From Jannaschia seohaensis (GTDB lineage: Bacteria > Pseudomonadota > Alphaproteobacteria > Rhodobacterales > Rhodobacteraceae): a stretch of 64,000 bases of DNA. Under the pieces are notes generated by a model, which was given only the letters and a program-made list of their open reading frames with translations, ran no database searches and was not told the origin of the DNA. The stretch is taken from assembly GCF_900116765.1 (NCBI RefSeq), contig NZ_UETC01000015.1:1-64000 (forward strand). Direction: 5' to 3'. The translations under genes and the position numbers were made by a program. This document shows, one piece after another, positions 1 through 64,000 of the stretch (positions are counted from its first letter, which is position 1; each line of letters begins with the position of its first letter).

Positions 1-55
1 CGCGCGCGCGCGGGTCGAGCTGGGGGACGTCCTCCGCCGGGGGCGGGGGGCTCAT
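1..55 (-). CDS. N-terminal end of an unidentified protein (partial)
   Basis: An ATG at 55-53 overlaps the TGA of the exosortase gene (54-52) in an ATGA arrangement, and the frame stays open to the window edge. It reads [19 protein letters not shown]. Only this proline-rich start is visible, so no family can be assigned. The stop-start overlap suggests translation coupled to xrtD in one operon. The call rests on that overlap alone. Confidence 0.45.
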
Positions 56-1671
56 CGGCCGGCGGCGTCCCCGCCTGTCCCAGGCAGGAAGCGCGGCAGG
101 CGCGGCAAGATCTCGGCCATGAGCGCCTCGATCCGCGCCTCGGCGGCGGCCACGTCGTCATCGCTCCCGATGGGGGTGACGAAGCGCACCAGCGCCCCGT
201 CCGTCCGGTCGATCAGCAGGCTGTCGCGCATCACCGCCAGCTTGGCCACGAAATCGTTGGTGAAGCGCTGCCCGCGCTGCTCGAACCAGTAGTAGACCAG
301 CTGTTGCTGCAACCCTTTCTGGATGATCGCGCGGTTCAGTTCGAACGTGCCGAAGGCCGTGTCCGGGAAGGAGACCTCGCGCGTCTCCAGCGAGAAGATC
401 TCCCAGCCACCGGCGGGCAGGCAGACCTCGGGGGAGTGGATCGCGCCGCCCTCGGTCTGCTTGGCGTAGAAAGCCGAGAAGAAATTGACCGGCGCGCCCT
501 CCTCGGGGTCGAGGAAGGTCGCGTTGATGTAGTCGTCGGCGTCGAGCACCGCCTCGATCTCCGGCTCCAGCGGCGTGCGGAAGCTCGACCAGCCCGCGAG
601 CGTCCGCGGGAACAGCGCGAAGCCGTCCCGCTCGACCGGCGGCGCGGGCGGCGCCTGCACCGTCAGATAGAGCGCCGAGACCGCAGCGGTCGCGACCGTG
701 CCGACCGCCAGCATCGCGGTGGCGGGCAGGGCGGTGATCCGGCCCGCCACGCCCATCAGCCCGTTGGTGTCCAGATCGACCGCTTCCGACAGTGGCAGGG
801 GGGCGGGGGTCAGCCGCTGCAGCAGGATCGCCGCCAGAAACAGCAGCGCGATGCAGGACATGAAGATGATCCAGCCCTCGAAGAAATGCAGGAACCCTTC
901 CGCGTGCTCGATCCCGTAGGAATTGACCAGGATGCCGATGACGCCGATCCGGAAGGAGTTCATGAACACCGTCAGCGGCGCGGCCAGGGCGAAGATGACG
1001 GCCTTGTGCCAGAACGGGCCCCGGTAGAGGATCGCGAAGAGATAGCTGAAGCTGAGGATCGGGAAGAGATAGCGCAGGCCCGAGCAGGCCTCGGCCACTT
1101 GCAGCTTGTAGATCCCCAGGTCGATGATGTTGCCGTCCAGATGGACCGGCACCCCGGCAAGCTGCACGAACCAGACGCCGATCTCCGAGGAGATGCCCTG
1201 CAGCATCGTGGTCATCTGCCAGTAGAGGAATTGCGGCAGGGGAAGCATGAAGATCAGGTGGATCACCGGCAGCTGATGGCGGATCCCCCGCTCCCAGCCG
1301 AAGACGGTCAGCACGACGCCGCCCACCCAGAGGATGAAGGCATAGGTGACGATGTCGGGGATGCGCACCACGTTGCCCAGCACGGCCACGGCCAGGGCGA
1401 GCGCGATCACGGCGAGGCCCGGCCAGCGGCGGATGGGGCCGGTCTCGGCCCGCTCGGGGCGGTCGCGCAGCTCCCGCAGGAAAAGATAGAGCGAGATCAG
1501 CGGGATCAGCGGTCCGTGGCTGTATTCCGGCGTGCTCCAGGCCTGGATCAGCGAGACGAAGCCGAACCAGAAGATCGGCAGAGAGACCAGCAGCAGCAGC
1601 GCCAAGAGCGGGCCGCCCAGGGCCCAGCCCGCGAGGCCCGTCCTGCCGGGGGTCGTGTCGATCTGAGCCAT
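52..1671 (-). CDS. xrtD: Exosortase XrtD, VPLPA-CTERM specific, fused to an EpsI domain
   Basis: A 539-residue inner-membrane protein. Exosortases are membrane cysteine transpeptidases that cut the C-terminal sorting tail from exported proteins. The first 300 residues carry about eight hydrophobic segments and the family catalytic triad: Cys196 in EACSGLRY, Arg241 in NSFRIG and His262 in GFLHFFEGW. The last 200 residues form a periplasmic EpsI-type domain, seen in fused exosortases. The type is chosen partly because a VPLPA-CTERM protein lies divergently next door at 1897. The start at 1671 (MAQIDTTPG) is preferred over an upstream open extension that has no signal-like or membrane character. 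The stop overlaps the start of the next gene at 55. The family call is firm; the XrtD subtype rests on domain fusion and context. Confidence 0.9.
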
Positions 1672-1831
1672 GGCGCAAGCTCCTCTCGGGGGCGTCGAGG
1701 TCGGGTCGCGCCCGTATAGAACATCGGGCCACGGACAAGAAGGCGGGACGGAGGCGCGCGGCGCGGCTTGCGCGAATGTGATGCGGGCCTGCCCGGGGCG
1801 GGCGGCGGATATGCGCAAGGCTCGGGCGAAA

Positions 1832-1896
1832 TTGACAGGGTGCCGGCACTCTGCGAGCGTTTTGCAAGGATAACGGAGCGGCATGAGAAAGACGAG
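1832..1896 (+). promoter_or_regulatory. Possible promoter for the VPLPA-CTERM gene
   Basis: A perfect TTGACA hexamer lies at 1832-1837. The -10 region about 17 bases downstream is poor. It sits in the roughly 225-base divergent gap between xrtD and its putative substrate. Weak call. Confidence 0.25.
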
Positions 1897-2553
1897 ATGG
1901 TTCGAATGATCGCGGCAGCCGGGCTGTCTCTCCTGATGGGCGTCGGCGCGGTCCATGCCTCCGTCCTGTCCGACGGCAGCTTCGAGGCGGGCACGCCGAA
2001 CCCGTCCTGGACCGAGTTCTCCGCCAATTTCGGCACCCCTTTATGCACGATAGCAAACTGTGGGACGGGCAACGGCAGCGGCCCCCGAACGGGCGACTGG
2101 TGGGCGTGGTTCGGTGGCGTCCAATCCGCGCCCGAGGCCAGCAGCCTGTCTCAGACGGTGGTCCTTCCGACGGGGTCGGCGACGCTCCGGTTCTATTTCG
2201 AAACGCCCGCTCTCTCCGCCAATCCGTCCGATTTCATCGAGGCGCGCATGAACGGCACGACCGTCTGGTCGGAGACCGCCGCGACGGCCACGTCTGGACT
2301 TGGCTACAGTCTCGTCTCCGTCGATATCAGCGCCTACGCCGATGGCGGCAGTCACACCCTGTCCTTCTTCGCGGAAACGACCGGCAACGGCGTCTCGAAC
2401 TTCTTCATCGACGACGTGTCGATCGAAACGGCGGCGGTCCCGCTGCCCCCGGCCGCGCTGCTGCTTGGGGGCGCGCTGCTGGGCGGGCTGGGCCTGGCGC
2501 GGCGACGGCCCCGACCGCGCTCAGACCACCGAGCGGCGGAGAACCGCGCGTAA
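1897..2553 (+). CDS. VPLPA-CTERM sorted secreted protein
   Basis: A 218-residue exported protein of unknown function. It has an N-terminal signal peptide (hydrophobic run [16 protein letters not shown]). A beta-rich middle follows, resembling the jelly-roll of PEP-CTERM proteins ([16 protein letters not shown] near the mature start, FFIDDVSIE near residue 175). The tripartite sorting tail is [17 protein letters not shown] followed by Arg-rich LARRRPRPR at about residues 181-212. Such a tail is the substrate signature of XrtD, which is encoded divergently 225 bases away. The chosen ATG at 1897 has a weak ribosome site. A better-spaced GGAG precedes an out-of-frame ATG at 1883 that stops after eight codons (MRKTRWFE), so the true N-terminus is uncertain. 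Confidence 0.85.
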
Positions 2554-2581
2554 CGCCAGGCAGGGCCGTTACGGGGCTCCA

Positions 2582-3514
2582 TCACCCTCCGGCGCGGGCC
2601 ACGAGGTGACTGACGGCGGCGCGGTCGGCTGCGGCGGCGGCATCGGCCCAGGACCGGAAGGCCGCCACCTTGGGGATCTGCCATTTGTCGCGCCCCGCCA
2701 GCAGGCAGATGCCGCCCAGGGGCGATGGGCAGACCATGTCCGGAAAGGGCGCGACCAGGGTTCCGGCGTCGAGTTCCTCGCGGCAGAGAACGAGATCCGC
2801 CATCACCACCCCGACGCCCATGACGGCGGCCTTGGTCGCGATGTCGATATTGGGGAAGTCCTGACCGCGCGCGGGATCGACCCCCGCCGGGCGGAAGGCG
2901 TCGGTCCAGGCCGTCCAATCGGCATGGCTCCTGGTTTCGTGCAGCAGCTCGCAGGCGGCCAGCGCCTCGGGCCGTCGCAATGCCTTGTCGCGCAGATAGC
3001 GCGGTGCGCAGGCCGGGGTGAGCAGGGTGGGAAAGAGCGGCTGCGCCGCCAGATCCGGCGACCGGTTCGGCCAGTTGGAGACGGAGAAGCCGATATCGGC
3101 CTCGATCGGGTCGAAGCCGCTCTCGGGGTAGAAATCCGTCGTCAGCCGGACGCGGAATTCGGGATGCGCCGTCCTGAAATCCTCCAGCCTGGGCAAGAGC
3201 CACCGGATCGACGTGCCCGGCGGACAGATGATGCGCAACTCGGCGGCATCCGCGGAGAGGTTCTCGGCCGCGCGCGCGATCGTGCCGAACGCCTCCGAGA
3301 CGACCGGCAGCAGCTTGAGACCCGCCGCCGTCAGCCGGACGCCCTGCGCCTGCCGCACGAAGAGCGGCACCCCCAGATGCGCCTCCAGCAGTTTGACATG
3401 CCGGCTGATCGCGCCGCGGGTCACGTGCAGCTCTTCGCTCGCGCCGACGAAGCCCCCGTGACGGGCTGCGGCCTCGAACGCCTTGAGGGCATTGAGCGGC
3501 GGGAGCTTCGCCAT
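2582..3514 (-). CDS. LysR-family regulator, GcvA-like
   Basis: A 310-residue LysR-type transcription factor. The N-terminal winged helix-turn-helix reads LNALKAFEAAARHGGF and ISRHVKLLEAHLGVPLF, a form typical of the GcvA subgroup. The rest is a periplasmic-binding-like effector domain. It is divergent from the small DUF1127-like gene at 3621. GcvA-like regulators next to DUF1127 proteins are common in Rhodobacterales, and LysR proteins often control their divergent neighbour. The inducer is unknown. It converges on the VPLPA-CTERM gene with a 28-base gap. Confidence 0.88.
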   Translation of the reverse strand: MAKLPPLNALKAFEAAARHGGFVGASEELHVTRGAISRHVKLLEAHLGVPLFVRQAQGVRLTAAGLKLLPVVSEAFGTIARAAENLSADAAELRIICPPGTSIRWLLPRLEDFRTAHPEFRVRLTTDFYPESGFDPIEADIGFSVSNWPNRSPDLAAQPLFPTLLTPACAPRYLRDKALRRPEALAACELLHETRSHADWTAWTDAFRPAGVDPARGQDFPNIDIATKAAVMGVGVVMADLVLCREELDAGTLVAPFPDMVCPSPLGGICLLAGRDKWQIPKVAAFRSWADAAAAADRAAVSHLVARAGG

Positions 3515-3546
3515 GTCTAAGGCTCACTTTTCCTGATCCATTGCGT

Positions 3547-3563
3547 GCAAAAGCTTGGTTTGC
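3547..3563. promoter_or_regulatory. Candidate LysR operator between divergent genes
   Basis: An inverted repeat GCAAA-N7-TTTGC lies in the 106-base gap between the LysR gene (start 3514) and the DUF1127-like gene (start 3621). Arms and spacing resemble LysR boxes. No binding data; inferred from position and symmetry. Confidence 0.35.
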
Positions 3564-3620
3564 GCCCAGGCCCTGCTGCGCCCTACCGAGAGGATAGGCC
3601 AAGAAGGATGAGAAAACAAA

Positions 3621-3902
3621 ATGCTTACACTGGGACTTGAGCAGCGGCGCGCCGCCGGGGCCGCCGCCCGCCTCTTCACTCTGTTCGAAAAACTTGTCCC
3701 TCGGCATCGCGAGAGAGAGCCGCGCGCGCCGCTGCGGCAGGATCTGGAGCGCCTCGCCCTGAGCGCGCCGCATATGCTGGCGGATATCGGCTTCGCGCGC
3801 GACCCGAAGGCGTCTTCGCCCGGCAGGACGGTCTGGCGCCGGGGCCCGCTCTGCGTGGTGGTTTCGGCCGTGGCGCCGGAGGTCTCGGTCTCGGGGCCCT
3901 AG
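3621..3902 (+). CDS. Small DUF1127-like protein
   Basis: A 93-residue basic protein. The segment LSAPHMLADIGFARD (about residues 47-61) matches the DUF1127/YjiS core, whose usual form is LSDHLLRDIGL. DUF1127 proteins in alphaproteobacteria have been tied to phosphate or carbon metabolism and RNA binding, but nothing here fixes the role. The N-terminal half is Arg/Ala-rich. A GAAGGA about 12 bases upstream serves as a distant ribosome site. Divergent from the GcvA-like regulator, which probably controls it. Confidence 0.65.
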   Translation: MLTLGLEQRRAAGAAARLFTLFEKLVPRHREREPRAPLRQDLERLALSAPHMLADIGFARDPKASSPGRTVWRRGPLCVVVSAVAPEVSVSGP

Positions 3903-3910
3903 CGGCCCGC

Positions 3911-3954
3911 GCCCGGGCTAGCCGGGTCGCCCCCCCGCCGGGGCTAGCCGGGCC
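3911..3954. terminator. Duplicated palindrome between convergent genes
   Basis: Two copies of a palindromic GGGCTAGCCGGG core lie at about 3914-3925 and 3941-3952, at the ends of the convergent DUF1127-like and LysR genes. The second overlaps the LysR stop codon (TAG at 3946-3944). There is no U-run, so it would be a GC-only bidirectional terminator at best. Confidence 0.35.
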
Positions 3955-4822
3955 AGGCGAACCCGTTCGCGGCGCGCATGAGCGCGTCCATGGCGGGCGA
4001 GAACTTGCGGCCGGGCACGGTCACCAAGGCGATGCGCCGTTCGACGGCGGGCTCCACCAGCGGGCGCTGGATCAGACCCGGCAGGGTGACTGAATATTCC
4101 GGCATGAACGCGAAGCCGATCCCGGCCAGCACCATGGCCTGAACCCAATCCTCGCGCTCGGAGCGGAACCGCGCATAAAGTTCCACCTCTTTGTCGGCGC
4201 AGACGGCCATGACCATCTCGCGCATCTCGCAGGAGAGCCGGTCGACATAATTCTCGCCCGAAAGCGCGTCGAGCGTGACAGCATTCAACCGCCCCAGCCG
4301 GTGCTCGGGGGGGAAGACGACCACATAGCGCTCATCGTAGAGCGGATGGGTCCGGAACGTATCGGCGATCTCGTCCGTCAAAGTCATGACGGCGGCATCG
4401 ATGTCGCCCTCCGAGAGATTGTTCTTCAGCTCCGCGGGGGATTGCTCGCTGACGGACAGTTCCAGGCCGCTATGGTTCTTTTCGAACTGGGCGAGGAAGC
4501 GGGCCAGCCGGATATGCCCGATCGTGGACATCACGCCGAGACGAAGCGGCACCTTTTCGAGCAGCCGGAAGTTTTGCGCCAGGACCTGCGTGGCGGCCGC
4601 CTCGTCGACGATATGTTGGAGATGCGGCAGCATCGAGCGCCCGAAATCGCTCAGCAGGATCCGGCGGCCCTCGCGGTGGAATACAGGGGCGCCGAGCTCG
4701 TCCTCCAGGGCCTTCACGCCCTTGGTGAGCGCGGGCTGCGACACGTTGCACTCCGCCGCGGCCTTGGTGAAGTTCAGATGCCTGGCCGCCGCCAGCACAT
4801 ATCGAATTTGGGACATCTCCAT
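3944..4822 (-). CDS. LysR-family regulator, OxyR/CynR-like
   Basis: A 292-residue LysR regulator. The helix-turn-helix lies at about residues 4-62 (LNFTKAAAECNVSQPALTKG, LEDELGAPVFHREGR), followed by an effector-binding domain. The start ATG at 4822 (MEMSQIRY) is chosen because family members begin 1-3 residues before the first helix; an upstream in-frame ATG at 4852 would add ten atypical residues. It is divergent from a DUF4242-like gene at 4978 and is its likely regulator. The effector is unknown. Confidence 0.88.
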   Translation of the reverse strand: MEMSQIRYVLAAARHLNFTKAAAECNVSQPALTKGVKALEDELGAPVFHREGRRILLSDFGRSMLPHLQHIVDEAAATQVLAQNFRLLEKVPLRLGVMSTIGHIRLARFLAQFEKNHSGLELSVSEQSPAELKNNLSEGDIDAAVMTLTDEIADTFRTHPLYDERYVVVFPPEHRLGRLNAVTLDALSGENYVDRLSCEMREMVMAVCADKEVELYARFRSEREDWVQAMVLAGIGFAFMPEYSVTLPGLIQRPLVEPAVERRIALVTVPGRKFSPAMDALMRAANGFAWPG

Positions 4823-4896
4823 CGCCGCGACCCCTCGACCCCATGCCGCCACATGCCGTCGATCCTAGCCGATTCGATCCAAACCGGCGGTTATTG

Positions 4897-4908
4897 TTCG
4901 ATAGCGAA
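4897..4908. promoter_or_regulatory. Candidate LysR operator
   Basis: TTCG-ATAG-CGAA is an inverted repeat in an unusually AT-rich patch between the LysR gene (start 4822) and the DUF4242-like gene (start 4978). Short arms; inferred only from symmetry and position. Confidence 0.3.
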
Positions 4909-4977
4909 ACGCTGTTTCCCAAGGCGCGGGGTTTCAGGCCTCACTGGAGGCACGGCATCGAGAGGAGGAGACCCGCA

Positions 4978-5241
4978 ATGTCAGTCTACATGGTCGAACG
5001 GAACCTGAAGGGCATCAGCATGGAGGACCTGGCCGGCGCGCAGAAGGCCGCCATCGCCACGGCCGAGCGCATGTCCGGCAATGGCGACCCGATCCGCTAC
5101 CTTCGCTCCACCTTCGCCCCGGAAGACGGCCGCTGCATGTGCCTGTTCGACGGCGAAAGCGCCGAGCAGGTCCAGCGGCTGAACGAGACCGCCGGCCTTC
5201 CCTATGAGCGCGTCGTCGCGGCGCTCGATCTGGCGCCGTGA
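4978..5241 (+). CDS. DUF4242-like small protein
   Basis: An 87-residue protein beginning MSVYMVERNLKGISMEDL and ending with a conserved ERVVAALDL stretch. It matches the ferredoxin-like fold of DUF4242 proteins, some of which bind nickel. The middle RCMCLFDGESAEQVQRLNE fits the family. The start at 4978 follows a very strong GAGAGGAGGAG ribosome site. It stands alone and is divergent from a LysR regulator, which suggests inducible expression. The exact function is unknown. Confidence 0.75.
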   Translation: MSVYMVERNLKGISMEDLAGAQKAAIATAERMSGNGDPIRYLRSTFAPEDGRCMCLFDGESAEQVQRLNETAGLPYERVVAALDLAP

Positions 5242-5326
5242 TGACGCTGTGATCTGGCCGGGACCGATGCGGCGGGGCGGGCAGCGCGCGCGCCCTGCCT
5301 GATCTCGGCCAGCCGGAGACGGCGCG

Positions 5327-7789
5327 TCACTCGCCCGTCGGGGCGCCCGCCTCAAGGGCTTCCAGCTCCGCCCGGGCGCGGGCGACCTGGGGCGGCGGGG
5401 GGCCGGGCAGCTCGATCTCCAGGGCGCGGCGGAACTGGGCGGCGGCGTCCTCGGGACGGTCGGCGGCCAGATAGGCCATGCCCAGATGGTATTGCACCGC
5501 CGGGTCGTCGGGCAGACCGGCCGCGGCGGGCTCCAGATGGGCGATGGCCGTCTCGGTGTCGCCGCGGCGATGGGCGATCCAGCCATAGGTGTCCTGGAAG
5601 GCGGGGATCTCGGCCTCGCGCAGGCGGCGGGCGACGGTCCAGGCGCGCTCCAGGCTGTCCGCATCGTCGCGCAGGGTCGACAGCAGGCTGGCCAGGTTGT
5701 TGGCGATGACGACATTGTTCGGCGCGGCCGTGTAGAGCCGCTCGTAGATGGCCAGGGCGCCCTCGGCATCGCCCCGCCGCTCCAGAAGGCTCGCCTGGGT
5801 CCAGAGCAGGTTGGGCCCCTCGGGCAGCGCGGCGAGGGCCTCGCTCAGGATGGCCTCGGCGCGGTCGGAATCGCCCTGGGCATAGGCCAGGCGCACCAGG
5901 CTCATCCAGGCGTTCTCCAGCTGCGGCACGTCTTCGACCAGCGCGCGGAAGCCCGCCTCGGCCGCCTCCAGATCGCCCACCGCCTGCAGCGTGGCGGCAT
6001 GGGCCAAGCGGCGCACCAGCGCGTCCGGCTCCTCGGCCAGGAGCGTGTCGGCATAGGCGCGCGCGCCCTCCAGATCGCCCGCGCTCAGCCGGGCGCGCAG
6101 CACCGCCAGTCGCACCGAGAGATCCCCGCCGCCGGTCTCCCCGGCGAGCCCTTCCAGAAAGGCCACCGCATCCTCGGTGCGGCCCTCGGCGGCTAGGCGG
6201 ATGGCTTGCAGCCCGTCGGCCGCCTGCGTGGCCTCCTCGGTGCCCCAGCCGCGCAGGCTGCGCTCCACGTCACTGGCGCGGACCCAGTCCTCCATCCCGC
6301 GATAGACGCGGGCCAGGTCCAGCATCATCGGCAGGTTCCGGGGCGTCTGGCGCAGCGCGGCGATCAGCGCCTCCTCGGCGGCCAGCCAGCGCTCCTGCTG
6401 CATCAGGAAGGCGGCGTAGCGGCGGGTCTCCTCGGGGGCGCGGCCCGAGACGTCGGCGGCCAGCGACAGCATGTCCCCGGCCAGCGCCCGGTCGCCGTTC
6501 CTGAGATGGGCCTGCGCCATCAGCGTCATGGCGCCGGTATCGTCGGGGGCGGTGTCGAGCGCGCTGCGCAGGGCGGCGATGGCGGCATCGACCGCGTCGG
6601 CCTCGATATCCCAGGCGGCCCGCAGCTTGAGCGCCTCGATCTGGCCGGCATCGGCCTCCAGCACCTCGGCCACGCGCCGCTGGGCGCCGACGCGGTTGCC
6701 GGTCCGCTCCAGCATCCGCGCCAGCAGGATGCGGGCGTCGTTCTCGGCATCGGAGGTGCCGGCCCCCTCCAGCAGGTCTTCGAGTTCGGCGATGGCCGGC
6801 CCGGTCTCGCCCTGGTCGAAGCGGATACGAGCGCGCAAGGAGCGCAGCCCGGTCGGCGCCTCGGCATCCGCGATGGCGGTGTCGAGCGCGTCGAGCGCCG
6901 CCTCGGGCCCGCGCTGCTCCAGCAGGAAGCCGATGCGCAGAACCTGCCGCTCGGACTGGGCCTCGGCATCGGGGGCGGCGGCGACATAATCGGCCAGCAC
7001 CGCCTCCGCCTCGGGGCCGCGATCCTCCGAGAGCAGGAAGCGCACCAGATCGGACATCGCCTCGCGGTCGTCGGGGAACTGCGCGCGGCGGGCCCGGAGC
7101 GCGGCCTCCAGCCCGGCCATGTCCTGCTGCCCGACCAGCACGCGCAAGCGCATGTCGTGCAGGTCGCGCGCCTCGGGCGCCACGGCGAGCGCGGCGTCGA
7201 GCCGCTCGACCGCGGTGTCGAGCGCCTGGGCGCGCAGCGCGTCGTCGATGGCGATGCGATAGAGCGGCAGATCGTCGGGGCGCGTCTCCAAGAGGGCCAG
7301 GGCGCGCTCGGCGGCGGCGCGGCGGGCCTCGGGATCCTCGGCCTCCAGCGCGTCGGCATAATCGATCGAGGCGGCCAGCGCGCGCACATCCGGATCCTCG
7401 GGGGCGAGATCGCGCACGCGGTTGCCATAGCGGCGCACAATGTCCCAGGCGCCCTGCGTCAGCGCCAGCTGCGAGAGCGCGACCAGCGCCTCGCGATCCT
7501 CGGGATATTGCTCGACCAGGCGCAGATACTGGCCCATGGCCTCGCGGGTGCGGCCCATCTCCAGGACCGTGGCGGCATAGAGCGCGCGGGCATCGCGATG
7601 CTGCCCGTTGAGATCGAAGACGTTGCGCAGCTCGACCAGAGCGCGCTCCGATTCGCCCTCCTCCAGCAGAGCCACGGCGCTCTCGTAATGTTCCTGGGCG
7701 CGCTCCTCGGCGGATTGGCAGGCGGCGAGCGTCAGCGTGAGCGCCAGGGTCAGCAGGGCGGCGCGCAGGCGGGAGCGTGCTTGGGTCAT
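5327..7789 (-). CDS. TPR-repeat lipoprotein of the exosortase/EPS type (PrsT-like)
   Basis: An 820-residue lipoprotein. The N-terminus is a lipoprotein signal with lipobox LAAC and lipidated Cys24. The rest is about twenty tetratricopeptide repeats rich in Ala, Leu and Glu, for example DREALVALSQLALTQGAWD and NNVVIANNLASLLS near the end. Long TPR lipoproteins of this kind are standard partners of exosortase-associated EPS loci and are thought to scaffold the export complex in the periplasm. It is encoded next to the initiating sugar transferase on the same strand. The start at 7789 is chosen because it puts the signal peptide at residue 1; the in-frame ATG further upstream has no such signal. 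Confidence 0.85.
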   Translation of the reverse strand: MTQARSRLRAALLTLALTLTLAACQSAEERAQEHYESAVALLEEGESERALVELRNVFDLNGQHRDARALYAATVLEMGRTREAMGQYLRLVEQYPEDREALVALSQLALTQGAWDIVRRYGNRVRDLAPEDPDVRALAASIDYADALEAEDPEARRAAAERALALLETRPDDLPLYRIAIDDALRAQALDTAVERLDAALAVAPEARDLHDMRLRVLVGQQDMAGLEAALRARRAQFPDDREAMSDLVRFLLSEDRGPEAEAVLADYVAAAPDAEAQSERQVLRIGFLLEQRGPEAALDALDTAIADAEAPTGLRSLRARIRFDQGETGPAIAELEDLLEGAGTSDAENDARILLARMLERTGNRVGAQRRVAEVLEADAGQIEALKLRAAWDIEADAVDAAIAALRSALDTAPDDTGAMTLMAQAHLRNGDRALAGDMLSLAADVSGRAPEETRRYAAFLMQQERWLAAEEALIAALRQTPRNLPMMLDLARVYRGMEDWVRASDVERSLRGWGTEEATQAADGLQAIRLAAEGRTEDAVAFLEGLAGETGGGDLSVRLAVLRARLSAGDLEGARAYADTLLAEEPDALVRRLAHAATLQAVGDLEAAEAGFRALVEDVPQLENAWMSLVRLAYAQGDSDRAEAILSEALAALPEGPNLLWTQASLLERRGDAEGALAIYERLYTAAPNNVVIANNLASLLSTLRDDADSLERAWTVARRLREAEIPAFQDTYGWIAHRRGDTETAIAHLEPAAAGLPDDPAVQYHLGMAYLAADRPEDAAAQFRRALEIELPGPPPPQVARARAELEALEAGAPTGE

Positions 7790-7864
7790 GGTCCGGGTCA
7801 CAGCAATCGATAAGGGCCCGCGCGGGCGGGCCGGAGTTTCACACAGACTTGGATATCGGAACAG

Positions 7865-7905
7865 ACATGCCAAGGGGCGGCGGCGCGACGCCGCGCCTCC
7901 TGGCC
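7865..7905 (-). terminator. GC hairpin after the sugar transferase gene
   Basis: GGCGGCGGCGCGACGCCGCGCC forms a strong short-loop stem between the sugar transferase stop (7914) and the TPR gene start (7789). It may attenuate read-through within this two-gene unit. There is no clear U-run. Confidence 0.3.
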
Positions 7906-7913
7906 CCGGATCC

Positions 7914-8591
7914 TCAGCAGCCGGTGCCGCGCAGCACCACTCCGACCGTGCGCAAGAGCACCGTGGCGTCGGTGCGCAGGGTCTGCGCCATCCAATAGGC
8001 GTCGTCGAATCGCGCCCGGTCGCGGAAGCGGCACTGATTGCGGTCGGAGATCTGCCAGAAGCCGGTCAGGCCGGGCCGCATCGCATAGTAGCGGCTGCCG
8101 GGATAGAGCACCTGCTGGGCGGGCAGCATCGGGCGCGGGCCGACCAGGCTCATCTCGCCGGTCAGCACGTTGATCACCTGGGGCAGCTCGTCCATCGAGC
8201 TCTTGCGCAGGAAGCGGCCGAAGCGGGTGATGCGGGGATCGCAGCGCAGCTTCTGGGTGTCGTCCCATTCGGCGCGGGCCTCCGGGTCGGAGGCCAGATG
8301 CCGCGCCAGCAGGGCGTCGGCGCCGGGCACCATCGAGCGCAGCTTCCACATCCGAAAGACCCGACCGCCGCGGCCCACCCGGGGCTGGCGGTAGAAGGGG
8401 GAATGCCCGTCGAGCGCCACGACCGCCGCCGCCATCAGGATCAGCGGCAGCCAGAGCGGCAGCGCCAGGATCACCAGCGTCAGGTCGAGCGTGCGCTTGC
8501 CGAACCGGGAATAGGACGCCACTGGGTGCGTACGGGGGGCATCCACGAAAAAGCCGATCTGGTCGTGGATGTCGTCTGGATAGGCACTCAT
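7914..8591 (-). CDS. Undecaprenyl-phosphate sugar-1-phosphate transferase (EPS initiation)
   Basis: A 225-residue member of the bacterial sugar transferase family (PF02397, WbaP/ExoY type). It loads the first sugar phosphate onto undecaprenyl phosphate at the inner membrane. One membrane segment lies at about residues 38-60 (LDLTLVILALPLWLPLI). The catalytic domain follows with KLRSMVPGAD, KSSMDELPQVINVLTGEMS and LVGPRPMLP, and ends RPGLTGFWQISDRN. The length is that of the minimal ExoY-like form without the extra membrane bundle. It is divergent from the ATPase/Wzz/kinase/Wza operon across a 400-base control region, so it starts the same pathway. The sugar specificity cannot be read from sequence. 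Confidence 0.93.
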   Translation of the reverse strand: MSAYPDDIHDQIGFFVDAPRTHPVASYSRFGKRTLDLTLVILALPLWLPLILMAAAVVALDGHSPFYRQPRVGRGGRVFRMWKLRSMVPGADALLARHLASDPEARAEWDDTQKLRCDPRITRFGRFLRKSSMDELPQVINVLTGEMSLVGPRPMLPAQQVLYPGSRYYAMRPGLTGFWQISDRNQCRFRDRARFDDAYWMAQTLRTDATVLLRTVGVVLRGTGC

Positions 8592-8803
8592 TAACGTCGG
8601 TCTCTGCTCTCGAACCTGCTGACCCAGCCGGTGCTATCGTTAAAAACCGACTAGAATTGGACCTTTCCTTGGGTCTGACCGCTAGATCGTCCCAGGACAA
8701 CCCTTTTTCCGCATCTTCCGGTAATTCAGTGTGAAACGGCCCGATTCCGCATCGTCGCCTCCGCCCCGCCCCGGCGCGACCGGTCGCGGCGCCCCCCTGC
8801 GGA

Positions 8804-8836
8804 CACAGTGCGATCACAGTACGATCCCAGTGACGG
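8804..8836. repeat. Three tandem 11-base repeats upstream of the EPS operon
   Basis: CACAGTGCGAT (8804-8814), CACAGTACGAT (8815-8825) and a diverged CCCAGTGACGG (8826-8836). One helical turn per unit on one DNA face is typical of iterons for a regulator. They lie 155-190 bases before the ATPase start. Confidence 0.55.
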
Positions 8837-8871
8837 GACGCGCCGACTCGAATGTGCAATGCGCTCGGGAA

Positions 8872-8889
8872 CGTGTCATGCGTGTCATT
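8872..8889. repeat. Two tandem 9-base repeats upstream of the EPS operon
   Basis: CGTGTCATG (8872-8880) followed directly by CGTGTCATT (8881-8889), about 100 bases before the ATPase start. A possible second binding site in the same control region. Confidence 0.45.
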
Positions 8890-8991
8890 CGGCATCGTAT
8901 CGGGGCCCGGGGGCCTGACCTTCCCGTGCGACCGACCTATAAGGAATCGGCCTGCCCCGGCCCCTCGTATTTGGAAAGGTATCGGCAGTTC

Positions 8992-9873
8992 ATGTCCGGC
9001 TCGACCTATTTCGCCAGCCATTTCGGCCTCCGGGAGCGGCCTTTCACGCTGCTGCCCGACCCCGACTTCATCTATTGGAGCCCGGCCCATAAGCGCGCCT
9101 TCACCGTGCTGGAATACGGCGTCTTCACCTGCGCTCCGATCACCGTGATCACGGGCGAGGTGGGCGCGGGCAAGACGACGCTTCTGCAGCGGCTGTTGCA
9201 GGATCTGGGCGAGCAGGTCGTGGTCGGGCTGGTCTCCAACGCCCAGGGCGGGCGCGGCGATTTGCTGCACTGGGTGCTCAACGCGCTCGGGCTCGATGTC
9301 GGTCACGAGACGGCCTATGTCACCAAGTTCCAGATTTTGCAGGACTTCATCATCGAGCAATACGCCGCCGAGCGGCGCGTTCTGCTGATCATCGACGAGG
9401 CGCAGAACCTGTCCATGGAGGGGCTCGAAGAGCTGCGGATGCTCACCAATATCAACTCGGGCAAGGACGAGCTGTTGCAGCTGATCCTGGTCGGCCAGCC
9501 CGAGCTGCGCGACATGATCTCGCGCCCCGAGCTGCGGCAGTTCGCGCAGCGGGTGACGGCCAGCTTCCACGTGCCCGCGATGGATCTGGAGACGACGCGC
9601 GCCTATATCCGCCACCGCCTGACCCATGCCGGCGGCACCGGAGGGGAATTCTCGGACGCGGCCATCGGCGTCGTCCATGAGGGCTCCGGCGGGGTGCCCC
9701 GCCTGGTCAACAAGCTGTGCGATTTCGCCATGGCCTATGCGATGTCCTCGGAGCGCGCGACCGTCGAGGCGGACACCGTGCGCGACGTGCTGGCCGACGA
9801 CATGTTCATCACCACCCGCGCGCCGGCCCCGGCCCCGACCCCGCTGCGGCTGGACAGGAAGATCATGGAATGA
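8992..9873 (+). CDS. AAA ATPase of exosortase-associated EPS systems (ExeA-like)
   Basis: A 293-residue ATPase that opens with YFASHFGLRERPFTLLPDPDF, the signature start of the ExeA/XrtA-associated ATPase family. Walker A is GEVGAGKTTLL (about residues 56-66) and Walker B is LLIIDEAQNL (about 133-142). A sensor region (LILVGQPELRDM) and a C-terminal arginine/lid region (GSGGVPRLVNKLCDFAM) follow. Family members sit in exosortase/EPS loci and probably energise or regulate assembly. The start at 8992 follows GGAAAGG and gives the conserved N-terminus. The stop overlaps the Wzz-like start (ATGA at 9870-9873), so translation is likely coupled. Confidence 0.9.
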   Translation: MSGSTYFASHFGLRERPFTLLPDPDFIYWSPAHKRAFTVLEYGVFTCAPITVITGEVGAGKTTLLQRLLQDLGEQVVVGLVSNAQGGRGDLLHWVLNALGLDVGHETAYVTKFQILQDFIIEQYAAERRVLLIIDEAQNLSMEGLEELRMLTNINSGKDELLQLILVGQPELRDMISRPELRQFAQRVTASFHVPAMDLETTRAYIRHRLTHAGGTGGEFSDAAIGVVHEGSGGVPRLVNKLCDFAMAYAMSSERATVEADTVRDVLADDMFITTRAPAPAPTPLRLDRKIME

Positions 9874-11444
9874 ACGCCGACCTTCGGTTCTACGCCCGGC
9901 TGCTGCTCCGGCGTCTGCCGGTGATGGCGCTGCTGTTTCTGCTATGCACGGCGATGGGCGTCGTGCTGGCCTTGCGGCTGCCGGCGGTCTACGCGGCCTC
10001 GGCGCGGCTTCTGGTGGAGGCGCCGCAGATCTCCGAGGAGCTGGCGCAATCCTCGGTCCAGATCGCCGCCACCGAAGAGATCGAGATCATCCGCCAGCAG
10101 CTGATGACCCGCGCCAACCTGATCGACATCGCCCGCAACCTCTCGGTCTTCGAGGAGATCGGCCGGATGTCGCCCGACGAGATCGTCGAGGAGATGCGCG
10201 ACAACACCGATATCCGCGCCACCGGCGGCCCGTCGCGCGGCGTGGCCCAACCGACCATCGTCAACGTCACCTTCAACGCCCGCGAGGGACGGATCGCCGC
10301 CGCGGTCGTCAACGAATACATCACCCGCATCACCTCGGCCAATGTGCGCAACCGCACCGACGCCGCCGGCGACACGCTGAGCTTCTTCGAGCAGGAGGTC
10401 GAGCGGCTCGACCGGGAGCTGTCGACCCGGCTGGAGCGGATCAGCGCCTTCCAGCGCGAGCATGTCGACGCGCTGCCCGACGGGCAGGCCTACCGGCTCG
10501 ACCGCCAGTCGCTCCTGCAGGAGCGGCTGGCCGGGCTGGGCCGCGACATCACCGGGCTGGAGGAGCAGCGCGCACGCCTCACCGACCTGTTCGAGACGAC
10601 CGGCCAGGCGGCCGGGATGCAGAGCGCGCAGCCCGCCCTCTCGCCCGAGGCGGCGCGGGTCGCCGAGCTGGAAGCGGAGCTCGACGAGGCGCTGACGGTC
10701 TTCTCAGAGACCAACCCCCGCGTCGTCCAGCTGCAAGGCCGGCTGGAGCGGGCGCGCGAGGCCCTGGCCGACAGCCGCATCGCGGCGGAGACGGGCGAGG
10801 CCCAGACCGCCCCCGCCGAAGACCCGCAGACCACGCTGTTCAACCTCCAGATGGCCGAGATCGACGCCCGCGTCGCGCAGCTGCGCGCCCAGATCCCGCC
10901 CATCGAGGACGAGCTGGCCCAACTGCGCGACGCCATCGACGAGACGCCGCTCAACGGCATCACCCTGGCCGGGCTGCAACGCGACTACGACAACATCCGC
11001 CAGCAATACGACGCCGCCGTGGTGCGCCTCAATCAGGCCAGCATGGGCGAGCGCATCGAGCTCTCCGCCCGCGGCCAGCGCATCACCCTGGTCGAGGCGG
11101 CCTCGGTGCCCGACAGCCCCGACAGCCCCAACCGTCCGCTGGTGGCCGCCGCGGGCGCGGGGCTGGGCCTGGTGCTGGCGCTCGGGCTGTTCGTCCTTCT
11201 GGAGCTGCTCAATTCCACCGTGCGCCGGGGCGCCGACCTGCAGGCCAAGCTGGGCGTCGTGCCGCTGGCCACGATCCCCTATCTGGAGACGCGGAGGCGC
11301 CGGATCTGGCGCCGGATCGGCAGGGCCCTGGTCATGCTGGCGGTGCTGGTGGGCGTGCCTGCCGGGCTCTGGGCGGTGGACACCTACTACCTGCCGCTCG
11401 ATCTTCTGACGCAACGCCTGCTGGACCGGCTCGGCCTCGCCTGA
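9870..11444 (+). CDS. Wzz/ExoP-type polysaccharide chain-length determinant
   Basis: A 524-residue inner-membrane co-polymerase. The first membrane segment lies near residues 15-38 (VMALLFLLCTAMGVVLAL). A periplasmic Wzz domain with AARLLVEAPQISEEL and a long coiled coil (about 160-380) follow. A second membrane segment is near 425-447 (PLVAAAGAGLGLVLALGL) and one more hydrophobic stretch is near 480-500. There is no cytoplasmic kinase domain; the kinase is the separate next gene. It sets polymer length for the Wzx/Wzy pathway. The start is fixed by the ATGA overlap with the ATPase gene. Confidence 0.9.
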   Translation: MNADLRFYARLLLRRLPVMALLFLLCTAMGVVLALRLPAVYAASARLLVEAPQISEELAQSSVQIAATEEIEIIRQQLMTRANLIDIARNLSVFEEIGRMSPDEIVEEMRDNTDIRATGGPSRGVAQPTIVNVTFNAREGRIAAAVVNEYITRITSANVRNRTDAAGDTLSFFEQEVERLDRELSTRLERISAFQREHVDALPDGQAYRLDRQSLLQERLAGLGRDITGLEEQRARLTDLFETTGQAAGMQSAQPALSPEAARVAELEAELDEALTVFSETNPRVVQLQGRLERAREALADSRIAAETGEAQTAPAEDPQTTLFNLQMAEIDARVAQLRAQIPPIEDELAQLRDAIDETPLNGITLAGLQRDYDNIRQQYDAAVVRLNQASMGERIELSARGQRITLVEAASVPDSPDSPNRPLVAAAGAGLGLVLALGLFVLLELLNSTVRRGADLQAKLGVVPLATIPYLETRRRRIWRRIGRALVMLAVLVGVPAGLWAVDTYYLPLDLLTQRLLDRLGLA

Positions 11445-11469
11445 GCCCCCCCGCCCGAGGACATCCCCG

Positions 11470-12294
11470 ATGGAGAAGCTCCGAGACGCTCTCGACAAGG
11501 CCCGCGCGGTGCGCGGCGGCACCGCGCCGGCCGCGCGCCCCCGCGGCCCCGCGCCCCTGCGCGGCCGCACGGCGGCGACCGATGCCGCCTGGGCGGATCT
11601 GGCCGCCTTCGCGCCCGACCCGAAGCTCCTGGCGAAGAACCGCGTCGTCACGCTCGACCCCGGGCGCGAGGCCACGCCCTTCGACATCCTGCGCACCAAG
11701 ACGCTTTTGCAGATGCGGCGCAACGGCTGGCGGCGGCTGGGCATCACCTCGCCGGGCCCGGCCTGCGGCAAGACCACCACGGCGGCCAATCTCTGCCTGT
11801 CGCTCGCCCGCCAGGTCGAGCTGCGCACCATCCTGATGGAGATGGACCTGCGCCGCCCCGCGCTGTCCAAGCTCCTGGGGCGAAAGCCCGAGATCGATAT
11901 CGGCGAGATGCTGATGGGCGAGGTGCCCTTCGCCCGGCAGGCCCTGCGGGTGCGCGACAACCTCGCCATCTCGATGTCGGCCAGGCCCCATCGCGACCCC
12001 GCCCGCTACATGCTGAGCGCCGAGACCGAACAGACGCTCGACGCCGTCGAGGCTGAGTATCGCCCCGACCTGGTGGTCTTCGACCTGCCGCCACTCTTGG
12101 TGAGCGACGACACCCGCGCCTTCATCGGCAAGGTCGATTGCGTGCTGATGGTGGTGCGCGCCGAGCAGAGCTCCATGGCGCAGATCGACGCCTGCGAGCG
12201 CGAGATCTCGGAACATACCAACGTGCTGGGCATGGTGCTGAGCCATGCGCGCTTCGCCGATACCGAAGGCTATTACGACTACGATTACGGCTGA
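11470..12294 (+). CDS. CpsD/CapB-like bacterial tyrosine kinase
   Basis: A 274-residue P-loop kinase. Walker A is SPGPACGKTTTAAN (about residues 95-108), Walker A-prime is ILMEMDLRRPALS and Walker B is LVVFDLPPLLVSDD. The C-terminus carries a tyrosine cluster (YYDYDYG), the usual autophosphorylation tail of BY-kinases. It would act with the Wzz-like protein encoded 25 bases upstream; cycles of phosphorylation control polymer length and export. The N-terminal 45 residues are Ala/Arg/Pro-rich and probably unstructured. Confidence 0.92.
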   Translation: MEKLRDALDKARAVRGGTAPAARPRGPAPLRGRTAATDAAWADLAAFAPDPKLLAKNRVVTLDPGREATPFDILRTKTLLQMRRNGWRRLGITSPGPACGKTTTAANLCLSLARQVELRTILMEMDLRRPALSKLLGRKPEIDIGEMLMGEVPFARQALRVRDNLAISMSARPHRDPARYMLSAETEQTLDAVEAEYRPDLVVFDLPPLLVSDDTRAFIGKVDCVLMVVRAEQSSMAQIDACEREISEHTNVLGMVLSHARFADTEGYYDYDYG

Positions 12295-12362
12295 GGCGGG
12301 CGGCGCCGGCGGCGCTCCGGGACGTCCGCGAGGCGGCGCGCCCCGCAATGGCGTGGTCTGAG

Positions 12363-12397
12363 GGAAACAGTCGCGGCCCGGTTTCGGCCGCGTTTCC
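12363..12397 (+). terminator. Hairpin between kinase and export genes
   Basis: The arms CGCGGCC and GGCCGCG are flanked by GGAAAC and TTTCC, giving a stem in the 173-base gap inside the EPS operon. It could act as a partial terminator or as a processing signal. No clear U-run follows. Confidence 0.3.
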
Positions 12398-12467
12398 GTC
12401 CTCGCCTTCCCTCGGGGGGCGGGGCTGGGGCAGGGTCCGGGCCATAACAACAAGAGCAGGCACGGTC

Positions 12468-13103
12468 ATGACGGTCACTGCAATCCGGGTTCCGCCCCTG
12501 GCGGCGCTGCTTTTCGCGGGACTCCTGGCGCTCGTCTGGGCGGGGGGCGCCGCGGCGCAGGGCTACAAGGTCCGCTCCGGCGACACGCTGACGATCGAGG
12601 TGCTGCAAGACAGCTCGCTCAACCGCAACGTCTTGGTGACGCCCGACGGCACCTTCACCTTTCCCTTCGCCGGCACCGTGCGTGCCGGGGGGCGCACGCC
12701 CGCCGAGATCTCCCAGCAGCTGACGCAGGCCATCGCCTCCAATTTCGCCGCCCCGCCCAACGTCTTCGTCTCGGTCCGCTCCCTGCGCCCCGAGGATCCC
12801 GCGGCGCAGGCCGAGGAAGAGGCGGTGATGCTGATCTACGTGCTGGGCGAGGTCAACGAGCCCGGGCCCAAGCGGATCCTGCCCGGCACGACCTTCCTGC
12901 AGGCGCTGTCCACGACCGGCGGCTTCACCAATTTCGCCGCCGACAAGCGGGTGCAGCTGCGCCGCACCGACCCCCAGACCGGCGCTCAGGGCGTGACCGT
13001 CATCAACTACCGCGCCATCGCCGCGGGCGCGGCGATGAGCCAGGATATCGTGCTGACCGAGGGCGACGTCATCCTGGTGCCGCAGCGCCGCCTCTTCGAG
13101 TAA
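12468..13103 (+). CDS. Wza-like polysaccharide export protein
   Basis: A 211-residue periplasmic/outer-membrane export protein. The signal peptide covers about residues 1-30 (LLFAGLLALVWAGGAAA). A Poly_export domain follows (YKVRSGDTLTIEVL, VTPDGTFTFPFAGTVRAGG), then one SLBB domain (VYVLGEVNEPGP-like stretch, TTFLQALSTTGGFTNFA). It lacks a lipobox and the long C-terminal alpha barrel of E. coli Wza, like many alphaproteobacterial short forms. The stop shares a base with the barrel gene start (TAATG at 13101-13105). The ATG at 12468 gives a clean signal peptide. Confidence 0.9.
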   Translation: MTVTAIRVPPLAALLFAGLLALVWAGGAAAQGYKVRSGDTLTIEVLQDSSLNRNVLVTPDGTFTFPFAGTVRAGGRTPAEISQQLTQAIASNFAAPPNVFVSVRSLRPEDPAAQAEEEAVMLIYVLGEVNEPGPKRILPGTTFLQALSTTGGFTNFAADKRVQLRRTDPQTGAQGVTVINYRAIAAGAAMSQDIVLTEGDVILVPQRRLFE

Positions 13104-14530
13104 TGCGCGACGGCGGGAGGGCGCGCGCCCTGCGCCGCGGCGCGGGGCTGGCGCTGTCGGGCGCGGCCATGCTGGGCGCGGGGCTGGGCCTCGCGCAGGA
13201 GCGCGGCGCGGCCCCCAATCCCGAACTGCGCTTCGATCTGGGGATCGGGCTGGAGCAGGACGATGACGGGGCCGGGCTCCACACCGATCTGGGCGCCACC
13301 TATGCGACCCGCACCCGCACCCAGGATCTGACCTTTTCGCTCGGCACCGCGGTGGCGCTGGACGGGGAGGGGCTGAACGAGAACGCCTTCCTGCCCACGG
13401 CCCGGCTGTCCTACGGGTTCGACAATGGCGACACCCTGCTGAAGCTCGCCGGCAGCTACCGGGTGCGGCGGGTCGAGGGGATCGCCTTCGTGCTCGATGC
13501 GGGGGCGGACGGATCGGAGGGCGGGCTCGACGAGCTCGAGGCCGTCGATGACGACGGTCGGCTGGAGACGCTGGGCGCGGGGATCGACCTCGCGCTCAAC
13601 CGCCGGGCGCCGATCGGGCTGGAGCTGGGCGCGGAGGTGATCGACCGGAACTACCGCGACACCGACGACCCCGATCTGGACGACACCCGCAGCGTGAGCC
13701 TGGACGCCGCGCTACGCCTGACGCCCCGGCCGGGGCTGGATTTTCGTCTGACGGCGGCGCGGAGCACCGCCACGGATGCGGGCGAGCTGGACAGCGAGAC
13801 CGAGACCACGACCCTGGGCGCGCGGGTGAGCTGGGCCGCGACCCCCGCCACCCGGGTCGATCTGAGCCTCGCCCATTCGGAGCGCGAGGAGGCGCGCAAC
13901 CGCATCGCCATCGTGGGCGGCGCGCTGGTCGCGACCGGCGGGCGCGAGACGGTGACGAATGACGGGCTGGTCTGGCGCGGCGAGATCGTCCAGGCGCGGC
14001 CCAACGGCACCCGCGCGCTGCGCTTCTCGCGCACGCTGGTCGCGGGGGGCGCCGTCGCGCGGCTGCGGCTGGCCCGCGCGCTGGAGCTGCCCGGCGGCGG
14101 GGCGCTGGAGCTGGCGATCGGGGCGGCGCATTTCGAGGGCGGCGACACCACGCCGCTGCTCAGCCTGTCCTATGCCGCCGCGCCGCTGCCGGGCGACAGC
14201 CTGCGCGTCACGCTGGAGCGCATGGCGGAGACCGATGGCGACGACCAGGAGGTCGCACGCACGCGCGCCCGGCTCTCCTATGAGCGGGCGCTAACGCCGG
14301 TCTCGCAGCTGACCCTTTCGGCGGGGCTGGCGCGGGTCGACGTGCTCGACGGGTTCGAGCCCGACCGGACGACCGTGACGCTGGGGGCGGCCTATACCCG
14401 CGACCTGACGCCGGATTGGGCGCTCTCGGCACGGATCGACCACGCCGCCGCGCGCGACGAGGGCGGGGAGACCGAGCGCGACAGCCGCGTTTCGCTGACC
14501 CTGGGACGGAGCTTCTCCTTCCGGCCCTGA
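13103..14530 (+). CDS. Outer-membrane beta-barrel protein of the EPS operon
   Basis: A 475-residue exported protein. The signal peptide covers about residues 1-31. The rest alternates polar and hydrophobic residues in strand pairs (for example GLEQDDDGAGLHTDLGATYA, LGARVSWAATPATRVDLSLA) and ends VSLTLGRSFSFRP, as in outer-membrane barrels. Such proteins follow Wza-like genes in exosortase/EPS loci and may form the outer-membrane exit or a secretin-like partner. Translation is coupled to the export gene through TAATG. A short stretch resembling its 3-prime end appears again upstream of the intact spike locus at about 23.33 kb. Confidence 0.8.
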   Translation: MRDGGRARALRRGAGLALSGAAMLGAGLGLAQERGAAPNPELRFDLGIGLEQDDDGAGLHTDLGATYATRTRTQDLTFSLGTAVALDGEGLNENAFLPTARLSYGFDNGDTLLKLAGSYRVRRVEGIAFVLDAGADGSEGGLDELEAVDDDGRLETLGAGIDLALNRRAPIGLELGAEVIDRNYRDTDDPDLDDTRSVSLDAALRLTPRPGLDFRLTAARSTATDAGELDSETETTTLGARVSWAATPATRVDLSLAHSEREEARNRIAIVGGALVATGGRETVTNDGLVWRGEIVQARPNGTRALRFSRTLVAGGAVARLRLARALELPGGGALELAIGAAHFEGGDTTPLLSLSYAAAPLPGDSLRVTLERMAETDGDDQEVARTRARLSYERALTPVSQLTLSAGLARVDVLDGFEPDRTTVTLGAAYTRDLTPDWALSARIDHAAARDEGGETERDSRVSLTLGRSFSFRP

Positions 14531-14580
14531 GAAGGGGCGGAGCCCAAAGGCCGCGTCCGGGACGCGCCTGGCCGCTCCGG

Positions 14581-14632
14581 CGGACTGGGGCTCTGCCCCA
14601 GACCCCGGGACATTTGGGCAGGGAAGAAGGGG
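14581..14632 (+). terminator. Hairpin repeat, family A, end of the EPS core operon
   Basis: GGGGCTCTGCCCC (14587-14599) forms a short-loop stem, followed by an ACATTTGGGCAGGGAAGAAG stretch. The stem and flanks are identical over about 27 bases to a copy after the phosphomannomutase gene at 55025. It probably serves as a terminator carried on a dispersed repeat. Confidence 0.55.
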
Positions 14633-14641
14633 GCGGGCGCG

Positions 14642-14842
14642 CACGGCCGGTTCGTCACCCTCTCGTTCACCGGCCTCGCCACCGCCAGCCGCGCGCTGGC
14701 CGTCGCGCGATCGGGTTCCATGCGGGTGACCACCGTGGGCGGCAGCACCGAAGCCATCCATATCGCCGCCGGCGTGCCCTTCCCGATCCGGGTCACGCGG
14801 GTCTGGGCGACGGGCGCCACCGGCATCGTGGCGCTCTGGTGA
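14642..14842 (+). pseudogene. Truncated GTA head-spike base gene (ghsA-like remnant)
   Basis: Frame translation gives SRALAVARSGSMRVTTVGGS and then a tail ending WATGATGIVALW before TGA at 14840-14842. Hand alignment to the intact ghsA-like protein at 23534 shows 35 identical positions in about 50, with two residues missing near the end. There is no in-frame ATG before the similarity begins; the 5-prime third has been replaced by the family A repeat at 14581-14632. It keeps the TGATG overlap with the following spike gene, as in the intact locus. A dead second copy of the head-spike base gene. Confidence 0.82.
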
Positions 14843-15589
14843 TGCTGGGGATGGGGCTGCCCCCCGCCGCGCCACCGGTGGGCGCGCTTGCGGATCGCGG
14901 CGCGGGGCCGGTCACCTCGCCCGCGCGCATGGCGGCCCCGGTGCTGGACGCGCTCACTACCGACGGGCTGGACGTCACGCTGGCGGCGGCACCGAGCGCC
15001 AATAGCGCCCCGATCACCGCCTACGACCTGCGCTATGCCCTGGGCGGCGGCGTCTCGGTGGAGGTCCAGACCCGGGCCGTCAACGCCGAGGGCGCGGGCG
15101 CCTGGGGCGACGGGGCGGTGGCGGTGACCGTGTCGGCCGGGCTGCCGGACGGCATCGTCACCGACCCGGAATTCCTCGACGGGACCGCCTGGGACGTGGT
15201 CAGCGCCACCTCGGCGCGGGGCTGACGGTCGACGGGACGAACCCGGATTTGAGGTCCTGTAATACCGAGGATGGGTACGTCTTCCCGGTCACGTCCGGCC
15301 AGGCCTACGAGATGACGGTCGATATCTCCGACGTGCCCTTCACGGGCCGGCGGCGGTTCTCAATGACCTACGACAAGGGCACGACGCCGGCGGCAGGGAC
15401 CGCGACCGTCTCCATCCAGCTCGGGCGACTTCCCAGGCTCACCCTTCACCTTTTCGGCGCCGGGGGTCTTCGGCCCCTATGCCGTCCCGACGCCGCCTCC
15501 GGCGGACGCCAAATGCGCGGTTGCAGATCGCCCTGCTGGACGGCGAGGCGGAGCTCACGGTGCGGAAGGTGAGCCTGGTCGCCGTATAG
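14842..15589 (+). pseudogene. Frameshifted GTA spike fibre gene (ghsB-like remnant)
   Basis: It begins MLGMGLPPAAPPVG at the TGATG overlap, paralleling MPGLGLGLGAGRRAP of the intact fibre. A fibronectin-like stretch (ITAYDLRYALGGGVSVEVQT) follows, then a carbohydrate-binding-like jelly roll that must be read across at least three frames. The pieces are DPEFLDGTAWDVVSATSAR, then GLTVDGTNPDLRS and YVFPVTSGQAYEMTVDIS, then SPFTFSAPGVFGPYAVP, and finally LQIALLDGEAELTVRKVSLV ending at TAG 15587-15589. The tip is unlike the beta-helix of the intact fibre at 23794, so this was a spike with another receptor-binding end. The frame changes are seen directly; the family call rests on gene order and the short start. 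Confidence 0.72.
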
Positions 15590-15727
15590 ACCGTTCCGCG
15601 CGGGGCTGGGCGCGGCAAGGCGGCCCCTCCATTGCACGTCATCTCCTCGGGTGCGGCGGGCGTGGCGCTCCGGGGGAGACGTTGGGCGGGGATCTCTCCG
15701 GCCGCCGTCCCGCCCGCGACCCGACGC
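15590..15727. other. Gap between spike remnant and phosphatase
   Basis: About 140 GC-rich bases between the last spike remnant codon and the convergent phosphatase stop. No gene or clear terminator seen. Confidence 0.3.
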
Positions 15728-16423
15728 TCAGGCCCCGACCTGCAGGAAGCGGATCGGCGCGCCGGGGAAGATCGCCGCCGCCGTCAGCCGCCCCGATGCC
15801 CAGGCCCCCGTGTCCACGGCCACCCGCCGCCCCGCCAGCTCGGGGGCGTCAACCACGGTATGGCCATGCACCACCCACAGCCCATCCCGCCGCGCCCGCC
15901 GCGGCGGGCGCCCCCAGAGCAGGACGCGCGGATCCTGCGCGTCCAGGGCCAAGACCGGGTCGAGCGCGGCATGCACGCAGACCACATCGCCCGAGCGCCA
16001 GGTCGCGGGCAGCCCCCGCAGCCAGGCCTCCGTCCCCGGGGGCAGAGCCGCGCGGAGCCGCATGGCGATCTCCTCGGGATCGAACAGCGCGCCCAGCCCA
16101 TAGCTCGCCAGCGTCTCCATCCCGCCATGGGTCAGCCAGCGGTCGCCCCGCTCCCCGGGCCGGTCGAGCGCGTCGAGCAGCATCCGCTCGTGATTGCCCA
16201 TCAGGCAGACCGTGCGGGCCGGGTCGAGGGCGCGCAAGGCATCCAGCGTGGCGCGCGCGTCGGGGCCGCGATCGACATAGTCGCCCAGGAAGACGGTGAC
16301 GGCCTCCGGCCCGCCCGCCGCGTCCGCCTCGATCAGCGCCAGCATCTCCGCGAGCAGGTCGGCGCGGCCGTGCAGGTCGCCCACGGCATAGACGGGCCGC
16401 TCGGGAGCGGGATGGTCCGGCAT
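15728..16423 (-). CDS. Serine/threonine-type metallophosphatase
   Basis: A 231-residue calcineurin-like phosphoesterase of the bacterial PrpA/ApaH-like type. Metal and catalytic motifs are in order: GDLHGR (about residue 15), GDYVDRG (about 47), GNHE (about 75), HAAL (about 150) and HGHT (about 185). It removes phosphate from proteins or nucleotides; the substrate is not predictable. It is a single gene, opposite in direction to the EPS units. Broken pieces of a close relative lie at 43160-43450 in two orientations. Confidence 0.9.
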   Translation of the reverse strand: MPDHPAPERPVYAVGDLHGRADLLAEMLALIEADAAGGPEAVTVFLGDYVDRGPDARATLDALRALDPARTVCLMGNHERMLLDALDRPGERGDRWLTHGGMETLASYGLGALFDPEEIAMRLRAALPPGTEAWLRGLPATWRSGDVVCVHAALDPVLALDAQDPRVLLWGRPPRRARRDGLWVVHGHTVVDAPELAGRRVAVDTGAWASGRLTAAAIFPGAPIRFLQVGA

Positions 16424-16458
16424 CGCGGGCAGGTCTCCACCAGGGCGTGCGGCCCGTC

Positions 16459-16760
16459 ATCGCCCCATCGGGCGGGAGGCGCAAGCGGTGGTACCTTTGC
16501 ATCAGGCGGGAACGCCCGGTCGAGAGGTGCGCCTCCGGCGGGGATATTTGAGCAGGGAAGAAAGGGAGGCGGGGCGCCCGGGGGATGTCTCGGCGATCCG
16601 TGGCGGCGTCTTCGTCAAGGCGGGCGGTTCGTCTTCGCCCCATCGGGCGGGATGCAAGCGGTGATGCTTTTGCATCAAGCGGGAACGTCCGGCCGGAACG
16701 TGCGCCTCCGGCGGGGATATTTGGACAGGGAAGAAGGGGGGGGCGGAGCGCCCGGGGCGG
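16459..16760. repeat. Tandem duplication of an intergenic repeat
   Basis: Two copies (about 16459-16580 and 16634-16760) share CATCGGGCGGG, then a GCAAGCGGTG stretch, TTTGCATCA, GCGGGAAC, and end GCCTCCGGCGGGGATATTTG followed by CAGGGAAGAA. The copies are about 175 bases apart. Each ends in the family A repeat core that also occurs near 49.2, 55.1 and 59.4 kb. No gene is seen in the 460-base gap 16424-16884 apart from these repeats and the promoter elements near 16.82-16.86 kb. Confidence 0.7.
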
Positions 16761-16819
16761 GGGGCGCGTCTTTGCCGGGGGGCGGTGTCTTCGTCGGGGG
16801 GAGAAGCGGGGCAGGGCAG

Positions 16820-16858
16820 GCGCGATTGCGCGGGACGTCCGCGCGCCCCGGTGCTATC
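16820..16858 (+). promoter_or_regulatory. Promoter and shared 10-base motif before the Alg14-like gene
   Basis: GCGCGATTGC at 16820-16829 is identical to half of the palindrome at 31004-31029 and to a reverse copy at 56130-56139. All three stand before EPS genes. GCTATC at 16853-16858, 27 bases before the start codon, matches a recurrent -10-like element in this window. Confidence 0.42.
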
Positions 16859-16884
16859 GCTCCGGCCGCAGGAGGAAGGACGCG

Positions 16885-17346
16885 ATGACCCAAAGACCGC
16901 GCAGGCGCGTGCTGGCGGTGGCCTCGGCCGGGGGGCACTGGATGCAGCTGATGATGCTGCGGCCGGCCTGGGCGCGTCACGAGGTGACCTGGATCACCAC
17001 GCTGGAGGGGCTGGCGGAGCAGGCGGGCCTAGCCCCGGCCCGTCTGGTGCCCGATTGCAACCGCGACACGCCGCTCCGGGCGCTCGGCTGCGGGGCCCTG
17101 CTGCTGTGGCATGTGCTGCGCCTCCGGCCCCATGCGGTGGTGACGACCGGAGCGCTGCCGGGGGTGCTGGCGCTGGCGGCGGGGCGGCTGGTCGGCGCGC
17201 GGACGATCTGGATCGACAGCGTCGCCAATGCGCAGGAGATGTCGGCCTCGGGCCGGCTCGCGGCCCGGGTCGCCACGCACCGCCTGTCGCAATGGCCGGA
17301 GGTGGCCCGCGCCGAGGGGGCGGAGTACGCGGGGTCGGTGCTGTGA
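16885..17346 (+). CDS. Alg14-like glycosyltransferase subunit
   Basis: A 153-residue protein of the Alg14/PssD/EpsF family. It carries the glycine-rich start VLAVASAGGHWMQLMMLRPA and the later PHAVVTTGALPGVLALAAG. This subunit anchors the catalytic Alg13-like partner at the membrane and helps bind the acceptor; together they add a sugar from a UDP-sugar during EPS repeat-unit assembly. The partner gene follows after 7 bases. A strong GGAGGAAGGA ribosome site precedes the ATG at 16885. Length is normal for the family. Confidence 0.88.
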   Translation: MTQRPRRRVLAVASAGGHWMQLMMLRPAWARHEVTWITTLEGLAEQAGLAPARLVPDCNRDTPLRALGCGALLLWHVLRLRPHAVVTTGALPGVLALAAGRLVGARTIWIDSVANAQEMSASGRLAARVATHRLSQWPEVARAEGAEYAGSVL

Positions 17347-17353
17347 GGGCCCC

Positions 17354-17818
17354 ATGATCTTTGCCGTGACCGGCACGCAACTGCCCTTTCCCCGGTTGAT
17401 GGCGGCGCTCGACGCGCTCCCCCCCGGAGAGCGCATCGTCGCTCAGACCGGGCCGGACCCGGCCGCCTATCCCCGGCTGGAGACCTTCGCCACGCTGCCG
17501 CCCGCTCGGTTCGACGCGCTCTTCGCCGAGGCGCGGGTGGTGGTGGCCCATGCGGGGATCGGCTCGGTGCTGTCGGCGCGGGCCCAGGGGCGGCCGCTGA
17601 TCGTGGTGCCCCGGCGGGCCGATCTGGGCGAGCATCGCAACGACCACCAGCTGGCCACCGCCCGCGCCCTGGAGAGCCGGGCCGGGCTGCGCGTACTGTG
17701 GGATCTGGCCGATCTGGGCGCGGCGCTCGCAGAGCCGCCCGCGCCGCCGCCCGCAACCGGCAGCGCGCCCCTGGCCGCGCTGCGCGCCCATCTCGCCGAT
17801 CTGATCGACGGAAGCTGA
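17354..17818 (+). CDS. Alg13-like glycosyltransferase catalytic subunit
   Basis: A 154-residue protein with the glycosyltransferase family 28 C-terminal fold. It begins MIFAVTGTQLPFPRLMAALD, and the nucleotide-sugar site is VVVAHAGIGSVLSARAQGRP followed by LIVVPRRADLGEHRNDHQ. It pairs with the Alg14-like protein encoded just upstream. Together they form one UDP-sugar transferase step of the EPS pathway, as PssD/PssE do in rhizobia. The two-gene unit is followed directly by an insertion-sequence remnant. Confidence 0.9.
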   Translation: MIFAVTGTQLPFPRLMAALDALPPGERIVAQTGPDPAAYPRLETFATLPPARFDALFAEARVVVAHAGIGSVLSARAQGRPLIVVPRRADLGEHRNDHQLATARALESRAGLRVLWDLADLGAALAEPPAPPPATGSAPLAALRAHLADLIDGS

Positions 17819-17923
17819 GGGACGGCCAAGGCCCTGATGGAGCCGGATCGGGCGATCCTGCGGGGCGCGCCGGTGGAATAAATTACATAATAAAGATTAT
17901 GCGTCAGAGCCGTGTAGCCCGGT
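17819..17923. other. Junction before the IS remnant
   Basis: An AT-rich patch (AATAAATTACATAATAAAG, 17878-17896) is exceptional in this GC-rich window. It marks the left junction of the insertion-sequence remnant or old target DNA. No gene seen. Confidence 0.4.
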
Positions 17924-18679
17924 ACGCGCTACTCGGACAAGCACTCGGTCTTCCGCGTGGCCAACCAGGGCCCCCGGACCGGGCACGGCATGACCCAGTT
18001 CGGCCGGGCGCTGAGCGAGCTCAACATTGAGATCCTTTGCGCGAACAGCTCGCAGGCCAAGGGCCGCGTCGAGCGGGCGAACCGCACGCTTCAGGACCGG
18101 CTGGTCAAGGAACTGCGGCTCGCGGGCATCTCGGACATGGATGCGGGCAACGTGTTCCCGCCGGGCTTCATGGAGCGCTACAACGCCCGCTTCGCCAAGG
18201 CGCCGCACCGGTCGGACAACCTGCACCGTGCGCTGAACGTCGAGCCCGACCGGCTGCGCGACATCCTGTGCTACCGGGACGAACGCTACATGGGCAATCA
18301 GCTCGCCTTCTCCTACGACCGGCATCGGATCATCCTGGCCGAGAGCGAGATCACGCGCGCCCTGCCCGGCAAGTACGTCGACACCTACGCCTTCGGTGAC
18401 GGCCGCTTCGACCTCCGCTGGAAAGGCGTGTCGCTCCCCTACTCGGTTTTCGACAAGGATCAGCGCGTCACCCATGCCGCGATTACCGAGAATAAGCGCC
18501 TCTCCGCCGTGCTGGAGCACATCAAGGCCGAGCAGGAGAAGAGCCCGCCGAAGGTCCGGCGCGTCGGCAAGCAGAGGACCCAATACACGCCGACCGGACG
18601 TCGCAACGACGGCTGGAACTCCCTGGCGGCCCGCGAGGCGAAGAAGGACCGCGCAGCCAGCCAGGGCTCCGATATCTGA
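17924..18679 (+). pseudogene. Transposase, C-terminal part (ISNCY family)
   Basis: The open frame begins after a stop at 17915 and reads YSDKHSVFRVANQGPRTGHG, then TQFGRALSELNIEILCANS and SSQAKGRVERANRTLQDRLV. The first is the second DDE-type aspartate region, and the last holds the catalytic glutamate region of the integrase-like fold. The tail RRVGKQRTQYTPTGRRNDGW is typical of ISNCY-group transposases. The N-terminal helix-turn-helix and the first catalytic aspartate are absent, so the protein is inactive. It may be translated from an internal ATG at 17957 (240 residues) but cannot transpose. Confidence 0.82.
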
Positions 18680-18769
18680 GGTCTCCGCCCTGTCAGGCTG
18701 CGCTACCGTCGCGCCCAACTGGGACAGTTCTACTTTGCTCGCAACGAGACGTTTCTACTTGGTTGCAAC
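17924..18769 (+). mobile_element. ISNCY/IS1202-type insertion sequence, 3-prime remnant
   Basis: The right half of an insertion sequence: a truncated transposase (17924-18679) and a non-coding right end. In that end a 22-23 base unit is repeated directly: GACAGTTCTACTTTGCTCGC (from 18723) and GACGTTTCTACTTGGTTGC (from 18748). Such subterminal repeats are usually transposase sites. The left half is missing. The element abuts a 14-codon pobA stub on its right side. Confidence 0.72.
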
Positions 18770-18791
18770 AACGTGCCCCCCGGGCGCGCCT

Positions 18792-18833
18792 CCCCGCGGG
18801 GCCGCCGCCGATGATCGCGACTTGGGTCCGCAT
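18792..18833 (-). pseudogene. pobA: pobA N-terminal stub (4-hydroxybenzoate 3-monooxygenase)
   Basis: Five bases after the pcaG stop, an ATG at 18833 with ribosome site GAGGGAC starts MRTQVAIIGGGPAG. This is the FAD-binding N-terminus of PobA, the flavin enzyme that makes protocatechuate from 4-hydroxybenzoate. After about 14 codons the similarity ends and the frame runs into RRARGAR and the insertion-sequence end. The rest of the gene is not in the window. The stub shows that pobA once followed pcaG in this operon and was removed with the IS event. Confidence 0.72.
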
Positions 18834-18838
18834 GTCCC

Positions 18839-19438
18839 TCACAGGTCCAGGAACACGGTCTCGCCTTCGCCGCGGAGCCGGATGTCGAAGCGCCAGGCGC
18901 CCTCGCCCTCGGGGCGGGCCATCAGCGTCTCGACGCGGGGGCGTTGCTCGATCCGCGCGAGCAGCGGGTCGGACGCATGGTCGTCGCCCGCGAAGTAGAT
19001 CCGCGTCTGCAGGCCGATATTGATGCCCCGCGCCACGATCCAGAGCGCGATATGCGGCGCCCAGACCTGGCCGCCCCGCCCGCGCACCGGGCCCGGCTTG
19101 ACAGTGTCGAGCCGCCATTCGCCGCTTTCCCCGTCGCAGGCGAAGCGGGCGAAGCCGGTGACCGCCGGGTCCGCGCCCGCCTGCCCCGGATAGCGCCCCG
19201 CCGCGTCCGCCTGCCAGCTCTCGATCATGGCGTCGCGCAGGGCCCAGCCGGTGGCGTCGTAGATATGGCCGCGGATGGTGATCCGCTCCCCTGCCGCGCC
19301 CTCGGCGATGGGGCTGCGGCCCAGATCCTCGGGATAGACGCCCTCGATGCCGGTGAAGCTGGGCAGGCAGCCGATATGGACGTAAGGTCCCGCGGTCTGG
19401 CTCGCGGTCTCGGTCAGGGTGTCGAGCGGCTGCACCAT
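18839..19438 (-). CDS. pcaG: Protocatechuate 3,4-dioxygenase alpha subunit
   Basis: A 199-residue subunit of the intradiol ring-cleaving dioxygenase that turns protocatechuate into 3-carboxy-cis,cis-muconate. It carries TASQTAGPYVHIGCLP at the start and GHIYDATGWALRDAMIESWQ in the core, and ends EGETVFLDL, as PcaG proteins do. As expected for the alpha chain it lacks the full iron ligand set. The start ATG (19438) overlaps the pcaH stop (TGATG). Last intact gene of the operon; a pobA stub follows. Confidence 0.95.
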   Translation of the reverse strand: MVQPLDTLTETASQTAGPYVHIGCLPSFTGIEGVYPEDLGRSPIAEGAAGERITIRGHIYDATGWALRDAMIESWQADAAGRYPGQAGADPAVTGFARFACDGESGEWRLDTVKPGPVRGRGGQVWAPHIALWIVARGINIGLQTRIYFAGDDHASDPLLARIEQRPRVETLMARPEGEGAWRFDIRLRGEGETVFLDL

Positions 19439-20145
19439 CACATCTCTCCCTCGAAGACCGACCGCCTGCGCCCCCGCAGCACGATGTCGAACTTATAGGC
19501 CAGGTAATCCATGCCCCGGCTTTCCCCCATGTCCAGCGGCGCCACCAGCCGGTCGAGCTGCGCCCGGTCCCGCACCGTCTGCGCGATCGGGCAGCGGGCG
19601 ATGAGCGGATCGCCCTCGAAATACATCTGGGTGATGAGCCTTTGCCCGAAGGCATGGCCGAAGACCGAGACATGGATATGCGCGGGCCGCCAGTCGTTCG
19701 GACCGTTGGGCCAGGGATAGGCGCCGGGCTTGACCGTCATGAATTCGTAGCGGCCCTCCCCGTCCGTCAGGCAGCGCCCGCAGCCGCCGAAATTCGGGTC
19801 GAGCGGCGCGGTATAGCCGTCCTTCACATGGCGGTAGCGCCCGCCCGCATTGGCCTGCCAGACCTCCAGCAGAGTCTCGGGCACGGGCCGGCCCGCCTCG
19901 TCCAGGACCCGGCCATGCACCCGAATGCGCTCCCCGATGGCCGGATTACCGGTGAAGTTGTGGATCAGGTCCGCGTCGCGCGGCCCGATGAGCGAATGGC
20001 CGAAGCGGGGGCCGGTCTCTTCCGAGGGGGTCGATTCCATCGATAGCAGCGGCAGCGCGGGCGCGCGGGTCACGCTGGTCTTGTAGGCGGGATCGTAGGG
20101 CCGCGGGTGGATCTCGCGCCGCCGGGGCCGGAGCGCGCCGCTCAT
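19438..20145 (-). CDS. pcaH: Protocatechuate 3,4-dioxygenase beta subunit
   Basis: A 235-residue catalytic subunit. The non-haem Fe(III) ligands are visible in family positions: tyrosine in RHVKDGY/GGRYRH, tyrosine in GAYPWPN, and the His pair in RPAHIHVSVFGHAFGQ. The N-terminus RPYDPAYKTSVTRAP is that of PcaH. It forms the ring-cleaving enzyme with PcaG. Its start overlaps the pcaC stop in ATGA and its stop overlaps the pcaG start, so the three are translationally coupled. Confidence 0.96.
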   Translation of the reverse strand: MSGALRPRRREIHPRPYDPAYKTSVTRAPALPLLSMESTPSEETGPRFGHSLIGPRDADLIHNFTGNPAIGERIRVHGRVLDEAGRPVPETLLEVWQANAGGRYRHVKDGYTAPLDPNFGGCGRCLTDGEGRYEFMTVKPGAYPWPNGPNDWRPAHIHVSVFGHAFGQRLITQMYFEGDPLIARCPIAQTVRDRAQLDRLVAPLDMGESRGMDYLAYKFDIVLRGRRRSVFEGEM

Positions 20146-20537
20146 GCCTCGGCCTCCATCTCGGCGGCCCCCATCTCGGCGAAGGTCGCCTTGGCGAGTT
20201 TGATCGCGTGGTTCGCGCGGGGCACGCCGGCATAGATCGCGACATGCTGGAACGCCTCCATCACGTCGCGGGGGGTGGCGCCCGTGCGCGCGGTGGCGCG
20301 GATATGCATCGGGATTTCGTCGAAATTGCCGGTCGCCGCCAGCAGCGCCAGCGTCAGCATCGACCGCTCCCGCCGAGTGATCGCGTCCGAGGCCCAGACG
20401 GTGCCCCAGGCGGCTTCGGTGATCAGGGTCTGGAACGGGTCGTCGAGCGGCCCGCGCGCGGCCTCGGCCCGGTCGACATGGGCGTCGCCCAGCACGGCGC
20501 GGCGCACGGCCATGCCGGTGTCGTGGCGGTCGGTCAT
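20142..20537 (-). CDS. pcaC: 4-carboxymuconolactone decarboxylase
   Basis: A 131-residue protein of the carboxymuconolactone decarboxylase family, the third step of the beta-ketoadipate pathway. It has the family start GMAVRRAVLGDAHVDRA, then DPFQTLITEAAWGTVW, and the active region TGNFDEIPMHIRATARTG. The ATG at 20537 follows a perfect GGAGGAGAG ribosome site. It leads the tightly coupled pcaC-pcaH-pcaG set. No pcaB, pcaD, pcaQ or pcaIJ is in the window. Confidence 0.95.
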   Translation of the reverse strand: MTDRHDTGMAVRRAVLGDAHVDRAEAARGPLDDPFQTLITEAAWGTVWASDAITRRERSMLTLALLAATGNFDEIPMHIRATARTGATPRDVMEAFQHVAIYAGVPRANHAIKLAKATFAEMGAAEMEAEA

Positions 20538-20564
20538 CTCTCCTCCTCCGGAGCGCGCGCCGAT

Positions 20565-20599
20565 GCCGCCCCGCCCCCTTGGTCGCAGGCGGGGGCGGC
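20565..20599. terminator. GC-rich hairpin between dienelactone hydrolase and pcaC
   Basis: GCCGCCCCGCCCCC and GGCGGGGGCGGCC form a long stem in the 106-base gap. It may separate expression of the two parts of the operon. No U-run. Confidence 0.35.
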
Positions 20600-20643
20600 C
20601 CCTGTCGAGGGGTCTCGTCCGCCTCCGCGCGCGCCCCGCAGCG

Positions 20644-21393
20644 TCAGCCGCCGAGGCGGTCCTCCAGGAAGGTCTGCAGGCCCTCCCAGCTGTCCTGATC
20701 GGCCACCAGATCGTAATCGTCCGAGCCGTAGACCGTGAAGGAATGCCGCGCGCCGCCGAAGAGCTGCGCCTCATGCGGCACCCCCGCCGCCTCGAGTTCG
20801 GAGAGCGTCTGCGCCAGATCCATCGGCCCCGAGACCGGGTCGGCCGTGCCGTGGAAGAAGACGATGGGCGCGGGCGTGGCCGACCAGTCCTGCCCCTCGG
20901 GCGTGCCCAGCCCGCCATGGAAGCTGACGAAGCCCTCCAGCGGCGCACCGCCCCGCGCCGCCTCCAGCACGGCCGCGCCGCCGAAGCAGTAGCCGATCAT
21001 CACCGCCGCGTCGGTGGCGCCGGGAATATCGCCCGCGGCTTCCACCGCGCCCAGCAACAGCGACCGGAAGCGGTCGCGGTCGCCATAGAGCGCGCCAGAG
21101 AAGGCCCGGTTCTCCTCGAAGCCCTGGGGCCGGCGGCCCGCGCCGTAGACATCCACCGCGAAGGCCGTGTAGCCGAGCGCGGCCAGCATCTCGGCGCGGC
21201 GCATCTCATAATCGGTCAGCCCGTCCCAGTCATGGACGATGAGGACGGTGCCGCGGGTGCTGGGCAGGGCGGAATTATAGGCGACATAGCCCTCGAAGCT
21301 TTCGCCGTTCACCTCGTAGAGATGGGGTTCGGCGACGATCTGCGCCGCGGCGGGGGCGGCGACCAGGATCAGGGCGGCGGTAAGCGTTTTCAT
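20644..21393 (-). CDS. Exported dienelactone hydrolase family protein
   Basis: A 249-residue alpha/beta hydrolase with a signal peptide (residues 1-18, ending AAPAAAQ). The dienelactone-hydrolase triad is present: Cys in GYCFGGAA, Asp in HGTADPVSG and His in GGARHSFTVYG. The family hydrolyses lactones such as dienelactone; a periplasmic form near pca genes suggests a role with lactone or ester substrates, but the substrate is not known. It lies 106 bases upstream of pcaC in the same direction. Confidence 0.85.
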   Translation of the reverse strand: MKTLTAALILVAAPAAAQIVAEPHLYEVNGESFEGYVAYNSALPSTRGTVLIVHDWDGLTDYEMRRAEMLAALGYTAFAVDVYGAGRRPQGFEENRAFSGALYGDRDRFRSLLLGAVEAAGDIPGATDAAVMIGYCFGGAAVLEAARGGAPLEGFVSFHGGLGTPEGQDWSATPAPIVFFHGTADPVSGPMDLAQTLSELEAAGVPHEAQLFGGARHSFTVYGSDDYDLVADQDSWEGLQTFLEDRLGG

Positions 21394-21414
21394 GGGATCT
21401 CTCTTCTGCTGTCG

Positions 21415-22014
21415 TCAGGAATAGGGGTCGGCGGGCGCGCGGCTGGCCGAGAGGCTCTGGTGGCGGCGCGCGACCAGACGCTCGATGGCGTCGGCCAGGT
21501 GGATGCGGTCGATATGGTGGTCGCCCCGCTCCACCCGCAGGCGGTGGGCCTCGATCATCACGTCCGCCTCGCGGCAGCCCTCGGGCGGCACGAAGCGATA
21601 GCTCGCCAGCTCGATGGTCAGGCCCAGCGGGTCGTTGAAATAGATCGAATCCATGAAGCCGCGATCCTTGGGCCCCGTATTCTCGATCCCCCGCTCGTCC
21701 AGCCGCTCCACCGCCTGCCAGAAGGTCGCCTGGCTGACGGCGAAGGCGATGTGGTGGACGCAGCCGACATCCGTCGAGGTGCGGGTCGGGTCGGGCTTGC
21801 GGTCCTCGGAGGTGAAGATCGTGATCAGCCGTCCGTCGCCCGGATCGAAATAGAGATGGCCCTGCTTGGGGTCGTCCAGGTTGGGCTGGTCGAAGATGAA
21901 GGGCATGCCCAGCACCCCCTCCCAAAAGTCGATCGAGGTCTGCCGGTCGGCCCCCATCAGCGTGATGTGGTGGACGCCCTGCACCTGCAGCTTGCGCATC
22001 TTCTTCTCGGCCAT
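21415..22014 (-). CDS. VOC-family (glyoxalase/extradiol dioxygenase fold) protein
   Basis: A 199-residue vicinal-oxygen-chelate protein with two beta-alpha-beta-beta-beta modules. Metal-binding positions are likely in GVHHITLMGAD, VGCVHHIAFAVS and the IYFNDPLGLTIELASY motif, which ends with the usual Glu. These enzymes include ring-cleavage dioxygenases and glyoxalases; this one may process aromatic intermediates, given its place at the head of the pca gene run. The start ATG at 22014 has a moderate ribosome site. The C-terminal 50 residues extend beyond the typical fold. Confidence 0.82.
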   Translation of the reverse strand: MAEKKMRKLQVQGVHHITLMGADRQTSIDFWEGVLGMPFIFDQPNLDDPKQGHLYFDPGDGRLITIFTSEDRKPDPTRTSTDVGCVHHIAFAVSQATFWQAVERLDERGIENTGPKDRGFMDSIYFNDPLGLTIELASYRFVPPEGCREADVMIEAHRLRVERGDHHIDRIHLADAIERLVARRHQSLSASRAPADPYS

Positions 22015-22101
22015 GCCGATCCTCCCCGTGCTCTCCGTCCCGCCGGAACCTAGCGCCGGGGCGCGCGCGGCCCACCGCCCTCGCCCCGCCGCGCGCCACA
22101 C

Positions 22102-22107
22102 GCTATC
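22102..22107 (+). promoter_or_regulatory. -10-like element before the quinone oxidoreductase gene
   Basis: GCTATC lies 31 bases before the ATG at 22139. It is the same hexamer found before the Alg14-like, dabB and EPS core genes. No conserved -35 seen. Confidence 0.35.
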
Positions 22108-22138
22108 TGTGCGCCAGAGAACAGCGCCGGAGGGGACC

Positions 22139-23113
22139 ATGGCACGCACCGTCATCATCGAGGAGGCCGGAGGGCCGGAGAAACTGAAGCTGGTCGATCG
22201 GGAGGTCGGCGATCCGGGCCCGGGCGAGATCCGCGTGCGCCACGCGGCCTGCGGGCTGAACTTCATCGACGTCTATCAGCGCATGGGGCTCTACCCCCTG
22301 ACGCTGCCCCACGCGCTCGGCATGGAGGCGGCGGGCACCGTCGAGGCGGTGGGCGCGGGCGTCACGCATCTGTCGGAGGGCGACCGCGTGGCCTATGCGT
22401 CCACGCCGCCGGGCGCCTATACGGAGGCGCGGGTGATGCCCGCGGCGGCGGTGGCGCGGCTGCCCGACGGCATCTCCTTCGAGACGGCGGCCGCGATGAT
22501 GCTGCAGGGCCTGACCACCGAATACCTGTTCGAGCGGGTCACGCCGCTCAAGGCGGGCGACCGGGTGCTGTTCCACGCGGCCGCCGGCGGTGTCGGGCTG
22601 ATCGCCTGCCAATGGGCGCGGTCGATGGGCATCGAGTTGATCGGCACCGCGGGCGGCCCCGAGAAATGCGCCCTGGCCCTGGAGCATGGCGCGGCCCATT
22701 GCATCGACTACAAGGCCGAGGATTTCGTGGCGCAGGTCAAGGAGATCACCGGCGGCGCGGGCGTCGACGTGGTGATGGACGGGGTCGGCAAGGACACTTT
22801 CGCGGGCTCGCTCGACTGCCTGAAGCCGCTGGGCTTCATGATCTCCTTCGGCAACGCGTCCGGGCCCGTCCCGCCGGTGAGCCTGCTGGACCTCGCGGCC
22901 AAGGGCTCGCTGAAGCTGACGCGCACGACGCTGTTCACCTTCCTCGCCGACCACGCCCGCGCCCAGGCGATGGCGCAGAACCTCTTCCAGAAGGTCGAGA
23001 GCGGCGACGTGAAGATCCGCATCGGCCAGACCTTCCCGCTGGAGGATGTCGCCGAAGCCCATCGCGCCCTGGAGGGCCGCAAGACCACCGGCTCGACCGT
23101 GCTGACGCTCTGA
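22139..23113 (+). CDS. NADPH:quinone oxidoreductase (zeta-crystallin type)
   Basis: A 324-residue medium-chain reductase without zinc ligands. The catalytic domain has PGEIRVRHAACGLNFIDVYQ, and GMEAAGTVEAVGAGV is the family signature. The Rossmann fold begins FHAAAGGVGLIACQWA (about residues 145-160). It reduces quinones with NADPH in the cytosol. Divergent from the VOC/pca run. A GGAGGGGACC ribosome site precedes the start. Confidence 0.94.
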   Translation: MARTVIIEEAGGPEKLKLVDREVGDPGPGEIRVRHAACGLNFIDVYQRMGLYPLTLPHALGMEAAGTVEAVGAGVTHLSEGDRVAYASTPPGAYTEARVMPAAAVARLPDGISFETAAAMMLQGLTTEYLFERVTPLKAGDRVLFHAAAGGVGLIACQWARSMGIELIGTAGGPEKCALALEHGAAHCIDYKAEDFVAQVKEITGGAGVDVVMDGVGKDTFAGSLDCLKPLGFMISFGNASGPVPPVSLLDLAAKGSLKLTRTTLFTFLADHARAQAMAQNLFQKVESGDVKIRIGQTFPLEDVAEAHRALEGRKTTGSTVLTL

Positions 23114-23533
23114 GCCCGGGGGGCGCCGTCGCCCCCCAAGTTCCGGCCCCGGGCCAGGGCCCCGGATGATCGGGGAGCACGACGCGCCCCGATCGCGCGC
23201 GGCCCTTCGCGGCCGCATGGCCAGATCCTCTGAGCGCGGGCGCCGCGCCCCCCGCGGGGCCAGAGCGCGCCCGGATTCTGAAACTGAGCGGCGACCTGCT
23301 GAAGCGCCAGGGGCGGGCACTCACGGCGCGTGACGGCCGCGTCTCCCCGGCGCCCGGGCGCAGCTTTACCTTCCGGCGCCTTCCGGCCCCGAGCGCACGC
23401 CGGCCCCGCGGGTTAACCTTTCGGCAACGCTTTCGGCCCCGCCGTTGCAGAGGCGCGCGCTCTGCCCGATTTCCCATGACCTCGCGATGCATGGCGCCCT
23501 CCGGCGCCGTCCCAGCCAGGGAATGGACCCAAC
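23114..23533. promoter_or_regulatory. Control region before the intact spike locus
   Basis: No complete gene. About 23322-23372, in frame, reads RDGRVSPAPGRSFTFRR. This resembles DSRVSLTLGRSFSFRP at the end of the EPS outer-membrane barrel gene (14530). At 23411-23418 the palindrome GGTTAACC opens TTAA-N7-GCAA, close to the CtrA pattern TTAA-N7-TTAA. CTTTCGG is repeated at about 23418 and 23430. These elements are 100-120 bases before ghsA. Regulator assignment is inference. Confidence 0.42.
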
Positions 23534-23794
23534 ATGACCGACAAGTTCAGCAAGCACGTCACCGGCCTCGACAGCCCCGCCTCGGCGCTTCAGGCCGTGA
23601 CACCCGATGACGCCACCGACCTGCCGCTGGCCAGCCGCGCGATCGCGGTCGCGCAGGCGGGCGACGTGCGGGTGACGACGGTCGACGGCAGCATCGCGAC
23701 CATCTACGTCGCCGCCGGTATGCCATTCCCGGTCCGGGTCGCGCGGATCTGGGCGACGGGCACCACCGCGACCGGCATCGTGGCGCTGTCCTGA
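23534..23794 (+). CDS. ghsA: GTA-type head-spike base protein (Rcc01079/GhsA family)
   Basis: An 86-residue protein whose pattern matches the spike base family of the Rhodobacter capsulatus gene transfer agent: a short start (MTDKFSKHVTGLDSPASAL), DATDLPLASRAIAVAQAG, VRVTTVDGS, and a conserved end MPFPVRVARIWATGTTATG followed by IVALS. In GTA particles this protein anchors head spikes that bind capsule. Its stop overlaps the fibre gene start (TGATG), indicating coupled synthesis. A broken copy lies at 14642. The main GTA structural cluster is not in this window; in R. capsulatus the spike genes are also in a separate locus. Confidence 0.82.
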   Translation: MTDKFSKHVTGLDSPASALQAVTPDDATDLPLASRAIAVAQAGDVRVTTVDGSIATIYVAAGMPFPVRVARIWATGTTATGIVALS

Positions 23795-26700
23795 TGCCGG
23801 GGCTGGGGCTTGGGCTAGGGGCGGGACGCAGGGCGCCGGTCTCCGTCGTCTTCGGAGCGGCCACCCGCCTCGGCGAGGGGGCGGCGCCCGTGCCCCTGGC
23901 GGATGGCGACTATGGTAACTTCACGGTCTCGGGCGGCGCGATGGCGCCGCGCACGGCCCTGACCGCAGGCGACTACCTGCTGGGGGGCGTGCCGGTCACG
24001 GTCCTGGCCGGCGCCCGCACCGTCGCGACCGCCGCGGAGCTGGAGGCCATCGTCGCCGGGACCGTAACCCCTGCCGCGGGCGAGACGGTCTACCTGCGCG
24101 CCGGCAGCTACGACATGGAGGCGGCCGACTGGTCGGGGCACCCCTCCAACGTCACCTTCGCAGGGGAGGGCCTGCCCGAACTGACCCGCTGGGGCTGGTC
24201 GCAGACCCCGGCCATCGCCAACGTGACGTTGAAGCAGCTTCACATCACCCGCGCCCCCACGATCACCTTCGACAATTTCTGGGGCCCGACCTCCTCCTTC
24301 CAGGCGGCCCTGATCCAGACCGGCGGCCAGTGCGGCAGCCTGACGGGGATCGTGATCGAGGAGTGCCTCTTCGACGGTCAGATGCCCACCGCCGCCGAGG
24401 GCGGCGAGGCGGTCGCCAACGTGCTCGCGGCCGACTTCACCCATTCCGGCATCGCCGATGTCACGCTGCGCCGCTGCCGTTTCACTCGGATGATGTCGGG
24501 GCTGCTGCTGGGCTGTTCCGACTTCCTCGTCGAGGATTGCACCGTCTCGCAGGTTCATGCCGACGCCATCGCGCTCCAGAACGCGCATCAGCACTGCCAG
24601 GATGGCGTGATCCGCAACCTGCATTTCACCGGGCTCGCCGGGAACCCGACCGGCTTTCACAGCGACGTGGTACAGTTCCAGCCCAGCGACAACGACAACT
24701 GGATCCGGCGCATCACCCTCGAGGGGATCACCGCCACGCCCGGCGCGATCCTGCCTTTCTCGGAAGTCAACGGGACGTCGGAGGTCGTCAGCCTGACCAC
24801 GGATACGGTGCTGGACATCACGCACCATGCCCGCGAGTTGCGCGTAGCCCCCGCCGACGGCACGACACTGACCCTGACCCTGCCTTCCGCCGCCGCCTCG
24901 GAGGGGCTGCAATTCTGCATCCGCCGCACCAATGGCGGCACCGGCCAGGTCGTGATCGCCTTCGACGGGGCGGATGGCTGGAGCGGGGGCGTCCCCGCGA
25001 TCGCCGCGGCGGGCAATGCGGCGAGCTTCGTCTCGGACGGCACCGGAACCTGGACGCGGCTCAAGCCGGGCCGCCGCGCCTGGTGGGCCGAGCGCACCGC
25101 CTCGCTGACCCTGGGAGCGGCCGAGGAGGAGATCGTGATCCTCGCCGACGCCTCTGCGGGCGACGTGACGCTGACCCTGCCCGCAACCGGGGCGGCGCAG
25201 TTCAACCTTCAGCGGGTCGACGGCTCGGTCCATGCCGTCACCCTGGCGGCGGGCGCGGGGGATGCGATCTCGCTGCACGGCGCCACGCAAAGCGCCGTCA
25301 CCCTGGCCCAGGGCCAGGGGATCTCGGTCGCGCGCGCGGATGACGGCGACTGGACCGGCACCGAGGCCGGTCCGACCATGCAGGGCGTCTTCGCCAACGC
25401 GCATCCGCGCGGCTTCTACGAGGACATCACAGTGGCGGGCTGCGCGATGATCCTGACCTCGCCGCATGGCCACACCATCGAGCAGAATGTGCCCGGGTCG
25501 CGGGTCTTCGCCAACACCTTCCTGAACGCGGTCTACGCGGAGGCGGACGGCGACGGCGTCATCGGCCCCTTCGAGGCCAACGCGCCCTTCGCCCTGGCGT
25601 CGATCACACTGTCGGGCCCGGACGCGCGCGGCTGGGACAACCTGACGGAGGGGGTGCTGACGCTCTCTGGCGGGGCGCGCGACAAGGGAACGGTCGCCCA
25701 TGCACTGGGCATGGCGGACCGGGCGCCCGCCCCCGTTCCCGCGGGCCGCTCCGGTGTCGCCGCGGCCGCTCTCGCGGCCTCCGGCGCCAAGGGCGCCTCC
25801 GTCTACTGGGATTTCGCCGCGGGCACGGCGCGGGCGGGCCTTCCCGCGCCGCAGATCGTCTCCAGCACACCCGCCCCCGGCGCGGCGGCCGGAACCAGCA
25901 CCGACATCGCCGTTACCTTCGACCAGTTCGTCTCTGCGGGAACCGGCTCGGCCGTGCTGCGAAACGTCACGGATGGGCTCGACGCGGAGACCTTCGACGC
26001 AGCCACGGGGACAGGCGGCGGCGGCGGCAGTCTGACCTTCGCCGACGACGTTCTGACGGTGACGCCGGGAACCGCTCTGACCGACGGCAAGACCTATGCC
26101 CTGCGCCTGGCGGCAGGGGCCGTCCTGGGCCATTACGGCAGCGGACATGCGGGGATCGCTGACGACGCCACGCTGGCCTTCACCGCCGACGCCTCACTGG
26201 CGACCACGTTCACGCGCACGGCGCTGGACGGGACGGCCCATGTCCAGCGCTCGGGCGCGATCAATGGCGGGGTCGCCTATGACCGCTTCACCTTCGGCTT
26301 CCGGGGCCGCTTCGCGACCAACGGACAGAGTTTCTACACGCTGATGGACATCGACCAGTCCAGCGACCTGCCGATCTACGCCCGCAGCACGGGACGGCTC
26401 GATATCGGGCATAACAGCGTGGGCCTCGTGGTGGCGGACGGGGCCATCCCCTTCGGCGTCGACGTCACGGTGCTCTGTACGATGGACATGCGCGAGCCGA
26501 GCGCGGCGACGGGCGCGGCTCTCTATATCAACGGTACGGCGGTCGCCCTGACCGAGAGCGCCTGGACGCAGTTCAACGACTGGTTCCAGCCATCCGCGAC
26601 GACGCGGGTGCTGGGCAGCCAGCATGCCGACCGGGAGATGTCGGGGGCGGTGGACTTCCTATGGTTCGCGCCGGGGGTCGCGCTCGACCTGTCCGACGCT

Positions 26701-26859
26701 GCGGTGCGCGCCAGCTTCGATCCCGCCCAGATCGGCGCGGACGGCTCCGGCCCGATCGGGACGCCGCCGGCGATCTACATGACCGGGGCGGCGGCGGACT
26801 GGCAGGCGGCGACCAACCGCGGCACGCTCACCGGCTGGAGCGCGACGGGCACGTTCTGA
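23794..26859 (+). CDS. ghsB: GTA-type head-spike fibre with beta-helix (GhsB-like)
   Basis: A 1021-residue fibre encoded directly after the spike base and without a signal peptide, as for a particle protein. Residues 1-60 are the likely particle-attachment segment. A right-handed parallel beta-helix follows (about 70-620, repeated short strands such as GIADVTLRRCRF and FLVEDCTVSQV, with an HSD at 289-291). Next come a bacterial Ig-like domain (about 690-800) and a C-terminal LamG-like jelly roll (about 810-960). Such tips bind or cut polysaccharide. The protein is collinear with the secreted protein at 35287 (matching starts, HxD motif and QGVFANA/QGVFSNA segments). The fibre role is inferred from the ghsA overlap and fold. 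Confidence 0.75.
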   Translation: MPGLGLGLGAGRRAPVSVVFGAATRLGEGAAPVPLADGDYGNFTVSGGAMAPRTALTAGDYLLGGVPVTVLAGARTVATAAELEAIVAGTVTPAAGETVYLRAGSYDMEAADWSGHPSNVTFAGEGLPELTRWGWSQTPAIANVTLKQLHITRAPTITFDNFWGPTSSFQAALIQTGGQCGSLTGIVIEECLFDGQMPTAAEGGEAVANVLAADFTHSGIADVTLRRCRFTRMMSGLLLGCSDFLVEDCTVSQVHADAIALQNAHQHCQDGVIRNLHFTGLAGNPTGFHSDVVQFQPSDNDNWIRRITLEGITATPGAILPFSEVNGTSEVVSLTTDTVLDITHHARELRVAPADGTTLTLTLPSAAASEGLQFCIRRTNGGTGQVVIAFDGADGWSGGVPAIAAAGNAASFVSDGTGTWTRLKPGRRAWWAERTASLTLGAAEEEIVILADASAGDVTLTLPATGAAQFNLQRVDGSVHAVTLAAGAGDAISLHGATQSAVTLAQGQGISVARADDGDWTGTEAGPTMQGVFANAHPRGFYEDITVAGCAMILTSPHGHTIEQNVPGSRVFANTFLNAVYAEADGDGVIGPFEANAPFALASITLSGPDARGWDNLTEGVLTLSGGARDKGTVAHALGMADRAPAPVPAGRSGVAAAALAASGAKGASVYWDFAAGTARAGLPAPQIVSSTPAPGAAAGTSTDIAVTFDQFVSAGTGSAVLRNVTDGLDAETFDAATGTGGGGGSLTFADDVLTVTPGTALTDGKTYALRLAAGAVLGHYGSGHAGIADDATLAFTADASLATTFTRTALDGTAHVQRSGAINGGVAYDRFTFGFRGRFATNGQSFYTLMDIDQSSDLPIYARSTGRLDIGHNSVGLVVADGAIPFGVDVTVLCTMDMREPSAATGAALYINGTAVALTESAWTQFNDWFQPSATTRVLGSQHADREMSGAVDFLWFAPGVALDLSDAAVRASFDPAQIGADGSGPIGTPPAIYMTGAAADWQAATNRGTLTGWSATGTF

Positions 26860-26866
26860 GCGGGCG

Positions 26867-27673
26867 TCAGGCGCGCAGCGCCTGGCGCAGCACCGATGCG
26901 CGATCGCGCAGGTCGCGCAGCGGACCGAGCAGCCCATTCTGCAGCGCCCGGTCGGCGAGGCCGGGCGCGCGAACCCCCTCCAGCGCGTCCGGCGGGAAGC
27001 GGGCGGCGTGGCCCGCCGGATCGATCAGCCGGCCGCGCGGCTTGTTGGAGACGTTCTCCCCATGGACCACCTGCAGCCAGCCCGGCGGGCCCGGGATCTG
27101 GGTCACGGGGCCGAACCGGCGGATGCGCATGTGTCCGATGTCCTGACAGGTCCGCATCGCCGCGTCCCAGGGCTCGAGCAGGCTGAAGAAGGCGTTGGTC
27201 GGATGGCGCAGCGCATAGAGCCGGTGCCCCGCGCGCACCAGGCCGTGGAGGCCGTTGAAGGACCCGGCGCGCCGCGGCCGGGCGTCCACCGCCGCGCGCA
27301 GCCGCGCGACATGATCCGAGGACAGCGCGTCGTCATTGTCGAGATGCGTGGTCAGCAGCCAGTCCGCTTCGGGGATCGTCTCGCGGATCGAGCGCGGCCA
27401 GCCCTCGGACCGGAAGAGGCCGGTATAATAGGGCACGAAGGGGATGATGCGGCGCGCGGCCTCGATCCGTGCACGGAAGACGGGCGGGGTGTCCCTGTCG
27501 AAATAGACGATCCAGGCGAAGCCCGTCTCGGTCTGCGCCGCCACCGAAGGCAGGCAGTAGCGCTCGAACAGCTCGAACCGCCGCTCGAGCCAGCCGTCGC
27601 GGTTGCGTAGGTCGCTCTCGCGGCCCGGCGTGGCCAGGTTGAACCGGGTCATGATCACATGCGCGATGGACAT
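26867..27673 (-). CDS. Putative rhamnosyl transferase-like glycosyltransferase
   Basis: A 268-residue protein of the putative rhamnosyl transferase family (PF11316). Typical stretches are IAHVIMTRFNLATPGRES, FAWIVYFDRDTPPVF and ADWLLTTHLDNDDALS, the last holding the DxDD nucleotide-sugar/metal site. It would add one sugar to the EPS repeat unit. The start ATG at 27673 is chosen because it begins the conserved N-terminus; the upstream ATG at 27700 lacks similarity. Last gene of a four-gene minus-strand unit; it converges on the spike fibre gene with a 7-base gap. Confidence 0.82.
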   Translation of the reverse strand: MSIAHVIMTRFNLATPGRESDLRNRDGWLERRFELFERYCLPSVAAQTETGFAWIVYFDRDTPPVFRARIEAARRIIPFVPYYTGLFRSEGWPRSIRETIPEADWLLTTHLDNDDALSSDHVARLRAAVDARPRRAGSFNGLHGLVRAGHRLYALRHPTNAFFSLLEPWDAAMRTCQDIGHMRIRRFGPVTQIPGPPGWLQVVHGENVSNKPRGRLIDPAGHAARFPPDALEGVRAPGLADRALQNGLLGPLRDLRDRASVLRQALRA

Positions 27674-27771
27674 GGGCGCCCCTTCCGTCAGATCGTCCAC
27701 GCCCCCGCGGGGCCCCGGGGGGCGTCCGGCAGGGATCTACAGGCCCCCCGGACCCCCGGCAAGCGGCGGCG

Positions 27772-28761
27772 TCAGGACGGGGCGTCGGGCGGTCTCCCCC
27801 CTGCCTCTCCGAGGGGGGCGTAACCGGCCAGCCAGACGCGCCGGGCACGCCAGACCTCGCGCCACAGCGCCGCCGCGCCGGCGCGCGCCGGGCCGCCCGC
27901 CCGGGCGCGCGCCGCCGAGACGAGGCGGCGCAACCCCACCCCAGCCCACATCGCGCCCAGCCCCAGAGGCACCTTCCAGGCCGGCCAGTGGTCGCGGATC
28001 AGCGTCGCGCGTGCCCGCGCCACCCGCACGGCGCGGTCGGCGCGCGTATTGGCCGAGGCCCCCACCAGATGCATGATCTCGGCCTCGGGGGTGACGACGG
28101 GCCGATAGCCCAGCCGGCCCGCGCGCAGGCACAGATCGGCCTCCTCGCCATACATGAAGTACTTGAGGTCGAACCCGCCCAAACGGTCCCAGAGGGCGCG
28201 GGGGATCAGCAGGAAACAGCCGGTGACGATGTCGACCTCGCGCACGCTGTCGCGCCCCCAGCCGCCGATCGTCTCGGGGTTGAACAGCCGCGAGCGCGGG
28301 AAGGCGGCCGTCAGCCCGGTGGCCGAGCACAGCACGCTCCACAGGGTGATGCGCCCCCAGCAGGAGGTGGGGTTGAGCGTGCCGTCCGGGAACACCGTGC
28401 GCCCGCCATAGATACCGTGGGACGGGTGGGCGCGGGCGAAGGCCATCAGCCGGTCGACGGCGCGATCGCGGATCTCGGTGTCGGGGTTGAGTAGCAGCAG
28501 CCACGCCCCCCGGGCCCGCGCGGCCGCCACGTTGTTGGCCCGCGCGAAGCCCAGGTTCTCGGGCGCGCGGATCAGCCGGGCCTGCGGAAAAGCCGCGGCG
28601 ATGGCGTCGGCCGAGCCGTCGGCCGAGGCGTTGTCGAGCACGATGACCTCCATGTCGGTCTCGGAGGTCTGCGCATAGAGCGTGCGCAGCGCGGCCAGCG
28701 TCAGGGCCCGGGTGTTGTAGCTGATCACGATGACGGTCAGGTCGGGGGCGGGCCGGGTCAC
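27772..28761 (-). CDS. Family 2 glycosyltransferase (rhamnosyltransferase-like)
   Basis: A 329-residue GT2 enzyme. The fold starts LTVIVISYNTRALTLAALRT, followed by VIVLDNASADGS, NLGFARANNVAAARARG and the metal site LLLLNPDTEI, then FDLKYFMYGEEADLCLRAGR. This pattern is that of WbbL-like enzymes. It has a GTG start (28761) inside a GTGA overlap with the stop of the upstream gene, which fixes the start. It adds a sugar to the growing repeat unit on the cytoplasmic face. Confidence 0.9.
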   Translation of the reverse strand: MTRPAPDLTVIVISYNTRALTLAALRTLYAQTSETDMEVIVLDNASADGSADAIAAAFPQARLIRAPENLGFARANNVAAARARGAWLLLLNPDTEIRDRAVDRLMAFARAHPSHGIYGGRTVFPDGTLNPTSCWGRITLWSVLCSATGLTAAFPRSRLFNPETIGGWGRDSVREVDIVTGCFLLIPRALWDRLGGFDLKYFMYGEEADLCLRAGRLGYRPVVTPEAEIMHLVGASANTRADRAVRVARARATLIRDHWPAWKVPLGLGAMWAGVGLRRLVSAARARAGGPARAGAAALWREVWRARRVWLAGYAPLGEAGGRPPDAPS

Positions 28762-29645
28762 GACGGCCGCCCCCGGCCGGTCGGGCGCCCGTGCAGGGCC
28801 TGAGCCAGCATCCAGCCGCAACGCGCCAGGCGCAGCCGCGCCAGCGTCGCCAGCGCGCGGCCCCGCTCGCCGGCCGCGAGGCCGGGATGGCGCAGCACCC
28901 GCGGCGCGTGCGCCGCCACGCTGAACGGCATGGCCAGCGCCCTTAGCCCCCAGCCCAGCCGCGCCCGGGCCGAGCCGTCGGTCAGTCCGAACCCCTCCTG
29001 CGTCAGCCGCCGCCACTTGCCCGCGAGCGCCGGCCAGTCGCTCCGCGCCGGATGCGCGACCGCCAGCGCGTCGTCGTAGCGCAGCCGGGCGCCGGCGGCG
29101 ACGGCGCGGTGGCACCAATCCTTATCCTCCGACAGCCCCGCGCGGAACGGCCCCGTCATCTCGAACACGGCGCGGGTGGTCAGCAAGTTGGCGGTGACCG
29201 AGAAGCCGTGACGCTCGATATAAGCGCGCTGGCGGAAGGCGAAGACGCGCTCGAAGGCCTCCGCCCCAGAGCGGGGGGGCGGCGTCTCGTCGAAGAGGTC
29301 GATGCGCCCGCCGACCACCGCCCCCTCGACCGGGAGCGCGCGGGCATGGGCCAGCCAGCCGGGCTGCGGCACGCAGTCGGCGTCCAGGAAGGCCAGCCGC
29401 GGCGCCCGGGTCGCGGCCACCCCCGCGTTGCGCGCATGCGCCGCCCCGGGGCGCGGCGCGTGCACCAGGCGGACCGGGGCCGCCCCGATCTCGGGCGGAG
29501 GCACCGAGCCATTGTCGGCGACCACGATCTCCACGCCCTCCAGCGCCTCCGGCCGCGCCGTCAGCGCCTCCAGGCAACGCGCCAGCCGCGCATGGTCGTC
29601 GCGATGCGGGATGATGATCGCCAGCTCTGGCGCGGTGTCGCCCAT
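28758..29645 (-). CDS. Family 2 glycosyltransferase
   Basis: A 295-residue GT2 enzyme with LAIIIPHRDDHARLARCLEA, VEIVVADNGSVPPPE, GAAHARNAGVAATRAPRLAF and the metal site LDADCVPQPGWL. Start choice: ATG 29645 has an AGGAGAG site 10 bases upstream and gives the usual N-terminus. ATG 29711 would add 22 residues but overlaps the stop of the pyruvyl transferase gene in ATGA, so both remain possible. The stop overlaps the next GT2 start. Acceptor and donor are unknown. Confidence 0.88.
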   Translation of the reverse strand: MGDTAPELAIIIPHRDDHARLARCLEALTARPEALEGVEIVVADNGSVPPPEIGAAPVRLVHAPRPGAAHARNAGVAATRAPRLAFLDADCVPQPGWLAHARALPVEGAVVGGRIDLFDETPPPRSGAEAFERVFAFRQRAYIERHGFSVTANLLTTRAVFEMTGPFRAGLSEDKDWCHRAVAAGARLRYDDALAVAHPARSDWPALAGKWRRLTQEGFGLTDGSARARLGWGLRALAMPFSVAAHAPRVLRHPGLAAGERGRALATLARLRLARCGWMLAQALHGRPTGRGRPS

Positions 29646-29707
29646 GGGGCCGGGTCTCTCCTGGGGGTGCGGCGGTACAATGCCGATCCGCCGATCCGGT
29701 TCAAGGG

Positions 29708-30913
29708 TCATGCCGTCCCGGCCGACGCGTCCGCGCGCGGGGCGATCTCGTCGAGGACAGCGCCCAGGGCCTCGGCGTAACGCGCCAGCCGCGCCTCGAC
29801 CTGTGCGCGCCCGCGCGCCACATCCCGGGCCAGCGCGGCCCGATCCTCGTAGCCGCGGACGATCTTCGCCACGATCTCGTCGGCGTCCTCGGTCCGGCAG
29901 TCGGCGACGTGGTCGTAGCCCAGCGTGCCGAACAGCCCCGCGAACTTGCGGCTATAGGCCATGGGGATCACCGGCACCCCCGAGGAGAAAGCCGCCACGG
30001 TGGCGTGCATCCGCGCGCCCGTGAAGAAGTCCATCCCGGCGATGTAGCTCTTGGCCTCGGAGGGCGCGCCGAAGAAGGGCGCCACCCGCGCGCCGGGGAA
30101 CTCGGCGGCCAGGGCCTCGCCGACGCGGTGGTCGTCCTCGGTGGCGTTCTGGCGCGACTGGACGTGGCCGACGAGATGCAGCTCGACCTCGGGGCGGGCG
30201 TGGAACCAGCCCAGGAGCGCGCGGATCAGCGCCGGGTAATCCGCCTTGAGCCCGAACTGGTTGGCCCCGGTATAGCCGCCGTTGAACAAAAGCCCCGAGA
30301 CGTTGACGCCGACGCGCACGGGACCGCCCGGCGCGCGCGGGGCGGGCGGGTCGTAGGGCAGGCCCATGGCCACGTCGGTCGCCTCCAGGGCAGACGCGCC
30401 GGGCGCGAGCGCCTCGAGCGCGCGCGAGGACGGGGCGTCGCGCGTCGCCGCCAGCCGGGTCCAGCCGATCGCCCGCCGCGCCAGCATCCGCGCTCCGGCG
30501 CCCTCGAAGGGCCCGATCGTCTGCGGCGCCAGCACCAACGGCACTCCGGCGAGCCGGGTGCGCAGCTTGCTCACCCACAGGTCGGTGAAGCGCTGGCGGC
30601 CGTAGATGTCGGTGAAGCTGTCCCCTGCCCCGATATCGACGATCAGGTCGCAGCGCGCGATCGCAGCGCCCACGGGCCCGCCCGGGCGCAGCAGCGCGCG
30701 GCGGCGGAAGGCGTGGTCCTCGATGTCGGGGGCCTCGAAATACCACGGGCGCGGGTCGCGCCAAGTCAGCAGCAGGAACCGGACCGCGCGGCCCCGCCCG
30801 GCCGCGACCCGGCGAAGGATCTCGACATTCGAGACGGTCAGGGCGCCGATGCCCAGATTGTCGGAGTTCATCGAGTGCCAGAACAGACCGATGGTGAGGG
30901 GGGGCTGGGTCAT
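29708..30913 (-). CDS. Polysaccharide pyruvyl transferase family protein
   Basis: A 401-residue PF04230 protein. It begins LTIGLFWHSMNSDNLGIGAL and has DLIVDIGAGDSFTDIYGRQ, VPLVLAPQTIGPFEGAG, and a late VPVIPMAYSRKFAGLFG. Enzymes of the family add pyruvate ketals to EPS sugars from phosphoenolpyruvate, giving acidic polymers. The start at 30913 gives the family N-terminus. It heads the four-gene glycosyltransferase unit and is divergent from the FrhB-family gene, with a perfect 26-base palindrome in between. Confidence 0.9.
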   Translation of the reverse strand: MTQPPLTIGLFWHSMNSDNLGIGALTVSNVEILRRVAAGRGRAVRFLLLTWRDPRPWYFEAPDIEDHAFRRRALLRPGGPVGAAIARCDLIVDIGAGDSFTDIYGRQRFTDLWVSKLRTRLAGVPLVLAPQTIGPFEGAGARMLARRAIGWTRLAATRDAPSSRALEALAPGASALEATDVAMGLPYDPPAPRAPGGPVRVGVNVSGLLFNGGYTGANQFGLKADYPALIRALLGWFHARPEVELHLVGHVQSRQNATEDDHRVGEALAAEFPGARVAPFFGAPSEAKSYIAGMDFFTGARMHATVAAFSSGVPVIPMAYSRKFAGLFGTLGYDHVADCRTEDADEIVAKIVRGYEDRAALARDVARGRAQVEARLARYAEALGAVLDEIAPRADASAGTA

Positions 30914-31003
30914 CTCGGGCCTTCGCTGCGATGGGGTCGGGGACGATCCCCGTGGCGCGCCGGGCCCTTCTAGCGCATCTTCGGAACGGCGCAATTCACG
31001 CCC

Positions 31004-31029
31004 GGGCGCGCGATTGCAATCGCGCGCCC
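31004..31029. promoter_or_regulatory. Perfect 26-base palindrome between divergent EPS genes
   Basis: The bases from 31004 to 31029 read identically on both strands; the centre is GATTGCAATC with GC-rich arms. The 10-base half GCGCGATTGC also occurs before the Alg14-like gene (16820) and, reversed, before kpsE (56130). A dimeric regulator site for EPS genes is the simplest reading. GCCATC at 31035-31040 may be the plus-strand -10. Confidence 0.55.
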
Positions 31030-31084
31030 CCTGCGCCATCTAGCCTCCGCGTCGCCCCGCGAGCGGCCGCCAGGAGGGATCGCC

Positions 31085-32329
31085 GTGACAGACCGGAGCG
31101 CAAACCGCGCGGGCCGTCCCGCCTCGCCCGTGCTGGCCCGCGTGGCGCGGGGGGAGCTATGCGCGGGCTGTGGCGGCTGCGTGCTGGCGGCGCCGGGCCG
31201 CATCGAGATGCGCATGACGCCGCCGGGGGTGCTGCGCCCGCAGCAGACCGCCCCGCTCGACCCCGCCCAGGACGAGCGGATCGCGCGCATCTGCCCCGGG
31301 TTGGGTCAGCGGGTCTCGGCGCAGGGGCGGCGCGACCACCCGCTCTGGGGGCCCTATCTGGACATGCAGGTCGGCCATGCGACCGATCCCGCGCTGCGCC
31401 ACCGGGCCTCCTCGGGGGGCGGGCTGTCGGCAGTGGCGGCGCATCTGATCGAGACCGGCGCGGTGGACGGGGTGGTGCAGACCGGCGCCGACCCGCGCGT
31501 GGCGGTGGCCAACGTGACCCGGGTCTCGCGCGATGCCGAGGCGGTGGCCGCAGCGGCCGGCTCGCGCTACGCGCCCTCGGCGCCGCTGGCCGGGCTGGGC
31601 CCGCTGCTGGAGGGCGAAGGGCGCTACGCCTTCGTGGGCAAACCCTGCGACGTGGTCGCGTTGCGGGCCCTGGCGCGGGAGGATCCGCGGGTGGCCGCCC
31701 GCTTTCCGGTGGTGCTGTCCTTCTTTTGCGCGGGGGTGCCCGCGCAGGCCGGGGCCGAGGCCGTGCTGGCCCGGCTCGGCGCCGACCCGGACGCGACCGT
31801 GGCGTTCCGCTACCGCGGCCATGGCTGGCCCGGGCGCGCGACCGCACGGCTGGCCGACGGCACCGAACGGTCGATGAGCTACCACGACAGCTGGGGCCGG
31901 ATCCTGTCGCGCCATCTGCAGCCGCGCTGCAAGCTCTGTGCCGACGGGACGGGGGTGGAGGCCGATCTCGTCTTCGCCGACGCCTGGGAGAGCGATGCGA
32001 ACGGCTATCCCCTCTTCGAGGAGCGGGACGGCCAGAGCCTGATCGTGACGCGGACCGAGGCGGGGGCGCGGCTGCTGGAGGCGGCGCGCGCCGCCGGCCG
32101 GATCGAGACGCGGGCCTTCGACCCCGCCGGACTGGCCGCGATCCAGACCGGGCAGTTCAACCGGCGCACGGCGCTGCTGGCGCGGCTGGCCGCGCTGTGG
32201 CTGCTGCGCCGGCCGATCCCGCGCTACCGCGGGCTGCGGCTGGGCGCCGCCGCGCGGCTGGGCCGGCCCTCCGCGCTGGCGCGCAACTTCCTGGGCACAT
32301 TGCGCCGCGGGATCGCGGGCCGGCTCTGA
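31085..32329 (+). CDS. FrhB/FdhB-family (coenzyme F420 hydrogenase beta-like) protein
   Basis: A 414-residue protein. The N-terminal ferredoxin-like cysteines are in GELCAGCGGCVLAAP. The FrhB N- and C-domains follow (RHRASSGGGLSAVAAHLIET, FVGKPCDVVALRALA, and PRCKLCADGTGVEADLVFAD). Members in polysaccharide loci sit with pyruvyl transferases, as here (divergent neighbour); their redox role in EPS modification is not settled. A GTG start at 31085 with an AGGAGGGA site. F420 itself is not implied, since these bacteria do not usually make it. Confidence 0.85.
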   Translation: MTDRSANRAGRPASPVLARVARGELCAGCGGCVLAAPGRIEMRMTPPGVLRPQQTAPLDPAQDERIARICPGLGQRVSAQGRRDHPLWGPYLDMQVGHATDPALRHRASSGGGLSAVAAHLIETGAVDGVVQTGADPRVAVANVTRVSRDAEAVAAAAGSRYAPSAPLAGLGPLLEGEGRYAFVGKPCDVVALRALAREDPRVAARFPVVLSFFCAGVPAQAGAEAVLARLGADPDATVAFRYRGHGWPGRATARLADGTERSMSYHDSWGRILSRHLQPRCKLCADGTGVEADLVFADAWESDANGYPLFEERDGQSLIVTRTEAGARLLEAARAAGRIETRAFDPAGLAAIQTGQFNRRTALLARLAALWLLRRPIPRYRGLRLGAAARLGRPSALARNFLGTLRRGIAGRL

Positions 32330-32426
32330 GCGCGGCCTTCAATCCCGGCCCGGGCGCGTGATAGGGTGGCGCCTGGCCGGGCGGACCGCGGCCACGGCGG
32401 CCGGAGGCCCGGCGGGAAGAGCACCG

Positions 32427-33755
32427 ATGACGCAGCTATCCGACACGGCGCGCCCCGCCCGGACGCGCACCGGCCTCCCGGGGCTGGCCACGGTCGCGGT
32501 CCTGGCGATCTGCACGCCGCTGACGCTGGACCTGGCCGGGCTGGCGCTGAACCCGATCCGCATCGTCCTGCTGACGGTGACGGCGCCGCTGCTGGTGATG
32601 CTGTTCATGGGCCGGCTCGGGCGGTTCGGCGCCATCGATGCGCTGGTGCTGGGATACAGCCTCTGGCAGGTGGTGGCGATCGCGGTCAACAATCCCGAGC
32701 GGGTGGTGCAGTTCTCGGGCTCCAACACGCTCGACTTCCTGGGCGGTTACCTGATCGGCCGCGCGGCGATCCGCTCTCCGGAGGACATGGCGCGCTTCGT
32801 CAAGCTGCTGATGGTGGTGTTGCTGGTGCTGCTGGGGCCCGCCCTGATCGAGTCGCAGACCGGGCGCCCGCTCATCCCCGAGCTTCTGTCGCGGGCGGGC
32901 CTCGCCACGATCGACGATGTGCCCGCCTTGCCCCGGCTGGGGCTGGAGCGGGCGCAGGCGGTCTTCTCCCACCCGATCCATTACGGCCTCTTCGCCTCCT
33001 CGATGCTGGCGCTCGTCTTCGTCGGGCTATCGCATCGCCTCTCGATGACGCGACGGGTGCTGGCGGGGGGGCTGGTGATCGTCTCCACCGTCCTGTCGGT
33101 CTCCAGCGGGGCGCTGCTGCCGCTGGCGATCCAGGTCTTTCTGATCGGCTGGGCGCTGACGGCCCACAGGATCACGCGCCGCTGGCTGGTGCTGGGGGTG
33201 CTGTCGCTGCTGGGCTTCGCGGTGATCGAGCTGCTCTCGGACCGCCCGGCGATCGTGGCGGTGCTGACGCGGCTCGCCTTCAACGCCCACAACGTCTACA
33301 TGCGCACGCTGATCTTCACCCACGGGATGGAGAACATCCTGGCCAACCCGGTCTTCGGGCTGGGGCTGAACGACTGGGTGCGCCCGGCCTTCATGTATAG
33401 CGGAAGCGTCGACAACTTCTGGATCCTCAACGGGATGCGCTACGGCATCCCGGGCGTGGCGATGATCGCGGCGGCGATGGCGGTGGCGATGATCGGCGTG
33501 GGCCGGCGGCGCTTCGCGCCCGGGGGCGAGGCGGCCGCCTGGCAGCTGGCCTGGATGCTCTCCATGATCTCGCTGGTGCTGACGCTGTTCACGGTCCATG
33601 TCTGGGGCGGGGTCTACACCTACCTGATGATCATGATGGCCAGCGGCCAGTTCCTGATCACCTGGGAGGAGGCGCCCGATCGGACGCCCGCCTCCCCCGC
33701 CGACGCGCCCCCGAGGCGCCGCGGTCCCGTCTATACTCGCTTCGGCCCGAACTGA
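32427..33755 (+). CDS. Wzy/O-antigen-ligase-like polymerase
   Basis: A 442-residue membrane protein with about ten to twelve hydrophobic segments and a large periplasmic loop in the middle. The region HNVYMRTLIFTHGMENILA followed by NPVFGLGLNDWVRP is typical of the O-antigen ligase/Wzy family (PF04932-like). It would polymerise undecaprenyl-linked repeat units in the periplasm. The start at 32427 follows GGGAAGAG. It converges on the flippase gene with only 10 bases between the stops. Sequence diversity of this family makes the polymerase call more likely than ligase, from context. Confidence 0.8.
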   Translation: MTQLSDTARPARTRTGLPGLATVAVLAICTPLTLDLAGLALNPIRIVLLTVTAPLLVMLFMGRLGRFGAIDALVLGYSLWQVVAIAVNNPERVVQFSGSNTLDFLGGYLIGRAAIRSPEDMARFVKLLMVVLLVLLGPALIESQTGRPLIPELLSRAGLATIDDVPALPRLGLERAQAVFSHPIHYGLFASSMLALVFVGLSHRLSMTRRVLAGGLVIVSTVLSVSSGALLPLAIQVFLIGWALTAHRITRRWLVLGVLSLLGFAVIELLSDRPAIVAVLTRLAFNAHNVYMRTLIFTHGMENILANPVFGLGLNDWVRPAFMYSGSVDNFWILNGMRYGIPGVAMIAAAMAVAMIGVGRRRFAPGGEAAAWQLAWMLSMISLVLTLFTVHVWGGVYTYLMIMMASGQFLITWEEAPDRTPASPADAPPRRRGPVYTRFGPN

Positions 33756-33765
33756 GGCCGCCGGT

Positions 33766-35202
33766 TCAGCCGACGCGCCCGCCCCGAAGCAGCCGGGCCG
33801 CGATCAGCCCGCGCAGCCGGGGCATCGCCAGCGGCGCCGCCAGCAGCACCGCCGCCAGCAGGGCGTGGCCGGGATCCAGCACCTCGCGCAGCGCGCCTGA
33901 GGGCGGCGCCGCCCACAACTCCCAGGCGGCCAGGACCAGGGCCGCGCCGCAGACCGACAGGGCTCCCGCCAGCCGCACGACCGGCACGCCCTGGCGCCGC
34001 GAGACCAGGATCAGCCCCAGGACCAGCGCCGCCAGCTCGAAGGCGACGCCCGTCCAGGCCAGCCCCGCGACGCCGTATCCGCGCCACAGCACCCACAGCG
34101 CCACCGCCACCCCGACGGCGCGCAGCACCCCGGTGGCCGTCACGTCCCAGGTGTGCCCCGCCGCCAGCGCGGTGGTGGTGCAGAAGGTGCGCGCCGTGCG
34201 CAGCCCCTGCGCCAGCCCCAGGATCACCAGCACCGACGCGCCGGCGGCATAGCCCGGCCCGAACAGCCCCACCAGCAGCGGCGGCCCCAGCACCGCCATC
34301 CCCAGCATCAGCCAGATCCCGGCGCAGACGCTGACCTCGCCGAGCAGCAGCGCTCGCGCCCGGAAGGCCGCGCCGCCGTCGCGCCCGATCGCCTCCCGGT
34401 CGCGGCTGAGCCCCGGCAGGAACATCCCGGAGATGGTGTTGGGCAGCACCCGCGCCGGGGTCACCGCCATCAGGAAGGCGGCCGAGAACCAGCCCAGGGT
34501 GACGAGATCGGTCTGATTGGCCACCAGCATCCGCTCGCCCTGCATCACCGCCATCATCAGCAGGCCATTGATCGCGAGCGGCCCCCCGAAGCCGACGCTG
34601 CTGCGGACATGGCCCCACTCCCAGGCCAGGCCGAAACGGCGCCTGGCCAGCGCATGCGACAGCGCCAGGGCGGCCGCATGCTGCATCACGATCGCCCCGA
34701 GCATCACGCGCCAGTCGGGAAAGATCAGCCAGATCGCCCCCACCGCCAGAAGCGACACCGCCGGAGAGGCCACGTTCATCACCGCCTGGGGCCAAAAATC
34801 CATCCCGCGCTGCACCCGGAAGACGTCGAGATGGATGAACCCCCGCAGCAGCGGCACCAGCGCCAGCACCTGATAGGCCCAGACCAGCTCGGGGGTCTGG
34901 ACGAAGGCGGCATAGGGCCGGGCCAGCGCGAGCATCACCGCCGCCGAGACCAGCCCGCGCACGACCTGCAACAGGTGCAGCGTGTCCTGCAGGCGGGGCT
35001 CGTCGCCCGCCGGGCTCTGGACCAGCAGCTTCTGCACCGAGAAGTTCCCAGCCGTCTCGATCAGCGTCCACAGGATCGCGAAGGTCGCGGCGATCCCGAA
35101 ATCCTCGACCGAGAGCAGGCGCGCCACGAGAATGTTGCGCAAGAACAGCAGCACCGTCGATGAAAGCTCCGAGCCCAGCAGCAGGCCGCCCGCCCGGATC
35201 AT
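33766..35202 (-). CDS. Wzx-type polysaccharide flippase
   Basis: A 478-residue MATE-like/PST transporter with about twelve membrane segments. The start GGLLLGSELSSTVLLFLRNI and NILVARLLSVEDFGIAATFA are typical of the PST family. It flips lipid-linked repeat units across the inner membrane. It is read with the secreted beta-helix gene 84 bases upstream. With Wzz, kinase, Wza, sugar transferase and Wzy it completes a Wzx/Wzy pathway in this window. Confidence 0.88.
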   Translation of the reverse strand: MIRAGGLLLGSELSSTVLLFLRNILVARLLSVEDFGIAATFAILWTLIETAGNFSVQKLLVQSPAGDEPRLQDTLHLLQVVRGLVSAAVMLALARPYAAFVQTPELVWAYQVLALVPLLRGFIHLDVFRVQRGMDFWPQAVMNVASPAVSLLAVGAIWLIFPDWRVMLGAIVMQHAAALALSHALARRRFGLAWEWGHVRSSVGFGGPLAINGLLMMAVMQGERMLVANQTDLVTLGWFSAAFLMAVTPARVLPNTISGMFLPGLSRDREAIGRDGGAAFRARALLLGEVSVCAGIWLMLGMAVLGPPLLVGLFGPGYAAGASVLVILGLAQGLRTARTFCTTTALAAGHTWDVTATGVLRAVGVAVALWVLWRGYGVAGLAWTGVAFELAALVLGLILVSRRQGVPVVRLAGALSVCGAALVLAAWELWAAPPSGALREVLDPGHALLAAVLLAAPLAMPRLRGLIAARLLRGGRVG

Positions 35203-35286
35203 CGGGCGTGCGCGGACGGGGAGGGGAGGCGGGCGGTCATGGCCGGCTTAAACCAAATCGACCCGGACGGCGCCAGGGTGGGCGGC

Positions 35287-37272
35287 TCACCAGTCGCGCA
35301 CCCAGCTCCAGTCGTAGGGGTCCTGATCCGGGGTCGGGCCCACCGCGCCCATCGCGCGCCCGGCCAGCAGCCCGTCGGCGCGCGGCCGGGCCAGCGCCAC
35401 CGCCGCGGAGGCGGTCTCGGGCGAGAAGGCGCCGTCCGGCCCCAGGGCGAACCGCGCCAGGAGGCTGCGTCCGCCGTCGTCATGGCGCAGCCCGGCATCG
35501 TTGCCGGCATCGTCCGCCCCGCCGGAAAAGCCCAGCACGTTGCCGCGCAACTCATGGCCCGCCGCCGCGTCCATCATCGCGAAGCCCGAGTTGAACAGGG
35601 TGTTGAAGCCGTCGCCCAGACCGTTGGGCACGCCGTCCCCGTCGATATCCCCCGGCCAGGGCCGCAGGAACGAGTTGCGCGTCACCGCGATCCCGCGGTC
35701 GTCCGGGTCGCGGAAGCTGACCGCCGCGGGGGCCGTGACCCAGAGAAGGTTGTGGCGCACCGTGATGTCGGAATAGGCCGCCCGGCCCGGCAGCGCGTTG
35801 GAGAAGACGCCCTGGATGTAGGGCAGGGCCGGAAGCGCCTGCCAGTAGGGGCGCCCCGTCCGCGCGTCGGCCTGGCAGCGCAGCAGCCAGGTCTCGCCGG
35901 GGGCGGTCAGCGTCAGCGACGGGACCGGGCCGGACCGGCCGACGCGCAGAACCGCGCCCGGGGGAGGCTCCAACCGGATCGGCCCGGCGCTCGTCGGATC
36001 GCTCTGCACGCCGAAGCGCGGCCCCCGTCCGTCCGCGCAGTCCGGCGCCGGCAGCGTGGCGCGGCCCGGCCCGATCAAGCGGTGCTGCACCCGGTCGTCG
36101 GCCGGCAGGCGGGCGGGCACGGGCCCCGGGGGCGTGCCGCGCAGCCCCGCGCCGAAGCCCGGCTGCAGCAGCCCGTCGCGGCCGGGAAAGGCGATGTTGC
36201 CCTCGATCAGGACATCGGAGACGTCGCAGCTGACATTGCTCGCGGCGAAAAGATGCACGAAGTCGGGATGGATGCGGTTGTTGCTCCAGACATGCGACAT
36301 CACGTTGCGGCGCACCGTCACCCCGCGCGTTTCGGCGCAGTCCCCCCCGCCCAGCAGCTGCGGGGAGAGGCGCAGGAAGTCGCCCCAGCTGTGGCGCATC
36401 CGGTTGTCCTCGACCACGATGCCGGTGCCGCCGACGGCGATGGCGTTGACGATGCCCTCGAAGCGGTTGTCGCGGATGACGACGTCGCGCAGCCGGAGGC
36501 CGCGGATGCCGGAGAGATTGCGCTCCAGCTCGGTCTGCCCCGCGCGCGCCTGCCCGAGCGTGCCGCGGACATGCAGCCGCTCCAGCAGGACCGCGCGGGT
36601 CTCGCCGCGCGAGGCCAGGGTCACCGCCGACCGGATGCCCACGAAGCCCGTCGCGCCGGGGGGCAAGGCGGGCACGTCGTCGAGCAGGAAGTCGAGATCG
36701 CGCAGCACCACGCCGCCATTGGGCCGGTCGGGGTCGGTCGAGCGCATCATCCACATGTTCAGCACCGGCCGCGCCTCCGGGTCGGTCGCCTCGAAGACGA
36801 TCGGCGCGCGGGCCTCGGGGTCGAGGAACGCATCCGGGAAGTCGCGCCCGTCGAGATCCATGTAGCGGCCGGGGTTGAGGCAGACCGTGAGACCGGACTT
36901 CTCGGCCACCGACAGCGCGAGCACGGCGCGCAGCTCCCCGGTGGTGGAGACGCAGCGCGCGCCGGCCCGCAGGATCAGCTCCTGCGCCATGCCGCCCGGG
37001 CCCGTCAGGCGGTGGCGCCCGGGAACCGCGTCGCCCAGGGCGGCGGCGGGGCGCAGCAGACCGCCGCGCGCGGCGAAAACGCCGCCGCCGGCGCGGTAGG
37101 TGCCATCGGGCAGAGGGGTCGGGACCGCCGCCTCGCCGGCGAGGTTGCGCAGCCCGAAGACCGCCGCGCCGGGCCCGGTATCGCCGGCCCGCGTCGACCC
37201 GGACGCCGCGAGCACCGCCGCGACCGACAGCGCGGGCAGCACGGCTCCGGCCCATCTCAGAAACCCACGCAT
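35287..37272 (-). CDS. Secreted beta-helix protein related to the spike fibre
   Basis: A 661-residue exported protein with a signal peptide (about residues 1-30, LPALSVAAVLAASGSTRA). It forms a right-handed parallel beta-helix (for example IRGLRLRDVVIRDNRFEG and AIAVGGTGIVVEDNRM). A His-x-Asp pair lies at 335-337 (RIHPDFVHLF). Beta-helix proteins in EPS operons are usually lyases, hydrolases or epimerases acting on the polymer. Segment after segment parallels the GTA-type fibre at 23794 (VFG..AGEAAVPTPLPDGTY, LRAGARCVSTTGELRAVL, IQGVFSNALPGRAAYSDITV). The fibre lacks a signal peptide and this protein has one. The start at 37272 gives the signal peptide. Function inferred. Confidence 0.8.
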   Translation of the reverse strand: MRGFLRWAGAVLPALSVAAVLAASGSTRAGDTGPGAAVFGLRNLAGEAAVPTPLPDGTYRAGGGVFAARGGLLRPAAALGDAVPGRHRLTGPGGMAQELILRAGARCVSTTGELRAVLALSVAEKSGLTVCLNPGRYMDLDGRDFPDAFLDPEARAPIVFEATDPEARPVLNMWMMRSTDPDRPNGGVVLRDLDFLLDDVPALPPGATGFVGIRSAVTLASRGETRAVLLERLHVRGTLGQARAGQTELERNLSGIRGLRLRDVVIRDNRFEGIVNAIAVGGTGIVVEDNRMRHSWGDFLRLSPQLLGGGDCAETRGVTVRRNVMSHVWSNNRIHPDFVHLFAASNVSCDVSDVLIEGNIAFPGRDGLLQPGFGAGLRGTPPGPVPARLPADDRVQHRLIGPGRATLPAPDCADGRGPRFGVQSDPTSAGPIRLEPPPGAVLRVGRSGPVPSLTLTAPGETWLLRCQADARTGRPYWQALPALPYIQGVFSNALPGRAAYSDITVRHNLLWVTAPAAVSFRDPDDRGIAVTRNSFLRPWPGDIDGDGVPNGLGDGFNTLFNSGFAMMDAAAGHELRGNVLGFSGGADDAGNDAGLRHDDGGRSLLARFALGPDGAFSPETASAAVALARPRADGLLAGRAMGAVGPTPDQDPYDWSWVRDW

Positions 37273-38045
37273 CGCACGCTCCCACCCGATGCGATGGACG
37301 GCGCCGCATCCGCCGTGGCGGTCCGACGGGGCTGAATGCGGGGATGGCACCGCGGTCTCTTCAAGCGGTCTCCCGGCGGCCGTGATCGAGACCGAGGCCG
37401 ATCGAGGCGGCGCCGGGCTCCAGGTCGGCCCCCCTTGATCTCCTCGCAGCGATGGGTCGCCGTGATCTCGCGCCAGAAGACATCGACGCTGATAGAGGGA
37501 TCGTAGGGGGTCGGAAGGCTATCGTGAAGCGCGATCAGCCCCTCCGGCGAGGCGAGCGGCGCGTATCGCTCGAAGTCCATCCTGACGCCTTCGTGGGAAT
37601 GATCTCCGTCGATCATCAGGAAGTCGATCTCGCGGCCGCCGAGGCTCTTCCCGACCTGCGCGAGGGGCGCGGCGTCATGGGAATTTCCGCGCAGCGGTTC
37701 CAGCCGCTGCCCCGGATTCGCGAAACGCCGGTAGGCCGCCTCCTTCCAGCGCGGATAGCCTCCGCCGTTTCGTCCATACGGCATGTCGAGGCCGATGATC
37801 AGCGCATCGTCCGAAACGACGCGGCGGAACAGGAACAGGCTGCCGCCCTTGGCCGTGGCGATCTCGAGGACGCCCCGCGGTTTCCGGGCCGCCAGCATCT
37901 CCAGCGTCCTGTCCAGCTCCTTGATGGCCTTGCGATCGCTGAGGTTCTTTCCCTGGTGCCAGGCCCATTTCAAGGCCGAGACGCGCCTCGGATGCGCGCC
38001 CGCATTGTCCATCGCTCGGAGTTTCCGCTTCAGAGAATGAATCAT
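37257..38045 (-). CDS. Class I SAM-dependent methyltransferase (CmcI-like), probable frameshift near the end
   Basis: As sequenced, 262 residues. The fold is that of the CmcI/cephalosporin-hydroxylase-like methyltransferases: RGVLEIATAKGGSLFLFRRV, IIGLDMPYGRNGGGYP, then the metal-type motif EIDFLMIDGDHSHEGVRMDF and LIALHDSLPTPYDPS. After residue about 205 the frame becomes Arg/Pro-rich and runs into the next gene. Dropping one G from the six-G run at 37434-37429 restores ADLEPGAASIGLGLDHGRRE and ends at TGA 37363-37361. A real frameshift or a sequencing error is equally possible. It may methylate an EPS sugar; it is first in a unit with the beta-helix and flippase genes. Confidence 0.78.
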   Translation of the reverse strand: MIHSLKRKLRAMDNAGAHPRRVSALKWAWHQGKNLSDRKAIKELDRTLEMLAARKPRGVLEIATAKGGSLFLFRRVVSDDALIIGLDMPYGRNGGGYPRWKEAAYRRFANPGQRLEPLRGNSHDAAPLAQVGKSLGGREIDFLMIDGDHSHEGVRMDFERYAPLASPEGLIALHDSLPTPYDPSISVDVFWREITATHRCEEIKGGRPGARRRLDRPRSRSRPPGDRLKRPRCHPRIQPRRTATADAAPSIASGGSVRCVGF

Positions 38046-38187
38046 CGAGCTCCCGAGCCCCCACAGATCTGCCCCACCGCCCCCCGTTCATGACCCGTCA
38101 GGCCAGGACAGGACAGGCAACTTGGCGCGGCGCTCCCGGACGAGACGCTACGCGCCGAAATCATCGAAATCGAGGCCGAGGCGCCAA

Positions 38188-39084
38188 TCACGCTCCGCTT
38201 CGCGGTGGTGCCTGGGCCGCCAGCACCTCCGAGAGCAGCAGGTTGGGGAATTTGCGGCGGATCGTGACGGCGCAGAATACCTCCGTCAGCGCCTCGATCC
38301 GGCGCAGCTCCACCAGGCGGCCCGCGGCGAGCTCGTCCTGCACGACGATGGGCGGCAGGATGGCGAGCCCCAGATCCGCCCGCGCAAGCAGCCGCAGCAT
38401 CGCCATGTCATCCGCCTCCGCCGCGATCCGGGGCAGGATGCCCGCCCGGTCCAGAAGCGCGTCGATCCCCGCCCTGAGCGAAGACTCGGGCGTGGGCAGG
38501 ATCAGGGGGTGTTCGGCCAAGATCTCCGCCAGGGGCATGTCCGGCCCGGGGTCGCGGGCGGGCGTGCCGATCAGCGCCACGCCCTGCGCGTCGAGCCGGT
38601 GCACCAGATAGGGGCTGGAGGCGTCCCGCGCCGGGACCAGGTTGGTCAGCACCACGTCGAGCGCCATCGCGTCGAGCCCGCGCAGCAGATCCTCCTGGCT
38701 GCCCGAGCGCAGCACGATCTCCACGTCGTCGCGGCCGATGATCGGGCGCAGGAAGGCGATCTGGAAGTTGCGCGACAGCGTCGCCAGCGCCCCGATCCGA
38801 AGCGCCTTGCGCCGCGCCCCCGCCGCCTTGAGCGTGACCGACAGATCCTCGGCCGCGCGGAAGATCTCCTCGGCATGGTCGAGCGCCACATGCCCCGCCT
38901 CGGTCAGCACCAGGTTGCGGCCCTGCCGTTCGAACAGGGCGTGGCCCAGCGAGGCCTCCAACGCCTTGATCTGCGTCGAGACCGCCGATTGCGAGATGTT
39001 GAGCGCCCGCGCCGCCCCGGTCAGCGTCCCGTCGCGGGCGACGGCGCGGAAGAGGCGCAGGTGATGCAGGTTGATCGTGGACAT
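38188..39084 (-). CDS. LysR-family regulator of the dabBA operon (CbbR/CynR-like)
   Basis: A 298-residue LysR protein. The DNA-binding part reads LHHLRLFRAVARDGTLTGAA and NISQSAVSTQIKALEASLG, followed by an effector domain. It is divergent from dabB with a 100-base gap that holds a palindrome directly at the regulator start. LysR proteins of the CbbR type often control inorganic-carbon genes, and this position suggests the same here. The start at 39084 gives the family N-terminus (MSTINLHHL). Confidence 0.88.
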   Translation of the reverse strand: MSTINLHHLRLFRAVARDGTLTGAARALNISQSAVSTQIKALEASLGHALFERQGRNLVLTEAGHVALDHAEEIFRAAEDLSVTLKAAGARRKALRIGALATLSRNFQIAFLRPIIGRDDVEIVLRSGSQEDLLRGLDAMALDVVLTNLVPARDASSPYLVHRLDAQGVALIGTPARDPGPDMPLAEILAEHPLILPTPESSLRAGIDALLDRAGILPRIAAEADDMAMLRLLARADLGLAILPPIVVQDELAAGRLVELRRIEALTEVFCAVTIRRKFPNLLLSEVLAAQAPPRSGA

Positions 39085-39086
39085 AC

Positions 39087-39101
39087 TTCTATCTAATAGA
39101 A
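39087..39101. promoter_or_regulatory. LysR operator candidate at dabB
   Basis: TTCTAT-CTA-ATAGAA is a perfect inverted repeat, 3 bases before the LysR start codon and about 85 before dabB. An AT-rich stretch follows to 39130. It suits autoregulation and control of dabBA. Confidence 0.5.
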
Positions 39102-39144
39102 CGGTTTCTCCCTGAATATGAAATTTTCTGGATCGAGGCGAGGC

Positions 39145-39150
39145 GCTATC
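39145..39150 (+). promoter_or_regulatory. -10-like element of dabB
   Basis: GCTATC, 34 bases before the dabB ATG, in the same setting as elements before other plus-strand genes of this window. Confidence 0.35.
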
Positions 39151-39184
39151 TGCCCCGGCGCATGATCCTGTCCGGAGCCCGCCC

Positions 39185-40720
39185 ATGACTTTCTCCTTCG
39201 CTTTCCTCGCGCCCCTGGTCCTGCTGGCGGTCGCCGCGCTTTCGGGGGGCCGCGCGGGGCGGCGCCCCGGCGGGCCCGCCCGCTGGTCCGAGGCGGCGGC
39301 GGCCGCGGCCGGCGCCCTGGTGGTGCTGGGGCTGGTGCAGCTGGCGGTCTCGGGGCCTGCGGCGGCCTTCGGGCTGAAGGCGGGGCCGGTGGGGCTGACC
39401 ATGGCGCTGCTGGTGTCGTTCATCGGCTGGGTGGTGATGCGCTACAGCCGCAGTTACCTGGATGGCGAAGCGCGCGAGGGCCGGTTCCACGGGCTGATGC
39501 TGGCCACGCTGGCGGCGATCCTGGTCTTCGCGCTGTCCGGCGATGTCTGGCTTCTGCTGCTCTCGGCCATTGCGGTGGGCCTGACGCTGCGGCGGCTTTT
39601 GCTGTTCTACCCGGAGCGGGCGGAGGCGCGGCGCGCGGCGACCAAGTTCGCGCTGGTCTGGCATGGCGGCGACGCGGCGCTGTTCGGGGCGGCGGTTCTC
39701 TTGACGTCGCGCTTCGGCACCGGGGCGCTGGACCTGCTGGCGGCGCGCGCCACCCAGGAGGGGCTGGGCGTGGCGGGGCATCTCGCCATGGGGCTCGTCG
39801 TGCTGGCGGCGCTGCTCAAGACGGCGGCCTTCCCGCTCCATGGCTGGCTGACCGAGGTGATGGAGGCGCCCACCCCGGTCTCGGCGCTGCTCCATGCGGG
39901 GATCATCAACTCGGGCGGCGTGCTTTTGATCCAGGCCTCGGATCTGGTGCAGCTCAGCCCCGGCGCGATGGCGGCGCTGGTGATGGCGGGGGGGCTGACG
40001 GCGCTGTTCGGGGCCGCGGTGATGCTGGCGCAGAGCGCGGTGAAGACGGCGCTGGCCTGGTCCACGGTGGCGCAGATGGGCTTCATGCTGCTGCAATGCG
40101 GGCTGGGGCTCTGGGCGCTGGCGCTGCTGCATATCCTGGCGCATTCGCTCTATAAGGCGCATGCCTTCCTGTCCTCGGGCGGCGCCGTCGCCGCCGTGGC
40201 GCAGATCCGGCGGCCCGGGCCGGTGGCGGTGCCCGATCTGGGGGCGGTGCTGCGCTCCTTCGGGCTGGCGCTGGCGATCTATGCGGGCATCGCGCTGATC
40301 TTCACCCTGGTTCTGGGGCCCAAGACGGCGCAGGCGCTGGCGCTCGGCGCGATGCTGATCTTCGGGGTTGCCTATCTGGTGGCCCAGGGCCTGGCCGACC
40401 TCGCCCCGGCGGAGCTGACGCGCCGCACGGTGACGGCCTCGCTGGCCGCCGCGGTCGCTTATTTCTCCTTCCAGGCAGTCGCGCAGAAGATCTGGGGGCC
40501 GGGCCTGCCGCCCGCCCCGGTGCCCGGCGCGCTGGAATGGGCGCTGATCGTGCTGGCGATCCTGTCCTTCGGGGCGGTGGCGCTGGCGCAGGCGCTGTTC
40601 CCGCTCTGGGCGCATCACCCGGCGGTGGCGGGGCTGCGCGTGCATCTCGCCAACGGCCTGTATCTCAACGCGCTGCTCGACCGCGCCATCGGCGGATTCC
40701 GCGCCGCGCGGGAGGGCTGA
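39185..40720 (+). CDS. dabB: DabB, NuoL-like membrane subunit of an inorganic-carbon pump
   Basis: A 511-residue membrane protein of the proton-translocating NADH dehydrogenase subunit family, with about fourteen hydrophobic segments. The hallmark PLHGWLTEVMEAPTPVSALL followed by HAGIINSGGVLLIQ includes the proton-path lysine/histidine region of NuoL/MrpA-type subunits. There are no other Nuo genes nearby, and a DUF2309 gene follows after 3 bases. That pair defines the DAB system, where DabB couples an ion gradient to CO2 hydration by DabA. Good fit in length. Confidence 0.9.
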   Translation: MTFSFAFLAPLVLLAVAALSGGRAGRRPGGPARWSEAAAAAAGALVVLGLVQLAVSGPAAAFGLKAGPVGLTMALLVSFIGWVVMRYSRSYLDGEAREGRFHGLMLATLAAILVFALSGDVWLLLLSAIAVGLTLRRLLLFYPERAEARRAATKFALVWHGGDAALFGAAVLLTSRFGTGALDLLAARATQEGLGVAGHLAMGLVVLAALLKTAAFPLHGWLTEVMEAPTPVSALLHAGIINSGGVLLIQASDLVQLSPGAMAALVMAGGLTALFGAAVMLAQSAVKTALAWSTVAQMGFMLLQCGLGLWALALLHILAHSLYKAHAFLSSGGAVAAVAQIRRPGPVAVPDLGAVLRSFGLALAIYAGIALIFTLVLGPKTAQALALGAMLIFGVAYLVAQGLADLAPAELTRRTVTASLAAAVAYFSFQAVAQKIWGPGLPPAPVPGALEWALIVLAILSFGAVALAQALFPLWAHHPAVAGLRVHLANGLYLNALLDRAIGGFRAAREG

Positions 40721-40723
40721 GCC

Positions 40724-43075
40724 ATGGAGACCTCTATGACCGATCCGATCCTCGCGGCCGCCGAGGCCGCCGCCCGCCGCATCCCCCCCGCCTTCCCGCT
40801 GGAGGCCACGGTGGCGGTGAACCCCTTCCTGGGCCAGACCGGCGAGGATCTGGCCACCGCCTCGGCCCGGCTGACCCGGGTGGCGGGGGTGCGCGCGACC
40901 CGGACCATGGCCGAATATGCCGCGCTGATCGATGACGGCACGATCGCCGAGGAGGACCTCTCCGCCGCCCTGGCCGCCGCGCCCGCGGCCGCGCGGCCCG
41001 CCGATGTGGCCGCCCTGCGCGCCCTGGCCCGCACCCCGCCCGAGGGCGACCCGCCCACGCCCCTGCCCAGCGTGGCGGACCTGGCCGCCCGGGCCACCGG
41101 CACCGACTGGCCCTCGGTCATCGAGAAGAGCTTCGGCCTCTGGGCCGCGGGCTATTTCGACCGGGGTCAGGCGCTGTGGATGCCCAAACCCGGCGAGAGC
41201 GCCTTCGACGCCTGGCGCGGCTGGGCCGTCCATGACCTGACGCCCGAGATCGCGGGGCTCCGGGGCTTCTGCGAGCATGTCCTGCGCGCCCCCGACACCG
41301 TCGAGCGCGCAACCTTGCGCGCCGCCGAGGCCCTGGGCCTGACCGGGGAGGCGGCCGAGACGGTCTTCCACCGGCTGCTGATGGAGCTGGGCGGCTGGGC
41401 GCAGCACGCGCGCTGGCTGCTCTGGGAGGCGGAGCTGGAGGGCCGGACCTCCGACGCGCTGGCCGGGCTGCTGGCGATCCGCCTGATCTGGGAAGAGGCG
41501 CTGCTGGCCCATGTGCCGGGGCTCGCGCAGGACTGGGCCGCGACGGTGGCCGCCCATGCCGCGCCGGTCGTCCCCGGCCCCCGGGACGCGGCCCGCGCCA
41601 TCCTGCAAGACGCCGCCGAGCGCGCGCATCAGCGCGGGCTGGTCGCCGCGCTGGACGGCCCCGCGCCCACGGGGGAGCGGCCGAAGCTCCAGGCGGCCTT
41701 CTGCATCGACGTGCGCTCCGAGGTGTTCCGCCGGGCGCTGGAGGCGGTGGATCCCGGCATCGAGACGATCGGCTTCGCGGGCTTCTTCGGCCTGCCGATC
41801 TCACACAAGGCGCGCGGCTCGGACGTGGCCGAGGCGCATCTGCCGGTGCTGCTGACCCCCGGCTTGGAGACCACCAGCCACGGCGACGAGGCCGCCGAGC
41901 AGGATGCCCGCATCGCCGCCCGCGCCACCCGCGCCTGGGGCCGGTTCCGGCAGGCGGCGGTCTCCTCCTTCGCCTTCGTCGAGTCGGCGGGCCCGCTCTA
42001 TGCGGTGAAGCTGGTGCGCGACGCGCTCGGGATGGAGCATGCCGCCGCCCCGTCGCCCGCCCCGCAGGTCGTGGGCGGGCTTTCCGCCAAGGCCCGCGCC
42101 GACACCGCCGCCGCCGTCCTCAAGGCCATGAGCCTGACGAAGGGCCATGGCGAGATCGTGCTGCTTCTGGGCCATGGCGCGCAGGTGGCCAACAACCCCC
42201 ATGAGAGCGCCTATCATTGCGGCGCCTGCGGCGGGCATACGGGCGAGGTCTCGGCCCGGGTGCTGGCGCAGCTTCTCAACGACCCGGAGGCGCGGGCGGG
42301 GCTGGCCGCGCGCGGGGTGGATCTGGCCCCCGACACGCTCTTCGTGGCCGGGCTGCACGACACGACCACGGACGCGGTCACGCTCTATGACGTGGACACG
42401 GGCTCGGACGCCTTGCGCCGGGTGCGGGACTGGCTGACCCAGGCGGGCCGCGCCGCCCGGACCGAGCGGGCGGCGACCTTGCCCGGCGCGACCCCCGCCA
42501 CCGTGGCCGAACGCGCGCGCGACTGGGCGCAGGTGCGGCCCGAATGGGGGCTGGCGGGCTGCGCGGCCTTCATCGCCGCGCCGCGGACGGCGACCGCCGG
42601 GCGCGATCTGGGCGGGCGCGCCTTCCTGCACAGCTACGACTGGCGGGCCGATGACGGCTTCGGCACGCTGGAGCTGATCCTGACGGCGCCGGTGGTCGTG
42701 GCGAGCTGGATCAGCCTGCAATATTACGGCTCCTCGGTGGCGCCCGAGGCCTTCGGCGGCGGCAACAAGCTGATCCACAACGTGGTCGGCGGCATCGGCG
42801 TGATCGAGGGCAATACCGGGCGCCTGCGCCCCGGCCTGCCCTGGCAGGCGGTGCATGACGGCGCGGGCCTGGTCCACGACCCGCTGCGCCTGACGGTGAT
42901 GATCGAAGCCCCGCGGGAGGCGATCTCGGACGTGCTGGAGCGCCACCCGGAGGTGCAGGCGCTGTTCGACAATGGCTGGCTGCACCTGATGGTTCTGGAG
43001 GAAGGCCGGGTCGCGGCCCGCTACCGCCCCGGCCGCATCTGGGAAGGGCAGGAGATGGAGCGGGCCGCCGCCTGA
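40724..43075 (+). CDS. dabA: DabA, carbonic-anhydrase-like subunit of an inorganic-carbon pump (DUF2309)
   Basis: A 783-residue protein of UPF0753/DUF2309. The zinc site resembles that of beta-carbonic anhydrases: Cys327 and Asp329 in AFCIDVRSEVFRR, His484 in LLGHGAQVANNPHES and Cys499 in SAYHCGACGGHTGE. With DabB it forms an energy-driven CO2-to-bicarbonate trap in the cytosol. The start ATG at 40724 is 3 bases after the dabB stop; MTDPIL at 40736 is an alternative. Use in this organism could be carbon fixation or supply of bicarbonate for carboxylases; no rubisco gene is in the window. Confidence 0.94.
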   Translation: METSMTDPILAAAEAAARRIPPAFPLEATVAVNPFLGQTGEDLATASARLTRVAGVRATRTMAEYAALIDDGTIAEEDLSAALAAAPAAARPADVAALRALARTPPEGDPPTPLPSVADLAARATGTDWPSVIEKSFGLWAAGYFDRGQALWMPKPGESAFDAWRGWAVHDLTPEIAGLRGFCEHVLRAPDTVERATLRAAEALGLTGEAAETVFHRLLMELGGWAQHARWLLWEAELEGRTSDALAGLLAIRLIWEEALLAHVPGLAQDWAATVAAHAAPVVPGPRDAARAILQDAAERAHQRGLVAALDGPAPTGERPKLQAAFCIDVRSEVFRRALEAVDPGIETIGFAGFFGLPISHKARGSDVAEAHLPVLLTPGLETTSHGDEAAEQDARIAARATRAWGRFRQAAVSSFAFVESAGPLYAVKLVRDALGMEHAAAPSPAPQVVGGLSAKARADTAAAVLKAMSLTKGHGEIVLLLGHGAQVANNPHESAYHCGACGGHTGEVSARVLAQLLNDPEARAGLAARGVDLAPDTLFVAGLHDTTTDAVTLYDVDTGSDALRRVRDWLTQAGRAARTERAATLPGATPATVAERARDWAQVRPEWGLAGCAAFIAAPRTATAGRDLGGRAFLHSYDWRADDGFGTLELILTAPVVVASWISLQYYGSSVAPEAFGGGNKLIHNVVGGIGVIEGNTGRLRPGLPWQAVHDGAGLVHDPLRLTVMIEAPREAISDVLERHPEVQALFDNGWLHLMVLEEGRVAARYRPGRIWEGQEMERAAA

Positions 43076-43159
43076 CCCGCGCCCCGGCCCGTTTCCCCCG
43101 ACCGACGGCGCTGGCCTGCGATACCGAGCCATCCCGCCCCCGAGAGACCGGGCTGCGCC

Positions 43160-43450
43160 GTGGGAGACCTGCGGGCGGACATGCGGGATCTGCTCGACGC
43201 GGATGCCGCCGCCCGGGGCGCGCGGGACGCCCCGCGCGCCTTGGCCCCGGAGCGCGCGCCGACCGCTGGCTGGCCCCTGACGGGATGGGGGCGCTGGCGC
43301 ACTGCGCGCGGCCCTGTCGGGGGACACCGAGGCCTGGCTGCGCGGGAGGCCCGCCCTCTGACGCTCGGGCGATATGGTCTGCCGCCCGGGACGGATCGCC
43401 GCCGCCGTCAGCCGGCCCGAGCACCAGGCGCCCGTGTCGACAGCCCCGCG
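43160..43450 (+). pseudogene. Rearranged phosphatase remnants
   Basis: Plus strand: VGDLRADMRDLLDADAAARG (from 43160) recalls VGDLHGRADLLAEMLALIEA of the phosphatase at 15728. Then RADRWLAPDGMGALAHC, a frame change, and GDTEAWLRGRPAL-stop-RSGDMVC follow the same order as in the intact protein. Directly after, on the minus strand (about 43447-43378), AVDTGAWCSGRLTAAAIRPG matches its C-terminus AVDTGAWASGRLTAAAIFPG. So one relative is broken, partly deleted and partly inverted. The whole 460-base gap 43076-43535 shows nothing else. Confidence 0.7.
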
Positions 43451-43535
43451 CCGCCCCGCCCGCGGCAATGCACGGTTTGCCATCGCCGCCCGATTCCCCG
43501 TAAGGGGGGCGAGCCGCCCCCGGACGCGACCCCGC

Positions 43536-46500
43536 ATGACCCAGCTCCCCGCCAGTTTCCTCGCCCGTACCGCGCATTATCCCGCGCGGGTGCGCGCGGC
43601 GCTCGGCCGGAGGCTGGCGCCCGAGGATGTGAGCCTGCATCTGACCGCGCTGCATGGCGCCTCCGACATCCCCGAGGCGCGGCTGCGCGACCTGCTGGAC
43701 GACCCGCCCCTGGTCGACGCCTTCCTCGGGCGCCTCCTGCAATCGCAGCTCTTCGCCACGCGCGCCGCCGCCCTTGAGGCCACGCTCGACGACCCCGCGC
43801 CCCTGAGCGGCGGCGCCGCCGCCCTGGCGCTTGCCGAGGCGGAGGCGCTGCTCGCGCCCCTGACCGACCCCGCGCGCCCCTATCTGTGGAAGCTGCGCGA
43901 TATGGCCGAGCAGGATGCGGGCGGCAAGCCGGGCCGCCTGACGCCCGAACGGGCCTCCGCGCTGCTGGATCTGTCGGCGCTCCTGCGTCTGGCCGAGGGG
44001 GCCGGGACGGCGGCCGAGGTGCTGGCCCGCGCGCTGCTCGACCCCGCGCCCCTGCCCCTCGCCGCCTGGAGCGCGGCGGTGCTGGGCGAGACCGCCGCGC
44101 GGGCGGGCACGCCCGCCGATCCCGGCCCCCGCGCCGTGGCGCTGGCGCGGCTGATCGTGCAAGGGCGCGGGCTGCTGCCGCTCCGCGCCGCCGACCGCAC
44201 CGCCTGGGCCGCCCTGCCCCGCGACGCGGACGGCGCGCTGGAGGCGGGGCGTCCCCGCGAGATCCGACTGGAGGTCGCGCCCGGCGTCGCCCTCTCCCCG
44301 ATCCTGGAGGCGGGGCTGCGGGTCACCGCCCTCGGCGCCGGCCCCCGCGCGCTGATCGGGCCCGACCCGGAGGACGGCCCCTCCTGGGCCGCCGAACTCA
44401 CGGGCCATCCCGACCCGCGCCCGGCCAGCGAGATCGCCTGGCTCGACGGCCCCGGCGCCTCCCTGCCGCCGCTGCCGGTCGCGACCCGCCGCGCGCGCCC
44501 CGTGCCGCCGGGCGACGCGGACCCGGCCAGCGCCTATGCCATCGTGCTGCGCCTGGACCCGGACGCGCCCATCGGCACTTGGCTCAATCTCGACCAGGCC
44601 CATGTGCTGCCCGGCCACGGCGCAGCGGCCCTGACGGCGGCGAAAGCCCTCGACGCGCCCGCCACGCGGCCCGTCGTGCTGGCCAGCCGCCTGAGCCCCG
44701 CCGATCCCGATCACATGACCCGCGCCGTGGCCCGCCACTGGGCCCATGCCGGGCGCTACCCGGTTTCGGGCGCGATGCTGGATTACGACCCCGCCACGGG
44801 CCGCTTCGAGCTCGACGCCCATGCACGGACGCAGCCCACCCGGCTGCTACCCGCCGCGCTGACCTCCCTGCCGCTCGGGATGCTGGAGACGGCCGGCCTG
44901 CACGGCCCCCTGGTGACGCTGGCCGAGGGGATCGGCGTGGCCATGCCCACCTTGCTGCCCGCCGCCACCCGCGCGGGGCTGGCCCGGGCGCTCGCGCCCG
45001 AGCGGCTCGACGGACCCGCCCGCGCCGCCATCCTGGAAGCGGGCCCCGTGACCCGCGCGCTGCTCACCCGGCTCGACGGCGCGCGCCACTGGCCGGTGGA
45101 GCATCTGCTCGCCGCCCGCGCCGCGCGCCACGACGCGCTGGCCGCCCGTCTCGACGCCTTCGCCGACCGCCCCGAGGCCGAGGCCGTGCCCGCCCTGCTG
45201 GCCGATCTCGCCGCGCCCGAGGCCGACCCCATCGGCCTGGAGGCCCCCACGGGCCGCTTCCTCACCGCGCTCGCGGCCGAGGGCGCGCTGCTGGCCGCCC
45301 TGCCCGAGGATCTCCTGCTCGACGCGCTGGAGCGCGCCCGCCACCACCCCGAGGCCGACCGCATCGCCCGCGCCCTGGCCGTGACCGGGCCCGAGATGGT
45401 GGGCGACCGGCCCTTCCTGATCGAGCCGCTCACCGATCTCTGGGCCGTGGGCCTGCCCGAGCCCGCGCTCCAGGCCGCCTGGGCCGCCCTGGCCGAGGCG
45501 CAGCTCGCCGCCGATCCCGAAACCCCGGGCCGGCTGATCCTGCTGGCGGCCTCCGGGCGGCGCCATGCGGGGGCGGCGGCGCTGGCCCGGCTGGCCGCGC
45601 GCCTGGCGCAGGTCGCGCCCGAGGCGCTGGCGGATCCGCGCCTCGCCCGCCATTTCCGCGCCCTGCCCGACCATCCCGACTGGCCGCTCATGGCGCGCGC
45701 GCTCGGCCCCGCCGCCGCCGCTATCGCCGCCGCCCGCGACCCGCGCGACCGCTTCGCCGCCGCCCTCGCCGCGGGCGACCGGGACGCGGCGCAGACCGCC
45801 CTGGCCGAGCTGCACCTGCTCAACGAGGGCGAGTTGGCCGGCTGGCTCGACGGGCTGCGCGGCCTCTCCAACGAGTTGGCCGCGCTGGATCTCGACATCG
45901 CGGGCCATGTCCCCCCCGGCGGCGGCGTTCAGCGGCGCAAGCTGATGGCCGCGCTGCTCCGCGACCGGGCGGAGCTGTCCCGGCTCGCGGCGGACGGGCT
46001 GCTGGCCGACGAGACCGAACTCTCGGCGCTCTGCCTGCAACTGATCGGCCGGCCCGAGACGCTCGAGGCCAGGCTCGCCCCCGCCTGGCCCGCCGCCCCC
46101 CTGCGCCTGCGGGGGGCGACGGCGGCGGAGGTCTTCGGCCAGGCCGCGACGGGCCCCACCCTGCCAGGCCACGCGGGCACCCGCGTCTCGGTCGTGATCG
46201 GCGCCTATGAGCCGGACCCGGAGATGCTGGCCCTGTCCCTGGCGAGCCTCCGCGCCCAAGGCCATGACGACCTCGAAATCTTCCTGATCGACGACGCCTC
46301 CGGGCCGGAGGGCCGCGCCACGATCGACGCCGCCTGCGCCGCCGACCCGGAGCTGATCCTGATCCGCATGGCGCGCAATGCCGGGCCTTATGCCGGGCGC
46401 AACGCCGCGCTCCAGCGCGCCACCGGCGCCTTCTTCGCCATCCAGGACGCCGACGACTGGTCCCACCCGGACCGCTTCGCCGCCCAGCTCGACGCCTTCG

Positions 46501-46928
46501 CCGCCGATCCCGAGCTGGCGCTGGTCACCACGCCCCATATCCGCATCGACGCCCAGGGCGAGGTGCAGATGGAGGCCCGCTTCGCCGTGCAGGGCGACGG
46601 GCCGATGACCTCGATGTTCCGCCGCGACGTGTTCGACCGGATCGGCCCCTTCGCGCCCACCCGCTCGCGGGGCGATGTCGAGCTGCGGGAGCGGCTGCGC
46701 GGCGCCCTCGGCGGCCATACCATGCGCGAGATCCCGGGGCCGCCGATGCTCTGCTACGCCGCCGCCACCACGCTGTCGCAGCGCGTGCGCGCGGAGCGGC
46801 GCGAGGCGCTGCAACTGCTGCGCGGCCATATCGACCGGCGCCCGGCCGCCTGGGGCGCGGTGCGCGACGGCGACGCGACCGTCCGCGCGGTGATCCCGCA
46901 TGCCTTGCGCTCGGAGGACGCGCCATGA
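43536..46928 (+). CDS. Large protein with C-terminal family 2 glycosyltransferase domain
   Basis: A 1130-residue protein. Residues about 882-1110 form a GT2 domain (VSVVIGAYEPDPEMLALSLA, EIFLIDDASGPEGRATID, GPYAGRNAALQRATGAFFAI and the metal site QDADDWSHPDRF). The first 870 residues are Ala/Leu/Arg-rich, mostly helical with a beta-rich block at about 230-420. I recognise no family; the length recalls very large sugar-transferase proteins that act on capsule. ATG 43536 starts MTQLPASFLARTAHYP. The stop overlaps the next gene in ATGA. The alanine richness makes compositional artefacts likely in database searches. Confidence 0.8.
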   Translation: MTQLPASFLARTAHYPARVRAALGRRLAPEDVSLHLTALHGASDIPEARLRDLLDDPPLVDAFLGRLLQSQLFATRAAALEATLDDPAPLSGGAAALALAEAEALLAPLTDPARPYLWKLRDMAEQDAGGKPGRLTPERASALLDLSALLRLAEGAGTAAEVLARALLDPAPLPLAAWSAAVLGETAARAGTPADPGPRAVALARLIVQGRGLLPLRAADRTAWAALPRDADGALEAGRPREIRLEVAPGVALSPILEAGLRVTALGAGPRALIGPDPEDGPSWAAELTGHPDPRPASEIAWLDGPGASLPPLPVATRRARPVPPGDADPASAYAIVLRLDPDAPIGTWLNLDQAHVLPGHGAAALTAAKALDAPATRPVVLASRLSPADPDHMTRAVARHWAHAGRYPVSGAMLDYDPATGRFELDAHARTQPTRLLPAALTSLPLGMLETAGLHGPLVTLAEGIGVAMPTLLPAATRAGLARALAPERLDGPARAAILEAGPVTRALLTRLDGARHWPVEHLLAARAARHDALAARLDAFADRPEAEAVPALLADLAAPEADPIGLEAPTGRFLTALAAEGALLAALPEDLLLDALERARHHPEADRIARALAVTGPEMVGDRPFLIEPLTDLWAVGLPEPALQAAWAALAEAQLAADPETPGRLILLAASGRRHAGAAALARLAARLAQVAPEALADPRLARHFRALPDHPDWPLMARALGPAAAAIAAARDPRDRFAAALAAGDRDAAQTALAELHLLNEGELAGWLDGLRGLSNELAALDLDIAGHVPPGGGVQRRKLMAALLRDRAELSRLAADGLLADETELSALCLQLIGRPETLEARLAPAWPAAPLRLRGATAAEVFGQAATGPTLPGHAGTRVSVVIGAYEPDPEMLALSLASLRAQGHDDLEIFLIDDASGPEGRATIDAACAADPELILIRMARNAGPYAGRNAALQRATGAFFAIQDADDWSHPDRFAAQLDAFAADPELALVTTPHIRIDAQGEVQMEARFAVQGDGPMTSMFRRDVFDRIGPFAPTRSRGDVELRERLRGALGGHTMREIPGPPMLCYAAATTLSQRVRAERREALQLLRGHIDRRPAAWGAVRDGDATVRAVIPHALRSEDAP

Positions 46929-47833
46929 GCGCCGTCGACATCGCCCTGACCTCGATCTCGAGCCGCCTCGCGGGCCTGCCCCGCACCCTGGAGACGCTGC
47001 TCGCCCAGGACCACGCCCCCGGCGCCGTCCATCTCTATCTCAGCCACGAGCCGCATCTCTTGGACCAGGGCGTCCCCGAGACGCCCGCCCCCATCGCCGC
47101 CCTCCAGGTCGAGGACCCGCGCCTCCAGGTCCATTTCGTCCCCAATTGGGGCCCCTACAGAAAGCTCCTGCCTTATCTGCGCACCCATTGGGGGCAGTCG
47201 CGGCTGGTGGCGACGGCCGATGACGACACGCTCTATCCGAAGGACTGGCTGGGCGGGCTGGTCGCGGCCCATGGCGTCTATGGCTGCGCGGTGGCCTATC
47301 GCGGCCACCAGATCCGGCTCAAGGGCGGGGCGCCCGCCCCCTACCGCCACTGGATGCGCGGCCGGCTGGAGCAGAACCCCGGCCGCCTGATCCTGCCCAC
47401 GGGCAAGGACGGGGTGCTCTATGACACGGCCTTCTTCCCGGCGGCGGTGCTGGACATCGAGACGGCGCTGACGGTGGCCCCCACCGTGGACGACCTGTGG
47501 TTCCGCTGGCATCTGGGACTCGCGGGGGTGCCCTGCTATATCCTCAACCCCGACTACACCGCCGGCACGCTGGAGGCGGACGAGGCCGGCGACAGCCTCT
47601 ACCGCGTCTACAACCAGGCGGGCGGCAACGACGCAGCGGTGGCCCGGCTCGACGCGCATATGGACGCGCGCCACGGCTTCCGCCTAGCGGATCTCGACCC
47701 CGAGGCGCCCCCGCGCCCGCCCCGCCCGGCCGATCCGCCGCCCGAGACCGAGGCCGACACGGCCTTCGCCCCCGAAGACAGCGACCTGCCCCACCACCTG
47801 ACGGGCGACATGGACCCGCCCCCCGCCCCATGA
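46925..47833 (+). CDS. Glycosyltransferase-like protein
   Basis: A 302-residue protein with ALTSISSRLAGLPRTLETLL at the start, then LVATADDDTLYPKDWLGGLV, a DDD metal site of glycosyltransferase family A type, and DDLWFRWHLGLAGVPCY. The last 50 residues are Pro/Asp/Glu-rich and probably disordered. The start lies in an ATGA overlap with the large GT2 gene. It probably works on the same polymer. The donor is unknown. Confidence 0.78.
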   Translation: MSAVDIALTSISSRLAGLPRTLETLLAQDHAPGAVHLYLSHEPHLLDQGVPETPAPIAALQVEDPRLQVHFVPNWGPYRKLLPYLRTHWGQSRLVATADDDTLYPKDWLGGLVAAHGVYGCAVAYRGHQIRLKGGAPAPYRHWMRGRLEQNPGRLILPTGKDGVLYDTAFFPAAVLDIETALTVAPTVDDLWFRWHLGLAGVPCYILNPDYTAGTLEADEAGDSLYRVYNQAGGNDAAVARLDAHMDARHGFRLADLDPEAPPRPPRPADPPPETEADTAFAPEDSDLPHHLTGDMDPPPAP

Positions 47834-47968
47834 CCCTCACCCGCATCTCCACCGCCCCTCGCCCTCTGGCCGGGACTGCTCCGGCAAACGCCCCCTCCGA
47901 AGCGGCCCCCCCGCCCGATCGACCCCTCCGGCACGCCTCCTCATCTTGCCGAAAATACCTCGGGGGGA

Positions 47969-48006
47969 GTCGGCCCATGGCCGACGGGGGGCTGGCCCCC
48001 CTCCCC
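47969..48006. terminator. Tandem hairpins after the glycosyltransferase pair
   Basis: A perfect palindrome GTCGGCC-CAT-GGCCGAC (47969-47985) is followed by GGGGGGCTGGCCCCCC. They stand in the 202-base gap before the first sulfotransferase-like gene. Directly upstream lies a family B repeat core, CCGAAAATACCTCGG (about 47949-47963). Confidence 0.5.
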
Positions 48007-48035
48007 CGCCCGCCTCACGCGCCAAAGGCCCAAGC

Positions 48036-49106
48036 ATGAGAACCATCGTCCATTTCGGCATGTCCAAGGCCGGCTCCACCGCCCTGCAGAAGGGGCTCGT
48101 CCAGGCGCGCGAGGCGCTTCTGGAGCGGGGGGTGCTCTATCCCAAGGCGCCGATCATCTCCCACAGCCACAACCTGCTCTCCGCGGGGCTGGTCCCGCCG
48201 GGCGAGATCCCGCGCTTCGTGCGCCACAGCCTGGAGAAGGTCGGCGCGGGGCCGGACCTGTGCGACCGCTGGCTCGCCGCCCTGGGCGAGGCGATGGCGC
48301 GGGGCGCGGCGAAGACTCTGGTGCTCTCGGCCGAGAACCTCTGGGGGCTGCGCGATGCCGAGGCCGCCGCGCGCCTGCGCGAGAGGCTGGTAGGGATCGG
48401 CGCCACGCGGATCGAGGCGGTGGCCTATCTGCGCCGTCCCTCGGACTGGTATCTCTCGATGGCGGGGCAGGTGCTGGCCGCCTCCCACCGCATCAAGCCG
48501 GCCGAGCCCGTCCCCTACCGCGCCTCGATCGAACCCATGGCCCAACACCTGGCCGACGCGAGCGCCACGCGGCTGAGGCTCTATGACCGGACGCGCTTTC
48601 CGGGGGGCGACATCGTGGCGGATTTCCTGGAGCGCACGCTGGAGATCGGCGACCTGCCCGCGCCGGGGCGGGAGGCGAACGTGTCGCTGAGCGCCGAGGG
48701 GCTGGATCTGCTCCGCAGCTACCGCCTCCACGCCCACCCGGACGAGAATGGCCAGTTCACCCCCGACACGCGCCGCGTCATGCAGGCGCTGGAGCGGGCC
48801 GAGGCCGCCACCCCCGGCCATGCCCGCCCGCGGCTGCGCGCCGATCTGGCGGACCGGCTCGACCACGGCGCGCCCGACCTTCTGTGGCTGCGCGATGCCC
48901 ATGGGCTGGTCTTCGACGGGATCGAATACGACCGGATCGAGACCGGGGACTGGCGCAAGCGCTTCGGCGCGCTGGACGAGGTCTGCCTCCTCGACCCCGC
49001 CCGGCGCGAGGCGCTGGCGCAGCGGGGCTTCCAGGAGATGGCCACCGCGCTGGAGGCCCACCGCAAGCGCCGCCGCCGCAGGAACAAGGCGAAGGGCCAG
49101 GGCTGA
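48036..49106 (+). CDS. Sulfotransferase-like protein
   Basis: A 356-residue protein of the P-loop sulfotransferase superfamily. The 5-prime-phosphosulfate loop is likely VHFGMSKAGSTALQKGL (residues 5-21) and the 3-prime-phosphate motif AYLRRPSDWYLSMAGQ (about 130-145). It would move sulfate from PAPS to a sugar of the surface polymer. The C-terminus is strongly basic (HRKRRRRRNKAKGQG). One of four such domains between 48 and 59 kb. The substrate is unknown, and some family members are inactive. Confidence 0.72.
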   Translation: MRTIVHFGMSKAGSTALQKGLVQAREALLERGVLYPKAPIISHSHNLLSAGLVPPGEIPRFVRHSLEKVGAGPDLCDRWLAALGEAMARGAAKTLVLSAENLWGLRDAEAAARLRERLVGIGATRIEAVAYLRRPSDWYLSMAGQVLAASHRIKPAEPVPYRASIEPMAQHLADASATRLRLYDRTRFPGGDIVADFLERTLEIGDLPAPGREANVSLSAEGLDLLRSYRLHAHPDENGQFTPDTRRVMQALERAEAATPGHARPRLRADLADRLDHGAPDLLWLRDAHGLVFDGIEYDRIETGDWRKRFGALDEVCLLDPARREALAQRGFQEMATALEAHRKRRRRRNKAKGQG

Positions 49107-49190
49107 GCCCGGCCCGTTTGCCCCCGCCGGATCGCGGTGCTAAGAGCGCCGAAACCCCTTTCCGCCTGTGCTTGACGACAGGGCGGGACC

Positions 49191-49236
49191 GGGGGCCAGC
49201 CCCCGGACCCCCGGGATATTTGGACAGGGAAGAAGA
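49191..49236 (+). terminator. Hairpin repeat, family A, after the first sulfotransferase-like gene
   Basis: GGGGGCCAGCCCCC (49191-49204) is followed by CCGGGATATTTGGACAGGG and AAGAAG. Same plan as at 14581 and 55025: stem, then the ATATTT-CAGGGAAGAA core. Likely terminator. The 212-base gap 49107-49318 shows no gene. Confidence 0.5.
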
Positions 49237-49318
49237 GGGCGAAGTTGGCGATCGCGGTGACGTCTTGCGATCGGAGCGCGCGCCTCGCTGGGGCGCCAGA
49301 CCTCCGGGTGTCCGGCTC

Positions 49319-50329
49319 ATGAGCCGCCTCGTCCTGCATATCGGCACCCATAAGACCGCCACCACTTCGGTGCAGAAATTCCTGCGCCGCAACGATGCCG
49401 CCCTGTCGAAGCGCGGGCTGTGGTATCCCGATTACCGGCTGATCGGGCGGTCCTCGCATTACGCGCATCTCGGCGTGGTCAACGCGCTTTCGGGGCGGGA
49501 CCGCAAGACCACGCCCGAGGACGCGCGCCGCTTCTTCGAGACGGTGCGGGAGAAGGCCGCCACCCGGCCGCTGACCGTCATCAGCGCAGAATCCTTCTGG
49601 CGCCATGTCGACCTGCCCCCCGAAGCCGAGACACCCGTCGAGCCCGGCGCCTATTGGGCCGCGCGGCGCAGCTATATCGCAAAGCTGCGCGATCTGGTCG
49701 GCCCGGCCCGGATCGTCGTCACCCTGCGCCGCCAGGACCAGTACGCCGCCTCGCTCTATCAGGAGCACGTCAAGGCGACGCGCTACGCGGGCGATTTCGC
49801 CGCCTTCCGGGCCGAGCATTGGTGGCATTTCGACTATCTGGCGCAGATCCGCGCCTGGGCGGAGGTTTTTCCCGACCCGCTGGTGCTGCGCTTCGAGGAT
49901 CTGCGGGCGGGGGGCGACGTGGCCGGCGCCTTCTGCGCCGCCTTGGGCGTGGACGCGGGCGGGCTGGAGCGGCCCGAGCGGATGAACGAGGCGCTCTTGC
50001 CCGATCTGGTGGTGGTCAAGCGCGGGCTGGCCACTGTCGACGTCTCGCGCGGCACCCTCAGGGATCGGATCGAGGCGCTGGAGGCGGCCGTGGAGCCGGA
50101 GGTGCGCGCGGTGCTGGCGCGGCGCAGCCTCTGGGCCTCGGCCTCCGAGGCGGACGCCTTCCGCGAAGGCTTCGCGGCGGATAACGCGACGCTGTCCTCG
50201 GAATTCCTGGACGGCGCGCCGCTCTTCGACGCCGCGCCCGCCGACCCGGAGCTGATCTATGGCGACGCGCTGCATCCCGAGATGCTGAACTGGCTGAGCC
50301 GCCGCGCCCGGCCGGGGGGCGCCCCATGA
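49319..50329 (+). CDS. Sulfotransferase-like protein
   Basis: A 336-residue P-loop protein. The probable 5-prime-phosphosulfate loop is LHIGTHKTATTSVQKFL (residues 5-21) and the 3-prime motif VVTLRRQDQYAASLYQEH (about 133-150). Relatives in marine bacteria sit in polysaccharide loci and are annotated as sulfotransferases. The stop overlaps the next glycosyltransferase gene in ATGA, so it belongs to a four-gene unit ending with phosphomannomutase. The start at 49319 gives the conserved MSRLVLHIGTHKT. Confidence 0.78.
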   Translation: MSRLVLHIGTHKTATTSVQKFLRRNDAALSKRGLWYPDYRLIGRSSHYAHLGVVNALSGRDRKTTPEDARRFFETVREKAATRPLTVISAESFWRHVDLPPEAETPVEPGAYWAARRSYIAKLRDLVGPARIVVTLRRQDQYAASLYQEHVKATRYAGDFAAFRAEHWWHFDYLAQIRAWAEVFPDPLVLRFEDLRAGGDVAGAFCAALGVDAGGLERPERMNEALLPDLVVVKRGLATVDVSRGTLRDRIEALEAAVEPEVRAVLARRSLWASASEADAFREGFAADNATLSSEFLDGAPLFDAAPADPELIYGDALHPEMLNWLSRRARPGGAP

Positions 50330-52764
50330 TCGTCTATCTGCGCCGCCTCGAAGGGCTGTTCCAACGCTTCGACCGGGCCCGGCCTGGGATCCCCGCGCTG
50401 AACGCGCGCGCACGCTTGCAGGGCGCCGATGGCCGCGACGTGGCCCGGCTGGAGCGCGCCCTGCACGAGCGCCGCCGCCTGGCGGTCTCGGGCCAGAGCG
50501 AGGCGCCCTGGGTGGAGCTGCGCGTGGGCGAGCGCCGCACCCGGATCGAGCGGCCCGCCGGCGCCCTGGGCCCCGTCCCCTTCGCCCTGGCGCTGCCGCT
50601 GGAGGACGGAGAGGCGCCCGAGGCGGCCGTCTCCGCGGGCGGCGCGCCGGTGCGCCTGCGCTTTCCGCCGCGCTGGCGGGTGCAAACGATGCGGGGCGCG
50701 GATTTCGCCTGGCGGATGCTGCGGCTGGTCCCGGCGCTGGTGGGCTGGGCGCTCACCCACGACCCGCGCCATCGCGGCACGGTCAAGCGGATGCTGGACC
50801 TGGAGGGGGGCGACCGCTTCGGGCCGCTGCCCCACGATCTCTTCGCGCCCGCGCCGCCCGACGCGGACCTGCCGCCGCCCACGGTGATCCTGCCCGCCCA
50901 TGACGGGCACGACCTGCTGGTGGCCTGCCTCGACCGGCTCGCCCGCCATACGACGGGCCCCTGGCGCCTGATCGCGGTGGAGGATCGCTCCACCGATCCG
51001 CGCATCCGCCCGCTGCTCGAGGCGCGCCTGCCCGAGCTGGGCGCGGCCGAGACCCATCTGATCGCGCCCGCCGAAAACCTGGGCTTCGTCGGCGCCGTCA
51101 ACGCCGCGCTGGAGGCGCGGGAGGCGAAGGGTTGGGACGGGCCCGTGATCCTGCTCAACTCGGACGCGCTGGTGCCCCGGGACTGGCTGCCGCGGCTGCT
51201 GGCGCCGCTGGCCGACCCCTCCGTCGCCTCGGTCACGCCGCTCTCCAACGATGCGGAGATCACGACCGTCCCCACCATCTGCATGCGCCACGACCTGCCG
51301 CCGGGGGCGGTGGACCGGATCGACGCAGCCCTGGCCGCGCTTGGCCCCGCCACCGCCGAGATGCCGACCGGCGTGGGCTTCTGCATGGCGCTGTCCGGGG
51401 CGCATCTGGCGCAAGTCCCCCGGCTCGACCCGGCCTTCGGGCCGGGCTACGGCGAGGAGGTGGATTGGTGCCAGAAGGTGCGCGCCCTGGGGGGCCGCCA
51501 TCTGGGGCTCGGGCGGCTCTTCGTGGAGCATGCGGGCGGCGTGAGCTTCGGCTCCGAGACCAAGCGCCGCCTGATCCAGCGCAACCACCGCACCATCGTC
51601 GCCCGCTACCCGGCCTATGAGGGCGAGGTGAACGTCTTTCTGGAGGACGACCCGCTGCGCGGCCCCCGCCTGGCGGGCGCGCTGGCCTGGGCGGGGGCCG
51701 TCGCCCCCGAGGGCGTGCCGGTCTATCTCGCCCATTGGCTGGGCGGCGGCGCGGAGATCTGGCTGCAACGGCGCATCGCCCGCGACCTGGGCCGCGGCCG
51801 CCCCTCGGCGGTGATCCGCGTCGGCGGCACCGCCCGCTGGCAGGTCGAGCTGCACGCCCCCACCGGCGTGACCGGCGCCACCACCGAGGATGCGGGCACC
51901 GTCGCGGCGCTCCTGGCGCTGCTGCCCCGGCGCGACCTCGTCTACCATTGCGGCGTGGGCGACCCGGAGCCCCTGGAGATCCCCGACCTGCTGCTGCGCC
52001 TGCGCCAGCCCGGCGACGGGCTGCGGGTGCTGATGCATGACTGGTTCCCGGTCTCGCCCTCCTACACGCTGCTGGATGCCTCCGGGCGCTATCGCGGCCC
52101 GGTGGGGGCCGGCGACGACGACCCCGCCCACCGGGCGGGCCGCGCGGCGCTGGCCGAGTGGCAGGCCGCCTGGGGCCGGCTGATGGAGGCGGCGGACACG
52201 GTGATCCTGTTCTCCGAGGCGGGCCGTCCGATCCTGGAACGGGCCTTTCCGGGGCTCGACCCGGCCCGCGTCCAGGTCCGCCCCCACGCCCTGCCCGACC
52301 CGGAGACCTTCCGCGTGCTCGACCCGCCCCGCGCCGCCACGCCCGAGGCCGCCGTGCTGGGCGTGCTGGGCAACGTCAACCACCACAAGGGCGCCGACGT
52401 GCTGGACGCGCTGTCGGCCGAGGGCGCGCGCATCGTCGTGCTGGGCGAGGTCGACCCCGCCCGCCCGCTGCGCCGCGCGATCACCGTCCATGGCGGCTAT
52501 GCCCCGTCCGAGATCCCCGCCCTGGTGCGCCGCCACGGCATCACCCATTGGATCGTGCCGTCGATCTGGCCCGAGACCTTCTCCTTCGTGACCCATGAGG
52601 CGCTGGCGACCGGGCTGCCGGTGCTGGGCTTCGACATCGGCGCGCAAGGATGGGCCCTGCGCGCGGCTCAAAACGGCCACCCCGTCCCCTTCGGCGAGGA
52701 CCCGGCGCGCGACTTGCGCGCGGCCCTGGCCCAGCTCCAGGAGGTGCCCGCATGCGCCGGCTGA
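50326..52764 (+). CDS. Bifunctional GT2-GT4 glycosyltransferase
   Basis: An 812-residue protein. The N-terminal 180 residues are of unclear fold. A GT2 domain follows at about 184-430 (TVILPAHDGHDLLVACLDRL, ENLGFVGAVNAALEA, metal site LLNSDALVPRDW). A GT4-like GT-B domain is at about 465-805 (VPVYLAHWLGGGAEIWLQR, AVLGVLGNVNHHKGADVLDA, IVPSIWPETFSFVTHEALA). It may add two sugars in turn. The start is fixed by the ATGA overlap. It overlaps the next gene by 13 bases. Confidence 0.88.
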   Translation: MIVYLRRLEGLFQRFDRARPGIPALNARARLQGADGRDVARLERALHERRRLAVSGQSEAPWVELRVGERRTRIERPAGALGPVPFALALPLEDGEAPEAAVSAGGAPVRLRFPPRWRVQTMRGADFAWRMLRLVPALVGWALTHDPRHRGTVKRMLDLEGGDRFGPLPHDLFAPAPPDADLPPPTVILPAHDGHDLLVACLDRLARHTTGPWRLIAVEDRSTDPRIRPLLEARLPELGAAETHLIAPAENLGFVGAVNAALEAREAKGWDGPVILLNSDALVPRDWLPRLLAPLADPSVASVTPLSNDAEITTVPTICMRHDLPPGAVDRIDAALAALGPATAEMPTGVGFCMALSGAHLAQVPRLDPAFGPGYGEEVDWCQKVRALGGRHLGLGRLFVEHAGGVSFGSETKRRLIQRNHRTIVARYPAYEGEVNVFLEDDPLRGPRLAGALAWAGAVAPEGVPVYLAHWLGGGAEIWLQRRIARDLGRGRPSAVIRVGGTARWQVELHAPTGVTGATTEDAGTVAALLALLPRRDLVYHCGVGDPEPLEIPDLLLRLRQPGDGLRVLMHDWFPVSPSYTLLDASGRYRGPVGAGDDDPAHRAGRAALAEWQAAWGRLMEAADTVILFSEAGRPILERAFPGLDPARVQVRPHALPDPETFRVLDPPRAATPEAAVLGVLGNVNHHKGADVLDALSAEGARIVVLGEVDPARPLRRAITVHGGYAPSEIPALVRRHGITHWIVPSIWPETFSFVTHEALATGLPVLGFDIGAQGWALRAAQNGHPVPFGEDPARDLRAALAQLQEVPACAG

Positions 52765-53633
52765 TCCCCGCCCGCCTGCGCCGCCGCGGGCCGTCCTTTC
52801 CCGCCGCCCCGGCACCGAACCTGGACCGGCTCGCGGCGGATCTGGCGCGGCCGCCCGCGCCCTTGGGCTGGGTGCTCTACTTCACGCCGCGCTCAGGGGC
52901 GAGCTGGCTCTGCGATCTGGCGACGCGCTCGGGGCTCCTGGGCCAGCCGGATCAGAGCTTTTCGCCCGGGACCATGGCGCGGGCGGCGGCGCGCTATAAC
53001 GCGCGGAGCTTGGACGAATATTGCGCGCTGCTGCCGCGCCGCCAGGCCAGGGGCAAGGTCTGGGGCCTCGCCGTCAGCCATCCGCAGATCCGCTCCGCCT
53101 TCCCCTCCGAGCGGGCCTTCCTCAAGCGCTTCGGCCAGCTGCCCGCGCTTTGGCTGGTGCGGCGGGACATCGTGGCGCAGGCCGTGTCGCTGGCCAAGAT
53201 GCGCGCCACCGGGCTGGCCCATGCGCCCTATGCCGACGCCGCCGCCCAGAAGGCTGCCGATGACGCCTTCGCCTATGATGCCGCCGCGATCGGCGCCGAG
53301 ATGGCGCGGCTGCGCGGCTTCGAGGTGGCGACCGAGGCGATGTTCGCCCGGGCCGGGATCGACCCGCTGCGCATGAGCTACGAAGAGAACGTCGTCCATC
53401 CCCGCCCCCACCTGATCAAGCTGATCGGGACCCATGCGGGGCGGGCCGCCACCCGCCCCCCCGCGCTGGAGCCGGGGCCCCATACCCGCCTCGCCACCGC
53501 ACGGAGCCACGCCTACGCCGCCCGCTTCCGCGCCGAAGAAGCCGCGCAGGTGGCCGAGATCGAGGCCGCCCGCGCGCCCCTGATCGAGGCCATCCGGCCC
53601 TATGGGCCACGCAACGCCCCCGCCATTCTGTAA
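52752..53633 (+). CDS. Stf0-type sulfotransferase
   Basis: A 293-residue protein of the Stf0 family (first known from trehalose sulfation). The P-loop-like start is WVLYFTPRSGASWLCDLATR and the 3-prime-phosphate region LWLVRRDIVAQAVSLAKMRA. ARSHAYAARFRAEEA is near the end. The role here is probably sulfation of a saccharide in the capsule pathway. It starts inside the end of the GT2-GT4 gene, so synthesis is coupled. PAPS-making genes are not in the window. Confidence 0.82.
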   Translation: MRRLIPARLRRRGPSFPAAPAPNLDRLAADLARPPAPLGWVLYFTPRSGASWLCDLATRSGLLGQPDQSFSPGTMARAAARYNARSLDEYCALLPRRQARGKVWGLAVSHPQIRSAFPSERAFLKRFGQLPALWLVRRDIVAQAVSLAKMRATGLAHAPYADAAAQKAADDAFAYDAAAIGAEMARLRGFEVATEAMFARAGIDPLRMSYEENVVHPRPHLIKLIGTHAGRAATRPPALEPGPHTRLATARSHAYAARFRAEEAAQVAEIEAARAPLIEAIRPYGPRNAPAIL

Positions 53634-53649
53634 CCCAAGAGAGGCTCCC

Positions 53650-55014
53650 ATGCCCCCCCTCACCTGCTTCAAGGCCTATGACATCCGCGGCCGCCTGGGC
53701 ACCGATCTGGATGCGGGCATCGCCGCCCGCGTGGGCGCGGCCACGGCGCAGGCGCTCGGAGCCCGCCGCGTGGTGCTGGGCCGCGACATCCGCGCCTCCT
53801 CCGAGGAACTGGCCGCCGCCGTCGCCCAGGGCCTGATGGCAGAGGGGGCCGAGGTGCTGGATCTGGGCCTCTGCGGCACCGAGGAGGTCTATTTCGGCAC
53901 CGACCACCTGAGGGCCGATGCGGGCATCTGCGTCACCGCCTCGCACAATCCGATGGACTATAACGGCATGAAGCTGGTGAAGGCGGGATCGGCCCCGCTC
54001 ACCCCCGCCGAACTCCAGCAGATCAAGGAGACCGCCGAGGGGATCGAAGGGATCGGCGCCCCCACCGGCAGCACCCGCGACGTCTCGGACACCCGAGCGG
54101 CCTATGTCGAGCGCGTCCTCTCCTTCGTCGACGTGGCCGCGCTGCGCCCGCTCAAGGTGCTGGTGAACGCGGGGAACGGCGCGGCGGGGCCGACCTTCGA
54201 CGCCATCGCCGAGGCGCTGCTGGCCCGCGGCGCGCCGCTCGACTTCGTGCGCATGCATCACACGCCGGACGGGAGCTTCCCGAACGGCATCCCCAACCCG
54301 CTCCTGCCCGAGAACCAGCCGCCCACGACCGAGGCGGTGCGCGCCCATAGCGCCGATCTGGGGATCGCCTGGGACGGGGATTTCGACCGCTGCTTTCTCT
54401 TCGACCACGAGGGCGGCTTCGTCGATGGCGAATACGTGGTGGGCCTGCTGGCCGAGGCGTTCCTGGCGCGCGAGCCCGGCGCGGGCATCGTCCACGACCC
54501 CCGCGTCGTCTGGAACACCCAGGACATCGTGGCGCGCGACGGCGGCCGGGCGATCCAGTCCAAGACCGGCCACGCCTTCGTCAAGGCGGTGATGCGCGAG
54601 AGCGGCGCGGTCTATGGCGGCGAGATGTCGGCGCATCACTATTTCCGCGACTTCATGGCCTGCGACAGCGGCATGATCCCGATGGTGCTGGTCTTGGACC
54701 TGCTCGGCCGCAAGGGCGTCTCCCTGGCCGAGCTGGTGGCCGCGCGCCGCGCGGCCTTCCCGTCCTCGGGCGAGATCAACAACCGAGTCGACGACGTCCC
54801 CGCCGCCATCGCCGCGGTCGAAGCCGCCTTGGCGGGCGAGGCCATGTCGCGCGACGACACCGACGGTCTGTCGCTGGCCTTCGCGGACTGGCGGCTGAAC
54901 CTGCGCGCGTCCAACACGGAGCCGCTCCTGCGCCTCAATGTCGAGGCCAAGGGCCGGCCCGACCTGGTCGCGGCGGGCGTCGAGCGGGTCGAGACGCTGA
55001 TCGGCGTGCGCTGA
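53650..55014 (+). CDS. Phosphomannomutase/phosphoglucomutase
   Basis: A 454-residue alpha-D-phosphohexomutase. The active serine is in VTASHNPMDYNGMK (about 98-111), the metal loop is AWDGDFDRCFLF (about 242), sugar binding is GGEMSAHHYF (about 325), and the phosphate loop is LRASNTEPLLRLNVE (about 418). It interconverts hexose 6- and 1-phosphates to feed GDP-mannose or UDP-glucose. ATG 53650 follows AAGAGAGG. Last gene of the sulfotransferase-glycosyltransferase unit. GDP-mannose pyrophosphorylase is not in the window. Confidence 0.95.
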   Translation: MPPLTCFKAYDIRGRLGTDLDAGIAARVGAATAQALGARRVVLGRDIRASSEELAAAVAQGLMAEGAEVLDLGLCGTEEVYFGTDHLRADAGICVTASHNPMDYNGMKLVKAGSAPLTPAELQQIKETAEGIEGIGAPTGSTRDVSDTRAAYVERVLSFVDVAALRPLKVLVNAGNGAAGPTFDAIAEALLARGAPLDFVRMHHTPDGSFPNGIPNPLLPENQPPTTEAVRAHSADLGIAWDGDFDRCFLFDHEGGFVDGEYVVGLLAEAFLAREPGAGIVHDPRVVWNTQDIVARDGGRAIQSKTGHAFVKAVMRESGAVYGGEMSAHHYFRDFMACDSGMIPMVLVLDLLGRKGVSLAELVAARRAAFPSSGEINNRVDDVPAAIAAVEAALAGEAMSRDDTDGLSLAFADWRLNLRASNTEPLLRLNVEAKGRPDLVAAGVERVETLIGVR

Positions 55015-55024
55015 ACCGAGATGT

Positions 55025-55125
55025 CGGACTGGGGCTCTGCCCCAGACCCCGGAGTATTTTCAGCCAGAAGAAAAAGACCCGTCTTTCTTCCCTGTATAAA
55101 TATCCCCGCCGGAGGCGCACGCCGC
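55025..55125. terminator. Paired repeats between convergent genes
   Basis: GGGGCTCTGCCCC (55031-55043) with CCGGAGTATTTTCAGCCAG and AAGAA (family B core), then in reverse CTTCCCTGTATAAATATCCC and CGCCGGAGGC (family A core). They face each other between phosphomannomutase and a minus-strand glycosyltransferase, fitting a bidirectional terminator. The first 27 bases match the repeat at 14581. Confidence 0.55.
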
Positions 55126-55142
55126 CCCCGGGCGATCCCGTC

Positions 55143-56075
55143 TCAAGTATCGCGGAGCCGCCCCGTCGCCGCCAGCGCCCTGAGCACCGCATCCCCGACC
55201 GGACCCTGCCGCCGCACCCCCGCCCGGCGCAGATCGGCGAAGCGGCCCTGCCCCGCGCGCCAGGCGCGGAAGCGGGCGGCGAGATCCCGCGCCTCGGGGG
55301 TGAGCCGGTCCGCCAGTGGCTCCAGCGCCTCCAGGTTGCCCGCGATCCAGTCGCCATAGCGCCCGTCCCCGATCATCCGAAGCCGCCCGCCCGCGCGGCG
55401 CATCCCGTCCGAGGCGCCCATCGCGTTCGACGCGTGCTGCCGGTAGAGCAGCCCCGGCCGGTCGTCATGGACAAGCCGCGCGCCGAGCCCCGCGGCCAGC
55501 AGGTAGATCCACCAATCGTGATGGGCCACGCCCCGCCCGCCCCGCGCCGCGCGCGCCACCGGCGCCGTCTCGGCCAGGATCCGCGCCAGATCGGGCGCGA
55601 TCACCATGGTGTTGCCCGCCATCACGTTCTGCACCAGCGCATTGCCGAAGCTGAGCCCCCGCGGGTGGCGGCGCGACTCGCGCAAGGGCGTGCCCGCGTC
55701 GTCGATCAGCACCGTGCGGCTGGAATAGACCGCCGGACCCTCGCCCAGCATCTCCAGCGCGCGCGTCAGCCGGTCGGGCAGCCAGATATCGTCCTGGTCC
55801 GAGAGCGCCAGATACGCGCCATCGGCCCCCGCCGCCGCGATCAGCGACAGGAAATTGGCCGCCGCCCCCTGGCGCGGCCCCTCCAGCAGCCGGACCTCGC
55901 GCCCCGGATGGGCGTCCGCAAAAGCCCGAAGCCGGTCCCTCGTGCCGTCCGTCGACCCGTCATCGGAGGCCCAGAGCGACCAATCCCCGTGATCCAGCGC
56001 CAGAAGCGAGGCCAGCTGCGCTTCGAGATGCCGCGCGCCCTCGTAAGTCGCCATCAGGATGCGGACATGTGCCAT
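55143..56075 (-). CDS. Family 2 glycosyltransferase
   Basis: A 310-residue GT2 enzyme: VRILMATYEGARHLEAQLAS, LWASDDGSTDGTRDRLRAF, AAANFLSLIAAAGADGAYLA and metal site LSDQDDIWLPDRL. Later HHDWWIYLLAAGLGARLVHD resembles rhamnosyl/galactosyl transferases of the RfbF group. It is divergent from kpsE across an 84-base control region with the shared GCAATCGCGC motif. The donor is unknown. Confidence 0.9.
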   Translation of the reverse strand: MAHVRILMATYEGARHLEAQLASLLALDHGDWSLWASDDGSTDGTRDRLRAFADAHPGREVRLLEGPRQGAAANFLSLIAAAGADGAYLALSDQDDIWLPDRLTRALEMLGEGPAVYSSRTVLIDDAGTPLRESRRHPRGLSFGNALVQNVMAGNTMVIAPDLARILAETAPVARAARGGRGVAHHDWWIYLLAAGLGARLVHDDRPGLLYRQHASNAMGASDGMRRAGGRLRMIGDGRYGDWIAGNLEALEPLADRLTPEARDLAARFRAWRAGQGRFADLRRAGVRRQGPVGDAVLRALAATGRLRDT

Positions 56076-56109
56076 GGCGCCCCCCGCTGGCCTTTGCGCC
56101 GCCCCCTAT

Positions 56110-56139
56110 GGTATCTGCCGCGCAAGAACGCAATCGCGC
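56110..56139 (+). promoter_or_regulatory. Promoter and shared 10-base motif before kpsE
   Basis: GGTATC at 56110-56115 is 44 bases before the ATG. GCAATCGCGC at 56130-56139 is the reverse complement of the motif at 16820 and one half of the palindrome at 31004. Confidence 0.4.
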
Positions 56140-56159
56140 GCCCCGTCCCACGGTTTCCC

Positions 56160-57332
56160 ATGACAGATCTCGCGCCCGATCGGGCCCAGCCCCTCGCCCC
56201 TTCCGCGCCCGCTTATCTGCGCGGGCGCCATATCGGCACGATGCTCAGCTTCGTTGCGCTGGTGCTGCTGCCCACGGCGCTGGCCGCCTGGTACATGTAT
56301 GCCCGCGCCGCCGACCGCTATGTCTCGACGGTCAACTTCTCGGTCTATACCGAGCAGACCGCGACGGCGATCGACATCAGCACGCTGCTGGGGGCGGGTG
56401 GGTCGTCGTCATCCTCGGATACCGACATCCTCTACAGCTTCATCCAGTCCCAGGAACTGGTGCGCCAGATCGAGGAGGATCTCGACCTGCGCACGATCTG
56501 GACCCGCGTCTCGCCCCAGGACGACCCGATCTTCGCCTACCACCCGCCCGGCACGATCGAGGACCTGACCGACTATTGGAACCGCATGGTCCGGGTCTAT
56601 AACGACGGCACCACGGGCCTGCTGGAATTGCAGGTCCAGGCCTTCACCCCCGAGGACGCCACCGCCATCGCCCAGGCGGTCTATGACCGCTCCTCGGACA
56701 TGATCAACGCGCTCTCGGCCATCGCCGAGGAGGACGGCACCCGCAACGCGCGGGCCGATCTCGACGAGGCGGTCGAGGCGCTCAAGCAGGCCCGCGAGGC
56801 GATCACCCGCTTCCGCAACGAGACCCAGATCGTCGACCCCGCCGCCTCGATCCAGAGCCAGATGGGCATCCTGAGCGCGCTCCAGGCCCAGCAGGCGGAG
56901 GCGCTGATCGAGCTGGACCTGCTGGCCCAGTCCGCCGGCGAGACCGACCCCCGCGTCGTCCAGGCGCGCCAGCGCCTCGCCGTGATCGAGAACCGCATCG
57001 AAGAAGAACTGGAGAAATTCGGCGGCGGCGCCACCCCCTCGACCACCGGCCAGGGGGAACGCTTCGCCGACCTCGTGGGCCAGTACGAGAGCCTGATCGT
57101 CGACCTGGAATTCGCCCAGGAAACCTATACGAACGCGCTCGCCGCCTTTAACGGCGCCGTGGCCGAGGCCCGCCGCCAGAGCCGCTACCTCGCCGCCCAT
57201 GTCCGCCCCACCCTGGCCGAGCGCTCGACCGAGCCCAAGCGGCTGCAGATCGTGGCGCTGACCGCGCTCTTCACCTTCCTGGCCTGGGGCATCCTGGTGC
57301 TGGCCGCCTACGCGCTGCGCGACCGCCGGTAA
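56160..57332 (+). CDS. kpsE: Capsule export inner-membrane protein, KpsE/CtrB family
   Basis: A 390-residue polysaccharide co-polymerase of the ABC-transporter-dependent class. Membrane segments lie near residues 28-48 (MLSFVALVLLPTALAAWYMY) and 365-385 (IVALTALFTFLAWGILVLA). The periplasmic part is mainly coiled coil (NARADLDEAVEALKQAREAI, EIVDPAASIQSQ-like region). It links the KpsMT exporter to the outer membrane. The kpsT gene follows after 112 bases. kpsM and kpsD are not in the window. Confidence 0.86.
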   Translation: MTDLAPDRAQPLAPSAPAYLRGRHIGTMLSFVALVLLPTALAAWYMYARAADRYVSTVNFSVYTEQTATAIDISTLLGAGGSSSSSDTDILYSFIQSQELVRQIEEDLDLRTIWTRVSPQDDPIFAYHPPGTIEDLTDYWNRMVRVYNDGTTGLLELQVQAFTPEDATAIAQAVYDRSSDMINALSAIAEEDGTRNARADLDEAVEALKQAREAITRFRNETQIVDPAASIQSQMGILSALQAQQAEALIELDLLAQSAGETDPRVVQARQRLAVIENRIEEELEKFGGGATPSTTGQGERFADLVGQYESLIVDLEFAQETYTNALAAFNGAVAEARRQSRYLAAHVRPTLAERSTEPKRLQIVALTALFTFLAWGILVLAAYALRDRR

Positions 57333-57444
57333 TGCTCGGGGCGCGACCATCCGCCCGCATGGGTCGCATGGCGCCCGAGAGGACGGCGCCCGGCGGGGTC
57401 CTTGCGCGCCCGGGCGCGCGGTCGGCACAAGACGGGGGCGCGCG

Positions 57445-59088
57445 ATGATCGTCCTCGACCACCTCACCAAGACCTTTGTGATGCACGGCCACCGCAAGAC
57501 CGTGGCCGACAACCTCAACGTGACCTTCCCCACCGGCGTCTCAGTGGGGCTTCTGGGGGCGAACGGGGCGGGCAAGTCGACCCTGCTCAAGCTGATCGCG
57601 GGCACCTCGGCGCCGACCTCGGGGCGGGTGCTGTCGACCGGTTCGGTCAGCTTTCCGGTGGGGCTCGCCTCCTCGCTGCATGCCGACCTGACGGGGGCGC
57701 AGAACACCCGCTTCGTGGCGCGCATCTACGGCGCCGACACGGATGCGCTGATGGATTGGGTCGAGGAATTCGCCGAGCTGGGCGAGCATTTCCACCTGCC
57801 GGTGCGCTCCTATTCCTCGGGGATGCGGGGGCGGCTGAGCTTCGGCATCAATATGGGGCTCGCCTTCGACACCTATCTCATCGACGAGATCACCGCGGTG
57901 GGCGACGCCGCCTTCAAGCGCAAGTCCTCCGACGTCTTCCACGCCCGCATGGAGACGGCGGGCGCGATCTTCGTCAGCCATTCCATCAGCTCCATCCGGG
58001 AACTCTGCGAGGCCGGCGCGCTCCTGGAGAACGGCAAGCTCCACTACTACGACGATGTCGAGGAGGCGATCGAGCGCTACCTCGTCAGCCTCGACCCCGA
58101 CCGCGCCCATCCGGTGCGCACGCCCAAGGGCGAGCGGTCGAAGACGCGCTTTCCCGACGAGGCGCGGATGCTCTACCTGATGGGGCTGCCCGCGACCCAT
58201 GCGAGCTGGGTCACCGATTGCCTGCGCCGCTTCAGGGCCTGCCATTTCGGCCCCACCCACATGATCCATTACTTCGACGTGCGGGCCGGGCGCTCGGACC
58301 TGATCTTCACCAACCGCACCCGCAGCCTGGAGGAGCTGGCCGCCCGCTTCGCCAACGAGGCGCCGGCGGCGCGCGCCAAGACTCTGGGGCTGATGGGCCG
58401 GATCAGCGACCTGCTCAAGATCCACGCCGCCCCCCGCACCGGGGAGGGCCGCCACAACGCCTATCTCGACTACCTGACGACGCGCTTTTCGGGACAGGCG
58501 ATCATCTGCGACCCGACCCCCGATTACGCCCGCCTGGGCGAAGCGGATTTCACCGAGATGGCGGAGATCGGGGATGCCGGCTTCTGCGTGGTGCTGCGCG
58601 ACCCGGTCGACCGGCTGTGGGAGTCGCTCTGCATGGACCTGCCCCGCGAGGAGCGGCGGCTGAAGGCCTGTCTGGCCGCCGCGCAGGAGCTGGTAGAGGC
58701 GGGGCCGGTCCGCACGATGGCGCGGCAGCCCTATGCCAATTACGCCCGCCTGCTGGAAGTGATGGACGCCACCGTCGCCAAGGCCCGCCAGATCGTGCTC
58801 TTCCACGAGCGGCTGGCCGACCCGGCCAGGCGCGAGGCCGAGCTGGCCCGCGTCACCAGCGCCTACGACCTGCCCGACATCCCGCCCCCGCGCCTGGCGG
58901 AGATGGGCCCGTCCCCCCGGATCCCCGACCTGCCCGAAGAGATGGCGGCGGCGCTCACGGATCTGCTGGCGCCGCAATACGCGGCGATGCGCGCCCGCTT
59001 CGGCGACGCCCTTCCCGCGGAATGGCGCCCCCCCGGCCCCGCCGAGCGCGCCCTGGCCGAGACCGCCTCCCCCCAAGCGGCGGAATAG
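57445..59088 (+). CDS. kpsT: KpsT-like ABC ATPase fused to a sulfotransferase-like domain
   Basis: A 547-residue protein. Residues 1-218 are a capsule-export ATPase: Walker A GANGAGKST (38-46), signature SYSSGMRGRLSFG (122-134), Walker B TYLIDEITAVGD (143-154) and switch His in FVSHSISS (176-183). A linker (219-238) joins a sulfotransferase-like domain at about 240-530: start ARMLYLMGLPATHASWVTDC, and the 3-prime-phosphate motif VVLRDPVDRLWESLCMDL (382-399). KpsT proteins are normally about 220 residues, so this is a fusion in one continuous frame. It may tie sulfation to export. No KpsM partner is seen nearby. Confidence 0.85.
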   Translation: MIVLDHLTKTFVMHGHRKTVADNLNVTFPTGVSVGLLGANGAGKSTLLKLIAGTSAPTSGRVLSTGSVSFPVGLASSLHADLTGAQNTRFVARIYGADTDALMDWVEEFAELGEHFHLPVRSYSSGMRGRLSFGINMGLAFDTYLIDEITAVGDAAFKRKSSDVFHARMETAGAIFVSHSISSIRELCEAGALLENGKLHYYDDVEEAIERYLVSLDPDRAHPVRTPKGERSKTRFPDEARMLYLMGLPATHASWVTDCLRRFRACHFGPTHMIHYFDVRAGRSDLIFTNRTRSLEELAARFANEAPAARAKTLGLMGRISDLLKIHAAPRTGEGRHNAYLDYLTTRFSGQAIICDPTPDYARLGEADFTEMAEIGDAGFCVVLRDPVDRLWESLCMDLPREERRLKACLAAAQELVEAGPVRTMARQPYANYARLLEVMDATVAKARQIVLFHERLADPARREAELARVTSAYDLPDIPPPRLAEMGPSPRIPDLPEEMAAALTDLLAPQYAAMRARFGDALPAEWRPPGPAERALAETASPQAAE

Positions 59089-59687
59089 ACCGCGCCCCGG
59101 AGAGGCGAACGGGCGGAGCCCCAGCATCCCGGAGAGGCCTCCGTGGAGTGTCTCGGCACCGACCGGACAAAGCCCAAAAGCCGTGACGCCACTGAGGTCG
59201 TCCCGCCTCCGGAGACGTTGCTCCGAGGCCCCGGAGACCGGACACCTCCACAGCCGTCGCGGCGGCCGCAGGCGGATCGCCGGGAGTATTTCCGGCCAGA
59301 AGAAGGCGGCGCACCTCCCGGAGAGGCGACCGTGCATCCCCGGACGACCCGTCCTCCTTCTTCCCTGCTCAAATATCCCCGCCGGAGGCGCAGGGTGCGG
59401 CCGGGCGCGCCCCTCGACGGGACAGTTCCAGCCGTCGGCCCCGCCCGTTGGCCCAGGCGAAGACGGCCGGCAGGCCGGATGAGCGGCTCGGATCGGACGG
59501 CCGGGCGCGCCGGGCGACAAAGCGGCCCCAGGCAGACCCCGCCCGGGCGTCGTCCGTCGGGGGCCTGCATGAGCGCCTCTGCCTCCGTGAGGCCATCCGG
59601 CGCCCTCAATCCGAGTCCTCGGCGAAAGCCTCGAACAGTGCGCCGCCCGTCGCGAAAGGCAGCGACGCAGATCCTGGGCGAAACGCC
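59089..59687. other. 599-base gap with repeats between convergent genes
   Basis: No convincing gene. CCCGGAGAGGC occurs three times (59096, 59128, 59317). A family B core CGGGAGTATTTCCGGCCAG (59281 on) and a reversed family A core CTTCTTCCCTGCTCAAATAT with CCCCGCCGGAGGC (about 59358-59390) lie on either side of the third. The stretch 59400-59687 shows only frames without family features; a minus-strand ALFEAFAEDSD just before 59607 may be the worn end of a lost gene, but this is weak. Confidence 0.45.
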
Positions 59688-62600
59688 TCAGATCAGGAAG
59701 ATGTCGTTCGCCGTCAGGTCCGGTGCGCCATTGAGCCGGGCGATCACCGTCTCCTGGCCCCGGTCGCTGCCATTGATATCGATCGACAGCTCGCCGGTGG
59801 CGCGGTCATAGACCACCCGGTCGCCCCGATCCTGCGCCGCCCCCGTCGCGGAGAAGACGCTGCCGGGCAGACGGCCCGTCGGGAAGATCCCGTCGGGGAT
59901 GTCGAGCAGGATCCGGTCCTGACCCGGGGTGAAGTCGGTGATCAGGTCCACGCCCTGGAAGGCGGCGCCCGGCACCTCGAAGACGAACTGGTCGCGCCCG
60001 CCCCCGCCAGTGAGCCGGTCCGCCCCGGCGCCGCCGCCGATGGTGTCGTTGCCGGCCCCGCCCGAGATGCGGTCATTCGCATTCCCGCCGGTGATCGCGT
60101 CGTCCTGCCGGCCGCCCACGACGGTGCCGCCGGTCCGATCGCCCGCCCCGCCGCCATCGCTCGGCACACCGCTGGTGACGATGTCGGCGATGCTGATCGC
60201 GTTGGACGCCGAATCTGATAGCCGGACCGTCCGCGCGCCCTCGACGAAGAGGGTCTGGCTCGCGGCCAATCCGCCGGCCTGCAGGTTCAGGGCATCGCCG
60301 CTATTGCCGACGATCAGCGTCAGCGCGTTCGCATCCGATTGCGCCACCAGAGAGCGGGCGACGACCAGATCCCCGCGCTCCAGCATCGAGAGGTCGAAGG
60401 CATCAACCCCGGTATAGCGTCCCGTCGTGTGCAGCGGGTCGACCAGGCTGGTGGCGCGCACCGTCACCGTGTCGAAGCCCGACCCCATCGCGATCGAGAA
60501 GGAGGGATCCTCCAGGTGGAAGCGCGAGATGCCGATGCGGTCGTCGGAACTGCTGCCCACCAGGGCCATGTCGACGGCCTTGGCGTCGCGGTCGGCGCCG
60601 CGCACGGGCGCGTCCTGCAGCGCAATATTGGCGGGCACGATGTCGCGGACCCGGATGTCGCCCAGGCGGATCTCGCCGAAGCCGCCCAGGAACAGGACGG
60701 TCTGGCCGTCCTGGCGCCCGAAGGTCAGCTGGTCGAATGCGGTGAAGCCCGTGCCGCGCAGTTCCAGGATGTCGCCGCCCCGCCCGGTCTCAAAGTCGAG
60801 GATCGTGTCGGTGCCGTCCCGCAGGGTCCAGACGAAGCGGTCGCGGCCGCCGCCGCCCGCCATCACGTCGCCCTGGGTGCCGCCGATCAGCGTGTCGTTG
60901 CCCAAGCCGCCATAGAGGAAGTCGTTGTCGATCCCGGTATCGAGATAGCCGCCGCCCGGATCCGCCGTGACGGTGTCCTGACGCTCCCCGGCCTCGAGGT
61001 ATGCGAAGGTGACGTCGTTCTCCTCGATGGTCGGATAGGGATGCAGCGGGAAGACCCCCGGGCCGACCGCGCGCCACTGGGGGGTGCTGCCGGCGGGGTA
61101 GTCCATGACCATCTCGTCGACACGGACCACGTTGCGGCTGTCGGGGGAGCCGTGGAAGTTGATGTCCCGGTCGGTGAAGTCGATCTGGGCGAAATTGTAA
61201 TGCTCGGCCGAATAGGCCGCGAACTCGTAGGCGTGGCGCCCCGCGATCGAGGTGAAGCCCTGCAGGTCGGTGCGGAACGTCTCCTGCAAGAGGAAGCCCA
61301 GCCCGTCGGAGCCCGCCTTGTTATGGGCGCCGTCGGCGGTCAGGTTGCGGCCCTCGACCTCGTGGCTGCGCTCCCAGCGGAAGGCGCTGGAGGCCAGGTC
61401 ATGGGCGGTGATGTTGCGCATCGAGGAGTTCTGGACGCCGTCGAACTCCACCCCGTTGGTATTCGCCCAGGCGGGGAGCGTGTTGGTGAAATTGAACGGA
61501 TCGGCCTCGCCCCAGCGGCCCTCGACGGTGAAGTCCGACAGGTGCACGTCGGTGAGGAAGTTGTTCTCCACCACCCGGGAGCGGCCGGCGTCGAAGGCGT
61601 AGGGGCTGCGCTCGGCGACGGTGACGGTGTTGCCGTCCACCTCGGTCACGCGGGAGCGGAACTCCCGCAGCCAGAGCGTGTTCTCCAGGCCAGGCGCCGG
61701 TTGGACCGGCTCCCAGCCGGTATTGCCGGTCTCGGCCAGGAAGGCCGCGTCGTTGGGCTTGTGGACGAAGAACAGGTCGCCCACCTCCAGCCCGTGGCCC
61801 CGCTCGAGCTGGAAGGTGCGGGTGCCGAGCGCGGCGTCGGCGGTCAGGGTGCCCAGCTCGCGCTCAATCTCGCGGCCCTGGACCAGGAAGAAATGCCCGT
61901 CGCCCTGCGCGGCCAACGCGTCGGGGATGCGGTTGACGATGACCGTCTGGCCCTCGCCCGAGCCCTTCACGGTGATGTTGGAGCGCTCGATCTCGAGCTG
62001 CTGGGTCAGGTTGAACCGGCCCGGGGCGAGCGTGATCACGCTGCCGTCGGGCGCCTGGTCCAGGAGCGGCTGGAGCGCCGTGAGCGGCGCGTCCGCCTCG
62101 ATGCGGAAGCGGTCGGCGCGCTGGCCCGCGACCAGGAAGTCGTCGACGCCGAAGCGCGCGCCCGCCGCCCCCTCCAGCACCAGCTCGAAATCCTCGGCCG
62201 TCAGCGTCACGTCCCCGCCCGAGATGTCGATCGAGACGTCTCGCGGGCCGCGCACGCTGGTGGCGGAGATGTCGATCCGCTCCAGGTAGTTGAGGGTATC
62301 GAAATCGGTGATCGTAATGCGGCCAGAGCCAGGTGTGATCACATAGGTGTCGAAGCCCGCGCCCCCGGTGACGGTCACGTCGCCGGAGCCGCCCAGCAGG
62401 AAGGTGTCGTCCCCCTCCCCGCCCGAAAGCGTGTCGTTGCCGCCCCCGCCCGAGATGGTGTCGTCGCGCTCGCCCCCGTCGATGCGGTCGGCGCGGGCGC
62501 CGCCGGTGATCAGGTCGGCGCGGTTGCCCCCGGTCACATTGCCGCCGATCAGATCGGAGATGGTCACCGCCTGCCCGTCGGCCGAGCGCAAGAGGACAGG

Positions 62601-63908
62601 GCCCACGCCTTCGACGATGATCCTGCCCTCGGGCCCGTTGGCATCCAGCAGCAGCGAACTGGCGCCGTGGCGGATGGTCAGCGTGCCGTCCGAGGAGCGC
62701 GCCAGCATGACCGGATCGACGCTGAAGCCCAGATCGCCGGTGGCCGCGGACATGTCGATGATCTCGATGCCGTCCATGCCCGGGATCCGCTCCTGCGAGA
62801 GCGACCGGTTGGCGCCCGAGATGCGCAGCGTGTCGGTCCCCGCCCCGCCGTCGAAGACATCGCTGGGCGACAGGTTGGAGAAGGCGCCCACGACCTCGAA
62901 GATCTCGTCGCCGGCGCCGCCCCGGAACGTGTCGGTCTCGGAGGTGAAGGTGAAATCGGCCGGCGTCCCCAGCGAGCGCGCCAGCGAGACGGAGGGCTGG
63001 CCTTCGAAGGCGAAGGAGCGGTCGGTCACCGCGCCCGGGGACACCCCCTCCAGGATCAGGACGGTCTCGGCATCGACGGCGACCCGGGCGCCGCCGTTTT
63101 GCGCCGAGATCTCCAGGTTGCGGAAGGTGAGCCCCTCGAACTGCCGCAGGTCGATCCGCTCATAGGGGTCGCTCACGTCGAAATCGGTGATCGTCACCGT
63201 GGAGCCGGGCCGCACGACGAAGACATCGGCCTCGCTGCCGCCGGTCAGCGTGTTGGCCCCCGCCCCGCCGCGCAGCAGGTCATAGCCCGCCCCGCCCAGA
63301 AGCGTGTCGTCGCCCAGGCCCCCATAGAGCTCGTCATGGTCGTCCCCGCCCGAAAGCCGGTCGTCCCCGCCATTGCCCTCCAGCAGGTCGTTGCCGCGCC
63401 CGCCCGAGAAGTCGTCGCCCGCGTCGCCGCCCTGGATCGTGTCGGCCAGGGTGCCGCCGGTGACGTCGCCCGCGACCCCGTCGGCCACGGTCACGATCTG
63501 GTCGGTGTCCAAAAGCTCCACCGGGCCGGCGCCGTCGAGCACATAGCCCGCGCGGGGCGCGGTCATGTCGCGCAGGTCCAGCACCAGCGGCGCGGCGCCG
63601 AAGACGAAGCGGACCACCCCCGCATCCGACTGCTGGAGCAGGGCGTCGTCGGCGACGATGCGCAGCTCGTCCGCCGCCGTCATGTCGATCACGTCGAGCC
63701 CCGTCGTCCTCGCGAAACGGTCGGCCGACAGCCCCAGGAAGCCGGTCCGCTCCAGCAGGAGCGTGTCGGTCCCCCCCTTCAGGTCCAGCACGTCCTCCCC
63801 CTGGAAGTTGGCGTTGCTGGGGGGCGAGACGACGATATCGTCCCCATCGGTGCCGATGATGTTGTCGGGGTCGATGGTCAGGCGGGCGAGCACGTCGATA
63901 GGATCCAC
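59688..63908 (-). CDS. RTX (calcium-binding repeat) protein with internal beta-helix
   Basis: A 1406-residue protein with a GTG start (63908) and GGAG seven bases upstream. There is no N-terminal signal peptide. Glycine/aspartate nonapeptides (GGxGxDxL type) form blocks at about 152-225, 467-510, 985-1040 and 1262-1310. Around them a module with GLDVIDMTAADEL, GIEIIDMSAATGDL or GVDAFDLSMLERGDL occurs three times (about 45-160, 353-465, 1117-1260). Residues about 605-975 are a pectate-lyase-like beta-helix (GSVITLAPGRFNLTQQLEIE, SSMRNITAHDLASSAFRWE). The tail ends NDIFLI, like type I secretion signals. It is likely a secreted EPS lyase/epimerase or adhesin. No type I secretion genes are in the window. 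Confidence 0.85.
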   Translation of the reverse strand: MDPIDVLARLTIDPDNIIGTDGDDIVVSPPSNANFQGEDVLDLKGGTDTLLLERTGFLGLSADRFARTTGLDVIDMTAADELRIVADDALLQQSDAGVVRFVFGAAPLVLDLRDMTAPRAGYVLDGAGPVELLDTDQIVTVADGVAGDVTGGTLADTIQGGDAGDDFSGGRGNDLLEGNGGDDRLSGGDDHDELYGGLGDDTLLGGAGYDLLRGGAGANTLTGGSEADVFVVRPGSTVTITDFDVSDPYERIDLRQFEGLTFRNLEISAQNGGARVAVDAETVLILEGVSPGAVTDRSFAFEGQPSVSLARSLGTPADFTFTSETDTFRGGAGDEIFEVVGAFSNLSPSDVFDGGAGTDTLRISGANRSLSQERIPGMDGIEIIDMSAATGDLGFSVDPVMLARSSDGTLTIRHGASSLLLDANGPEGRIIVEGVGPVLLRSADGQAVTISDLIGGNVTGGNRADLITGGARADRIDGGERDDTISGGGGNDTLSGGEGDDTFLLGGSGDVTVTGGAGFDTYVITPGSGRITITDFDTLNYLERIDISATSVRGPRDVSIDISGGDVTLTAEDFELVLEGAAGARFGVDDFLVAGQRADRFRIEADAPLTALQPLLDQAPDGSVITLAPGRFNLTQQLEIERSNITVKGSGEGQTVIVNRIPDALAAQGDGHFFLVQGREIERELGTLTADAALGTRTFQLERGHGLEVGDLFFVHKPNDAAFLAETGNTGWEPVQPAPGLENTLWLREFRSRVTEVDGNTVTVAERSPYAFDAGRSRVVENNFLTDVHLSDFTVEGRWGEADPFNFTNTLPAWANTNGVEFDGVQNSSMRNITAHDLASSAFRWERSHEVEGRNLTADGAHNKAGSDGLGFLLQETFRTDLQGFTSIAGRHAYEFAAYSAEHYNFAQIDFTDRDINFHGSPDSRNVVRVDEMVMDYPAGSTPQWRAVGPGVFPLHPYPTIEENDVTFAYLEAGERQDTVTADPGGGYLDTGIDNDFLYGGLGNDTLIGGTQGDVMAGGGGRDRFVWTLRDGTDTILDFETGRGGDILELRGTGFTAFDQLTFGRQDGQTVLFLGGFGEIRLGDIRVRDIVPANIALQDAPVRGADRDAKAVDMALVGSSSDDRIGISRFHLEDPSFSIAMGSGFDTVTVRATSLVDPLHTTGRYTGVDAFDLSMLERGDLVVARSLVAQSDANALTLIVGNSGDALNLQAGGLAASQTLFVEGARTVRLSDSASNAISIADIVTSGVPSDGGGAGDRTGGTVVGGRQDDAITGGNANDRISGGAGNDTIGGGAGADRLTGGGGRDQFVFEVPGAAFQGVDLITDFTPGQDRILLDIPDGIFPTGRLPGSVFSATGAAQDRGDRVVYDRATGELSIDINGSDRGQETVIARLNGAPDLTANDIFLI

Positions 63909-64000
63909 GGGATACTCCGGAATTTGGGTAGGGCCGGTAAGCGACCCGGATTCTGCGACGGGGATACCCCCGGGAGATTAATGAAACCTCTGCGGCACAG
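63909..64000 (-). promoter_or_regulatory. Upstream region of the RTX gene
   Basis: An AT-richer stretch with GGGGATACCCCC (63960-63971) and AGATTAATGAAACC beyond. It probably holds the RTX promoter. No specific boxes assigned. Confidence 0.25.

Follow-up and report, generated by a model that had tools for sequence, protein, structure and literature searches.

Two beta-helix proteins encoded in one EPS region of Jannaschia seohaensis are, by sequence comparison, homologous and collinear. One is predicted to be exported via Sec (here, the exported protein), and the other is by its anatomy a GTA head-spike fibre (the window fibre). Both lie in the window, the whole stretch of 64,000 nucleotides of contig NZ_UETC01000015.1 that was analysed. 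They have a common layout, in which a neck domain precedes a helix bearing a D/H/D site and a further domain is inserted at one place. One polysaccharide-acting beta-helix module probably serves both as an exported EPS protein and as a GTA receptor-binding body; the catalysis, the polymer and the shared target are what we infer in this reading.

Two homologous proteins in one EPS region

The exported protein and its surroundings comprise the following features.

35287..37272, minus strand: exported beta-helix protein, 661 aa (open reading frame and translation)
37186..37272, minus strand: residues 1-29 of the exported protein, a putative Sec-type signal peptide recognised by inspection
36958..37161, minus strand: neck domain of the exported protein, residues 38-105 (profile and sequence comparison)
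36379..36381, minus strand: D298 of the exported protein, candidate catalytic residue, kept in 36 of 36 sequences
36262..36270, minus strand: H335-P-D337 motif of the exported protein, H and D kept in 36 of 36
35818..36102, minus strand: inserted domain of the exported protein, residues 391-485
33766..35202, minus strand: Wzx-type flippase, 84 bp downstream of the exported protein on the same strand
37257..38045, minus strand: Methyltransf_24 reading frame, which as listed has 16 bases in common with the start of the exported protein
29708..33755: pyruvyl transferase (minus), FrhB-like (plus) and Wzy-like (plus) genes, between the fibre and the exported protein

The window fibre and its spike base comprise these.

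23534..23794, plus strand: GTA head-spike base protein, 86 aa, whose stop overlaps the fibre-gene start (TGATG)
23794..26859, plus strand: GTA head-spike fibre by anatomy, 1021 aa, without a signal peptide like that of the exported protein
23794..23823, plus strand: docking-type peptide MPGLGLGLGA, by eye against the RcGTA head fibre N-terminus (accessible part of PMC7296036)
23893..24105, plus strand: residues 34-104 of the window fibre, its neck domain, which shares 53.5% identity with gp38 of EBPR podovirus 2
24562..24564, plus strand: D257 of the window fibre, counterpart of D298
24658..24666, plus strand: H289-S-D291 of the window fibre
24787..25377, plus strand: two tandem inserted domains of the window fibre, residues 332-426 and 436-528
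14672..14842, plus strand: a second copy of the spike base, decayed (profile positions 27-85), with a broken fibre-like frame after it

By BLASTP with composition-adjusted statistics, residues 34-364 of the exported protein align with residues 15-317 of the fibre at 26% identity (E 5e-12), and residues 477-593 align with 520-635 at 35% identity (E 3e-8). The matching segment pairs quoted in the preliminary description all fall within this pairwise alignment, in order, and its reading frame, strand and coordinates for the exported protein are correct. A tblastn search of the exported protein against its own whole genome (E up to 1) returns two matches, itself and the window fibre (E 2.7e-7). 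The Smith-Waterman score between the two proteins is 207, against a mean of 47.6 and a maximum of 67 in 200 shuffles (z 24.9). With 31 beta-helix relatives that have no neck the exported protein scores 43-107, and with six further neck-bearing proteins, fibres or fibre-like, 51-92; 207 is about twice its score with any of these 37 relatives outside the exported group. The similarity is therefore greater than that to the other beta-helix proteins compared (207 vs at most 107); a score no higher than for unrelated beta-helix proteins was what the preliminary description had named as refuting. The window fibre itself scores 74-188 with the six other neck proteins and 44-93 with the 31 neck-less relatives. 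Among the sequences compared, it is thus judged the nearest relative of the exported protein outside the exported group; its own scores tie it to the other neck proteins as well.

A convergent or trivial, composition-driven likeness between beta-helix proteins of one genome could appeal to the high G+C around both genes (0.71-0.73), to their Ala/Gly-rich products and to the family-wide HxD motif, but the z-score over composition-preserving shuffles, the roughly doubled score and the composition-adjusted E value already refute it, and the insert at the same place speaks against it too, leaving it next to no probability. A recent local duplication is also rejected, since identity is only 26-35% and profile A2 finds neither gene in the other 19 genomes of the genus (E 1e-5). 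At this identity the two are no recent pair. By sequence they belong to a wider family, of which one side consists of phage and GTA fibres and the other of beta-helix proteins that are exported or of other kinds. The common ancestry of an EPS-cluster exported protein and a spike fibre, which the preliminary description had proposed, is supported by sequence, by the neck, by the same-place insert and by the one EPS region. Added to it here are the common insert, Asp 298/257 as the third invariant residue, the assignment of the spike base and its decayed copy at 14672.

The ATG of the exported protein has a purine-rich GGTGGGAG a few bases upstream. The signal peptide seen by inspection has an n-region charge of +2 followed by AVLPALSVAAVL, with a 12-aa hydropathy maximum of 2.40 at residue 10, and export via Sec is the likely route. 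Six of six cysteines are conserved in the relative from D. shibae and none of the six in the window fibre. This pattern would fit a disulphide-bearing exported protein versus one folded in the cytoplasm. The relative from Roseobacter sp. SK209-2-6 departs from it, with no counterpart of the six cysteines despite a signal-like start. The exported protein has neither a docking peptide nor an adjacent spike base, its N-terminus being signal-like and its neighbours EPS genes, so it is not counted as a head-spike fibre. Wzy-like, FrhB-like, pyruvyl transferase and glycosyltransferase genes occupy the region down to 26.9 kb; the Wzy-like gene scores under the Pfam cut-off. Composition becomes less coding-like in the tail of the Methyltransf_24 reading frame.

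Spike cassettes, the neck domain and EPS genes

The spike base of the window belongs to the RCAP_Rcc01079 family (NF048002, E 1.7e-31, score 108.4 at a cut-off of 28) and matches the RcGTA head spike base 6tb9 (E 1.2e-12). The fibre that follows is composed of a docking peptide, the neck, the beta-helix, two inserts, a Big_5 domain (685-797) and a C-terminal region. A search of the genome for the GTA marker GTA_TIM (megatron TIM domain) finds two genes (E 3e-158 and 1.6e-142). Because the spike base overlaps the fibre gene by TGATG, the docking peptide is Leu/Gly-rich and GTA_TIM genes are present, the protein is assigned by its predicted anatomy as a GTA head-spike fibre. Presumably it is carried in GTA particles.

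In RcGTA, the base Rcc01079 and the fibre Rcc01080 (GhsA, GhsB) are encoded by adjacent genes, and the fibre has a Leu/Gly docking peptide and binds capsule (accessible text of PMC7296036, PMC10218006 and PMC8601537). According to the same excerpts, the CPS cluster rcc01081-01086, next by locus number, has already been published, and the spike genes are related to phage genes (PMC8601537). The window resembles this system in its spike-base family match, its adjacent base and fibre genes and its Leu/Gly docking peptide. It differs in the fibre, which has 1021 aa and a beta-helix body whereas Rcc01080 has 325 aa, and in having an exported relative of the fibre in the same EPS region. In those parts of the open-access literature that the search reached, nothing was found that describes an exported protein of an EPS cluster as related to a GTA or phage spike fibre, or that places GTA spikes at EPS loci outside R. 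capsulatus.

The neck spans about 70 residues. Profile A3 was searched against 394 genomes, which sample the family at roughly one per genus (E 1e-5), and 49 of them have some match. In six proteins the match begins at model position 1-4; these are both proteins of the window, the exported one of D. shibae, and one each from genomes G103, G140 and G275. Among the matches listed, all other places begin at position 39 or later and thus are without the full neck. The G103 protein starts MIGISLG directly after a spike base. The G140 protein starts MKAGLSL and lies within an EPS cluster, about 2.4 kb from a spike base on the same strand. The G275 protein (1929 aa) has no docking-type start and no spike base nearby. 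In a local search, a further fibre adjoining a spike base (G231) matches the neck from position 27. The SK209-2-6 protein is not found by the neck profile; these profile searches scored only a few candidates per genome, and absence there is not proof.

The neck also occurs outside GTA cassettes. gp38 of EBPR podovirus 2 carries it (53.5% over 71 residues, E 7e-7) and starts MISLSIGIGLT, which is docking-like by eye; the three small reading frames before gp38 do not match NF048002. The fibre of viral contig IMGVR_UViG_3300043403_000054 carries it as well, and the next gene there is amidase-like by eye. Like the window fibre, both proteins have the neck, a beta-helix with HxD and a docking-like start by eye; unlike it, both are without the inserted domain. 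The phage record, the viral contig and the fibres of other genera make the neck look like a virion part.

Spike-base genes occur in 138 of the 394 genomes. An EPS-type gene, meaning one similar to genes of the window, lies within ~10 kb of the spike at 33 of 64 loci: 21 of 40 unselected loci, 9 of 20 picked loci and 3 of 4 congener loci. The unselected loci are 40 of the best-scoring 42 places (the own genome and one other omitted), and the picked ones were chosen mostly for beta-helix matches or several spike bases. At least two EPS-type reading frames occur at 22 of the 64. The fair contrast is that on matched contigs, since the 20 control regions were taken from long contigs: there, EPS-type genes occur at 6 of 20 spike loci and at none of the 20 control regions on the same contigs (Fisher p 0.02). 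By eye, the bodies of the fibres are very unlike from one genus to another, and also among congeners. GTA head-spike cassettes often sit in EPS loci, with changing bodies.

The exported group and the possible direction of exchange

Three members of the exported group are known: the window protein, DSHI_RS20715 of D. shibae and one protein in Roseobacter sp. SK209-2-6. The group is rare, with 3 of 394 genomes found by tblastn. At E 1e-5, profile A2 finds it in 1 of 20 genomes of the window's genus and in 1 of 12 of the genus of SK209-2-6; at E 1e-8 in 292 genomes of the order, it finds two known members and one weak partial match (the samples overlap). A search of genome contigs with the exported protein alone gave nothing, and a second one with profile A2 found only SK209-2-6. 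Plasmids searched with the window fibre, phages searched with the exported protein, and viral contigs searched with gp38 and with the window fibre also gave nothing. The SK209-2-6 protein was considered as a spike fibre and rejected: the small reading frame ahead of it is placed where a spike base would be but is unlike one in sequence, and its own N-terminus is signal-like.

In a tree built from 36 rows of the helix alone, members with a neck or of the exported group are split from the neck-less relatives (92/90), and the three exported proteins come together (96/90). In the free tree, the window fibre stands outside the exported and neck-less proteins, a placement without support (69/3). A tree constrained to join fibre and exported group has a log-likelihood 2.68 above the free tree (p-AU 0.66). 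A phylogeny had been proposed as a check in the preliminary description; this one does not decide the direction. The helix tree permits, without proving, an origin of the exported proteins from within fibres.

The preliminary description had put first the recruitment of a polysaccharide-acting enzyme as spike fibre, with the reverse as its second option. On the evidence here, the direction from fibre to exported protein is slightly more likely. In its full form, a virion spike fibre of GTA/phage type, with docking peptide, neck, beta-helix and insert, would have become an exported EPS-processing enzyme: a Sec signal would have taken the place of the docking peptide, disulphide cysteines would have been acquired, and the gene would have entered a Wzx/Wzy cluster, leaving the bacterium and its own particle with sister tools for the same polymer. 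This whole sequence of steps is tentative, at somewhat below even chances. Its odds are lowered because the neck protein of G275 has neither a docking-type start nor a spike base nearby.

The opposite course, in which an exported EPS beta-helix enzyme with neck and insert was captured by a spike cassette and given a docking peptide, would have supplied GTA with a body specific for the producer's own polymer. Neck-less relatives are the commoner form (49 of 394 genomes have some match), and they cluster with spike bases, lying within 15 kb of one in 9 of 29 genomes against 0.31 expected. That count is among the matches listed and covers only genomes with a spike base among them; the three exported-group proteins and the G231 fibre were left out, and the other neck proteins were not entered. 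Repeated capture would also give what is seen in four congeners, whose spike cassettes carry three unlike bodies (those of G408 and G409 are alike), and the unsupported shape of the free helix tree points the same way. Against capture, all places but six proteins among the matches listed are without the full neck, the neck is also present in the phage record, in the viral contig and in fibres of other genera, and only two neck-bearing exported proteins are in the sample. Capture of a host enzyme is rather unlikely.

Active site, insert and function

D298, H335 and D337 of the exported protein (D257, H289 and D291 of the fibre) are each kept in 36 of 36 aligned family sequences of very low identity; four of 40 unique helix sequences, partial or weak, were omitted from the tree and from these counts. 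The preliminary description had listed the HxD pair among the shared segments. Its positions (335-337 and 289-291) are right, but the pair is rejected as a specific tie between the two proteins, since every aligned family member carries it. By this conservation it is a mark of the predicted active site and not of special kinship. The residue after HxD is Q, but H in all three exported proteins.

Both proteins might instead bind polysaccharide without catalysis, in which case the exported one would be lectin-like and would reside in the matrix or the periplasm. Capsule binding is described for the head fibres of RcGTA (PMC7296036 and PMC10218006), and the exchange of Q for H could alter the site. 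Conservation of all three residues at very low identity would be unusual for a scaffold alone, and binding without catalysis is unlikely.

The insert lies between the HxD and QG motifs, at the same place in each protein, singly in the window exported protein, the D. shibae and the SK209-2-6 proteins and twice in tandem in the fibre. Its profile has no other match among 4947 open frames from the loci fetched by then, nor is it present in the viral contig fibre or gp38 by profile search, and the first fibre insert has no match in the phages searched. The SK209-2-6 insert resembles the second fibre copy (z 11.4) and that of the exported protein (z 4.3). Compared directly, the exported protein's insert and the two fibre copies do not match (z 0.8 and 0.2), and the D. 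shibae insert gives z 1.7 and 1.4 with the fibre copies and 1.1 with SK209-2-6. Homology of the inserts is therefore transitive via SK209-2-6 and not direct.

The structure models, built on alignments of four rows each, are of poor quality (mean pLDDT 52.9 and 48.9), with ten-residue helix blocks that reach 70-88. The best PDB fold matches of the exported-protein model are the V. cholerae RbmB lyase (E 9.2e-5), the HK620 tailspike (1.9e-4) and Agl-KA/GH87 enzymes, with low TM-scores. The window fibre model has no fold match under E 1e-3, and the best for its core model is PL6 AlyGC (7.6e-3). A 12-row profile of the wider family, searched against PDB sequences, finds alginate lyases (best 1.1e-7) and PL6 AlyGC (5.4e-6), a match covering only profile positions 9-99. 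PF13229 Beta_helix (cut-off 25.9) is exceeded by 6 of 9 relatives scanned, two of them with weak chondroitinase B matches; the window fibre reaches 13.3 bits, and the exported protein, the D. shibae and SK209-2-6 relatives and gp38 have no match. PHROGs, NCBIfam and PDB sequence searches with the two bodies return nothing. These fold and profile matches support a predicted polysaccharide-acting beta-helix, and nothing finer. With the D/H/D site and the EPS locus, they make a polysaccharide-acting enzyme plausible.

Two published proteins, neither found as a sequence relative of the window proteins, bear on this function. V. cholerae RbmB, a VPS lyase from a biofilm gene cluster, has a beta-helix and a predicted signal peptide (excerpts of PMC11637428), from which it follows that a beta-helix protein of a biofilm cluster can be the lyase of that matrix. 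It is the best fold match of the exported protein and a working analogy only, with no sequence match to the window proteins (phmmer against PDB sequences, E up to 1). TspA (Rcc02623), a GTA-borne beta-helix with an inserted domain that acts on the biofilm matrix, indicates that a GTA can carry a matrix-degrading enzyme of this fold (as given in the available portion of PMC13420450). Unlike both window proteins, TspA is a tailspike of the baseplate, is encoded at another locus and bears a PF12218-like cap, to which Pfam gives no match in either window protein at E up to 1.

In the preferred reading of one module in two settings, the fibre module would hang from its docking peptide on the spike-base pentamer on the GTA capsid, where, as the particle first touches a kin cell, it may bind, and perhaps cut, that cell's exopolysaccharide or capsule. 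The exported protein would have a Sec signal peptide in place of the docking peptide, and cysteines that the fibre lacks. Encoded with the Wzx flippase, it would work in the periplasm or outside on the same polymer class, most likely as a lyase or hydrolase in trimming, release or turnover, using D298, H335 and D337. This explanation is supported by the homology and its specificity, the fibre identity, the export signs, the EPS setting, the D/H/D site, the fold matches, the neck in fibres, the limitation of the insert to the fibre and the three exported proteins, the constrained tree and the spikes near EPS genes. It is weakened by the poor models and low TM-scores, the free tree that places the fibre outside, the lack of a direct insert match, the insert not found in phages, the SK209-2-6 protein without neck-profile match or six cysteines, and the G275 protein.

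GTAs must find kin cells. If sister proteins sit in the EPS locus, particle specificity and polymer type could be both inherited and exchanged together, and such co-inheritance, if true, would explain GTA delivery staying limited to EPS-compatible relatives. The cell and its particle may be treating one kind of sugar coat with related tools, and with this pair an exchange between the fibres of virions and the polysaccharide enzymes of bacteria could be put to the test. The three exported proteins, for which no Pfam family was matched, are candidate EPS-acting enzymes. DSHI_RS20715 is plasmid-borne (pDSHI04), and the EPS cluster around it is like that of the window, having flippase, pyruvyl transferase and FrhB-like genes.

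A second, decayed head-spike cassette in the window

The window carries a second, decayed head-spike cassette in the same EPS region as the putative gene transfer agent (GTA) head-spike fibre:

14672-15600, decayed head-spike cassette: partial spike base and a broken fibre-like frame

In a profile search, this second copy of the spike base covers profile positions 27-85 only. Downstream of it is a fibre-like start, MLGMGLPP, after which the reading frame is broken.

The window's own genome encodes two copies of the GTA marker GTA_TIM (megatron TIM domain):

contig C15, position 193366: GTA_TIM (megatron) gene
contig C22, position 65359: GTA_TIM (megatron) gene

These would represent either two GTA-type clusters, or one GTA and a related prophage. 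The EPS region of the window is also broken up by an inorganic carbon transporter pair:

39185-43075 of the window, proton-antiporter-type gene followed by DabA (PF10070)

Bodies and neighbors of other spike bases

Other bodies are found by eye in spike cassettes of congeners, numbered within each locus:

L017 5698-8448, glycoside-hydrolase-like protein of 916 aa
L018 9418-10788, SGNH-hydrolase-like fibre

Because of these two proteins, several enzyme classes are suggested to serve as GTA spike bodies. In congeners G408 (locus L019) and G409 (L020), the gene order is spike base, a 100-aa fibre-like ORF, a protein of 469 or 487 aa, and a protein of 656 or 659 aa. The last is signal-like, and by eye its sequence resembles PKD and beta-helix proteins; it is a further, putatively exported protein sitting directly within the spike cassette.

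Two further spike-base loci, in genome G067 and in D. shibae, include:

L101 8301-9548 (G067), 415-aa PF13229 protein with a signal-like start, just upstream of the spike base on the opposite strand
L136 9828-10133 (D. shibae), spike-base gene

The G067 spike base belongs to an EPS cluster of the same type as that of the window, with genes for a flippase and a pyruvyl transferase as well as FrhB-like and Wzy-like genes. Behind the D. shibae spike base, simple gene prediction found no fibre-like gene on the same strand within the stretch.

Neck proteins of a phage and of G275

The neck domain also occurs in these two proteins:

L152 5605-7713, EBPR podovirus 2 gp38
L046 6625-12414 (genome G275), neck and beta-helix protein of 1929 aa

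Besides the neck, two segments of gp38 have counterparts by eye in other fibres: one at approximately residues 20-75 recurs in the G234 fibre, and one at the C-terminal side recurs in the G103 fibre. Judged from sequence, phage spikes and GTA spikes may have exchanged modules. The G275 protein, which by eye also has FN3-like repeats, stands alone at its locus, with neither a spike base nor a docking-type (Leu/Gly-rich) start, and is possibly a fibre remnant. Its 3' neighbor is DNA adenine methylase-like by eye.
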